A stretch of 64,000 nt of DNA from Prorocentrum cordatum (taxonomy: Eukaryota > Sar > Dinophyceae > Prorocentrales > Prorocentraceae): assembly GCA_963575745.1 (NCBI GenBank), contig CAUYUJ010018474.1, positions 21,001 through 85,000 on the forward strand, read 5' to 3'. The notes under the pieces were generated by a model. The model was not told where the DNA came from, ran no database searches, and saw only the letters and a list, made by a program, of their open reading frames with translations. Below are positions 1 through 64,000 of this stretch, in pieces (the stretch's first letter is position 1; the number at the start of each line of letters is the position of its first letter). Both the position numbers and the translations under genes were made by a program.

Positions 1-2400
1 TAGCCACCAACAGAAACTACGAACAAGGGACACACACACATGCGATATACCGATACGATATAACTATACATGTGTACGTATATTATGTAAATGTAACTAT
101 AAACATATACCTTTAGTTAGATGTATGTATACATATCACAGAAAAACGCGAAGCCAGAGACACAGGGGGCTGCCTCCCCCAGGGGCATCTGATCCCCCCT
201 CGCTCCCCGCAGCGCGCGCGAGCGCTCGAGAGCCAGCCAGACCAACGCAGTGGCAGGCTGCGGGGGCTGGCGCGGCGGCCGGGCCCACCGCAGCCCGAGG
301 ACGCGCACGCTGCGCGGGGCAGCGTCGCTCGGAGGCGGGCGCCTGGCGAAGAAGGGACTCGACCTTGGTAATGAATCGGACACCGAGGAATCTCAAATAT
401 CACCACCATCGCCGAGATCGGGAGCATCTCCCCTCGGTGGAGGCACACTGCCGATCCATTGGTGTTGGTGTCCACCTCTGAGCTTCCGACGCCCAGTGTC
501 ACCCCCTTCGGATCCTGATGTAAGACGAAACCAGGACGTAGATGAATTCGGGTGAGGATAAATCGAGAATCTCTGAGATCTGGCGGCTCCGGAGGATGTC
601 TCGGGCGCCGCGGCCTTCTCAGAGCGTTCCAGAACGCTCTGAGAGCGCTCCAGAACGCTCTGGAACGGATTTATCCTCGTCCTGGCCCCGTCCGATGATG
701 CTCGGAGCAGGGCGAATTGAGACGACGACAACTCAAAATCGGTCTCCGGACCGGGTTCAAGCGCACCAGTTTTTCGAGCCGCGTCCAGCCATGGCGACGA
801 GGGGTCCCACAGAGGCCGATCACCGTTGCCTGCACTCGCCCTCCTCTGAGGTGCAGCGGCGCGAAAGCCCTCCCGGCAGAGCGCAGGGGCTCCTGCAGCT
901 CCGCACTCGCGCTGGGCCCCGCCCGTGGGCCCGGCCCGCCGTCCAGCTTCCGCAGATCCTGGGGCGGGCGCGCGGGGGGGGGGGGGCGGCAGCTGACAGG
1001 CACTAAAAGTAGCCCTGACCCTTTGATGAGGAGGACCAGGAACATGAGGGGCATGGGGTCTCTCCTTTTGCAAATGTGTCAAAAACAGCCACACATCGGC
1101 TTGGAGATATCCCTGAAACCGGGGACCTAAGTTACATTACGAATTCACTGTGTTATTAGGGTTAGGGGTAGAGTGATGCTTCGCGGCCCCGATACGCAAC
1201 ACGCAACACGTAGCGTATTGATACGGAGCTCAACACGTAGGGCAGCACGTGCCGAGCCAACATGCAGCGTGTCCGGAAGTCTCGACCCATTCCCCAGGAC
1301 CAGCTTTATATCCCGAGTCGTTTTTTGACTGTCCCGAGGCCCGGCGAGAGCCCCCAGGGGCCGAAATTTGCGAAAAAACTCCGTCCTGATTTTTGTCAAT
1401 ACGTTGCATCTCTGGGGCGGGCGCATCGAGGCAGCTGAGGCTATTGGGGTTCGGGGCAGTATCATGCTGAATGAGCAGCGGCAGCCCACAAGGGGGGGGT
1501 AAGCGCGAAGGGGGGCGGCCCTCCGAGTGGGCGGCAAGGCTGGCGCGCCCCGGCCATGACGCCGAGCTCGGCCACGCGGAGCTCGGCCAGGCCGACCTTC
1601 GGCCACACGCAAGAGGGAGCCTCTAATTATAAGGAGCTGAACTCTATACACCGACGTGTTTTCCGGCCCGCACTGAAATCCGCACAGGAAAGCGGATCTC
1701 CCCCGGGAAGACGGAAAAAGAATACACCACACCACCCCGACGTCGTCCCCGACCGTAAAAAAAGTCCTGGGATTGAGAAACAGCCCGCCACTGGTAATGT
1801 ATACGTTCCAGTTTCCGACTTTTGTGCGCGACCCCAGGGGTGGGGGCGCGTGGAGGCCTAACCTGAGAGCGCAAGACCGATGACTCCGTTGAGGGGCACG
1901 GCTGGTCCAGGCCCCCAGGAGAGCCACGAACTATACCGTATATGGCTACCTCCTGGGCCCTGGCGGTCCGTGCCCGCCGACAGGGACCCCCGCACGGGGG
2001 TGGCGGGAGCCCTGGAAATGAGCGACACCGCAAAGAGCACTCGAGGAGATGCCCGAGAGGCCAGAGGCCCACGGCGATGGATGCCTCACCACACAAGCGA
2101 GGCGCCAAATATCCGCTGGAAAACATGGACCGTCCGTGACTGGTCGTCGTGCGCTGGTCGTCCTATCTACACAAGAATGGGCTTGACGCCCCCCCTCTGA
2201 AGCATCGTGGTGCCATGCGTACTCTGCACACGGTGCCCACTTCCGGCACGGTGGCGGACCTGGCGGAACGATTGCCCTCACCTGTGGGGCGGGAGCTCGC
2301 ACGAGGCGACGCGCGCTCGCGCGCGCTCCGACGCCGACGAGACTCAGACGTGGAGCAAGAGCTGCGGCGTCCCCCAGGGAGTCAATCTCGCAAGTGTGCT
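1..2400. other. No supported gene; GC-rich DNA after a short AT-rich start
   Basis: The first 125 bases are AT-rich with CA/TA runs, then the sequence becomes strongly GC-rich. Open frames exist on both strands, but none has a recognisable domain or a frame clearly better than its shadows. Around 750-800 there is a short segment (cagtttttcgagccgcgtc) that recurs near 25,320 and, diverged, near 42,700, so it is dispersed repeat sequence. Around 1,180-1,250 the motif AACACGTAG is repeated irregularly. A minus-strand stretch downstream of the element at 2.4 kb (about 2,050-2,400) reads like peptide but could not be joined to an exon. Confidence 0.4.
617..667. repeat. Short palindromic repeat cluster (CCAGAACGCTCTG type)
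   Basis: Two adjacent copies of an approximately 22 bp segment built around AGCGTTCCAGAACGCT, itself a near-palindrome, giving alternating inverted and direct repeats that could fold into hairpins. No function can be assigned. Confidence 0.6.
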
Positions 2401-2401
2401 T

Positions 2402-2555
2402 AGGTCGGGCATGTCCTTCTACAGGCACATTTGGAGGATGTCTTTTAATACACACGAGTATTCCTAAATAGTCAAGCGTAGTCGAAACGTCGTCCCCTGA
2501 CTATTGTTTGTCTACTCTTGAATTTTCCTCCTGTGGAGGGACATGCCCGACTCAA
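2402..2555. mobile_element. MITE-like element, family 1, copy 1
   Basis: About 155 bp bounded by inverted repeats: left GGTCGGGCATGTCC, right GGACATGCCCGAC. The inner part shares blocks with the copy at 40.4 kb (tagtcaagc, cgtcccc, gactat, tcctcctg). The inside is less GC-rich than the flanks and has no open frame, so the element is non-autonomous. Other copies lie at 40,393, 41,538 and 42,944. No clear target-site duplication is visible. Confidence 0.75.
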
Positions 2556-2732
2556 GAGTGCGCAATGCTGTCTCCCCGCTCGCCCGGCAGGGAGAGCAGG
2601 CCCACACCCGATCAGACGCAGACGGGCAGAGGCGAGAAAAGCCAGACGGGAACGCCTGCAGGGTGCGAGCACGCCCCCTGCCCCACCACCGGGCGAACGG
2701 AGAGAAAATTCGAGCGAAGAAGCTCCTGCACC

Positions 2733-2784
2733 CTCCTCCTCCTCCTCCTCCTCCTCCTCCTCCTCCTCCTCCTCCTCCTCCTCT
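2733..2784 (+). repeat. (TCC)n microsatellite
   Basis: An uninterrupted run of TCC triplets, followed to about 2,880 by imperfect pyrimidine-rich sequence. Encoded Pro, Ser or Leu runs in this stretch are artefacts of the repeat. Confidence 0.95.
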
Positions 2785-3751
2785 CCTCTTTCGTCCCCTC
2801 CTCCCCCCGTCACCCTCCTCCTCCCCCCGTCCTCCTCCTCCTTCTAATCCGCCTCCTCCTCCACCTCCTCCTCCTCCCTACACCGCCCGCCCCATGTCCC
2901 GAGCCTGTGCCAGGGTCACCAACTGGTCGTGGTCGTGGTCGTCGTGGTGGTCGTCTTTCTGGGTCGGCGGCACTGGCCGCAAGGCCTTCGCAATAGTTGG
3001 GCCACTCTCGCCACCCACATACATGTACAAAATACTTACAACTGCAAGATTGCCACGGGTGACGCCGATGGGAGGAGAGTAGAACGGACAAGAGAGTTGG
3101 CTCAGCTCAGGTCGATGGACCTCATCGGACCAATTGGATGCAGAGGCGATCGTTCATCCATGATGCGACTTGCAAAACGACCCACTTGTTTTTTCAATTC
3201 GACTGGGCGATGAATCACAGACAATCCGAGATGTGCGTGCAGAACGAAATGCTGACGGGTCAAAGGTAGCGGCGATGGTTCCAACCACACAAGCTCGCAA
3301 CCTGACCGCAACTGCTGCGATGGAAAAGACGAAGAGTGGGCCCCGGCACGGAATGTCTTCAGCATCCGGGCCAGCCTTTGACAGCCTGCTCCCACGCCCT
3401 GGTGGCGATGGGAAACATGTAATACCACAGAGGAACCATGGGCCCTCCTCAGAGGCCCAGGAGGTGGGCTCTCTGATGACGGCCACCATCGCCCACCTCC
3501 CTGGCCCGGCGAGGGAGCGCGCGCGGCAGAGGGCGGCCGAAGCCACTCGGCTGGCGGGGGGCGCGGGCGGAGGGAGCGAGCCCCTGCGACGGGGGAAGGA
3601 CGTCGCTGCCCCCGAGCGTGGCCTGCCGCCCTGCGGGAGGGGCGCCGTGCCCGCCCCGACCCCTTTGCGCTCTCGCGCCCTCGGGCTCTCCATCGGGCTC
3701 TCTCCCGCGCTCTCGCGCTCTCTTGCGCTCCTGCGCGCGCCCTTCTGCGCG

Positions 3752-5431
3752 TCAGAGGCCGGCGCCGTGGCGCTCCGGGTCCGCTTCGCCAGCGCGCCCG
3801 CCCGCGCCCAGCGCGCCGCACTCCTCGGCGCCGCTCGGGAGCAGGAGCGCGCCAGCGCCCGCCGCGGTCAGAGCCAGCGCGCCGGCGGCCAGCATGGCGG
3901 GGAGCGCCAGCGTGGGCGCCACGAAGCTCTCCAGCGCCGCGAGCGTCATGTGGGTGAGCTGCTGGCCGATCACGAGGCCGCAGTTCAGCAGGGCCATCTG
4001 CATCGCGGTGCTGACGGGGAGCCCCTGCTCCTCGGCAGCCTTGTTGCTGGCGGCGATGAGGCCCCAGGGGATGCCGTGCGCGCCGACGCAGGGCAGCACC
4101 GACAGCGCCATGCAGGCCGTCGCGAAGGTGGCGTTGTGGTTCACGAAGAACGCGGCCGCGAAGCTGGTGCCCGCCCCGACGAAGATGCAGGCGGCGTAGG
4201 CGCCCTTGGGGGGCAGCGTGGTCCGGTGGAGGGCGACGACGAGGAGCAGGGTCATGAGCAGCATCAGCCACGACCCGCACTGCCCCGCGTACGCGAACGC
4301 CTCTTGGCCTGAGGCGTACAAGCGATGGGCCGCGGAGCCCGGGGGCGCGGCGGGATCGCCCGCGAACACGCAGAGGCCGAACCACTGCACGGAGTACGAG
4401 AACCACACCGTCGCTCCGACGAACACCAGGCAGTGCACGCCGGCCAGGTGCCGCAGCAGCGTGGAACTCCCCCGCACTGCCTCAAACACGTCCGAGACGG
4501 GGCTGCACTGCCTAGCGGCGCGGTCCCCCGCCAGCTGCGTCTCCGTGGCCGCACAGAGCATGACGGCGACCGCCACCGTAACAATGCAGCACACCACGGC
4601 CATGATCTCGAGCATGTGCTCCGAGAGGCTGTCGTTGCTGCCGTATTCCTTCATGATGGAGAAGCCGACTAGGGATCCGACCGCCTGGAAGCAGCTGACC
4701 AGCACCTGCACCTGCACCTGCTGACCGCTCGACGCGAGGTCCGCCACCAGCGCCCGCATGGGTGTCTGCAGCGCGTTGAGCGCGATGTCGGTCAGCCACA
4801 ACATGCAGGCCGCAAAGCCCGCGGCCGCGCCGGCGGGCACCAGCGCTGGGCTGGAGGCGAAGAGGAGCCCAGACACCCACAAGGCGCCGAGCGCGGCCAC
4901 GATGATGGGCCTCCTTCGCCCGTAGGGAGAGGTCGACGAGTCGGACAGCGCGCCCACCAGCGGGCAAGTGAAGAAGCCGCAGGTCGGGCCCGCTATGTTG
5001 TTGAGGGTGGCCCATGCGGGTCTCATCCCGAGCCCCACCAGGTAGGGGGCGCTGCACGACGTGGTGACCGACCGCACGACCGTGACCGACATGCACGGAA
5101 GCGCGACGAGGCTCAGCCGCCACAACGGCCACTCCTTCTGCGCTACCGCCTCGGCGGCCGGCCCTGATGGTTCTGTGCTGAGGAGGAAAACAGCGTCTCC
5201 CCCCCCCTTCGACCTCATCCGCAACGGCGTGCTAACGAGGGCGATTGAGCCCCCCTGCCCATTCGTCTGCGCCATCGCGCCGACCGCCGCCGACATCTGA
5301 ATCGGCACTCCCCCTTGACAGCCACGGCTTGCCCGCTCGCACGCGTTCGGGCTGTGGACGAAGGTTGGAATGCGGCGGCTCGGCGTCCAGTAGGCCTTGA
5401 GCCACGAGCGGCGACCAAGACGAGACGTCAC
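3752..5431 (-). CDS. Sucrose/H+ symporter-like MFS transporter (GPH/SUT, SLC45-type)
   Basis: A single uninterrupted frame of 559 codons encoding a polytopic membrane protein with about 12 hydrophobic segments. The signature of plant-type sucrose transporters is present: after TM2 a GP..G....PLVGALSD stretch is followed by SPYGRRRPI (family R-x-G-R-R-R), and the next loop region has DIALNALQTPMRALVADL, matching the SUT DLANN..QGPCRALLADL block. A later block with FAGDP corresponds to the SUT F.GGDP motif, and the C-terminal half has an HGIPWGLI segment like the SUT SIP(F/W) region. It should carry a disaccharide or related glycoside with protons across a membrane. Start: the frame opens at 5431, but Met codons at 5296 (514 aa) or 5275 are more natural because the first 45 residues look like read-through of upstream DNA. 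The C-terminal 30 residues are low complexity. It is intronless, unlike the other genes here. The exact substrate is not predictable. Confidence 0.85.
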   Translation of the reverse strand: MTSRLGRRSWLKAYWTPSRRIPTFVHSPNACERASRGCQGGVPIQMSAAVGAMAQTNGQGGSIALVSTPLRMRSKGGGDAVFLLSTEPSGPAAEAVAQKEWPLWRLSLVALPCMSVTVVRSVTTSCSAPYLVGLGMRPAWATLNNIAGPTCGFFTCPLVGALSDSSTSPYGRRRPIIVAALGALWVSGLLFASSPALVPAGAAAGFAACMLWLTDIALNALQTPMRALVADLASSGQQVQVQVLVSCFQAVGSLVGFSIMKEYGSNDSLSEHMLEIMAVVCCIVTVAVAVMLCAATETQLAGDRAARQCSPVSDVFEAVRGSSTLLRHLAGVHCLVFVGATVWFSYSVQWFGLCVFAGDPAAPPGSAAHRLYASGQEAFAYAGQCGSWLMLLMTLLLVVALHRTTLPPKGAYAACIFVGAGTSFAAAFFVNHNATFATACMALSVLPCVGAHGIPWGLIAASNKAAEEQGLPVSTAMQMALLNCGLVIGQQLTHMTLAALESFVAPTLALPAMLAAGALALTAAGAGALLLPSGAEECGALGAGGRAGEADPERHGAGL

Positions 5432-5757
5432 ACGAGAGTGAGCGGACGCGACGAGCTGGCGACCAGCTTGGCACGCAAGGCATACGCATGAAACTGAGCT
5501 CTCGAGAGAGGGTCTGTGACACTCGAATCAGGAACACGACGGGCCGTCGAAAGGCAAAACGCAGAAACAAAAACACCCAATTGACGTTGTCGGAAGCCTT
5601 TGACCGAAGTGGGACAGCTCACGAGATTGTGTTTTATTATCAGCCCTCATGGGTTGTTCTCGTTTTGAATAACGCACAGGGTAGCGTCTTCTCCTCCCGC
5701 CTCCCTCCTTAACTTCCCTTCTGCCTCTTACCTGGCCCTGTCCTGTCAGCCTGCCTC

Positions 5758-6720
5758 TTGCCTCGCCATCCCTGTGGGGCTGCGAGGTGTGAAATTGTCC
5801 TCACTTTCGAGGGCTGCTTGAGGGGGACGCCATAGTGGGGGCCTACGCAGATTCAGATTAGACCTCGTCATCCCTGGGGGGGCCGCGAAGTGTGAAACTG
5901 TCCGCACTGTCGAGGGCGGCTTGAGGGGCGCCAAAATTTGAAACTTCCCCCACGTTCGACGGCTGCTGGGGGGGAGCACAATCAGTGCCTACGCAGTTTC
6001 AAATGAAACCTCGCCATTCCTGGGAAGCTGCGAAGTGCGAAACTGTCCTCACTTCAGAAGGCTGCTGGGGGGGCAGCACAGTCGGGGCCTGCGCAGATTC
6101 AGATTAGACCTCGCCATCCCCGGGGGGCTGCGAGGTGCGAAACCGTCCCCACTCCCGAAAGCTGCTGGGGGGCATGGTCGGAACCTGCACAGATTCAGAT
6201 TGTATCTCGGCATCCCTGGGAAGCTGGGAAATGTAGAATTGCACCCGGCTTCGGTGGCTGCTTTGAGGGGGGTGGGGGGGGGCAGCACCACCGGGGCCCA
6301 CGCAGGTTCAGATTCGACATCGCCATCCCTGGGGGGCTGCGCAGCGCAAAAGATTGTCACCACTTTCGAGGGCGGCTGCTGGGGGGGGGGGCAGCCGCGT
6401 CAGGGCCTGCGCAGATCCAGATTAGACTTTGCCAACCTCGGGGGTTGCGGGGGAAGCTGGCTCCACGTCCGAGGGCTGCCTAGGGGGTAGGGGGGGGGGG
6501 CAGCAGGGGGCCTGCACACATTCAGATTCGGCCTCGCCATCCCTGGGGGGGCCGCGAAGTGCGAAGCTGTCTTCACGTTTGAAGGCTGCTGGGGGGGTGG
6601 GGGGGCAGCACAGCCAGGGCCTGCACATAATTGGACCTCGCCGTTCCTGGGGAGGTGCGAAGTGTGGAAATGGCTCCACTTTCGAGGGCTGCGGGGGGGC
6701 AGCACAGCGGGGTTCTCCGC
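5758..6720. repeat. About 120 bp tandem minisatellite, roughly eight diverged copies
   Basis: Each unit contains ccTCGCCATCCCTGGGGGGC, then GCGAAGTGYGAAACTGTCC, CGAGGGCTGCTGGGGGGG and GCAGATTCAGATT. Units vary in length because of their G-runs. Peptide-like frames in this stretch change between strands and are not credible genes. Confidence 0.8.
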
Positions 6721-6754
6721 ATATCCCACCAGCCCTCTGGCGTAGGTGGTTTGA

Positions 6755-6815
6755 CAAACTTTGTCTTCTCTCCGCCACAACCCCTGCTTCCCCTGCGCGG
6801 GAGGGGGGTTTCATC
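6755..6815. repeat. Dispersed CCTTCTTCCCCTG hairpin-like repeat
   Basis: The segment cacaacccctgcttcccctgcgcgggaggggggttt is a diverged copy of a motif also at 52,499-52,552 and 57,905-57,955 (tcttccacaaccccttcttcccctgaggggacgggtttt). The inner CCCCTG/AGGGG is self-complementary. Confidence 0.5.
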
Positions 6816-7369
6816 ACGAAGTGGTTTTTGACAGAAGCGGCGGGGATGGTGGCGCATGGCCTGCTGCGTGCAGGCCCACCAAACACTATGATGGGTATTG
6901 GTTTCGACAGGGATGGTGGGTGCAGGCACGTTCCCCGACGTGTGCTGTCACGTGCGCTGGCGCATCTGACACGCTCTGCACGTACCCCGAACGTGGTGTA
7001 CCTGGCGCGGCTGGAACATGCGGCACACCTGGCGCATGTCGAGCACGTAGTGCATCCGGCGCACCAGGCGTGCCTGGCACGCTCGGGCACAAAGGATGCC
7101 TGGCGCGCGTGGCGCGCCTGGCACGCCTTTCGCAAATAGCCCCAGCGTCGCGCACGTGGGATCGGTTTTGGTTCCCACCAGCTGCCGCCCATCCAAAGAC
7201 GACCGCTGACATGCTCAGGCTCGGGTGTTACTTATGTGTTTGGAGGGCGGGTGGGAATGAGCTAGACGGCTTGTTACCTAGGAAGGTGTCTTGTCTCCCC
7301 CCCATGCCCCCATGCCCCTTCCACTGGGCCTGGGAAAGGAGGCGGACCGGGTAGTTGGAGCGCCGAAAT

Positions 7370-7970
7370 AACCCAAGATGGCCCCCAGAGGGCCTCAGAG
7401 AGCTCAAGATGGCCTCCGAGCTGGCTCGAGAGGCCTCAATATGATTCAAAATAGCCTCCGACACACATCCAGGAGGCCGCAAGACGGCCCAAAAAAGGGT
7501 TTCCAGTGCCCTTCAAAATCCTTCAAAACCTATGGGAAATCAATGTTATTTGCCTTCCCGCCCTTTCGCTTCCGGTGGGCTTTTGAAGCCCCAGAATGGC
7601 CCCCAGACGGCCCAAGAAAGCACCAAAAGATCCCAAAAGGGCCCCAAGAGGGCTCCACAAAGCGCCCAAGAACGCTCCAAAACGCCACATGAGGGCCCCA
7701 ACACGCTCTTTTTAGCATCAGGAGGGGGGGGGGGGGGGGGGGGGGGGGGCTGAATGTGACCCCCCCCCTTCTGTTTGGGGAGCGGGGCCCAAGAGGCTTC
7801 CCAGACCAATCCAAAAAAAAACCAGGAGGGCCCTCGAATCCTTCGAATGAACCCCAAGAGGGCCCAAAAAGTGGCCCAAGAGGCCCAACACAGGGGGGCT
7901 TCAGAGAGCCCCGAAGCTCAGGATGGCTTCCAACGACCTCTAACCGAATATGGCTCAAGATAGCCTCCAA
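7370..7970 (+). repeat. CCAAGAGG/CCAAGATGG irregular short-period repeat
   Basis: A degenerate array in which ccaaga(g/t)gg or ccaaaaggg recurs every 10-14 bases. A 28 bp poly-G run sits at 7,723-7,750. The same family recurs at 33.3, 35.2-35.9, 36.3-37.1, 39.3, 46.0 and 51.8-52.4 kb in both orientations. Confidence 0.7.
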
Positions 7971-8063
7971 GAGGCCTCATGCAAGCCTCCGATCGTTTTT
8001 TCGCCAGCGCGCAGGAATGCCAGGCGCCGTCAAGAAACGCGGCTAACGAGCAGCGGACTAAAT

Positions 8064-8570
8064 TCAGCACGAGAGCGCACAGGAGCGAACTACGCTGCGG
8101 CTCAAGAGACGCGGTGGACCTAGCGGAGTCACTGGTCGAGGTGCAGCACCGAAATGGCGAAATTCATGCAGTCCACGTACACGAAGACGACGAACGGGCG
8201 TGCAAGCGCTCAACGGAAGAGTACCGGATCGCCAAGAGGGGGAGCGTGCCAGCGGCGGAAGCGCCACCACGGCGGGGGAGCAGGAGAAGCGACGCCAAGG
8301 CAACACAACGGCAGCGAAGGCGACGAGCCAGCGAAAAAGGCTACGTCCAGAACTGGAAGCGGCGGCGCCCAAGCCAGGGGTACAGGTCGACCCTGGGGGA
8401 AGCGGCGTGGGGGAGGACCGAGCGTCCGTCGACCCCGAGCGGGCGGGGGCGGCGACCACGGGCGAGTCGCAGGCCCGAGAGCCCAGGGGCACCCCGAAAT
8501 GGATGGGGCAAGCAGGCCAGCCTCAGGTTAGTAAGTCCACAACTGATGGAGGCGGAATGTCGCATTCAAG
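8064..8570 (+). other. Possible plus-strand coding segment (uncertain)
   Basis: Two overlapping plus frames give peptide that looks less repetitive than the surroundings: one with a DLAESLVEVQHRNGEIHAV stretch (about 8,110-8,170) followed by Arg-rich sequence, the other rich in E, A, P and G from about 8,330 to 8,560. They are in different frames, so a splice would be needed, and none could be assigned securely. No domain is recognised. The segment runs into a long TCC tract at 8,580. Confidence 0.2.
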
Positions 8571-8574
8571 CGGA

Positions 8575-8900
8575 GGTTCGCCCTCTTCCCTCCCCCTCCT
8601 CCTCTGTCCTCCCTTGCCTTTCTCATTCTCCTCCGCCTCCCCCATCCTTCCTCTCTCTCCTCTTCCTCCCCTCCTCATTCCTCCTCCTCCTCATCCTCCT
8701 CCTCCTCCTCTTCCTCCTCCTCCTCCTCCTCCTCCTCCTCCTCCTTCTCCTCCTCCTCCTCCTCCTGTCCTCCTCCTCCTCCTCCTCCTCCTCCTCCTCC
8801 TCCTCCTCCTCCTCCTCCTACTTCCTCTTATTCGCTCTCCTGGTGTAAACGGCCGACGGCCGACCCTCCTCCTCCTCCTCCTCCTCCTCCTCCTCCTCGT
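8575..8900 (+). repeat. Pyrimidine tract with long (TCC)n runs
   Basis: Almost pure C/T sequence with TCC triplet runs at about 8,686-8,820 and 8,866-8,898, broken by a short unique piece (gtgtaaacggccgacggccg). A second, weaker tract lies at 9,538-9,620. Confidence 0.95.
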
Positions 8901-9721
8901 CTTCCCCCTCCACCTTCTTTCTCCTTCTCCCTCCTCCCTCTCGGCTTCGGCCCGAGCGGCTGCCCCCCCCGGGCGGCGGCGGCGCCTCGCGGGCCGCGGG
9001 CTGCGGCTGCGGCGATGAGGCCACCGCGGGGGGCCAACGACGGGATGAGGATGAATGGGGGAAGTAACAGCGAGAAGAAGGAGGAGGAGGAGGTCGAGGA
9101 GCACTGACAAGAGAAGAGACGAGGGGGGAGGAAGAGCAGCAGGAGGGAGAAGGAGGAGGACGAGTGACAGAGAAGAGCAGCAGGAGAGAGAAGGATGAGG
9201 AGGAGTTATCCAGAGCAGAGCGCCACGCACGAGCGGCATCGTGAGCAGCAGCCGTCCACACGCGTTCCGTGAGGGATCGATGTGCACTTCGCCGTTTGAT
9301 CGGCCACGGAGCGTCTCGTGCCGTTGCCCACTAGTGGGCAGCATCAGGGCCGCGATGCACCGAGGCTGATCAATCGTCGCAGTGCGCATCGAACCCTCCC
9401 ATTCAAGACTAGAGGAGGGCTGGGGGCCAAAAGGGGTCGAGTCTTGTACAGTCCGCACCCCAGCTCTCTGAGCCGTGAGTTACCACGCAACTCAAAAAAT
9501 ACACAAACTTACCTACGAGTGATGCGACCTCCGTCCTACCTCCTCCTCCTCCTTCTTATCCTCCTCCTTCTCCTCCTCATCCTCTTCCTTCTCCTGCGCT
9601 CCCCTCCTCTTCCTCATTCCTGTCCCGGGCTACCTCTTCCTCCTCCCCTGACCCTGACCCTCCTTGTCATCCATTCCTCCACGTAAGAATCTACTCTGAC
9701 TGCGTGGCCGGGCCGCCAGGC

Positions 9722-12700
9722 CTACTTCAGCAGGTGCAGGTAGTCGCACTTGGAGACGCCCTCCATCGCCTTCTCCAACGCGGTCACCTGCGGCGTGGTC
9801 TGGCTCTGGTTGGCGCCGGTGTCGGTTGCCGCTGACTTCGCCGTCAGCACCTCATCGTACCTTGCAGCCATGCCGAGACCGCCGATGACGTCGCTCGAAG
9901 ACTTGACGGCACCCTTGGAGTCCTTGCCCTTGCCCTTGCCCTTGCTCTTCTCAGCCTTTTCACCTGGGATCACGGCCCTGTTCAATTTCAGGGGCGCCTT
10001 CTGGCAAAGGGCGTGCGCCGTGGGTCCCAGATAAAAGACCCGCACTGGGACCTTCGAAATGTCGCCATCAGGACCACTGCACAGATACTCTGGGAGCTCG
10101 AACTCGATGATGTTGACGTTCACTGCCAAGATTGGAGTCACGGTTGAGGGCGGGGCGGCGGCCTCCGCGCCCGTCGAGCCCGTCGAGCTCTTGCGCTTCC
10201 TGCCCCCTTTCCCCTTCGCCTGCTGCACCTGCTGCTGCTCTGCGTCCTCGACGGTCTCGACCATCCACGAGGGGATGGGGCAGGGCCCCGCGATGTCATG
10301 CTCAGCGGGGTTATAGTTCAAGAACAGCGGGATCTGGATGGCGCTCTCGTCCTCGCCATCAGGCGTAAGCCCAGCGATCGTGACAATGTGGAACGAAGAC
10401 GCCTTGCCCCTGGTAGGCTCGACGTTGCCAGCGAAGTACAGCGTGAAATTCTCTGCGAGCTCCCTCGTAGAAACCAGGGTGGCAGCCGGGGCCTTTCCAG
10501 CGCCGGCTCCCGAGGGCGGCAAGACTTCGACATCCACGTGCTCAAAAATGTCGTCCTCTGGTTGGAAGGCCAAGTTGAACAGCTCCGACTCCAGGTGCGT
10601 GGCCAACTGCTTCACGAAGGCCGCGGTGATCTCGTGCTCAGGCAGCTTGAGGATGCAAGGTGTGGCGCCCCACGTGGAGTGCGCCACCGCTTGCGCCGCC
10701 CTCAGACGTTCCCCTTTCAAGTTTCCCACCAGGGAGGCGCTCTGGTGGCCCATCAGCTCGGAGAGCGTTCCCAGGCGCAACGCGCTGGGCTGCGGCGGCG
10801 CCGCCTCCACAAGCTGCAGGGCGGGGGCGGCGGCGGCGGTGGCGGAAGTAGTAGTTGATTCCGCCTCCAGCTCCGCGATCTGCTTCTCGAACTCCTCCTG
10901 GGCTGCCTTGCTGGCCTCCGCGATGCCGAACACGGTCTGCACGGTGGCGCTCAACTGCGCCATCTCGAGGAACTTCGGGTCGGTTGCCGTCTTCTCGGGG
11001 TCTGCGATGGCCTTAGCCGCGATCGAGTCCAGAATCATGGCCCACACAGAGATCCACACTGAGCGGCCACGGCCCGCTGTTCGCAAGTCCAGCACTTGAA
11101 GCTCAGAAAAGAGGAGATCTTTCTGCACCTCCGCCTTGAGCACAGACATCAAGGAATCCACTGCTTCTGGCTGCAGGGCGTCGCCACCGCCTTGCGAAGT
11201 CGTCCATGAGATGCCCTTGGACTTGGAACGGGCCAGCACGGAGCAGGTGACCTCTGCCATGAGCTTGGCGCGGAGAGACAGGTAGCCCTGCGCAGTCTCC
11301 AAGTCCAGGAGCTCGTCAACCACCTGGGCATCGGTATAAAGGAGAAGAGTCCGAAGGGAGAACAGACCAGGGCATCAGCATGAAGGCATGTACCAACTTG
11401 CTTTTTTTCATGGCTCTGGGCCCCAGTGGGGCCCCGGGCTCCGCCAGAGTTCATCGTCACATATCCTGGCCATATCCTCCCTTCGGCTCCTCTCCCTTAC
11501 GCCGCTGCCACCTCTGGCGAGGAGAAGTTGGGGTAGGCTTCGGCGTCAGCCCAGACGAACGCAATCTTGGGGATAGGGTCCATGTACTCGTCCTCCATCG
11601 TCGGCAGCCCGACGCTGGAGATCGCCTTGGTGATCCAGGTGATAATGTTAGCGAGCGGCTGTTTGACGTTGCTCGCATTCCTCCTGTAGATCTCATCCTT
11701 CATGTCATGCTCGAAGCCCTTCCAAGTCTGCTGGCTGACCTCCATGAAGCACGGCAAAAAAGTCACGGGCGTGTCATGTGGATTCGCATCCAAGAAGGTG
11801 CGAAGGGTCTCGCAGAACTGCTCATCTCCGAACGCCGTGTCTATGGCAATCTCCATGGCTGTCTGGGGGGCACGATCTTGGGCATCCTCAGAAGAATCCT
11901 GACGGTCAGGGATCAACATTTTCTTGAGCTTGTCTGTCGTCAACCTCTTGGCCTCATCTCTCACCGCGCACCAGCCCGAGACCCTCTTCCTGGACCCCTC
12001 GAAGATCAACTGAGGAGACGAAGGAGGGGGGTCACCGGCCATGGGATGAGGAGAAAGGAGGAGAGGGGAATATGATGATTATAAGGATGACGGCGGGATC
12101 GGATGAGGACGGATATAGGGATAAGGATGATGGGCATAAGAAAGGGTAGAGAGGGGGGCAGAGATGAGAGGGACGAGGGGGGGAGGGGAGGAGGGCCGAG
12201 GAGGGGAGTGAGGACGATGGGCGAGGGGAGGAGGGAAGGAGGAGGAAGCCTCCCCATTGCCGTTCCAGGCGAACTCGAAGCTGATCCTGATGAACATCCT
12301 CTTCGCCTGGCTGGGGAGCAGAGGACGGGACCGCCCGGGCGGGGGGGGCCGAGGGGAGGGGAGGGAGGGCTGCCCTCTCCTCCTCCCAACTTCCTCCCTC
12401 CTCTCTCCTCCCTCCTTCCCTCCCTCCTCTCCTCCTCTTCTTCCTCCTCCTCCTCCTCCTTGTGCTCCTCGTGTTTTTCCTCCTCCTCCTCCTCCTCCTC
12501 TTCCTCCCTCCTCCTCCTCCTCCTCCTCCTCCTCCTCCTCCTCCTCCTCCTCCTCCTCCTCCCAGTGGCCTTCTCCACCGAGCCATTCTCGGTCGCCGTA
12601 GTGCGCATAGCAGAAGTGACGCCCTTGCTGCCCATGGCATCGGACACCGCCGCGTTCATCGCCAGGATGACGTCCTCGAGCCAGGAAATCCGCATCCCAG

Positions 12701-14302
12701 CTGCCGTGGCCAACTTCTGCACGGCCTCCAGGTGCTTGAGCTCCACTGCGCCGCCAGCAGCCTGCCCGCGACCAGCGCCGCCGCCGCGGCGACCGCGGCC
12801 CCGGCCGGCGCCGGCGTCGCCCTTCTTGTCCTCCTTGCCCTTGTCTTGGCCTTGCTCCTCAGACTTGTTCTCATCAGGCTTAGACTTCTCCTCCTTCGGC
12901 TTCTCTGGATCCTTCGGGAGAGACGGCTGCTTCCCAGTAAGCTTGCGACGCTTGCCATCCTGGTCCTGGGTCAAGTGCTTGGCGTTGGGCTTGTCGCCTC
13001 CCTGCGTCTGGGCCTGGGTCTGGTCCTTCCTTTGAGCAGCCAGTTTTAACTCGCGCAGCTTGTCAATTGACTTCTGGTACGCTTGTAGAACTTCCCACCA
13101 GAGATGTCGGCGAACAGGATCTTCTTCATAGTCGTTGTCCGTGAGGGCTTCTGCAAAACCCATGAAACTTTCGCGGCGTCTCTGTCTAACACCTTGCCCC
13201 CGCCATCATCATCTGCAACATCGACGGCCAGGTCGTCCGCGAGCGTCGGCACCAAGAACTTGAAGGACTCCTCCATCAATATCCGCAGGACCGCTGGGTC
13301 GATGCACTGGTTGATCGGCTTGCCTTTGAGTAAGTTGGTCCACGTAGTAAGGAGTATCTTCAGGCATTCGAGCACGCTTGAGTTCCTGACCCTACCATCT
13401 CCGAAGACGCATGTTTCAAGCATGAGTGATCGAAAAAATTTGAAGCCGTCATGGCCCGGATCAGCCTGGTCGATCTCGGCGAACCGCTCGGAGATGAACC
13501 TGCAAAGCTCATAGAACACGTTCGAAGGGATGATGCCCTGCTTCACCTGGTCCTTGTAGTTATCGCAGATCCACTTCCAGACTTTCTGCCGACGGGACTC
13601 ATCGTTGCCAGAAGCCCATCCCGGATTCATGTGCTCATGTGCGGCCAAGTCGGCCGTTATCTTTCTCGCCCACTCCAGTGTCTCCACATAGTTGATGCCA
13701 GCTTTCTGGTTCCAATCAAAATTCATGAAATCTTTCATCCAGACCAAGGCGTCGAGAGGCGCCTGGCATTGATACACCTGCACTCTGGTAAGGCCTTTCT
13801 CAAGAGCCGCTTTGACATTCTCGTTGCCACGATGATGCTCGGCCGCGTGGTAAAAGGCGGTGGCCAGGTGAGCGAACGAGAACAAACGATATGGTGGTAC
13901 GTCTCCTTCACTTAGTTGGCGCATGGGCACGCCGCGAGCATCGTTTGCAATTCCCCACGTCAAAATGTTTTTGACTTGTTGAGAAAGCGTCTCCTTTTGT
14001 TCTCGATCGTTGACGTCCATGTGGCGAACGAAATTGCGCCTGCCGGTAGTGGGATCGCACCAAGGAATCGTAGCGTTCAACATCGTCCGCACTCCGAAAA
14101 GACTTTTGCAAAGATCCAGCCGCCGAGCACCCTGGACAGTCGGGAAACGCTTCTCCACGTTCATGATCGACTTGTCGAACGCGAGCCTCAGAGTGTCCGG
14201 CGAGTTGTCGCTCGCCGTGCCCGCTGCCACTCCGTCTGCCAGCACCCCTGGCGAGGACCCTGAAGTCTGGGAGTCGGCTGGAGCCTGCGACTGCGACGCC
14301 AT
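9722..14302 (-). CDS. Large hypothetical protein, four exons (about 1,261 aa)
   Basis: Not recognised. Proposed exons 14302-13198, 13150-12579, 12009-11503 and 11323-9722 give one continuous frame, from ATG (MASQSQAP) to a stop at 9722. The first exon (about 370 aa) is mostly helical with many aromatic residues, for example WKWICDNYKDQVKQG and SVLECLKILLTTWTNLL. The second begins with a probable coiled coil (LQAYQKSIDKLRELKLAAQ), then a long K/E/D-rich stretch and an RGRGRRGGG tract. The last exon has a coiled coil, Ala/Pro and Lys-rich linkers (KGKGGRKRK, SKGKGKGKD) and beta-rich segments. The charged linkers suggest a nuclear or nucleic-acid-associated protein, but that is inference. Exon 1 joins exon 2 through a 47-nt GC-AG intron. 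The donor of the 12 kb intron is uncertain (12578, or a GC donor nine bases further in). A 38 bp minisatellite lies just upstream of the start. Confidence 0.55.
11324..11502 (-). other. 179-nt intron with near-perfect inverted repeats at its ends
   Basis: In sense orientation the intron begins GCGTAAGGGAGAGGAGCC and ends CTCCTTTATACCGATGCCCAG. The reverse complement of the 3' end reads GTATAAAGGAGAAGAGTCC and continues GAAGGGAGAA, matching the 5' end over roughly 23 of 27 positions. Phase 0 on both sides with a GC donor joins PEVAA to VVDELL. Confidence 0.65.
12010..12578 (-). other. Polypurine/polypyrimidine hairpin intron
   Basis: In sense orientation the 5' half is almost pure purine ((GGA)n and variants) and the 3' half is pyrimidine-rich, so the RNA could fold on itself. 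Near the ends, GGCCACTGGGAGGAGGAG pairs with the complement of GGCCATGGGATGAGGAG. The acceptor is CTCCTCAG at 12010. On the plus strand it contains the (TCC)n tract at 12,505-12,562. Confidence 0.5.
13151..13197 (-). other. 47-nt GC-AG mini-intron
   Basis: Sense GCAAGG...TTTTGCAG. Removing it joins VADDDGG to EALTDNDYEEDP and resolves the frame change between the two long open frames on either side. Phase 1 on both sides. Confidence 0.55.
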
Positions 14303-14454
14303 CCCGCTACTGATGAGCTGCGAGGTAGATTCAGCACTGTGTGGTCGAATTCCACGACGGGGGTCTCGCTAGAGATGATGACCTCCCTTAGAAGGCCGCG
14401 CTGGAAGCTCGACAACAAAAGGCCACCACGGCGAGGGAAGGGAGAGGAGGGGCC

Positions 14455-14800
14455 CCGGAGCTCTCGACCCCAATATGGCGTGGGTGATCTGGAGCTCTTT
14501 TGACTCCAACATGGGCGCGGGCGATCTGGAGATATCTCTCGACCCCGCATGGGCGTGGGTGACCTGCAGCTCTCGACCCCTAACATGGCGTGTGCGACCC
14601 GGAGCTCTTGACCCATACATGAGCGCGGGTGATCTGGAGCTCTCGACCCCAACATGGGCGTGGGTGGTGACCTGGAGCTCTCGACCCCAACATGGCGTGG
14701 GTGATTGATTCAACAAGACCCCAAGCATGGGCGCGGCTCGACCCCCTATTGGGCGTGGGTGTGCTGGAGCTCTCGGCCCCATCATCGACGTGGGTGATCT
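14455..14800. repeat. About 38 bp tandem minisatellite, eight or nine copies
   Basis: Unit approximately GGAGCTCTCGACCCCAAC followed by ATGGGCGTGGGTGATCT, with small length changes. It lies directly upstream of the 14302 start codon. Confidence 0.85.
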
Positions 14801-14804
14801 AAAG

Positions 14805-15545
14805 GGAGAAAGGGAGAATTGTCAAATGGTGGGAATTGCCCCCTCCCCCGCGGGAGTGGTTCTTAGCTTCGCTCCTCTATCCTATCCCCCCTCTCCCTCC
14901 TGCTCCCGGCGGGCCGGGCGCTGGCCGACAGGGCCCCGTTCGAGTCGGCCGTGAAGCCGCTGAAGCCCGAGGCTCCGAGGGGCGCCGGGGGGCAGGGGCG
15001 CGGCCAGGACAGGGGGGGATAATATGATCCAAACACAAAAAATCAACATAAACATAAACTCGGAAGTCCGCGCGGATTTCACTGGCCCACGCTGGGCGGC
15101 CCCGGGAGCGCCGCCTCTGGCGCGCTCCGCGCGCCAAGGAAGGGAGTCCAGCGCCGATCCAAGAAATCTGCGCGGAAGTCCGAAAGTTAATGTTTATGCA
15201 ATGTTTCCTCCTCGGGAGAGGCGGAGGCGGAGCGGGGGCGGGAAGGTGGGAGAGGGGAAGGAAGAGGAGGGGGAGGGGCAAGAGAGGAAGAAGAGGAAAG
15301 TCGGAAGAGAGGACTGGATGCAATGCTATGCTGCTGGGGCAACCGCCTGAAGGCGCGACGAAACATGTTCACTCCTGCCCAACAAGAAGCACTTATGCAA
15401 GATGCCCGGTGTATCTTGGATAGGCCAGGCCGATCGCAAGTCCCGACTTCGACGTTGTCGAGACGGCTCAGACATGCCAGTGCATACAGACAGCTGCGCA
15501 CAGGAAGAAGCGCAGAATTGCTCACAGCTGATCGTCCAGTCCGAC
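14805..15545. other. Intergenic, no gene supported
   Basis: Pyrimidine-rich around 14,830-14,930 and purine-rich around 15,210-15,320. Several short frames exist on both strands, none with recognisable sequence. It lies between the 3' end of the methyltransferase gene and the repeat upstream of the 14.3 kb gene. Confidence 0.4.
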
Positions 15546-15550
15546 AGCGC

Positions 15551-18500
15551 TCACACTCGCCCAATGCCTGCCACATCGGCATATCTCGTCCACCCAAGCG
15601 CATACATCAGGACGCACCCTGCAACATTTACATTCATTGAGTTTCCAGCCTGCTTGATAATGGCCCGGCGATTCTGGCCAGACACATCGGCGCGATTCGT
15701 GAAGCTACAAAAGGGAGGCTCAGGCGGCAACGGGCCCTGCGCCCTCGTCAGTGCCACGACTGGAAACCCTTGGAGCAGCAACAGCTGCGGGCGTGAGCCA
15801 CCGCCCCTGCACGGGGGCAAAAGAAAGGCACTTGCAAGTGATCGCGCGCAGCACCTCGCTCGTGCTGTACACCGCTCGCTTGTTCGGATCCTCTGTGGAC
15901 GTCAAGAATGCCAGAGCCATCCCCGGGGGCCAAGTGTCCGACTCTGAATTTGACACGGGGCTCGGGGTTCCAAGTTGGTGGACACGGCCTATTCCCCTCC
16001 CCCCTCTCCACTCCCCCCCCCTCCCCCGAGGGCCCATCAAACTCTGAGTTGGACACGGGCCCCAACTCTAAGTTGGACACAGAACGAGTCCGGGGGACAG
16101 GGCGACGACAGATGAGAGTCCGAGGTCCTGCGTCAGGTTGACAACAGCGCCCTCAGGCACATTCGGAAGCTCCGCGTACTCCTCCAAGAACTTGACCTCG
16201 CTCTCGATAAGAGATGCCAAGTGGTCGCCAGCCTTCACGACGTAGTCATTGCCTGGAGTGTCCGTGCGCCACCTCGAACCAGGCCTGCGACGCGACCATT
16301 GCAGCTCCTGGAGAATCTCCGAGTCGGTCGCCACGAGGAAGGCTCGCCAAGTGCAGCTGCGGGGATGTCCGAGGAGCTGAATGACATTGTCTAGAGTCGA
16401 AATCTTCTCGTTCACCTTCTGCTTGCTCGCCAGTAGCGCCCAACGCCGCGGCCTTCGAACAGGCCAGCCAAGACTAGAAGGGCAAATGATCGTCGCGCAG
16501 ATGATATACATGTCCCCCAGGGAGTCCTGCAATATGTCCACGCTGAAGAGGTGTGAATTCTCATGCATGATCAACGCCAGGGCTGAACACCTCATCAACG
16601 CCACCCACGCCACGAAGATATTGAGCGTCTTGCCCTTGACGGTGGCTCGAAGACCCTTTGGCGAGAAATCGATGCACGGCGTTCCTGCGATGTGCAGGCG
16701 GCCAACTTTGAACCTGCATCTAGGCGTGGCGTGGCAAATGCATGTGCACATCCCGCTGATCTTGCCAGTCTCGCGCCAGAGGGTGGTGGAGAGATCGTCC
16801 AAAGTCAATTCTCGATTGGACTTGAGATCTTTGAGCTTGTTATTGATGTTCTCGCTGAGGAATCCCACTATATCTCCAAATAAGCACTCTGGTGCGCCAG
16901 GATGTTCTAGTAATTCGGCCTGACAATGTTTGTCAATCTCCACTGCGCTGGTGCGCCTCGGATGCTCGCAGGAGTGCCCCAGTTTGGACATCGCATGCGC
17001 TAGGCCATGCAACGCTGCCCCCGGGGCATCAATGCCTGAAAAAGCAGTGCTGTACCTCAAGGTGCGCATCCGATGCACGACGGAAGCTATGGGCAAAGGG
17101 CATCGCTTGATTACTCCGCCCAGAACTCGTTGCGGCCAGTCAAGCAGACCCTGGGGGCTGGCAGGGGAGTCGTCCATGGCGGTCCCTGGAGGTCTGTCTG
17201 CGTCGTCGTCGGCGGCGGCGACTGGACCGCCACCACCGTCGCCCTTCAATTCGTTTGGCATCCTGACCCGTTCAACGACCCTTCGCTCTAGTTTGCGCCT
17301 CTTGGGCCCACCAATCGCCCATGGCAGCGCGTTCTTCCTAGTGCACACCGCGCCGCCGGCGAAAGAAGCTGTGTCCTCAACCAAATCCGCGCCAGCTGCG
17401 CTATCAGCGCCAGCCATCGGCGGCATGTCAACTGGCGCTGCGCCGTCGTCGAAGTCGGCGAAGGCTTCCTCGAACAAGTCGTCGTCAGCTGCGCTGTCAA
17501 CCCCAGACATCGCCATGTTGCCCCCGTGGGCTCGGGGGGCCAAGCACCTTGAGGAAAGTAGAGCTGCCGCCGCTTGCTCTGGAGAGGTTGGCGCCGATGG
17601 CGCGGCTAGCGCTGCTGCTGGGGCTGGGCTGTCTGGCACGGCTGGGTCTGCTGTGGGGCTAGGCGGCACAGAGGCTGAGACATCGCCCATGTCGTCGACG
17701 ATGGCACTCGCGTGGCGATTCTGGAGAGGCTGCCATTGCAAGATCGCCGCCGCGTCTGGAAAGGCTGCCGCCGCCTCCGGGGCATCTGGGGCACCTGGGA
17801 AGCACGGCTCCAGCGCCACTGGCTCGGCGAGAGGCTCAGGGAGCTCAAGGCCGAGCGGCTCAGTGCCCAGGTGCTGGGCATTCACTGTTGGCTCCAGCCC
17901 GACGTTCTGCGTGGGCTGGCTGTCCTGTGGAACAGTCGGCGCCGGCGCCCTTGTAATGGCTGTGGCTGGCGCTGATGTGGCTGATGGGCTCTCTGGCGCA
18001 CGCGTCGGCGATGCTGCCGATGCTGGGCCTGTGCCTGGAGAGGCCGGCGTCGCCGGCCTGGGCTGGGCTGCCGCTGCTGGCGCCAGCGGGCTGTCTGGGC
18101 AAGCGTTCCCAGGCTGAGCAGAGCCAGCGACCGAAGAGCTGCAGCCCTCGCCCCATCCATCAGAGTTCCCACTGCGAGATGCAGCAGACGCCACAGCAAA
18201 ATATAATCTGCTTTGCTTGATCGCCTTTTCGACGATATCGTGCTTGGTGAATAGAGTCCACGGTTGCCTCCTGCGCTGCGAAAGCATAACCCCCCCTCTC
18301 TCTCCCGCCCCCCCTCCTCCTCCGGAGGAGGGAACTTAAGGAATGATGGGGCGGGGGCCTCATCCTTCTCATCCTCCCCCCTCCCCTCCCCCCTCCCCAT
18401 TTGTATTTTTCCTCATCATTCCCCATCAATCATCATTCTTGCCCCCCGCTCGCGGCGCCCCGGCATGAATGCGGACGAGGGAGCGGTCTTGAAGGGGAAG

Positions 18501-19000
18501 GGCCAGACAAGATGAAAACTTCCAAGCGATCACTGGAGTATTCTCTGGGAAAGACGTCGCCCTGTGCTTCTCGAAGGTTTGCTCGAACTTCGACAAATCA
18601 ATCGACTCGTTCTCATCAAACTTTAATATGCCGACTGCGCGAGCAACTTGATTGTCATGGAAAGCTGAACTGCTGGACGCATCGTTGCTAATATCTTCAA
18701 ACAAGTAAGTACATTCGCCAGCCGAAAGAACTCTGCAGTTCATCCTCTGCAGGAACCACCTCGAATATCCTGTGAGGGCGTCCTGGGGGAACATAACCCG
18801 AAGCCCTATGCTATGCGTCGTGTCGAACCCGCTTGGCGCTTTGAAAACCAACAAACATTTCGAAGGCAAAGATCGCAGCTGAGTGGAGGTGTTTGATATG
18901 TCCTGTCCTGCGCGCACTCCCGCGACATCAAGAAGCCCCGTTGCTTGCCATCGCTGATGGGTGCAACAAAGCCATCAGAAGCAGGATCAGGCTTTCCCAT
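15551..19000 (-). CDS. C5-cytosine DNA methyltransferase, five exons (about 954 aa)
   Basis: Exons 19000-18949, 18907-18520, 18270-16110, 15941-15832 and 15704-15551 give one frame of 955 codons. The ATG at 19000 has an in-frame TGA 12 bases upstream. An N-terminal unknown domain (about 1-200) and an Ala/Pro linker precede the catalytic domain. Catalytic motifs run in order: I FSGIDAPG (about 556), II AVEIDKH, III GDIVGF, IV GTPCIDFSPKG (about 676, nucleophilic Cys in PC), VI HENSHLF (about 716), VIII GWPVRRPRRWALLA (about 750), a motif-IX-like KRAVYSTSEVLR (exon 4) and X KQAGNSMNVNVAGCVL (exon 5). It should transfer methyl from S-adenosylmethionine to cytosine C5 in DNA. Motif IV has PCIDFS instead of the usual PCQxFS, and motif VI has ENS instead of ENV. 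It ends AGIGRV. No reverse transcriptase, integrase or chromatin-reader domain is seen nearby, although related dinoflagellate enzymes are known inside retrotransposons. Domain call firm; small exon joins inferred. Confidence 0.85.
15942..16109 (-). other. Intron with repeated GTGTCCAACTYAGAGT motif
   Basis: Between motifs VIII and IX of the methyltransferase. In sense orientation GTGTCCAACTTAGAGTTGG, GTGTCCAACTCAGAGTTTG, GTGTCCACCAACTTGG and GTGTCAAATTCAGAG follow one another, and the acceptor AG falls in the last copy. Several of these carry the palindrome AACTYWGAGTT. Confidence 0.5.
18908..18948 (-). other. 41-nt GC-AG mini-intron
   Basis: Sense GCAAGC...GCGCAG, phase 1. It joins the first 17 codons of the methyltransferase (start supported by an upstream stop) to the frame beginning GQDISNTS. 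Confidence 0.5.
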
Positions 19001-19189
19001 GATAGTCAGTCAATGTATGTCTCATTTGGTCTGAGCACAGGCTGGCTAGCAAGGACTGTCAAACGCGTGTGCGCGCGTGCGTGCATGGGGCCACGTGGTT
19101 CACCATGTCGTTGCGTCCCCCCTCCTCAGCACGTATGTGTACACATATATACACACGTACATGCAAAGGTACATCTGAGCCACGGACCC

Positions 19190-19795
19190 CACACATAAAG
19201 GAATATGGTACTGAATTAATGTGTTGCCACGGACCCAGGCATACAAACGCCCTTGAATACCATTCAAGCGCATGTGCTCCAAGATATGATAACATGAAAA
19301 CGAAGACCATAGTGGAAACAAACATTGACATACTATATAGTTATAATGAATTATATGGAAAATAATTAACGATCTGCATTGACATGGTCAATAAAGGTGT
19401 TGAAGACAAGATGGGACATTCATATACCTATATACATATATAATAATGGCAAATAATAATATCAGAAGAAAAACAATACAATTCACATACATCATGTCGT
19501 AGAAAACAATGGACATCAACATACATATATTCAAAAACCATAAATATGTTAAGTCATGTATCAGAAATTGACCAAAAAATGAAAACACTAAAATAATCAA
19601 TTGAAACACTTTTTTGAAAACAAAAATATTGTTTTTGTTTTATTAAAAAAGCAATGTAAACATGTGTGTTCCCAATGATAAATTATTTAAAACAAATAAA
19701 GAAAACATGTGATTTTCCAATCGGTTTTCTTTTAAAGAAGAAAGGACATCTATTTTTAATACATATATATATGATTTTCTCTGAAGAATAACGTG

Positions 19796-19833
<38 letters not shown>

Positions 19834-21060
19834 CCATATAATCGAACGCACTTGCGCGACCCAGGGAGCACGCTCAAGTGCCATTGGATGACCACGTGAG
19901 GCCGTTCAAGAGGCCTTGAATGCCCCCAGGGCCGTTCAAGGGCCCTTGAGTGGCTCCCAGGGGTCGTTCAAGGGCCCTTGAACGCCCCCCGGGGCCGTTC
20001 AAGGGTCCTTGAATGGCGCCCGGGGGCCGTTCAAGAGCCCGTGAGCGCCGCCCGGGAGGCTTTCAAGGGCCCTTGAACGGCCCCCGGGAGCCATTCGAGG
20101 GCCCTTGAACGGCTCCGGGTGGCGGTCAAGGGCCCTTGAATGGCCCCTGGAAGCCATTCAAGGGCCCTTGAACGACCCTGGGGGGGCGTTCAAGGACCCT
20201 TGAACGGCCCCCGGGAGCCATTCAAGGGCCCTCGAACGGCCCCCGGGAGCCATTCAAGGGCTCTTGAACGGCCCCCGGGAGCCATTCAAGGGCCCTTGAA
20301 CGGCTCCGGGAGCCATTCGAGGGCCTTGGAATGGCCCCTGGGAGCCATTCAAGGGCCCTCGAACTACCCGCGGGAGCCATTCAAGGGCCCTTGAAAGGCC
20401 ATGTGAGCATTCGAGTGCCTCTGAACGGCCACACGTGGTCATTCAAGGGCCCTTGAGCGTAGTCCCCGGGTCGCGCAAATGCGTTCAATTGTATGTCAGA
20501 TGCGTGTTACACGGTAATGAAAAAATCAATTATGTTTGAAACAGACTAACGCATTTTCATATATTTCATTGGTTGTTTGATAAATCATTTCAATATTTTT
20601 TGTTTGCCGGAAGGATTTTTTCATAAAAAACACATGGTTTCTATGTGCTTCTTAAAGAAACATAAGGTGTTTTTATATATAAAGAAATTATTCATTTGTT
20701 AAGTATGGTACCATTAATGCTTGATGTTCTTCTATGGTTTTTCGTATAACTTGGATGGATTTCTCAAGCGTCTCAATGGTCATGTAGCCGTCTGGCTGTT
20801 TATACATCTGGTTGTTTGTTGTATGCTATGTGTCTTTATTATGTTGACCATGTTTTTTGTCGATACGAGGTATCAAAGTATAATGAGATTGTAATGTGCG
20901 TGATCTCTTTCCTATCGTATTGCACTGCCTCTGGTGCTTCTCATTGTAAACGACACTAACCAAACCAACACATATGGACGCCACTGTGCACCCTCGAATG
21001 CCATTCAAGCACACGCGCTGTGACGTATAAATAACTTACTAACTCGTATAAACATCATTG
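19190..21060. other. AT-rich island without genes
   Basis: Base composition changes abruptly from GC-rich to AT-rich and back. No credible coding frame is present. The borders carry related short sequences: cttgaataccattcaagcgcatgtgct near 19,250 and ctcgaatgccattcaagcacacgcgct near 20,993, in the same orientation. A (TA)n run lies at 19,798-19,829. The island encloses the inverted-repeat element at 19,838-20,497. Confidence 0.7.
19838..20497. mobile_element. 660 bp element with about 44 bp terminal inverted repeats and internal palindrome array
   Basis: The left end reads ATCGAACGCACTTGCGCGAC and continues CCAGGGAGCACGCTCAAG; the right end is its reverse complement with only a few substitutions (ATTGAACGCATTTGCGCGAC...). 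Between them about 16 units of 36-40 bp repeat, each centred on the palindrome TTCAAGGGCCCTTGAA or a one- to two-base variant, alternating with GGCCCCCGGGAGCC-like GC-rich palindromes. No protein is encoded. This resembles a foldback or MITE-type element. No target-site duplication could be identified in the AT-rich flanks. Confidence 0.75.
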
Positions 21061-22044
21061 TAACGATTATGTCATTCGCTCCCTCTATGGAAAGTGGAGG
21101 AGGAGACATCTTGCGTTGTGAGGCGTGCTAGCTCACCTCCCTGCACCTCCTCCCTCCCCCACCCGTTCCCTCTCACCTTTTTCCTTCCTCTCCTCCTCCT
21201 CATTTTCCCCTTCCTTTTCCTCTTTCTCTTCTTCCTTCTTGGATTCCAACCCCATCCATGGGGCGTTGGGGTGCCTTCGCCTTTGTTGTCGGCTCTCGCT
21301 CATGGGGGTCGAAGCTGATCGGATGAACGCTGACAAGAGGTGGTGGCCAAGCCCGGGGGGGGAGAGAGGCAGAGAAGGGAATGATATTGCAGTGGAGAGG
21401 ACAGTAGAGGTAGGCCGACTCATCTTGGGAATGTTGCGCATTCTGAAACGTCATCGTTTTCTCGGCCCCGGCGACGCGAACCATCGCCCATCGCCCGCTG
21501 CATTGGGCAAGGCTCGTGCCAGTCGGGCGTGGCAAGCCAATGGCTTCAAAAAACGTTGAGCAAGAGTTGAGCTGAGAGTGAGTGCGCAAGTTCGTGTCCG
21601 AGTGGGGGGTGCCGGAGCGAGAGAGAAAGAGAGACACAACCATATCTACAGCATACAGAACACATCGAACATGAGCAGTGCAGACTAACCCCAATGCCTG
21701 GCTTGCTCAGCCTAGTGAAAAAAAAACTAGGCGTGCCTCGGGCCATCGCTAACGAACTCGACCGACGCCTCCTTTGCCATCGCTGCCACGCTGCCTCGCC
21801 GCGACCCCAGCCACTAGAGCTGGGGGCCTTCAACGGCGCGTCCAAGCGGCGGGGCGGCAATGGCAATGAGGGGGCCGGCCGACTTCGCTAGCGGCTCTTC
21901 GTGTGCTGTCGGCCGATCTCTCCACTCACCCTACTCTCCTACTACTATCAGCCTTCGCCGACGCTCGGAGCTCGCTAGTCGACCTCAGAGTAGCTGACCG
22001 ACTCCGACTTCCAGTCCAAAGCCAAAGTCGCTGGCGAGTCTGGC
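21061..22044. other. Gene-free stretch downstream of the 22-31 kb locus
   Basis: Pyrimidine-rich at 21,125-21,240, followed by unique GC-rich sequence. Both strands have frames under 165 codons without recognisable features. The stop codon of the minus-strand locus is at 22,045. Confidence 0.4.
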
Positions 22045-30979
<8,935 letters not shown>

Positions 30980-32900
30980 TCAATACAAAAACTCAGCGAG
31001 GCCCTCCACAAACATTGCATTGAGAACCACACAAACACCATCCGAAACCAAGTTCGTGCATCTATAATGTAGATGTGCGTCTTGCGTTCGTATGTTTGCA
31101 CGCACGCGCCGAGCCGATGACACGTTATTTTCGGAACTGGCTTTCGCGCGCCTCGCCGAGAGCTTTTCAAACTAACGATTGAAGCTTAAGTGTCGACGAC
31201 GAGGATGCTTACGAATGGACGCTGGGAAATACGACGCCGAAGAATATTACAAGGTAGCGGGTGGTGGTGAATATGATTGATATGTGTTTTTCTTTCAACA
31301 CTTAAGAGAGCGAGAGTGAATAGTTATCAAAAAAGAGGAGAGGCGGTGGTAAAGGAGGAAGAAGAAATATGAGGAGGCGACCCCCTCTGAGGCATCACCC
31401 TTTCGATCGCCTTGAATGGTGGTTTGGCTCCCAACGGAGTTGTGGACTTACTAAAGCCTCAGGGCGCCCAGAGTGGCCGCGGAGAGGGGAAAGCTGCAGC
31501 CCGGCGTCCAGGGTCGGGGGGGTCCCAGCAACCTCATGCGCGAGACTGGGGCTGCGGGGGAAACCGTGAGAGGTCGACGCAGTGCGAGGGTGCCTCCTCT
31601 ACAGAGCCTATCTACAAAGCGAAGGGACTCACCGAAGACGTTGGCCAGGGCGCGAAGGGCCGAGGGGGTTCCCTGTGTCCTCGCCCGCCAGAGCGGTGCC
31701 GCCGAGCGCCGACGGCGACAATCCCGACCATCGTCGTCGCCCGGGGGGGAGCCACCGGCAGCGGAGTCGTGCTGGTAGCTGCGTGGCGTGGTCCGCGGCG
31801 GATGCGACGAGGAGCAGCGCGGCAAGCGGAGGCGGCGCGCGCAGCTCCAGCAACCAAGCCCCAGCCGGCCCGGTGGTCTCGAGCAGGAGACGACGGGGGG
31901 GCCGAGGGGTCCCGCGGCGGCGCGGAGGCGGGCGCCGGGGGGCGACATGGCACCGAGGGCGCAACGTCGCAAGTGGCCCGAGTGAGCGAGCAGGGGGGCC
32001 AGGGGAGGGCCGGCACCCCCACAGGGCGCTCGCAGGGCGGTATTAGGCACGAGGCCGGAGCGGCCGCAATGCGTGGCCGCGGCTGGGGGGGGGAGACGGC
32101 GGCTGACAGCCGCATTGCCAGGCATGGGAGTCGGAGGGAGGCGACTGACAGTCGCAGTGGACGTAAGCAGTGAGCGCGGGGGGAAGGGAGTCGGTGGGAA
32201 GCGACCGCAGTGCACGTAAGCTATGAGTGCGGGGAGAAGGGAGTCGCTGGGAAGCGACTGACAGTCGCAGTGTAAGTAAGCTGTAAGCGGTGGGCAAGGG
32301 AGATGGGCGCGACTAACAGTCGCGAAGTGTGCGTGGACAGAGCTGAGCCAGACAGGGCGGTCAACGTACGCCGCTGCAGTAGCGTAACTGGCAGTACGGG
32401 TCTCTCCAGCTAGGGCGAGGGGGGCCTGAGACCCCGGGGCAACGCCTAGGGCGGGCCGAAAGGGGCGGCACTCCGCCGGAGGGCGAGAGGCCACAAAGGG
32501 GGGCCCAGGAGCAAGGGTCTCCTGGGGGCCAAGGGCGAGCCAGCATCCCCAGCTGGGCGCGCCCAAGGCGGTATTAGGCGCGAAGCTACGTTGGCCCGCC
32601 GGGGAGCCCCCCGTGGAGCTGGCGCATGTGGGAGGTAGGCAAGTCGTGAGATGCCTGGGCCAGCTTTCTCGTTGGGTGGCACACAGTGGCTGGCGCCCGA
32701 AGAGTGTCGGCGGCGAAGGCAGAGCGGTAAGGCAGGCACCTCAGTCGGAGCAGTCGGAATGTCGGAATGTGCCCCGGGGAAGGGAAGGTCCCGCTATCGC
32801 AGATGGGGCCAAGTGAGGGCGGAGGTGTGTGGGAGGGGGCCGAGGGTTACGCCCGGGGCTGATTGGAGCTCGCGGCCCGTCTGGCGTCCCCTGGACTTGC
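30980..32900. other. No supported gene; short tandem duplications
   Basis: Upstream of the 30,979 start codon. From 31,370 the sequence is strongly GC-rich. A roughly 57 bp unit (GACTGACAGTCGCAGTG...GTAAGC.GTGAGCG) is repeated three to four times at 32,115-32,300. The segment AGGCGGTATTAGGCACGAGGC near 32,035 recurs near 32,567. Long frames exist on both strands here only because stop codons are rare. Confidence 0.5.
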
Positions 32901-32904
32901 TCGG

Positions 32905-33230
32905 CGAGAGGCACCATCTGAAAAAAATACTGTTCAGACTCTGGGCCGCCCCCAGACTCTGGGGGGTCCTCCCTCCTCCTCTTCCTCTTCTTCCTCTGGA
33001 CCTCTGGATGGTGGCAGTTCTTGTGCATAGCACTGATGCCATCGTCCTCTTCCTCCTGCTCTTCCTCCTCCTCGTCCGCCTCCTCCTCCTCCTCCTCCCT
33101 CCCCTCATCATCTACCTCCTCCTCCTCCTCCTGCAGCTCCCTCCCCTCATTCTCATCTCCATCCTCCTCCCCCGCTGCCTCCTCCTCCCTCCCCTCATCC
33201 TCCTCCCCTCCCTCTTCTCATCCTCCTCAT
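32905..33230. repeat. Left arm of a large inverted repeat
   Basis: It matches, in inverted orientation, 35,950-36,245. Shared blocks in order: tgttcagactctg, cccccagactctgggggtcc, ctctggacctctggatggtggca, ttcttgtgcata, atcgtcctcttcct and a TCC-rich tail with ctgcagctcc. On the minus strand of this arm the peptide MHKNCHHPEVQ is encoded, preceded by an acidic stretch. Confidence 0.8.
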
Positions 33231-33309
33231 CCTCCTCGTCCGCCGCCGCCGCCGCCGCCGTCTTCGTCATCGTCGTCGTCGTCGTCGTCGCCATCGTCGC
33301 GGGGTCTGT

Positions 33310-33545
33310 GGCTGTTTTGGGCCCTCTTGGGGCCTGCACAATTTGGACATCCATGTCCAAATTGTCTTGGCCGCCTGTTCTTGAAGCTTCGGCGGGGGGC
33401 TATCGATTTCTTCTGGGCGGCGCAACGGGCGGCACCTTGAAGTGTCCCACGGCGCCCGGACAATTTGGACATCCATGTCCAGTTTGCCAACCAAAAGACG
33501 GTTTGGGCCCTCTTGGGGCCCTCTTGGGGCCATCTTGGGGCCAAC
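33310..33545 (-). repeat. CTTGGGGCC repeat with duplicated acaatttggacatccatgtcc
   Basis: The 21 bp segment acaatttggacatccatgtcc occurs at about 33,339 and 33,460, each flanked by ttgggccctcttggggcc repeats of the CCAAGAGG family in reverse orientation. Confidence 0.6.
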
Positions 33546-33625
33546 TTGGAGGGGTCGACCCCTGAAATAAACTAGTACACAGGACTGAGGGCTCCAGGGG
33601 CCTGAGGACTGAGGGCTCCAGGGAC

Positions 33626-33626
<1 letters not shown>

Positions 33627-33707
<81 letters not shown>
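33627..33707 (+). repeat. (ATG)n trinucleotide microsatellite
   Basis: About 27 uninterrupted ATG triplets. Downstream the sequence remains rich in GATGA and GGTGGTG to 33,780. Confidence 0.98.
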
Positions 33708-33989
33708 CCACGATCATGGCGATAATGGTGGTGGTGATGACGACGTGGGAAATGATGAGGAGTATGATGAGGATGAATAATACGGAAACGCCGTAACGCC
33801 GGTCTGAGCACTTCATGGGCTCGACCACCTGGAGTGGTAAGCTTTGCTGCTGCTTTTCCCCAGGGTTCTGGAGCCCTCGGGGCCTTGGGGGGGCCCCAAA
33901 AAGGATCCGAAGCCTCAAATTGTTTTCCGGCTCACGACCGACGACCGGCGACCGGCGACGACGACGATGGGCATGGGTTACTTGGCGCC

Positions 33990-34875
33990 CCCACTTGAGA
34001 GCATCGGGTAACTGGGGGGTGCGCTCCACACCCCCCACTTACCCGGTGTCCCCAGAGGGACATCGGGTAACTCGACCTTGCAGGGGGGGGTGTTGGGCAC
34101 GAGTTGCCCGGTGGCGAGGGGGGGGCATCGGGTAACTCGACTATGCACGGGGGGGTGTCGGGCATGAGTTACCTTGTGTCCCCTGGGAGACATCGGATAA
34201 GCGGGGGGTGCGCTCCACGCCCCCCACTTACCCGGTGTCCCCCGAAGGGTATCGAATAAGTCGACCTTGCAGGGGGCGCATTCGGCATGATTCGGTGTCC
34301 CGCGCGAGACATCGGAGTTACCCAGTGGTCCCCGGGGGACATCGGATAACTCGACCCTGCAGGGGGGGGTCTGGATATGAATTTACCCGGTGGTCCCCCG
34401 TGGGACATCGGAGTCACCCGGTGGTCCCCGTGGGACATATCGGCCCGTGGGACATCGGAATTCCCGGTGTCCCCCGTGGGACATCGGAATTACCCAGTGG
34501 TCCTCGTGGGACATCGGCCCGTGGGACATCGGAGTTACCTGGTGTCCCCCGGGGGACATCGGAGTTACCCGGTGGTCCCCGTGGGACATCAGCCCGGGGG
34601 ACATCGGAATTACATGGTGTCCCCCGTGGGACATCAGAGTTACCCGGTGGTCTCCGTGGGACATCAGCCCGTAGGACATCGGAGTTACCCCGTGTCCCCC
34701 GTGGGACATCGGAATGACCCGGTGGTCCCCGTGGGCCATCGGCCCGTGGGACATTGGAGTTACCCGGTGGTCCCTGGGGGACATCGGGCAACTCGACCTT
34801 GCAGGGGGGGTCTGGGCATGAGTTACCCGGTGGTCCCGCTGGGACATCGGAGTTACCTGGTGTCCCCCGTGGGGC
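33990..34875. repeat. About 30 bp minisatellite (GTTACCCGGTGGTCCCCGTGGGACATCGGA)
   Basis: Irregular tandem units of 26-33 bases containing TACCCGGTGTCCCC and GGGACATCGG, becoming regular from 34,380. Around 34,080, 34,270, 34,360 and 34,800 a variant with ctcgaccttgcagggggg alternates with the basic unit. Confidence 0.85.
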
Positions 34876-34876
34876 A

Positions 34877-34924
34877 TCACGACGACGACGACGACGACGA
34901 CGACGAAGACGAAGACGACGACGA

Positions 34925-34988
<64 letters not shown>
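34877..34988 (+). repeat. (ACG)n trinucleotide microsatellite
   Basis: About 37 triplets with a few GAA and GAT interruptions. A second (ACG)n tract lies at 35,188-35,240, so two tracts of the same motif are 200 bases apart. Confidence 0.95.
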
Positions 34989-34990
<2 letters not shown>

Positions 34991-35249
34991 CAACTTTTCC
35001 ATGTGTTTTTCCCGTGCGCCCCCCCCTGATGAGTCAAACACCCATAGGAATTTGAACATTTTTTCGTTGGATCCCTTGCCTCGGCGCGTTGGCGGTGAAT
35101 GCGCGAGAAGCGCTTTCGGTCGCAATGTGCAAAAACCCTAATTTTTGGCCCGTTCAGGGGGGGCGCATAGGAAAAACTGGAATTCGACGACGACGACGAC
35201 GACGACGACGAAGGACGACGGCGACGACGACGACGACTTGACGACGACC

Positions 35250-35935
35250 TCTTGGAGCTGTCTTGGGGCCGTCTCTGGGCCCTCCTGGAATCGTCTGGGT
35301 GGCCAATCTCGGGGCTTTATCGTGATCGTATTGGGGCCCCCTTGGAGCCGTCTTGGGGCCTTCCTGGGCTTTTCCCAGGGCCCTCTGGCGGAGCCCAAGA
35401 AGGCCCCGAGAGGGTCCCAAGAGGGGCCCAGGAGTTATGTACCAACCGAGGGCCCGCTGGTACATAACTCCTGGGCTTCTCTTGGGGCCATCTTGGGCCC
35501 CTCCTTGAGCCGTCTTGGGGCCCTTTGGGGGCCCTCTCGGCTGCTTCTCAAGGCCCTCGAGGGCCCTCTGGGCCCCCAGAGGGCCCCAAGACGGCTCGAC
35601 GAGGGGCCCAAGAAGGCCCCAAGAGGGGCCCAGGAGTTATGTACCAACTGGGGGCCCGCGGGTACGTAACTCCTTGGCTTCTCTTGGGGCCATCTTGGGC
35701 CACTCCTGAAGCCGTATTGGGGCCCTCTGGGGGCCCTCTCGGGTGCTTCTCAGGGCCCTCGAGGGCCCTCTGGGCCCCCAGAGGGCCCCAGGACGGCTCC
35801 ACGAGGGGCCCAAGAGGGCCCCAAGAGGGACCCAGGAGTTATGTACCAACTGGGGGCCCGCTGGTACATACCTCCTTAGCTTCTCTTGGGGCCATCTTGG
35901 GCCATTCCTGAAGCCGTCTCGGGGCTCTCTGGCAG
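35250..35935. repeat. About 203 bp tandem satellite with GGAGTTATGTACCA hairpin
   Basis: Three units starting near 35,428, 35,631 and 35,834. Each has the hairpin AGGAGTTATGTACCA...TGGTACATAACTCCT with a loop of about 13 GC-rich bases (slightly mutated in later copies), inside CTTGGGGCC/CCAAGAGG repeats. Confidence 0.85.
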
Positions 35936-35949
35936 CTCGCTCGGGGGCT

Positions 35950-36245
35950 TCTCGGGGTCCAGAAGGAGGAAGAGGAGGAACAGGACGAGGGGAGGCAGGA
36001 GCTGCAGGAAGAGGAGGAGGAGGAGGCAGAGGATGAGGAAAGGCAGGAGGGGGAGGCTGACGAGGAGGAGGAGGAAGAGGACGATAGCATCAATGTTATG
36101 CACAAGAATTGCCACCATCCAGAGGTCCAGAGGAGGAAGAGGAGGAGGAGGAGGAGGAGGAGGAGGAGGAGGAGGAGGAGGAGGAGGGACCCCCAGAGTC
36201 TGGGGGTGGCAGAGAGTCTGAACAGCCCTTGTTTCAGATACCGTG
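35950..36245. repeat. Right arm of a large inverted repeat
   Basis: Inverted copy of 32,905-33,230. On the plus strand it encodes MHKNCHHPEVQ preceded by DEEEEEDDSINV. Its (GGA)n run at 36,124-36,186 has expanded relative to the other arm. The arms enclose about 2.7 kb. Confidence 0.8.
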
Positions 36246-36289
36246 GTCCCATTGCCCTTTGCCTTTGCCTTTGGTCAGGGCGCCTCCAG

Positions 36290-37080
36290 CGGTCGTGGGC
36301 CCATCGTCGCCCCCCTCGTGGAGCGCTCTTGGGCCGTCTTGGGACCTCTTTGGCCTCTCTTGGGCCGTCTTGGAGCTAATTATCTTGAGCCGTCTTGGGG
36401 GCATATCTTGGAGTCCTTGTGGGCCGCCTTGAGACCTCCTGAGCCCCCCATTGGGGCTGAAACTCTGTGCAAAACTTCTCTCGCTAGCGCGCTTTCCGTC
36501 ATGCTATGGGAATGATATTAAACGTTTTCTGGGGCCGACCCCCTCCCCAATTCGCACGCCCTCGCGTAGACCGCCCCACCTGAAATTGCTCCCCCCGCGC
36601 TCCCTTCGGCCTCCAAACGGCCAAGGTAGCCGTCGTGAAGGCGTCACCACCACGGCTCAAGGTGGCCCAAGACCTCTCAAAAGTCTTAAACGACGGCCTC
36701 CAGACGGCCCAACAGGCCCCCAAGATGGCCCAAGAGGGCTCCAAGAGGCCCTCCAGGAGAGCCCGAGGAGGCGAAACACATGAATTGTCCTTCGGTTTCT
36801 GATGACTGTTGAAATTCTCTATTGTTGGGGCTTCCGACCGTCCAGTACTGCCCAAGAGGCCTCCAAGGTCGCTCCAAGACAGCCCAGGATGCCCCCAAGA
36901 GGGCCCCAAGTCGGCCCAAGAGGACCCCAGGATCGCCCAAGAGGCGCCAAAACGGCCCAGTAAAGCCTCATAAGAAGGCTTCCGAGGGCACCAGACAGGC
37001 TATGAGCCCTCCAAGACGGCCCAAACAGGCCCCAAAGAGGCCCCAGGCAGCCCCCATGAGGCCTCCGAGACGCACGCAGC
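36290..37080. repeat. CCAAGAGG/CTTGGGGCC irregular repeats
   Basis: Reverse-orientation copies (cttgggcc) at 36,290-36,440 and forward copies (ccaagagg, ccaagatgg) at 36,650-37,070, with unique sequence between. A small stem acgggcgcagcccgt follows at 37,115. Confidence 0.65.
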
Positions 37081-37164
37081 AGGTAGGAAACATTGATCTG
37101 CCATATTTGTGTTTTACGGGCGCAGCCCGTAATTTGATTTTCGCGAGGTAGACAGACTGAACTG

Positions 37165-39100
37165 AACCACCAGGCCGTTAGATGGCAGTTTTATTTCCGC
37201 GGGTGAGGATATGTCGGTAGCAGTTTTATGCCAGCGGATGAAGGTATTTCGGTGGCAGTTCTAAGCCCGCGTATGAGGATATGTCGGTGGCAGTTTTAAG
37301 CCAGCGGGTGAGGATATTTCGGTGGCAGTTTCAAGCCAGCGGGTGAGGATATTTCGGTGGCAGTTTTGAGCCAGCAGTTGAGGATATTTCGGTGTTTCAG
37401 CGGGTGAGGATATTTCGGTGGCAATTTATTTCCACGGGTGAGGATATTCCGGTAGCAGTTTAAGCCAGCCGGTGAGGATATTTCGGTGGCAAATTTAAGC
37501 CAGCGGGTGAGGAAATTTCGGTGGCAGATTTATTTCCGCGGGTGAGGGTATTTTGGCGGCAGTTTTAAGCCGGCAGATGAGCATATTTCGGTCGCAGTTT
37601 TATTCCCGCGGGTGAGGATATTTCGGTGGCAGTTCTAAGCCAGCGGGTGAGGATATTTCGGCGGCAGTTTTAAGCCAGCGGGTGAGGATATTTCGATATT
37701 TCGGTGGCAGTCTCAAGCCAGCGGGTGAGGATATTTCGGTGGCAGTTTTATTTCCGCGGGTGAGGATATTTCGATGGCAGTTTTAAGCCAGCGGGTGAGG
37801 ATATTTCGGTGGCAGTTTTATTTCCGCGGGTGAGGATATTTCGGTGGCAGTTTTAAGCCAGCGGGTGAGGAAATTCGGTGGCAGTTTTAAGCCAGCAGAT
37901 GAGGATATGTCGGTGGCAATTTTATTTCCGCGGTTGAGGATATTCCGGAGGCAGTTTTAAGCCAGCGGGTGAGGATATTTCGGTGGCAGTTTTAAGCCAG
38001 CGGGTGAGGATATTTCGGTGGCAGTTTTATGCCAGCGGGTGAGGATATTTCGGTGGCAGTTTTAAGCAAGTGGGTGAGGATATTTCGGTGACAGTTTTAA
38101 GCCAGCGGGTGAGGATATGTCGGTTGCAGTTTTAAGCCAGCGGGTGACCATCACCCGCTCGACAACACCTCGATAACACCCGATAACACGTCGATAACAT
38201 GTTTCCGAGATGTGTTCGAGATGTTATCGAGGTGCTATCGAGTGTGATCGAGCTCGATAACGCTCGAGAGCACCTCGATAACGCTCGATGACACCTCGAT
38301 AGCATGAGGTGTTATCGATGTGTTATCGAGTGTTATCGAGCGGTGGCAGTTTTAAGCCAGCAGATGAGGATATTTCGGTGGCAGTTTTATTTCAGCGGGT
38401 GAGGATATTTCGGTGGCAGTTTCAAGCCAGCGGGTGAGGACATTTCGCTGGCAGTTTAACCCAGCGGGTGAGGATTTTTCGGTGGCGGCTTTAAGAAAGC
38501 GGGTGAGGATATTTCGGTGGCAGTTTTATTTCCGCGGGTGAGGATATTTCGGTGGCAGTTTTAAGCCAGCAGGTTCGGAAATTTCGGTCTCAGTTTTAAG
38601 CCAATGGGTGAGGATATTTCGGTGGCAGTTTTAAGCCGGCGGTTGAGGATATTTCGGTGGCAGTTTTAAGCCAGCGGGTGAGGATATTTCGGTGGCAGTC
38701 TCACTTCCGGGGGTGAGGATATGTCGGTTGCAGTTTTCAGCCAGCGGGTGAGGATATTCCTGTGGCTGCTTTGATCCAGCGGGTGAGGATATGTCGGTGG
38801 CAGTTTTAAGCCAGCGGGTGAGGAAATGTCGGTGGCAGTTTTAAGCCAGCAGATGAGGATATGTCGGTGGCAATTTTATTTCCGCGGTTGAGGATATTCC
38901 GGAGGCAGTTTTAAGCCAGCGGGTGAGGATATTTCGGTGGCAGTTTTAAGCCAGCGGGTGAGGATATTTCGGTGGCAGTTTTATGCCAGCGGGTGAGGAT
39001 ATTTCGGTGGCAGTTTTAAGCAAGTGGGTGAGGATATTTCGGTGACAGTTTTAAGCCAGCGGGTGAGGATATTTCGATGGCAGTTTTAAGCCCGCGGAGG
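37165..39100. repeat. 35 bp minisatellite array, roughly 50 copies
   Basis: Unit GGTGGCAGTTTTAAGCCAGC followed by GGGTGAGGATATTTC. Two versions alternate: ...TTTTAAGCCAGCGGG... and ...TTTTATTTCCGCGGG.... The array is interrupted at 38,147-38,342 by unrelated foldback sequence. About 255 bp at 37,850-38,110 is repeated almost exactly at 38,808-39,062, a recent internal duplication. All frames are closed, so it does not encode protein. Confidence 0.95.
38147..38342. mobile_element. Foldback insertion of CTCGATAACA repeats inside the minisatellite
   Basis: About 195 bases made of CTCGATAACAC and its complement GTGTTATCGAG in both orientations, starting CGCTCGACAACACCTCGATA and ending in the inverse. 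The minisatellite resumes directly afterwards with cggtggcagttttaagcc, so this is an insertion or an internally expanded foldback. Confidence 0.75.
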
Positions 39101-39329
39101 AGGAGGAGAAGGAGGAGGGAGGAACCGAGAATATCTGTGCTCGGCGCGGGCATCCAGCCGCCACGCGATGCGTCATTCGCTTAGTTGGCCCAGCCGACGG
39201 CTACGCATCCAGCGCGGTGCTGCGACCGTATATATGCTCGCCCCTTTGCGTGGGGCTGGCGGGGGGCCAAGGGGCGAGCTGTCTGGTGATTGACATATCT
39301 TGAGTTTCTTGACTCTTTGCGTTTCCGAT

Positions 39330-39510
39330 CGCCCGAGACGGCCCAAAAGGCCTTCTAGATAGCTCCAATACGGCCTGCGAGGCTCCCAACAGGGCCCCAA
39401 GTCGTTAAAAGAGGACCCCAAGATCGGGCCCCAACGGGGCCCCAAAGCGGTCCAAGCGTGCACGAAGAAGGCCCAGGGAGGCTCTCAAGACGGCCCAAGC
39501 AACCCGTTGG
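39330..39510 (+). repeat. CCAAGAGG-type irregular repeat
   Basis: Short degenerate stretch (gcccaaaaggccttctag, ccccaagtcgttaaaagagg, gaccccaagatcgggcccc) of the same family as 7.4 and 51.9 kb. Confidence 0.55.
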
Positions 39511-39563
39511 TCCCGGGAAAATGAATTTGGAAAATGGGGCCACAAACCGCAGCTGCAACAGTT

Positions 39564-39870
39564 CGCGGCGTGAAACTATTGCGCGCAACTGCTGCACGCA
39601 ACTATTGCGAACTATTGCGCCCGCGTGCTCAACTATTGCGTCATATTGCATGACCAGACGCAACCATATTGTATCGTGGCAGGCCAACTATTGCAAACTA
39701 ATGCTCGGACAAACAAAAAAAAAAACGAGAACACTAGCTATTGCATCGCAAAGATAAACTATTGCGTTCGCGCGAGCAAACCATTGCACACCGACTATTG
39801 CACGAGGCACCGTACGATGTACCTGATCGTTTACACCTATTGCGTGAACTACTGCGCGCACGTTTCGCGG
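39564..39870 (+). repeat. Irregularly spaced AACTATTGC(G) motif cluster
   Basis: At least ten copies of AACTATTGC or close variants (ACTATTGCA, CCTATTGCG) in about 300 bases, with irregular spacing, in a locally AT-richer segment. No tandem period is evident, so the cluster may be degenerate repeat or a group of binding sites. Confidence 0.6.
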
Positions 39871-40392
39871 CCCCATTCCCAAAGACCCCATTCGCCCGAT
39901 GAAGACCATGCCTCCCCCCCAATCGAGCTAGTAGTTAGCACACCCAGGGATGGACCATGCCGGCCTTGACGAGACAGCAGATACCACGAGCGTTCCCAGG
40001 AGCAATTCGCACAAGCGGGGCTGGAACCCGTCTGCAACGCCCGAGAAGGCGAGGGTGCAAGACGGAAGTTCGGCGGGGGCAGCTAGCACCGCGTACTAGC
40101 TGTGCTGTGCTAACTGTTCGCTCCGAACTACAACTCCCGTAACGGTATCTACTCGGGGGGGGCAGGGAATGGAAGTTGTAAGGGGCGGGGAACGCAGGGG
40201 CGGGGGTACGTTCCGATCGCCATGATATGCGCGCAAGCACCAGCATGTGGGGGGGGGTCCAGGACCCCCCCCTCTTACGTTCGATCGTTACCGCTACCTG
40301 GGAGGTGGCTTCGCCCAGATAGCGACAGTTACGCGCCAGAGAATTTAGAAAGAAACCATGCCCACGGGGAGAAGCGGGGGACAAGGATTAGG

Positions 40393-40552
40393 TCGGGCAT
40401 GTCCTCCTGCAGGCGGATTTCGACGCAACAAAAATTCAGGATAGTCCAAACATATCCAAAACTAGTCAAGCAAAATCGGAAAATCGTCCCCAGACTATGT
40501 TTTGACGATCTTTGAGCAGTCCTCCTGCAGAGGGACATGCCCGACTTGAAGC
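40393..40552. mobile_element. MITE-like element, family 1, copy 2
   Basis: Left TCGGGCATGTCCTCCTGCAG, right CTCCTGCAGAGGGACATGCC followed by CGAC: about 22 bp terminal inverted repeats with few mismatches. It is about 160 bp, AT-richer inside, with no open frame. Confidence 0.8.
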
Positions 40553-41537
40553 GAGAAAGACGCGGCGGGAGCAGACGCGGAGGAGAGGGGAGACGATGGA
40601 TGCGGGAGGCCCGAGGCCCTCACGAGGCAGCGGGCGAGCAAACGGGGGCACGGACAGGCCAAGACGTCGGCACGCCCGAGAAGGTTGAGCCGCGGGCCCG
40701 GACGTTCCTCACGACTCGCTCTCTTCAACCGGGTCGGGCGAGAGGGGGGGATAGCAAAGGGGGGGTTTGAGAATCGGCTCACGTAGCTGACTTTGCCGGC
40801 GCCTCCCGGCGCCGGAGGCGGCCATGTATCGAGGAATGGGCCCCTCAGTCGGTCCGAAACCAGCTACATGCAGCAAATTGCGTAACCCCCCCCTTTCCCT
40901 ATCCCCCCCTGACGTTCGGCCCGGAAATGGCATGTCCGGATTCAGAAGGCCATCACGACTGCGGCGTCTCTCGAGCAGGATCGAGCCGTGCCCGAGCTGG
41001 GCGAGACGTCGCCAGGCGTGACGAGACTGCGGCGCCTGGGTCGCGGGGACCACCGGTGGCCGGCGAGGGGATGTCGGAGGAGAACCCGAGACCCGGGCGC
41101 CGTATTCCTGTTCGGCGGCGAGCCCTGGGGCGGAAGCGAGAAGGGGCGGGCGTTCTCAGAAGGCTCGGAAGTCCCCCGGCCCTCTGAGAAGCGTGCTGTG
41201 GGCCTTCCCCGAAGACGCGGGGAGACTCCCCAGAAGGCGCGAGGGTTTCTGAGAAGCCCCGCCGCCGGAACTGAGGAGGCCTCCTCTTCTTCTCGCTTCC
41301 CCCCGCCTCGCTCGCCGCCGATGTTGTTGCCTCCAAATGCGTTCGCGCCCGACTTCGGGCTGCGGGGCGGGGCCCACCACACCCCGCGCGCCGTGCACGG
41401 CGACGACGACGGGAGGACGGAATGTTTGTTCTTCGAGGCGCTCGGCCTCCACAGGCCCCCGCCGGGCCCCGAGAGATCGTCAGAGGCGATCTCGGGCGGA
41501 GGAGCCACACGCTGCATGCTCGGGGGGCCCTGTCTTG

Positions 41538-41690
41538 GGTCGGGCATGTCCCCCTGCAGGCGGGGTTTCGACGAATAGTACATGCAAGAGAAATCGGGCA
41601 TGGCAAAAAACTCGTCCCCATACTATGTTTGGACTATGTTTGAACATTCCTCCTGTCGAGGCGGCCGTGTCCGCGTCGAATCAGTGTCGA
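41538..41690. mobile_element. MITE-like element, family 1, copy 3 (right end decayed)
   Basis: The left end TCGGGCATGTCCCCCTGCAG is intact. The inside matches copy 2 (aactcgtccccatactatg versus aatcgtccccagactatg). The right end is diverged (cctcctgtcgaggcgg). In minus orientation the left end is followed by CCAAGACAG, an AG comparable to the acceptor used at copy 4. Confidence 0.65.
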
Positions 41691-42392
41691 ATCCATGTCG
41701 GCCTCGCCGGATCCGTGTCGAATCCACGCCGAATCCGCGCCGAATCCACGCCAAATCCGCGACGAGCCCGCGCCGAGCCCGGGTCGGGCACAAGAAGGGG
41801 CACCAATCTGGGAGGCAGACGGGGTCCCCCGAAGAATGCGACGTGAGAGAAGGTTGGCTCAGGAAAGGATCCGGACCTCCAGCAGGGGTCTACAGAGAAT
41901 CACGGCGTCCGGGTTCTTCTTCCTCACTGAGGCCATGGCTGGAAAGTTGCACTCCTGCCTGGCGCAGTGGGTTTTGTAGCGCTGGGCCGTTTTCAGACTG
42001 CTGAAGGCTATCCTTGGGCAGGGTGCAACAATTTGGGGCAGCTCGGGGACACCACGGTAGGCCGAGCAGGACGAGGCACATGACGGAGGAGGGGGACGAT
42101 GATGATGAGGCCGGAGGCGGGGGACGAAGACGACGGTGACGGGGACGAGAGCGGGGACGAGGACTAGGATGTGCAGGGCGCGGACGAGGAAGGTCAGGAA
42201 CGAGGGGGATTAGCAGGAGACTCAGAGTCGGTCCTGGACCCCGCCGAGGCCCATCATCCAAGTCGATGTTTCATGCCAGATGGATTTCTGACGGTCCTGG
42301 GCCACGAAGCGGGCCTCCAGAGACCGAAACGGAGCAAGTCCCTCGAGTCTCGAACATCGAAAGAGAGAGCGCTAGCGCGAGGACGATTTCGG

Positions 42393-43146
42393 CTACTGGC
42401 ACGCCAAGGTGGCCCTAGGCAAGAGTGACCCTTGGTGCGCGGCTTGCCGACCGATCAATCCACGCGATACGACAATAGCGGCCCGCGTGCTGGGATCTGC
42501 CCCACCCCACCCTAAGGAGAACCGCGCACGAAGGGACCCTCCAGCGAGGTGTCGCCCTTCCTGCACGCAGCCGCAGGCCGCCGCACATCGGGGCTCCTGC
42601 TCCAGACGACGCCGATCCCGGTCCAGCTGCGCGAGCCTGGGGAAAACAAAAGGTACCGAATCCGCTGCTCCCCGGACCTCTCCCGGGGTGCGTTCTGACC
42701 GAAAGTTCGAGGCGAATCCAGCGGTGGCAACGAGGACCCACCAGGAGGCCCAAAAAGGGGAAAACGAGCGAAGGGTAGAGGTATGCGTACCTTTTCCTCC
42801 TCTGAGAGCCTGGCATCCCACTCCGCGGACGCCTCGTCCGCGGCCCGCTCCAGCGACCTCTGGCGCTCCAGGGCGGCCTCGGAGAGAGGCCGCAGGGCGT
42901 CGTGAAGCAGATCGCAGCGGAAGGCTTCCGGCGCGTCTGGTCCCTGTGTTCGGTCGGGCATGTCCCCCTACAGGCGGACTTTGTGTGAAATCTCACAAAC
43001 AATAACAAATCTATTCCAAAATTGCCCCAAAAACTCAAAACATCGTTCCCTGGCTATGGTCTCACTATCTTTGAATCTTCCTCATGTAAAGGGACAGGCC
43101 CGACTTGCTGGGGCCTTCCGGGGCGCTCTCGTCGCCACATCCGCAT
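42393..43146 (-). CDS. Small hypothetical protein, four exons (about 104 aa)
   Basis: Not recognised. Proposed exons 43146-43105, 42943-42791, 42635-42538 and 42414-42393 give a 105-codon frame: MRMWRRERPGRPQQ, then a helical segment (LLHDALRPLSEAALERQ, ERAADEASAEWDARL), then LDRDRRRLEQEPRCAA, ending ATLACQ. An in-frame TGA lies upstream of the start. The first intron coincides with a family 1 MITE-like element and the third with a family 2 inverted-repeat element. The second intron can be placed with a GTACGC donor and a TTTTCCCCAG acceptor, with the boundary ambiguous by one G. The coiled-coil-like charge pattern suggests protein-protein contact, without evidence of function. The good phase agreement supports a real gene. 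Confidence 0.5.
42415..42537 (-). mobile_element. Inverted-repeat element, family 2, coinciding with an intron
   Basis: Sense GTCCCTTCGTGCGCGG at the 5' end and CCGCGCACCAAGGGTCAC then TCTTGCCTAG at the 3' end: terminal inverted repeats overlap the donor (GT) and lie 8-10 bases from the acceptor (AG). Splicing in phase 2 joins RHLAGG to ATLACQ and a stop. Confidence 0.6.
42944..43104 (-). mobile_element. MITE-like element, family 1, copy 4, coinciding with an intron
   Basis: Sense GTCGGGCCTGTCCC at the 5' end, with GT as donor, and GGGGGACATGCCCGAC at the 3' end followed by CGAACACAG with AG as acceptor. The 161-nt intron is therefore the element plus nine bases. The exons on both sides stay in frame. 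Confidence 0.65.
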
Positions 43147-43485
43147 CCGCCTCAAGTCTTGTGGTCAGAACGCAAGCGTGAGCGTCTTCCTATGCGGCGT
43201 TTCGACAGTGGGCGGAGGGGGGGGGGAAGGGGGGGGGTCTGGCTCTGGACCTCTGCCTGATGCCACGGTTTGCGGCAGTGCGACCCGTCGAGGAGGCTCC
43301 ACCTGCCTGAAACAGGCGCCAGAACTGCCAGGATGCACTCCAGGGAGGGGGGGGGGTTGGGGGCCCGCGCCGATCGGCAAAACAATGAATCAAAAACGAT
43401 CACGAACCAGGACACGCCAAGGGGTGATGATTGACCTCCCGACGCAGATCCCTGCTCTTCGTGTTTCTCCTTGGCGTGGGTGTTT

Positions 43486-44060
43486 GCCCGGGCCGGGTGT
43501 TTCTTCGGTTTATGTTTGTCCTCGACGTGCCTTTGTTTCCATCATCCTGTAAGACCCCTAGCGATTCCAATCGGATTCTGATAGGATTCAAACAGAATTC
43601 CAACAGGGTTCCTTACGCTTGTTCGTAAGTTTGGGTTTCCTCGGTTTTGGTGGTGTCCTCGATTTGGGTTGCATTTTTCCTCGGATTGAGCTTTTCGTGT
43701 GAATTCATTCTTCACGAACTCCCAGAACTCATTAGAATCCCGAACGAATCCAACTTGAACCCAATCAGATCAAAAACGAATTCCAATAGGAGTCCGTACG
43801 ATTGTTCTTCCGTTTGAGTTCTCTTCGGTGTGGTGTGTCTCCTCTCCTTGTTTTGCTCGGCTTGTTTGTTTCGTCGGTGTGGGTTTTTTCTCGGCACGCT
43901 TTCATTCTCCTCGAGTTCGCAAAACTCAGCGGTGTCCCCAGCGATACTGATAGGATTCTACTTTGATCCCACTCGAATTCCAATAGAACTCCTTACGCTT
44001 GTTCGCGTGGGTTTCCTCGGTTTGGGTGCTTTCCCTTGATGTTGTTCCCCACATGTTTCG
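43486..44060. repeat. About 200 bp tandem duplication, three diverged copies
   Basis: Shared blocks: gaattccaa(c/t)ag, ccttacgcttgttcg, gggtttcctcggttt and tttcctcgg. The stretch is AT-richer than its surroundings. A related ttcctcggt segment recurs at 45,780-45,930. Confidence 0.6.
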
Positions 44061-44134
44061 TGGGGTTCTGGTTTTCTTCCCTGCCGCGCCGCACCTGTGT
44101 CTCACACCTCCCCCCTCCCCTTCTCCTTCTCGCA

Positions 44135-44225
44135 CAGCACAGCACAGCACAGCACGGCACGGCACGGCACGGCACAGCACAGCTCACCGCACAGCAGCAC
44201 AGCACAGCACAGCACAGCACAGCAT
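44135..44225 (+). repeat. (CAGCA/CGGCA) short tandem repeat
   Basis: Runs of cagca and cggca pentamers (gcacagcacagcacggcacggcac...), interrupted by ctcaccg. Confidence 0.9.
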
Positions 44226-44259
44226 ACCAAACAGGGCATTCCTTCGACGCCACAGAGGG

Positions 44260-45600
44260 TGGGGGTGCGCAGAGGGTGGTCCCTCAGCGCGGCCTCTATC
44301 CGTGACACGCTCGCAGATCCCGCATGCGTGGCACTTTCTCGCACACACGCAGTAGTCAACACCGCTCGCACGTTGGTGTGGCCCCGTAGGGGGCTCCACC
44401 GAAGGTGCGCAGAGGGTGGTCCCTCAGCGCGGCCTCTATCCGTGACACGCTCGCAGATCGGCTGAGCAGGAGTGGCATGTCTCGAAGCGCACGGGGACAC
44501 CACAAGAGGGTGGTCCCTCAGCGCCGGCCTCTATTCCGTGACACGCTCGCAGATCGGAAGGCAGTGGCACTTTTCTCGACACCACAGGGGGTCGCGAGGG
44601 TTCGCGCGGCCTCTATCCGTGACACGCTCGCAGATCGTGGCAAGAGTGGCACTTTCTCGACACCACAGGGGGGGCGCAGAAGGTGGTCCCCCTGCGCGGC
44701 CTCTATCCGTGACACGCTCGCAGATCGTGGCAGGAATGGCACTTTCTCGACACCACAAGGGGTGCGCAGAAAGTGGTCCCTCAGCGCGGCCTCTATCCGT
44801 GACGCGCTCGCAGATCGTGGCAGGAGTGGCACTTTCTCGACACCACAGGGGGTGCGCAGAGGGTGGTCCCCCAGCGCGGCCTCTATCCGTGACACGCTCG
44901 CAGAGCGTGGCAGGAGTGGCACTTTCTCGACACCACAGGGGGTGCGCTGGTCGCGCGGCCTCTATCCGTGACACGCTCGCATATCGTGGCAGGAGTGGCA
45001 CTTTCTCGACACCACAGGGGGTGCGCAGAGGGTGGTCCCTCAGCGTGGCCTCTATCCGTGACACGCTCGCAGATCGTGAACAGGATTGGCCCACCGTGCT
45101 CGACACAACAGGGGGTGCGCAGACAGGTGGGGTCCCTCGGCGCGGCCTCTATCCGTGACACGCTCGCAGATCGTGGCAGGAGTGGCACTTTTTCGACACC
45201 ACAGGGGGTGCGCAGAGGGTGGTCCCTCAGCGCGGCCTCTATCCGTGACGCGCTCGCAGATCGTGGCAGGAGTGGCACTTTTTCGACACCACAGGGGGTG
45301 CGCAGAGGGTTGTCCCTCAGCGCGGCCGCTATGCACGTCGGTCGTCCAGGGCATAGCAGGCGTGTCACTTTCTCGACGCCATAGGGGGTGCGCAGGGGGT
45401 GGTCCCTCACCGCGGCCGCTATGCACGACGGTCGTCCAGGGCATAGCAGGCGTGGCATGTTCTCGACACCATAGAGGCTGCGCAGGGGGTGGTCCCTCAG
45501 CGCGGCCGCTATGCACGACGGTCGTCCAGGGCATAGCAGGCGTGGCACTTTCTCGACGCCATAGAGGGTGCGCAGGGGGTGGTCCCTCACCGCGGACGCT
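44260..45600. repeat. 90 bp tandem array A, about 14 copies
   Basis: Unit GCGGCCTCTATCCGTGACAC GCTCGCAGATCGTGGCAGGA GTGGCACTTTCTCGACACCA CAGGGGGTGCGCAGAGGGTG GTCCCTCAGC. From about 45,330 the first part changes to CGGCCGCTATGCACGACGGT CGTCCAGGGCATAGC while the rest is kept. The period is exactly 30 codons, so frames stay open on both strands. That openness alone is not evidence of coding. Confidence 0.95.
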
Positions 45601-46009
45601 GGCTGGCTCGAATATGTCCTCGATGGAGTATAGAAGGCTAGGAAGACGGAGGAGGTTCAAGCAATATGGCGTTGGATGACACATAGGGGAACATTCGCGA
45701 CGAGGGCTCAGAACGCAGAGTTGCGCATACATTGTAAACTTATGCAAACACATAAGATTTAAATCAAGTATGTGGGGTTCCTCGGTAGCGTAATTTTCTT
45801 CATCCGGTTCGGGTTTTTGCTAGCGGTTGTGTGCTTTTCCTCGGTTGGTGTGCTCGCCCCACTGGTTCGCGGTGGTCGGGTGTCTCCGCGATTTGGATGT
45901 CCTCGGTGAGGGTGTTTCCTCGGTTCGCATTCGTCGGTTGTGACTTCGGCTCCTCGCTTCAGCAAGGAGTACTCCTGGCACGGGGGGGGTTTTTTTTCCG
46001 AGGTCAAAG

Positions 46010-46190
46010 ATAGGTTCCTCCTTGGGCCGGCTCCAGGCCCCAGAGCGGCCCAAGAGCGCCTCAAGGGAGGCCCGAATGGGCGCAGGTCCCACGAACTCGT
46101 GCTAAGATCGCTCCAGAATGGCCCAAGATGGCCTCAAGACGGGCCAAGAGGCCCCAAAGACGCAGCCAGAGGGCCCCAAGATGATTTGAA
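46010..46190 (+). repeat. CCAAGAGG-type irregular repeat
   Basis: ggcccaagagcgcctcaaggg, ggcccaagatggcctcaagac and similar, the same family as elsewhere in the window. Confidence 0.55.
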
Positions 46191-46429
46191 AGAGTTTCTG
46201 TGGAACTCATGTCATCCTGACCCCCGAAGGCGCGCGAGGAAATAGCCCCGCCGACGGCCCCCCCCTTTCCGTTTCCAGGGAATCCGCCGAATCTGGCGCG
46301 CACCCAGGCGAGCCTCCCCCAGGAGCTTACAATGACATCCAGCGGGACCTCGGGCCCTCGGAGTCGAATGCCCAGGAACCCCACATGCTTCGGGCCCTGT
46401 CGCGATTCCCCATGCGTCACCCACACCCA

Positions 46430-47440
46430 ATTCGGCACACCCCTCACCGCTTCGTGGCCCTATCCTCCGCGGGCAGGTCAGCCAAGCGGTGACACCACAC
46501 CCCCAGAGAGCCGCCCGCATGCGTCAACACCCGTGGCATAGCGAGGGCCCCAGGCTGCCGCCCCATGGTGTCGAGCACCCGACCCCTCACACGTCGTGGC
46601 CCCATAGGGCTCCACCGAGGGCACCAGTGCTGCCCCGCATTCGTCACCCACACCCAATTCGGCACACCCCTCACACGTTTCGTGGCCCCATAGGGCTCCG
46701 CCGAAGGCCCCAGTGCTGCCGCCCGCATGCGTCGCGCACACCCAATTCGGCACATCCCTCACACGCTTTGGCCCCATAGGGAGCTCCGCCGAAGGCCCCA
46801 GTGGGTGCCCCCATGCGTCCCCCCCATTTCGGCACCCCCTCCGATTGCGTGTCCGGAAGGTCCCGTCGCGCACCCCATTTCTGCCAACCCCATAGCACCG
46901 AAGGCCCGTGGGGAGCGCACCCCCATTTCGGCACACCCGTCCCGCCACCCCTCACACGTCGCGTGCGTCCTCCGCCGAGGGCCCCATTGGGTGTGCCCGC
47001 ATGCGTCCCGCACACACATGTCGGCACACCCCTCGCACGTTTCGTGGCCCCGTAGGGGGCTCCACCGAAGGTGCCAGTGCTGCCGCCCGCATGCGTCCCG
47101 CACACCCATTTCGGCATACCCCTCACACGTTTCGTGGCCCCATAGGGAGCTCCGCCGAAGGCCCCAGTGGGTGTGCCCGCATGCGTCCCGCACGCCCATT
47201 TCGGCACACCCCTCACGCGCTTCGTGACCCCTCACACGTTTTGTGGTCCCATAGGGAGCTCCGCCGAACGCCCTAGTGGGTGTGCCCGCATGCGTCCCGC
47301 ACACCCATTTCGGCACACCCCTCGTACGTTTCGTGGCCCCGTGGGGGGCTCCACCGAAGGTCCCAGTGGGTGTGCCCGCATGCGTCCCGCACACCTATTT
47401 CGGCACACCCCTCACACGTGTCGTGGGCCCGTAGGGAGCG
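46430..47440. repeat. 90 bp tandem array B, about 11 copies
   Basis: Unit CCCGCATGCGTCCCGCACAC CCATTTCGGCACACCCCTCA CACGTTTCGTGGCCCCATAG GGAGCTCCGCCGAAGGCCCC AGTGGGTGTG. The first copies (46,430-46,700) are more diverged. It has the same period as array A but a different sequence. Confidence 0.95.
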
Positions 47441-47499
47441 CCACCGAAGAAGATATTTACAATTGCGGTACTCACAATTGCATATGGTTGGGTCCTTCG

Positions 47500-48965
47500 C
47501 CAGGGTAATTGTGGTGTCTGCGGCGGCGCGAGCTTACAATGATCAGCCTGCACGCTTGCCGGGTGCGATTGTGCCTGGCGTTTGTGGCCAGAAGGGTCAC
47601 AAGGGAGGGGGCGACGGTGCGAGCGGCGGGCTGCGGCGCAACAGCGAGATCTTGGAGAAGGCGATTGTTACTTCATTGCGTGCGGGGTCGGGCTGAAATA
47701 CATCCAAGCGAAGCCGAAGGAGCTCTCGGCAGGGACAAGGCCCCAGGTGGTAAAATTCAACGTCTGCGGGTAACGGCAGAGATCGAGTCGAATCTCCAGT
47801 ACGGGGCGACACCCCGTGGGGTACCAAGGCGGCCGGAAGTCTGCTACAGGCAGGTGGGCACTTCGCCGCAAGGGCTCGCGTTGAAGGGTAAGCACTCCAC
47901 GTTGCGTACCCCGAAGCCTGGGTTTAATGACGCGATCGGGAAGCAGTGGTGTGGAGGTGCACTACCGTATCCTGATGTCTTCACAGGGGGAGGACGCCTT
48001 ACCAGCTACTACACCAGCTAAAAATACGCGCTACTCCAGCGAGCAGTTCGAAGGAGATGACGGAGGAGGATGCATTTGCTGCACCTTCGTGTTCATCAAC
48101 ACTCAAGAGGGCAAGGTCGGGGTATCGACGGCTAAGACGCCAAGGAGAAGACGGTTCGGACGACACGAACCAGGAGGAAGGCGATTGCTGACGCGAAGAG
48201 GCTTTCGAGGGCGAGAATGGCGACGAAGTGGAGCACGTGGCTGCGGCGGTGGATGGCAGCAGGTGGAAGTGCCAGTCGTGCGGGTGGTTACCTTCGGCGG
48301 AGACGGCTTGCAAGAGGGCTCAGGAGGCACGGGTTCACTGGCGACGTTGCTGCGGTGAACAACCCCCTGGGAAGTCAAAAGGGGCAGCACGAGGTGTTCA
48401 CCACAACAAGGCTGTCGTTTGGAAGCTCAGCCCGACGTTGACCATAAAGTTCTGGATGCAGTGCGTTGGAGTTTCCTGCCTGGTACTTCGAGATTCTGGA
48501 CGGAGCGCCCTCACCAGGAACGCTAGAAGGCCGACTTGATCATGGACTGCGCACAATTACTCGGGTACGGCGTTTCCAACAAGTGAATAATAATAGGCAA
48601 GATGCAGGTAAGATCTCCGAGGTGGATGCACATTCTATCTTGTGGCATATTTCAGAAGTGCATGAAGAGAGGCCGACAGGAAGTTGCTGTGCATTTATCT
48701 TTCTGGCAGAGTGGTCTCAGAGACTCGGAGGCAGAATGGCAAAACTTGCTCCCTTTGCCAAGCGGACTGGCCTTCATGTTGTCACGCGTGAGCAGAGTGC
48801 CCAGAAGTATCTCAGAAGTATGGGCTTCCAGCCAAGTTCTGGACCTCGGATCCAAAGGTGAATGCCAAGAGTGGCTGGGTGACACTCGGACAAGCAGATT
48901 CTCTTATCTTCGCACTAGATAGGCCAATGCCGTTCCCCATGCTCGACCCTTGGCCTCATCCCTAG
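47500..48965 (+). CDS. Plus-strand hypothetical gene, partly resolved, with zinc-binding segment
   Basis: Several plus-strand stretches read as natural protein: about 48,004-48,130 (acceptor CTTCACAG; GCICCTFVFINTQEG), about 48,200-48,430 (ENGDEVEHVAAAV, then WKCQSCGW and HWRRCCG, a possible C2HC zinc site), 48,466-48,607, 48,656-48,787 (SCCAFIFLAEWSQRLGG) and 48,832-48,965 (KFWTSDPKVNAKSGWVTLG, ending DPWPHP and stop). The last three join through two GT-AG mini-introns of 48 nt (48,608-48,655) and 44 nt (48,788-48,831) in phase 1. The segment GLHVVTP followed by KFW is vaguely BRCT-like, a weak resemblance only. The joins between 47.5 and 48.47 kb are unresolved, and an in-frame TGA before the zinc segment needs a further splice or marks decay. 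Function unknown. Confidence 0.4.
48608..48655 (+). other. 48-nt GT-AG mini-intron
   Basis: GTAAGATCTCC...CATATTTCAG, with textbook donor and acceptor. The length is divisible by three and the frame stays open through it, so only RNA can prove splicing. Confidence 0.45.
48788..48831 (+). other. 44-nt GT-AG mini-intron
   Basis: GTGAGCAG...GGGCTTCCAG, phase 1. It joins GLHVVT to PKFWTSDPK and moves the frame to the natural C-terminus ending at 48,965. Confidence 0.5.
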
Positions 48966-50450
48966 GAGCGATGATGGGGGCGTGTCTCAAAAGGAACGTG
49001 GACCACTGGAACTCCGCCGCCCCCCTGAACAGGGCGAGTGCAGCGAAGAGGAGGACGAGTCCCGACTAACACGGGTCCCATGCTGGATCTGCGCAGGGAC
49101 GCTTCCCCCCCCCCCCGCGCAGGTGCGCGGGTAGGGGGCTTCCCGCACCATGGATGCGGGCTTCCTCCTAAGGGCTGCCATCGTAGAGGGGCCGCGGCAG
49201 AAATGAAGCGTCATGTTGCTTGCTGCAGCGGCCCCCCCCGACAACCGGCAAAGCGCCAAACCACGTAGCAACGTGGTCGAAAAAAAACGCTGGGGCGAGT
49301 AGCCCCAGGTCCGTAAGTATGGAACGTGACATGGGATACCGGCCCGCGCGTCGCGCTGCCCCTACACGAGGCACGAACAAATTCTATGACGAAACTGGGC
49401 GAGAGGGCCGTGGGAAAGTTTCGCCAAGGCTCGAGCCCACGGCTATGGGTAGCGACGGCGATGGTGACGACGGCGATGCTGGTGAGGACGTCGACGACGA
49501 GCTCGTCAAGAGCTGTGGCAATCTAAACGGTCGCCGCGGGATCAGCAACGGAAGGGGGGGACGATTTGTTAACATCGCTCGCCCTTCAGATGCCCTTCCA
49601 GCGAAAAGGGGGGGCGAATTGTTAAGATCCGCCCTTCAGGTGCATACATGATGATGCACATGCCTGGTGAAAACAGATCCTGCCCCCCCACACCCCAAAT
49701 AAGCAGCACTGTGGAACCCCACTCCGCGAAGATCATACTGACATGCTCAGCCCCCCTTCAACCTGATGTCAGTCGACCAACCAGCGAGCTGTGATGAAGG
49801 CCGGTGCGAGTTGGCCCTCGAGATCTTGCAGCTGAAGCCAGACCAGCGTCTACATCCGATGGAGTAGACATCCATTTCTGGGGCTACCTCATTGTCAAGG
49901 TGCTCCCAGAGCATCTTCTTCTGCAGGCTGGAATCCGCAACTTACCTTGCAACAGGGGGTGAATCGAAACTGGGCAATCAGAGCTGCGAGGTCTGAGCTA
50001 CGCGCTCTACAACGTGCAACGGGACAGCAAGCAGAACCTTAGCAGGATGACGCCGCAGCGCAGGCTGGCACTGGCACGCCCCTGGGCTGGAGGTCAGCCG
50101 GGCTGGAGTTGGGGGCCGGGCTCCAGCGCGGCTGGAGCGCTTAAGCAGCGCAATCCGCCGACGTCGGCGTGTGTGAGAGGTTCGACGCGTCCACAGTTTT
50201 GGAAGGGGCTGGGACCCGAGTTGACCCATCCAAGTTCTGGATGGCAGCTCGCGCCGCCAGGGGGGAGGGCCCCGGATGGTCCCCGGGGTTGGTCATGGTC
50301 CCGGGGCGTGGTTCCTGGGGGGGCCCCGGGAAGCTACTGGGGGGGGTCCGGGGGGGATCCTAGGGGTCGTGACCCCCCCCGCTGAGGGGCTTTCCCTTCG
50401 GTTTTCGCCTCCCCACCCGCCCGCCCAGACGCCAGAGGCCTCTCCCTTCT
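48966..50450. other. No secure gene; tandem pair of PPT-like motifs
   Basis: A plus frame at 49,220-49,651 has an acidic stretch (GSDGDGDDGDAGEDVDDEL), but no domain is recognisable. At 49,552-49,650 a roughly 55 bp unit is repeated: AAGGGGGGGACGATTTGTTAA...CGCCCTTCAGATGC and AAAGGGGGGGCGAATTGTTAAG...CGCCCTTCAGGTGC. A purine run followed by TGTTA is the layout of an LTR-retrotransposon polypurine tract and LTR start, but no matching LTR or polymerase was found. Confidence 0.35.
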
Positions 50451-50451
50451 C

Positions 50452-50494
50452 TCCTCCTCCTCCTCCTCCTCCTCCTCCTCCTCCTCCTCCTCCT
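50452..50494 (+). repeat. (TCC)n microsatellite
   Basis: About 14 TCC triplets, followed by looser pyrimidine-rich DNA to about 50,780. Confidence 0.95.
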
Positions 50495-50985
50495 CCCCTG
50501 TATATCCCTCTTCCGAATGGCCTTGCCGTCCTTCCTCCTCCTCCCTGCCTCACTGCCTCCTCCTCTTCCTCGCTACGCCGCCTCCCTCCTCCTCCACCTC
50601 CTCCTCCTCCTCCTCCTGGCCCCCTCCTCCTCCTCCTTTCTCCTCTCTCTTTCGCCCCGTCCCGGGGCACCCGTTGCCGCCGCCTCACCTCCGCCTGCCC
50701 TACTGGCGCGTTGCTTTCTTTCTTGCCAGTGGTTCCCTTCGCCTTCTTTCCCCCTCCGCGGAGCGGGGCAGCGCCACGTTCTCTCTCCTCCCCCCTCTAA
50801 GAACGCGTTCTCCAGAGGCCCACGACTTCAGCCCGCCCTTTTGAGCTCTAACATCCACCCGCCTTGCGGGCTGGCTAGAGCTCCCACCGGTTGCACCTGC
50901 GGGGCCGCCGCAGAGCTTATGCACCTCATACCTTACGCTGGCGCCCACGTCTGGAACGGACGGCCAGACTGGCGGCTCCCCCGCG

Positions 50986-51565
50986 CTAGGCGATGGCAAA
51001 CCTCCCGCTAAATACGCCAGTGGCTTTCAGCCGCTGGCCCTGGACCGCAAAAGTGCGGCCCGAGCCCTCGGAGCATCCAAACGCTGAAGACGTGCCGCGC
51101 GAGTCAAAAGCCGATTCTTCATCTACGTCAACCGGTGATCGCCGCTCCCGGCCCCCTCTCTTTTTGGCTGTGCTCAGTGTCCCCCCCATCCCAAAGGGGG
51201 ATGAAACGGTGCCCATTATCGGGCGAAGAACTTCGTGAGCCCTCGGGGAAAGAAGAAACCCCCCCCCCAGCGCCAAGGCGATAAGGGCCCAGATCAAGGC
51301 GTAGGCGTCTGGTCCTCCATCTGGGGCATCCTCCTTGGCGGGCACGTGCCTTGGCGCGGGCCAACCACATCGTGGATCCGCACCAACATTCCCAAACGCC
51401 AAGCGCCAGCAAGCCCCACTAAATAATACCAGCCCAGCACCTGTCAGCACGCACGAAAGGGGAAGCACCCGCAGTCGAGCCCCGTGGCACGCCAGGAACG
51501 AGCCCCATCTGGAGTAAGAAGCAACATCAAATAAGAACGCCCCGGGCAGCAGAAAGACCTCTGTT
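50986..51565 (-). CDS. Hypothetical membrane protein, C-terminal exon
   Basis: Not recognised. A minus-strand frame enters after a plausible acceptor (AACAACAG near 51,560) and runs to a stop at 50,986, about 190 codons. It has three hydrophobic segments: EVFLLPGAFLFDV, a central VLTGAGLVLFSGACW and ALIWALIALALGGGFLL, each long enough to be membrane-embedded or nearly so. After these comes a hydrophilic tail with KKRGGRERRSPVDVDEE, likely cytosolic. The upstream exon was not found; the region 51,570-51,750 has a self-complementary CTTCCC/GGGAAG element. A membrane protein is likely if the frame is real; family unknown. Confidence 0.4.
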
Positions 51566-51829
51566 GTTACTTGGCGTCTTCCTTGCCCTTCCAGCGAATG
51601 GGTGGGCAGAGCGTAAAGAAACAAATAATGCGCCATCTTTCCCTGCCCCCCCTCTTCCCCAGTGGGAAGAGGTTGGATGGGAAAAGGGGCAGAGTGTGAA
51701 AGGGAAGTTCGCTCATTGGGAGGGCTTTTTTTGCAGACCAGCCTCACAGCCCGTTGAGCACCATTTGGGGACCCCCCGTCTCTCTGGGGGGGCCGCCGTC
51801 ATGCTTTGTTGGCTGCCCCAGAGGGTCTC

Positions 51830-52425
51830 AAAGATGTCAAGGGTCTCCAAGCTGGCCTAAGAGGCAGGCCCCCAAGTGGCCCAAACGGCTCCAAGAGGCT
51901 CCTGGCCGCATAGCCAAAGTTTGGAGGCAGGACGCGGGGCCCCAAATTCCAAGCACTGGGGGACGCGTTTTCGCCCCCGTTGCCCCAAAGGACCCAAAAG
52001 CCCCACGAGCCCAAGAGGCTGCCTCCCGAGCCAGAGCCTTCCCAAGTCTCCAAGCGCAATTAAGAGGGTTTCCGACGACGAGGCTCCTCCTACATCCTCC
52101 CCTCGTTTGACCGACCGCCTCCAAGATGGCCCCAAGAGGCCCTCCAAGGCTCCCAAGAGGCCTCCAAGGTGGCCTCAAGAGCGCTCCAAGAGGCCCCAAA
52201 ATGGCCCGAGGACGGCCCCAGAGGCCCCCAAGACGGCCCTAAGAGGGCCCAAAGACGGCTCAAGAGGCCTCCAAGATGTCCAAGATGGCCTCCAAGAAGG
52301 CCAAGATGGTCCCAAGAGAGCCCAAGATGGCCCCAAGATGTCTCCAAGACGGGCCAAGATGCACCCAAGACGGCTTAGCCTAAGGGGCCTCCAAGACGGT
52401 TCAAAAGGCCTCCAAGAGGCACCAA
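51830..52425 (+). repeat. CCAAGAGG/CCAAGATGG irregular repeat
   Basis: The densest copy of this family in the window: ccaagatgg, ccaagaggc and gcccaaga recur every 10-14 bases, with one unique insertion at 51,930-52,080. Confidence 0.75.
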
Positions 52426-52559
52426 CTCGCCTGGCGACAACATCATCAGCAAGCCAACTCGCCTGGCGACTGATTTGCGGCCAGGTGGTCTAAACGAGAT
52501 TCCTCGTTCCTCTTCCACAACCCCTTCTTCCCCTGAGGGGACGGGTTTTCCCCTCCCCC

Positions 52560-53420
52560 TACCCCCTCCCCTGGACCTGGACGGGGCGTTCCGCGAGGAT
52601 GTGGTTCACTTTTGTATTGCGTGCTGCTAAACCTCCCTCTTCAAAGGCAACTCGACTGGCGGCTGTTTCGGGATGGGCTGGTGGGGATACGCGAAGCGTG
52701 AAGAATATAACACCGCATGGTCCATGATGACCTCCACTATGGCACAGTGTAGCCCGGGTTAGAGCAGTACGACGTCCAATTATCCCGGCAAAGCAACCTA
52801 ACATCGATGTGTAGGAGCATATCTGGAAGCATTCCCCTTAAGATTCGGATGAGAATCCAGTTGTAGAATTTTGCTGTTCTCGCAGTCGTAGTCGCATTCG
52901 CGATGACAGTCCTGGCAACGGCAGTCGCAGTCACAGCCTCAGCCAGCCTGCCTCAGCCTGGTCAGCCTCAGCTTCGCCTCTGCCTCAGCCTCAGCCTCAT
53001 GCTTCCTCAGCCTCAGTCTGCCTTCGCCTGGCCTCAGCCTCAGCCTGCCTCAGCCACCCTGCATCAGCCTCAGCCTCAGCCTCAGCCTGCCTCAGCCTCA
53101 GCCTGCCTCCTCAGCCTCAGCCTGCCTGCCTCAGCCTCAGCCTCAGTCTGCTCAGCCTCAGCCTCAGTCTGCCTCTGCCTGAAGCCTCAGCCTGCCTCAG
53201 CCTCAGCCTGCATCAGCCTCAGCCTCAGCCTCAGCCTGTCCAGCCTCTGCCTGCCTCAGCCTCAGCCTGCCTCAGCCTGCCTCAGCCTGCCTCAGCCTGC
53301 TTCCCTTCAGTCTGCTCAGCCTCGGCTCCTCCTCAGCCTGCCTCAGCCTCAGCCCTGCCTCAGCCTCAGCAGCAGCCTCCTCAGCCTGCCTCAGGTCTTC
53401 CTCCCGCTTCACTCTCTTGT
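52560..53420. repeat. Segmental duplication copy 1 with CAGCCT array
   Basis: The first 350 bases (52,575-52,935) match 54,785-55,110: cgttccgcga, atgtggttca, gtgctgctaaacctccctctt, ccaattatcccggc, gtgtaggagcatatctgg and cagtcgtagtcgcattcgcg. It is followed by a long array of CAGCCT hexamers with TGCCT spacers up to about 53,400. Confidence 0.9.
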
Positions 53421-53469
53421 CTGCCTTCGCCTCGGGCCTCCAGCCTCAGCCTGAATCAACCGGCGCCTC

Positions 53470-53885
53470 ATTCAGCCTCAGCCTCAGCCTCACCTCGCCT
53501 CAGCTCAGCCTCCCTCCGAGCCACGCGATCCTCCCTCCCCGACGACGACATCCTCGAATTGCCCGTTCCCGAGTCCACCCCCGCCTCCAAGGTCCCATGA
53601 GGCCCGGTGGGTGCCCAAGGGCGCGAAGAGCCCAACCCGCGCCAGCCGCGCCCGAAGAGGAAGGAACCGTGAACGGCACGCAAGGGCCTCAGCGAGTGGC
53701 CAGCCCAGCTGGCCGAAGATGAAGCGGCGATCAACAGGGCGCTGGGCCGGGCAAAAAGCCCCGTCCACGCCGGGGGCGGGGGCCCATCAAGCCTGCCGGA
53801 ACAAGTGGCGGCCAGAGCCCTGGCTCCCACGCGCTCTACCGGCGCCGCCGGGGGCCCCTGCCTCCTCGACGCAGCGAAGCTGTAG
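53470..53885 (+). CDS. Plus-strand hypothetical protein, two 3' exons
   Basis: Not recognised. Downstream of the CAGCCT array a frame reads SLPDDDILELPVPESTPASK and ends at a GT donor (53,592). A 93-nt intron (acceptor GCACGCAAG, 53,684) joins it in phase 0 to GLSEWPAQLAEDEAAINRAL, followed by about 47 more codons to a stop at 53,883-53,885 (CLLDAAKL). The acidic, helix-prone segments look unlike the repeats around them. The frame is open backwards into the CAGCCT array as Ala-Ser repeats, so the true 5' border is unknown and the array might be coding or intronic. Confidence 0.35.
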
Positions 53886-54080
53886 ACGATAGTCGCACTA
53901 GGTCAAAGGCAATCGAGGCTTCCCCGGGGGCGGCGGGCACGCGCGCGTGAGGTCGACCGGGCCCGAAATGACCTAGATAACGCCGTAGGCCCGAGGCTAC
54001 CAATCGGCGGGCGCCCGGGTTCGCACTGAGGACCATTCTGGAGCATCCCAAGGGCTCCACCGAACCGCGCTCGAGCGCAG

Positions 54081-54700
54081 GTGGTCAGGATTCCTTGCCT
54101 CCCGGTCCTTCGGGGGGGGGGGGAGCGCTCCCCTTCAACCCCCGTGCCCAGGGCAGGGGCTCTGGGGCCGCTGCGCGGGCCCCCGTGGAGCCCGCGGAAA
54201 GCCCCCCGGGAAAAAAACGAGGCCCTTGGGCCTTTGGGCCCTCGGACTGCCCCCTCGCAAGCGACGGTGGAGCCCTCTGGGGCGCGCGACCTGGCCGAAA
54301 CACGGGGGGCCCGGTGCCTCGTTGGGCCCTCCAGGGTTCTCTGGGGGAAACGTCTGGGCCTCTCCAGCGTTCAGCCGCCTGGAGCGCCCTCCGGGCGCTG
54401 GCCTCGGGCGCCTCGCGGGGGCTCCAGGGGCGCCTCTGGACCTTTCCGGGCTCAGGGGCGCGGGTGCTCCGCGCCGCGGTGGGCCCTCCCGGAGCAGGCG
54501 AGCCCTCGACGCGCGCGGGGCCTCCCCGAACCCTCGAGCGTCGCGCCGAACCCGAGAACGCCCCATCAACCCGCAGGCCTGATATACCCGCGGATGGATG
54601 GAAGGCCAAGATGGCGGGGGGATGGGGGAAGGGGAGGGGACGACGACAGGGACGGGGAGGGAAGGGGGGAAAGACGGGAAATACCTCCAAATGATTGAAG
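54081..54700. other. GC-rich stretch with open frames on both strands, no gene assigned
   Basis: Extremely GC-rich; at least four frames of 120-200 codons overlap on the two strands, and none has a recognisable domain. It ends at 54,610-54,680 in a purine-rich tract. Confidence 0.4.
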
Positions 54701-54769
54701 GAAGATCATCAGCAAGCTGCGACCTGAAAGAGGTGGGGGGCGAGAGTGGTTCCTGAACAACCCCTTAGG

Positions 54770-55400
54770 AGCCAGGGATATGGAGACCCCACCCCTGGAT
54801 GGAAAACGTTCCGCGAAATGTGGTTCAGAGGTGCGTGCTGCTAAACCTCCCTCTTAAAGGCATGGACTGAGCGGAAACGGGGGCTGGTGGGAGAGAAGCG
54901 TGAAGAATAGCACCCATGGAGTGATGACCTTGGATGGCACGTGTAACCGCCGAGAGGCGCGGTCCAATTATCCCGGCGCAACCTAACATATGTGTAGGAG
55001 CATATCTGGAAGCATTCCCCTAAGATTCGATGAGAATCCAGTTGTAGAATTTGCTGTTCTCGCAGTCGTAGTCGCATTCGCGATGACAGTCGCAGTGAAC
55101 GGCAGTCGCAGTCACAGAGCCTCAGCCGGCCTCAGCAGCCCAGGAGCCTCAGCCTGCCTCAGCCTCAGCCTCAGGCTTCAGCCTCAGTCTGCCTTCAGCC
55201 TCGGAGCCTCAGCCTGCCTCGAGCCTGCAGCCTCAGCCTCAGCATCAGCCAGCCTCAGCATCAGCCTGCCTCAGCCAAGCCTCAGCCTGCCTCTGCCTCA
55301 GCCTCAGCCTGCTGCCTCAGCCTCAATCCCTTCAGCCTCGGCCTCAGCCTCAGCCTGCCTCAGCCCGTGCCTCGCGCAGCCAGCCTGCCTCAGCATTCAC
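54770..55400. repeat. Segmental duplication copy 2 with CAGCCT array
   Basis: Second copy of the 52.56 kb segment, diverged by many small deletions, followed by its own shorter CAGCCT array (55,115-55,395). Same orientation. Confidence 0.9.
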
Positions 55401-55404
55401 AATG

Positions 55405-55740
55405 TCGCCCAGGAATGAAATTCTGGGAACTAGAGGAACACGAAGTGGCCTACAGTTGGCTCCGGGCATTCAAAATCATGCCCAGGAATGGAGTTCTGGG
55501 AACTTGAAGAGCACGAAGTGGCCTACAGTTGGCTCCGGGCATCCAAAATCATGCCCAGGAATGGAGTTCTGGGAAGTCGAAGAGCACGAAGTGGCCTACA
55601 GTTGGCTCCGGGCATCCAAAATGTGGCCCGGGAATGGAGTTCTGGGAAGTCGAAGAGCACGAAGTGGCCTACAGTTGGCTCCGGGCATCCAAAATGTGGC
55701 CCGGGAATGGATTTGGGAGCACCAAGAGGACGCGAGGATG
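55405..55740. repeat. 72 bp tandem repeat, about 4.5 copies
   Basis: Unit AGGAATGGAGTTCTGGGAAG TCGAAGAGCACGAAGTGGCC TACAGTTGGCTCCGGGCATC CAAAATSWTGCC. The period is 24 codons. One plus frame reads EFWEVEEHEVAYSWLRASK repeatedly, so a coding repeat is possible but unproven. Confidence 0.9.
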
Positions 55741-55744
55741 CCCA

Positions 55745-56900
55745 AGCAGGGCTTCCGGAGCCGTTCCGGGCCCGCCCCGCCCCCCTGAAGAGGATCTGTG
55801 CTCCGTTGTACCCTAGAAACCTATCAGCGAAGCGCGGCATCGCGCCAATGGAACTCGAGAAAACACGTAATGGCCGCACCGTCCCGAGCCAGAACACCAT
55901 TGACTACCCTTCTGCTGCGAGGGCGCTCGCGCTGAAACGGTAGTGAATCCAGGCTGCCAAATCGCGCCAGGACGCCGTAATGTCCATTCTGGACCGTTCC
56001 CACCGCCGCCAGGCCTCAGCGAAGCTCTTCCGGCCCCCCGTGGTGATTCTGGCGGGGGACGCCTTCGAAGCAGCGCACGAGCGCCAGGCGAGACAGCGAC
56101 GCAGCGGCGTCGCCTGGATGGGGCCGGGGCCGACGCAGGCAGGCACGCACGGCGCCCCCGGCGAGACTTCGACCCCGGCCCACTTCACTGGGCGCAACTT
56201 GCCAAATGGTGCACCTGGGCTCGGAAGGCGGCCCCGCGGACACCCCGACCCCCGAGTTCAATCGAGCTGACCCTGGAGATAGTCTCGCCGGTTTTCTCCT
56301 GAGAGCTCGGGGACGTCGAAGGAGAACTCTGGGCTCGGAACGCCGAACGCAGTTCGAGGGGGAACCCGCCCAAAAGGTCTTGGCTGGCAGGGGAAGCCGC
56401 CTAGCAAGAATGGCGCGATGCCCCAGGGGCCGGCGCCGGGGAAGTGGTGCATATAGACTCGAGCCCGGGGGATAGGCACCAGCCCGGGAAGCCGGGCCCG
56501 GGCGAGAAGCTTGCACTCTCAACAGGATGCGGCCAAATCCCCAGCGCACAGGGGCCCCCCGTGGCACCAGCCGGGCCCCAACAGCCCGCACAGTTTTGTG
56601 GGATGCCAGCCCGTCGGTTTCGAGAGAGCTAACCCACTCACTCACTCACTCACGCTGCTTGCCCGATGGCATCGGCCACGCGGCCGGCAGGGACGCGATA
56701 GCGTGCACCGCACTCTGGATCTCTGAGGTCCGCGGAGGCCCCGGAAGTGTCCTCAAAAGCACTGGGCATTTTGACTGTCTGGCGGCATCCTGTTTCTTCA
56801 ATATACGTGATGGTGCACATAGGCCCAGCGAGCGTGCCAACAAATCTTTGGCCCAGAGAGCGAAGCGCGGTCATCTTCGCGTCGCGTGCCCCGAGGACGA
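55745..56900. other. No supported gene
   Basis: GC-rich unique sequence with overlapping frames on both strands, none dominant. A short CTCA microsatellite (ctcactcactcact) lies at 56,637-56,652. Confidence 0.35.
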
Positions 56901-56907
56901 GACGCGG

Positions 56908-57690
56908 TCATCTTCGCGCCGCGAGCCCTGACAGAGGGCTCCGGCCACCTAGCTGCGGCGGAGTGTCGGCCACGTTCGCAGGACAGGGCTTGGACTCACC
57001 GATGGCTAACAATAAACATGCGCCCGAGCCTGCCACGCCTGACATGTGAAAACAAACGGTAGTGTTATAACGCGGCGTCGGCATGTCGCCCAGAGTTTCT
57101 CGTTGCTCCCGAGCGTGCCCGTCCTCGTTGTCGCGCGCGTCCGCCTGGCGCAGCGCCTCTGGGGCAGCCAGGTCAGGCGCCTGGGCCTTCGGGCGCCAGG
57201 GGGCCCCAGCCACGCCGGCCTTCCCCGCCTCTCGCGGCGTGCGCTCCCGAGAGCGGTCCTCGCGCGGAGCCGGCGGCCGCGCCGCCCGCCACTGCGCAGG
57301 CACCGCCCTCACTGGAGGCGAAGCCGCAGGAGCCGCGGGTGGGACCCACGGCACCCTGGGGGCACACGCCGGCCCCGGCGGCTGCGCGGCACACGCCGGC
57401 CTCGACGGAGGAGCAGCCGCAGCCGGCGGCCCCGGAGACGGGGCCACAGGAGTCGCGGGCGGGACCCACGGCACCCTGGGGGCACGCGCGGGCCTCGGCG
57501 GCTGCGCGGCACACGCCGGCCTCGACGGTGGGGCAGCCACGGCCAGCTGCCCCACGGGCAGAATCGCGCGGACAGGCGGGGCGCGGACTGGCCCGGCCTC
57601 GCGCACATCGACGCCGTCGGCCACAGAGGCACCGGCCTCGCGTGCTGCGGCGCGCTCGGCCGCCCGGCGCTCCCTCTGCGATTTCCCCAT
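56908..57690 (-). CDS. Ala/Pro-rich hypothetical protein, first exon
   Basis: Not recognised. The ATG at 57,690 starts a basic, helix-prone N-terminus (MGKSQRERRAAERAAAREAG), followed by an Ala/Pro-rich region in which a unit of about 45 codons containing PPSRPACAAQPP and RVPWVPPA is duplicated (roughly 57,320-57,590). Next is an Arg/Glu-rich segment (REDRSRERTPREAGKAG). The part after about 57,070 (PRYNTTVCFHMSG...) may already be intron. The basic N-terminus could act as a nuclear or nucleolar signal, but this is inference. The exon end and later exons were not resolved. Confidence 0.4.
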   Translation of the reverse strand: MGKSQRERRAAERAAAREAGASVADGVDVREAGPVRAPPVRAILPVGQLAVAAPPSRPACAAQPPRPARAPRVPWVPPATPVAPSPGPPAAAAPPSRPACAAQPPGPACAPRVPWVPPAAPAASPPVRAVPAQWRAARPPAPREDRSRERTPREAGKAGVAGAPWRPKAQAPDLAAPEALRQADARDNEDGHAREQRETLGDMPTPRYNTTVCFHMSGVAGSGACLLLAIGESKPCPANVADTPPQLGGRSPLSGLAARR

Positions 57691-57699
57691 GTTCCGGCG

Positions 57700-58240
57700 G
57701 CGCTAGAAAAACCGAAGAGTGCCACAACAAGGAGGTGCTCGAGCCTGCGTGGCGATGGTTCCGAGGGAGACGAAGCAAGGGGAAGCGGAAGCAAGATACG
57801 CAGGAAAAAGAAGCCGCAGGCTCTCCGGGAGTTTACGGAAACCTTCCAGAGGAAGGAGGGAAGAGAATCCCGCCAGCCCTTTGGGGCGACAGGCGGTTTA
57901 ACGAGATCTTCCTTTCCTCTTCCAAAGAAACCCCTCTTTCCTTCGGGGAAGGGTACCCCCCCCCCTCCCCTCCCAGGATTGTTTTGGAAGGTTTCGCGAG
58001 GGGTTGGAGGAATGAGGAGGAGGCGGAGGCGGACGAGGAGAAGAAGGAGGAAGAGGAAAGGGAGGAGGAGGAGGAGTAGGAGGAGGGCGAAGATGCTCCA
58101 AAATGGCACCCGGCATTGCTCAACATCCTCATCACCTCCCTCTCCTTGCTCACTCTGATTCACTATATGTGTCGAGGGTCCGCCGTCCGCGCGAAATCGA
58201 TTCGCGCGAAAACTGCGGGCCGTTCGAAAGAAATCTGCTG
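57700..58240. other. Intergenic with purine-rich tract
   Basis: Contains a copy of the dispersed tcttcc...aacccctctttcc hairpin repeat (57,905-57,955) and a GGA-rich tract at 58,015-58,090. No gene supported. Confidence 0.4.
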
Positions 58241-58269
58241 GGCGCGCGCGCGCGAAAAGAACCCAGGGC

Positions 58270-61200
58270 ATCCCAGAAGATGGCGGGAACCATGATTTTG
58301 GAGAAGTCGAGGCTGGAAAACCCCCGAAATTCCGGTTCCCGGCTCTGTCTGGCGCCCCAGGGACCCACGGCGGCCCCGAGGATGGCGGGAACCATGATTT
58401 TGGAGAGATCCAGGCCGGAAAAGCCCGAAATCGTGGTTCCCGGCTCTGTGCTCTGTGCTCTCTGCTGCCCTGTGCTCCCTCTGCTGCTCTGTACTCTCTG
58501 CTGCTCTGTGCTCTCTGCTGTTATGTGCTCTCTGCTGCTCTGTGCTCTCTGCTGCTCTGTGCTCTCTGCTGTTCTGTGCTCTTTTTGCTGCTCTTTGCTC
58601 TTTGCTGCTCTGTGCTCTCTGCTGCTCTGTGGTCTCTGCTGCTATGCGCTCCCAGGGCCCCGCGGCCCAGAGGATGGCGGGAACCATGATTTTGGAGAGA
58701 TCGAGGCTGGAAAAGCTCAAGTCCTCATGGACTTTCTAGCACAGGTGCGATCCGAGCAGTCAGCAGCAGCCCCAGCGCGAACCGACTGCCCACAAAAGCA
58801 GAATTACCCATGCGCCTAAACAACCTTAGCATGAAAGATGCCGAGCGATGGTGAAACAGCACGAGAGCTAGAACAATGCAAAACGACACGCTGGCGGCCA
58901 AGAAGATCGCAGTCGGTCGATGCTGCAGATCGCGCTGGGAGGACGAGACCGCTGGGTGGGCGGAGCGGTGCAGGCTGGCACATCGCCGCCACTCCGCGTC
59001 GTAGCGGTCTAGTCCCGAGAGCACCCCCCGCCCCCAGGCTCTGTCTGGCGCCCTGGGGACCCAGGGCAGCCCAGAAAATAGCGGTAGCCAAGATTTTGGA
59101 AAGATCGAGGCTCGAAAAACCCGAAATCCCGGTTCACGGCTCTGTTTGGCGCCCCACGGACCCACGGCGGCCAAAAGGATGGCGGAAACCGAAGCGGGAA
59201 CCGCGATTTTGGAGAGATCCAGGCCGGATAAACCCGAAATCGTGGTTCCCAGCTCTGGCTGGCGCCCCTGGGAGCCACGGCGGCCCCGAGGATGGCGGGA
59301 ACCACGATTTTGGAGAGATCCGGGCCGGAAAAGCCCGAAATCGTGGTTCCCAGCTCTGGCTGGCGCCCCTGGGGCCCACGGCGGCCCGAGAGGATGGCGG
59401 GAACCACGATTTTGGAGAGATCCAGGCCGGAAAAAATCGTGGTTCCCAGAAATCGTGGTTCCCATCTCTGGCCCGGAGGAGGATGGCGGGAACCACCCCG
59501 AGGAAAACCACCATCCCCAGCTCTGGCTGGCGCCCCTGGGACCCACGGCGGCCGATCCCAGATTTTGCGGCCGGAAAAGCCCGAAATCGTGGTTCCCAGC
59601 TCTGGCTGGCGCCCCTGGGACCCACGGCGGCCCCGAGGATGGCGGGAACCACGATTTTGGAGAGATCCAGGCCGGAAAAGCCCGAAATCGTGGTTCCCAG
59701 CTCTCTGGCTGGCGCCCCTGGGACCCACGGCGGCCCCGAGGATGGCGGGAACCATGATTTTGGAGAGATCCAGGCCGGAAAAGCCCGAAATCGTGGTTCC
59801 CAGCTCTGGCTGGCGCCCCTGGGGCCCACGGCGGCCCCGAGGATGGCGGGAACCATGATTTTGGAGAAAAGCCCGAAATCGTGGTTCCCAGCTCTGGCTG
59901 GCGCCCCTGGGGCCCACGCGGCCCCGAGGATGGCGGGAACCACGATTTTGGAGAGATCCAGGCCGGAAAAGCCCGAAATCGTGGTTCCCAGCTCTGGCTG
60001 GCGCCCCTGGGGCCCGAGGATGGCGGGAACCAAGATTTTGGAAAGATCCAGGCCGAAAAGCCCGAAATCGTGGTTCCCGCTCTGGCTGGCGCCCCTGGGG
60101 CCCAGGCGGCCCCGAGGATGGCGGGAACCACGATTTTGAGAGATCCAGGCCGGAAAAGCCCGAAATCGTAGTTCCCAGCTCTGGCTGGCGCCCCTGGGAC
60201 CCACGGCGGCCCCGAGGATGGCGGGAACCACGATTTTGGAGAGATCCAAGCCGGAAAAGCCCGAAATCGTGGTTCCCAGCTCTGGCTGGCGCCCCTGGGA
60301 CCCACGGCGGCCCCGAGGATGGCGGGAACCACGATTTTGGAGAGATCCAGGCCGGAAAAGCCCGAAATCGTGGTTCCCAGCTCTGGCTGGCGCCCCTGGG
60401 GCCCACGGCGGCCCCGAGGATGGCGGGAACCACGATTTTGGAGAGATCCAGGACGGAAAAGCCTGAAATCGTGGTTCCCAGCTCTGGCTGGCGCCCCTGG
60501 GACCCACGGCGGCCCCGAGGATGGGAGTCGCCAGGCCAGAAAAGCCCGAAATCGTGGTTCCCAGCTCTGGCTGGCGCCCCTGGGACCCACGGCGGCCCCG
60601 AGGATGGCGGGAACCACGATTTTGGAGAGATACAGGCCGGAAAAGCCCGAAATCGTGGTTCCCAGCTCTGGCTGGCGCCCCTGGGGCCCACGGCGGCCCC
60701 GAGGATGGCGGGAACCACGATTTTGGAGAGATCCAGGACGGAAAAGCCTGAAATCGTGGTTCCCAGCTCTGGCTGGCGCCCCTGGGACCCACGGCGGCCC
60801 CGAGGATGGCGGGAACCACGGTTTTGGAGAGATCCAGGCCGGAAAAGCCCGAAATCGTGGTTCCCCAGCTCTGGCTCGGCGGACCTGGGACCCACGGCTG
60901 GCCACGATGGATGGCGGGAACCATGATTTTGGAGAGATCCAGACCCGGGAAAAAACCCGAAATCGGGTTCCCAGCTTGGCTGCGCCCCGGGGGCCCACGG
61001 CGGGCCCCGGCCCCGAGGATGGCGGGAACCCATTGATTTGGAGAGAATCAACCAGAAAAGCACGAAATCATGGTTCCCGGCTCTGGCTGGCGCTCATGGG
61101 ACCCACGGAGGCCCCGAGGATGGCGGGAAACATGATTTTGGAGAGATCCAGGCCGGAAAAGCATGAAATCATGGTTCCCGGCTCTGGCTGGCGCTCATGG

Positions 61201-62145
61201 GACCCACGGAGGCCCCGAGGATGGCGGGAACCATGATTTTGGAGAGATCCAGACCGGGAAAGCCCGAAATCATGGTCCCCGGCTCTGGCTGGCGCCCCTG
61301 GGGCCCACGGCGGCCCCGAGGATGGCGGGAACCATGATTTTGGAGAGATCCACGCTGGAAAAGCCCGAAATCATGGTTCCTGGCTCTGGCTAGCGCCCCT
61401 GGGACCCACGGCGGCCCAGAGGATGGCGGGAACCCTGATTTTGGAGAGATCCAGGCCGGAAAGCCGAAATCGTGGTTCCCGCCTCCGGCTGGCGCCCGGG
61501 GCCACGGGGCCCTGAGGATGGCGGGAACCATGATTTTGGAGAGATCCAGGTCCGGAAAAGCGAAATCATGGTTCCCGCTGGCTGGCGCCCCTGGGGCCCA
61601 CGGCGGCCCCGAGGATGGCGGGAACCATGATTTTGGAGAGATCCAGGCCGGAAAAGCCCGAAATCGTGGTTCCCAGCTCTGGCTGGCGCCCCTGGGACCC
61701 ACGGCGGCCCCGAGGATGGCGCGAACAACGATTTTGGAGAGATCCAGGCCGGAAAAACCCGAAATCGTGGTTCCCAGCTCTGGCTGGCGCCCCTGGGGCC
61801 CACGGCGGCCCCGAGGATGGCGGGAACCACGATTTTGGAGAGATCCAGGCCGGAAAAGCCTGAAATCGTGGTTCCCAGCTCTGGCTGGCGACCCTGGGAC
61901 CCACGGCGGCCCCGAGGATGGCGGGAACCATGATTTTGGAGAGATCCAGACCGGAAAAACCCGAAATCGTGGTTCCCAGCTCTGGCTGGCGCCCCTGGGG
62001 CCCACGGCGGCCCCGAGGATGGCGGGAACCATGATTTTGGAGAGATCCAAGCCAGAAAAGCCCGAAATCGTGGTTCCCAGCTCTGGCTGGCGCCCCTGGG
62101 GCCCACGGCGGCCCCGAGGATGGCGGGAACCACGATTTTGGAGTT
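58270..62145. repeat. 101 bp satellite array, about 35 copies
   Basis: Unit GATGGCGGGAACCACGATTT TGGAGAGATCCAGGCCGGAA AAGCCCGAAATCGTGGTTCC CAGCTCTGGCTGGCGCCCCT GGGACCCACGGCGGCCCCGA G. Each unit contains an inverted repeat, GGGAACCACGATTT against AAATCGTGGTTCCC. Many units are truncated. The array is broken at 58,440-58,655 by a CTCTGCTG repeat and at 58,735-59,030 by unique DNA. Since 101 is not a multiple of three, long frames cycle through all three readings and are not genes. Confidence 0.97.
58440..58655 (+). repeat. CTCTGCTGCT-type repeat inside the satellite
   Basis: Short imperfect array of GCTCTGTGCTCTCTGCT units starting inside a satellite unit at its GGCTCTG; the same sequence type as the large array at 62.15 kb. 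Confidence 0.9.
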
Positions 62146-63262
62146 CTCGGCTGTTCTCTGCTGTTCTTTGCTGTTCTCTGCTGCTCTCTGCTGTTCTCTG
62201 CTGCTCTCTGCTGTTCTCTGTTGCTCTCTGCTGTTCTCTGCTGCTCTCTGCTGCTCTCTGCTGTTCTCTGTTGCTCTCTGCTGTTCTCTGCTGCTCTCTG
62301 CTGTTCTCTGCTGCTCTCTGCTGCTCTCTGCTGCTCTCTGCTGTTATCTGCTGTTCTCTGCTGTTCTCTGCTGTTCTCTGCTGCTCTCTGCTGCACTCTG
62401 CTGTTCTCTGCTGTTCTCTGCTGTTCTCTGTTGTTCTCTGCTGTTATCTGCTGTTCTCTGCTGCTCTCTGCTGCTCTCTGCTGTTCTCTGCTGTTCTCTG
62501 CTGTTCTCTGCTGCTCTCTGCTGTTCTCTGCTGTTCTCTACTGTTCTCTGCTGTTCTCTGCTGCTCTCTGCAGTTCTCTGCCGTTCTCTGCTGTTCTCTG
62601 CTGTTCTCTGCTGTTCTGTGCTGTTCTCTGCTGTTATCTGCTCTTCTCTGCTGTTCTCTGCTGTTCTCTGCTGTTTTCTGCTGTTCTCTGCTGTTCTCTG
62701 CTGTTCTCTGCTGCTCTCTGCTGTTCTCTGCTGTTCTCTGCTGTTTTCTGCTGTTCTCTGCTGTTCTCTGCGGTTCTCTGCTGTTCTCTGCTGTTCTCTG
62801 CTGCTCTCTCCTGTTCTCTGTTGCTCTCTGCTGTTCTCTGCTGTTCTCTGCTGCTCTCTGCTGCTCTCTGCTGCTCTCTGCTGCTCTCTGCTGCTCTCTG
62901 CTGCTCTCTGCTGCTCTCTGCTGTTCTCTGCTGCTCTCTGCTGCTCTCTGCTGTTCTCTGCTGTTCTCTGCTGCTCTCTGCTGCTCTCTGCTGTTCTCTG
63001 CTGCTCTGCTGCTCTCTGCTGTTCTCTGCTGCTCTCTGCTCTCTGCTGTTCTCTGCTGTTCTCTGCTGCTCTCTGCTGCTCTCTGCTGCTCTCTGCTGTT
63101 CTCTGCTGTTCTCTCTCTGCTGCTCTCTCTGCTGCTCTCTGCTGCTGTTCTCTGCTGTTCTCTGCTGTTCTCTGCTGTTCTCTGCTGTTCTCTGCTGTTC
63201 TCTGCTGCCCTCTGCTGCCCTCTGCTGTTCTCTGCTGTTCTCTGCTGTTCTCTGCTGCTCTG
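62146..63262 (+). repeat. 10 bp CTCTGCTGTT/CTCTGCTGCT array, about 110 copies
   Basis: Almost perfectly phased decamer from the end of the satellite to ctctggattgg. A few units carry single changes or 2-5 base deletions near 63,005-63,150. Stop-free in several frames on both strands (CCSLLFSA on plus, REQQRTAENS on minus); not treated as coding. Confidence 0.98.
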
Positions 63263-63359
63263 GATTGGTTTTCGCTCGGTTGGTTTTCGCTTGAACGGAT
63301 TACGTTTTCGCTCGAACGAGCGTCTTTTCGCTTGAACGATCCACCCTCGATGTGGAGTG

Positions 63360-63765
63360 GTCCAGGCTCGGTATGCGTAGGAGGGGGAGGAGGGAAGGGG
63401 GAGGAGAGGAGGACAGGGGAAGGAGGAGGGGGGGGAGAGGAGGGAGAGGAGAAGACAGAGAGGGCAGGAGGAGGGCAGGGGGAGGAATGGAAGGGGAGGA
63501 GGGGGGCTGGAGGGTAGGCTATCTGGGCCGCGGACGCCACCGCCTGCGAGTGGAGGCGGGAGCCAGCCCAAGATCTTGCGTCGAGGACGGCCTGACGCAC
63601 GGCCAGCACAGCGGTCCCACCCCCTTCCCCGTCCTCCCGATCCTCCCTCCTCCTCGTCCTCCTCGTCCTCCTCGTCCTCCTCGTCCTCCTGCTCCTCCTG
63701 CTCCTCCTCCTCTTCTTCCTCCTCTTCTTCTTCCTCCTCCTCCTCCTCCTTTTCCGTCCTCCTGC
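63360..63765. repeat. Purine-rich then (TCC/TCG)n pyrimidine-rich tracts
   Basis: GGA-rich on the plus strand at 63,375-63,510, unique DNA, then TCC/TCG-rich at 63,640-63,760. The two tracts are mutually complementary in character and could form a large hairpin. Confidence 0.75.
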
Positions 63766-63827
63766 AATCCGCCATCGTGCCTCCACGATGTGGGCGTGTT
63801 AGAACGTGGGCTGGCACGGGAACGGAA

Positions 63828-64000
63828 ACTTCTCCCAGCAGACTGGAGGGCTCTTCCCGCTCTATGGGCCAGATGTGGGCCAGGTTGGCCTTCGAACTTG
63901 GCGACCCTCAGAAGGGTGGCGCCCCTTTTAATAGGCTGGAAACTTCTGCCAACTTTGTGGGCCAGCTGTGGGCTGGGCGCTTTGGCGACTCACGAGGATG
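63828..64000. repeat. About 105-110 bp tandem repeat running off the window end
   Basis: gaaacttctcccagcagactgg...tgggccagatgtgggccagg...cttggcgaccctcag is followed by a second copy beginning gaaacttctgcca and ending ttggcgactcacgag at the window edge. Confidence 0.6.

Follow-up and report, generated by a model that had tools for sequence, protein, structure and literature searches.

A MITE-like repeat family in a Prorocentrum cordatum contig and the putative splicing of one of its copies

Genes and repeats of the window

The window, meaning the whole stretch of DNA that was analysed, is 64,000 bases long, contains no N and has a G+C content of 0.607, near the value of 59.7% given for Prorocentrum cordatum in passages of PMC10666404. 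Only one clearly identifiable gene was found in it, an intronless open reading frame of the sucrose/SLC45 transporter type on the minus strand (3755-5527), with PDB sequence matches to 'Sucrose transport protein SUC1' and 'Solute carrier family 45 member 4' and a Pfam match to MFS_2. A 755-codon open frame on the minus strand (16071-18335) carries the strings AFSGIDAPG, GTPCIDFSPKG and HENS, which we take to be cytosine-methyltransferase-like and dinoflagellate-like; searches of Pfam and PDB did not confirm this identity. Dinoflagellate retrotransposons with cytosine-methyltransferase-type enzymes are described in passages of PMC5890265.

Other searches of the window were negative. Ten of its open reading frames showed no Pfam family at E 0.01, and no relatives of two window open reading frames were confirmed in viral contigs, one giving no pattern match and the other 57 pattern-matched stretches with no relative among them. 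No tRNA was found in the window, Rfam gave no match, and the consensus of the dinoflagellate spliced leader had no match in the window at up to two or up to three mismatches. Open frames that look strongly coding and have no Pfam family run along the minus strand at 9725-14368. Repeats of 32 bp occur in both orientations around TTCAAGGGCCCTTGAA palindromes at 19896-20456, and tandem arrays were observed at 37076-39130, 44514-45619, 58261-62234 and from 62009 onward, their repeat units measuring about 35, 90, 101 and 10 bp, respectively.

Two families of short inverted-repeat elements are present. The first, which is the subject of this work, has four related copies in the window:

2404-2551: copy 1, 148 bp, inverted ends perfect (13/13)
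40392-40545: copy 2, 154 bp, inverted ends perfect (13/13)
41539 to about 41677: copy 3, about 139 bp, left end intact, right end eroded
42953-43104: copy 4, the element under study, 152 bp, inverted ends 12/13

The second is represented by a 136-bp element at 25250-25385 with perfect 17-bp inverted ends (GTGACCTTTGGTGCGCG). A stretch of 23 bp at 42419-42441 is 96% identical to the end of this family at 25244-25266, and a 20-mer from the end gives three matches against 0.01 expected. A possible degenerate partner of the end at 42419-42441 lies near 42520-42545. The segment from 40.4 to 43.1 kb, which holds three of the four copies of the first family plus this one end of the second, looks like a transposon-dense, weakly coding stretch.

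A family of short elements with inverted ends

A profile built from the four copies places them in one family and detects no fifth copy in the window. The first-pass annotation had described four copies of approximately 155 bp with terminal inverted repeats; the number is borne out, with the individual lengths listed above, and the inverted ends hold for all except copy 3, in which the right end is eroded. The end of this copy at 41677 is a reading of the alignment, the profile match stopping at 41661, and the eroded side adjoins a tandem array (41670-41776).

All four copies open with GTCGGGCATGTCC, which occurs exactly on the plus strand at 2404, 40392, 41539 and 42953, and exactly on the minus strand where copies 1 and 2 end on the right (2539-2551 and 40533-40545). 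In copy 4, the corresponding 13-mer (43092-43104, minus strand) differs from it by one mismatch, and a match with two mismatches (2045-2057) lies outside every copy. With up to two mismatches, eight matches were found in the window, six of them exact, against a shuffle mean of 2.7; since shuffles yield matches at this rate, the exact pairs rather than the match total carry the case for a repeat.

In an alignment of the four copies with 12-bp flanks, the mean column identity is 73%, and the inverted repeat of the ends continues, imperfectly, to about 25 bp. Beyond the 13-mer, all four copies share TT (-4/-3) and G (-1) in the left flank and T (+1) in the right flank. The G+C content of the copies is 0.45-0.52, compared with 0.607 for the window, and the element is thus AT-richer than its surroundings. 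Copies 1, 2 and 4 form hairpins better than shuffles (folding z-scores of -8.0/-5.3, -6.8/-5.9 and -2.9/-4.9, respectively), while copy 3 folds no better than shuffles (-1.6 and 0.2). Inverted ends, dispersed short copies, hairpin folding and AT richness relative to the window all support the earlier description of the element as MITE-like. Copies 1 and 2 combine perfect ends with diverged interiors, which suggests that they may derive from separate source subfamilies rather than from a single recent burst.

The family had also been called unrecognised, and this agrees with an open-access full-text search with two 10-mers of the repeat: no relevant title appeared among the matches listed, and by title none of these was an introner or protist transposon paper. 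Viral contigs and prokaryote genome contigs gave no pattern matches to further copies, as is expected for a eukaryotic family.

The copies, at most 154 bp in length, are too short to encode a transposase. A transposase for the family was not found in the 64,000-nt window, and no autonomous relative was seen. Exact duplications of at least 2 bases abutting the ends were present at none of the four copies. The best flanking repeat, CAAG[T/A]GTGC at copy 1 (8/9, offset by 4 and 1 bases), ranks near the 95th percentile when compared with 3,000 random intervals; it may be a target-site duplication, but no such repeat flanks copy 2, whose ends are just as perfect. Since neither a clear target-site duplication nor an autonomous relative came to light, the elements are not assignable to a transposon superfamily.

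The family probably consists of short non-autonomous MITE-like DNA transposons with palindromic ends, on which a transposase would act in trans. The ends would be recognised by such an enzyme and the elements moved by cut-and-paste. Given GT at the start of the ends on either strand and AG/G close to the far end, a copy that landed in a gene could be spliced out; for copy 4 such splicing is putative.

Copy 4 as a candidate intron

The first-pass annotation had made copy 4 the whole first intron of a gene at 42.4-43.1 kb. Its parts are as follows:

43105-43146, minus strand: model exon 1, generic coding score -5.8, below background
43103-43104, minus strand: candidate GT donor, the first two bases of copy 4, putative
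42944-42945, minus strand: candidate AG/G acceptor CACAG/GG, nine bases past the other end of the element, putative
42787-42943, minus strand: model exon 2, generic coding score +2.1, mildly coding
42393-42629, minus strand: model exon 3, generic coding score -22.5, about -14.5 without the stop penalty, below background

The exon coordinates are a reconstruction from that annotation, which listed none. The codon scores are home-made and rough, and for exon 3 a set deduction of 8, due to the stop codon of the exon, is part of the score. As claimed, copy 4 read on the minus strand begins with GT (43104), and an AG lies nine bases beyond its other end (42944). A second AG/G, CCTGTAG/GGG, lies inside copy 4, 15 nt before the element end on the minus strand, and leaves the frame unchanged. 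A possible alternative GC donor, CCA/GCAAGT, is located three bases upstream of the copy 4 GT.

These signals would suit an introner, that is, an element whose insertions in genes are excised by the spliceosome, with GT from its own end and AG/G either from the flank (CACAG/GG) or from the internal CCTGTAG/GGG. Such a reading is possible, if unlikely. The GT at the first base, the AG/G nine bases past the end and the open frames all agree with it, and dinoflagellates do have introners with inverted ends, according to passages of the papers cited below. Exon 2 is mildly coding in the very frame that the intron would require; its other two frames score -11.4 and -29.7. Among 12360 sampled frames, 5185 were open, and 279 of these equal or exceed its score. 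Exons 1 and 3, however, count against an introner. Exon 1, which in the frame of the model must end in phase 0, as MRMWRRERPGRPQQ, has its score of -5.8 in that frame, and the same stretch in another frame (ADVATRAPRKAPA) scores -1.9. The other frames of exon 3, stops included, score -25.6 and -36.5, and the exon overlaps the second MITE-like family, since the end at 42419-42441 lies within it. With exons 1 and 3 below background and exon 3 in part a repeat, a model that is consistent from start to stop, as the gene had been described, does not serve as evidence of splicing.

Coding signal is weak around all four copies. No stretch scoring at least 9 by the generic codon score, applied to the whole window with low complexity dropped, lies within 300 bp of any copy, and the window-trained score found near the copies only a poly-Glu stretch (8.2, at 2727-2783; two regions scored). 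This would fit an element situated within a larger intron or in intergenic DNA, where genuine splicing uses other sites nearby and the sites seen at the element resemble splice sites by coincidence. Passages of PMC10666404 give a mean intron of 4709 bp for Prorocentrum cordatum, and insertions into introns would be common in such a genome. Against this reading, which we consider improbable, no real exon-intron structure is established here in either direction.

Because intact ends begin with GT by construction, an AG close by and an open frame are all that an apparent intron needs, and the frequency of such models was estimated in two ways. In the first, random 152-bp intervals were taken with the donor given, and a model was counted as strict when it had AG/G up to 12 nt past the end, an in-frame ATG no more than 300 nt upstream and a frame that stayed open for 150 nt downstream. 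Such a model appeared at 9.1% of intervals on one given strand and at 17.6% on either strand (20,000 intervals each); with any AG, the values were 22.3% and 39.9%. Widening the acceptor range, so that it began 30 nt inside the element and reached 20 nt beyond its end, gave a model on either strand at 44.6% (AG/G) and 71.6% (any AG) of random intervals, and three of the four real copies have one over the same range, with AG/G or with any AG. In the second, the flanks were shuffled around each real element in 1,500 rounds. At least one of the four copies then showed the strict model in 45% of rounds, and copy 4 itself in 14%. Among the real copies, only copy 4 has the strict model, which is a point for an introner; its frequencies in random intervals on either strand and in flank shuffles nevertheless place the coincidence of element and intron, which had been offered as evidence, within chance for this one window and its four copies. 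An open spliced model with any AG exists in copies 2, 3 and 4, and three or more such copies were reached in 10% of shuffle rounds, again in favour of an introner. Copy 1, on the opposite side, lacks a model on both strands, also when any AG is accepted.

A third test compared the best spliced flanks, 75 nt per side, of eight copy-strand cases with those of 5375 random GT-starting intervals, the end of copy 3 being set at 41664. None of the eight cases reached the 90th percentile by the generic or the window-trained score. Copy 4 on the minus strand ranks above the median but below the 75th percentile by the generic score, which places copies 1 and 2 on the plus strand in the 75th-90th range; by the window-trained score, all three are in that range. 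The any-AG result and the plus-strand scores of copies 1 and 2 weakly favour splicing, none of them being significant and two strands being open to each copy. The best-scoring join at copy 4 speaks against an introner, as it takes an AG 16 nt past the end with a different exon 1 frame and not the AG at 9 nt of the annotated model. AG/G recurs 9 nt from copies 3 and 4 and 11 nt from the second family; this was considered as a pattern and set aside because the flanks are not enriched over the AGG frequency: by our own arithmetic, 3 of 10 element-strand flanks have AG/G within 24 nt, against about 4 of 10 expected from an AGG frequency of 0.0231.

An introner of this kind might even be spliceable whichever way it was inserted, which appears quite improbable. 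The palindromic ends give GT on either strand in copies 1, 2 and 4, the right end of copy 3 being lost. By eye, an internal AG/G near the far end can be seen on the minus strand as CCTGYAG/G in copies 2, 3 and 4 and as CCTGTAG/A in copy 1, and on the plus strand of every copy directly ahead of GGACATG or what remains of it. Splicing on the minus strand would leave behind 15 nt (GGGGACATGCCCGAC) in copies 3 and 4, an addition of five codons that is free of stops in any frame. The most likely reading of the whole is an ordinary MITE family, of which some copies are possibly spliced.

Comparison with known introners and MITEs

Introners are documented in several dinoflagellates. Passages of PMC9860276 describe family 1 of Symbiodinium microadriaticum, those of PMC11453091 cite Roy et al. 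2023 for Polarella glacialis and others, and those of PMC10666404 and PMC7789003 report introner elements in Prorocentrum cordatum and Amoebophrya, respectively. As far as these passages describe them, the present element resembles dinoflagellate introners in being short and dispersed, in its inverted ends and its potential to form a hairpin, and in having GT at its end with AG/G nearby; their splicing, however, was annotated from transcripts or from many introns, whereas the splice sites here are predicted from one window. The Symbiodinium introner has 4-bp duplications and its own 3' splice site, and takes the 5' site from the target (passages of PMC9860276). Here, in contrast, the GT would be carried by the element, with the target as a possible source of the AG, and there is no clear duplication. 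The Chrysochromulina introners, as summarised in Fig. 2C of PMC9860276, carry the 5' splice site and take the 3' site from the target, an arrangement that the present element would match; they have 4-bp duplications and no inverted ends, whereas inverted ends are present here.

The likeness to MITEs lies in the length of about 150 bp, the inverted ends, the several dispersed copies and the lack of space for a transposase. What sets the family apart is that its superfamily is not assignable, as it offers neither a clear target-site duplication nor an observed autonomous relative.

As a plain MITE family, these elements would be routine. They also provide a calibrated warning: if a window is GC-rich and has many long open frames, an element whose ends begin with GT will often mimic an in-frame intron by chance. 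Transposon-derived introns are thought to explain bursts of intron gain, and, if copies of this family are spliced, they would represent one more family of such introns in a lineage where these are already documented.
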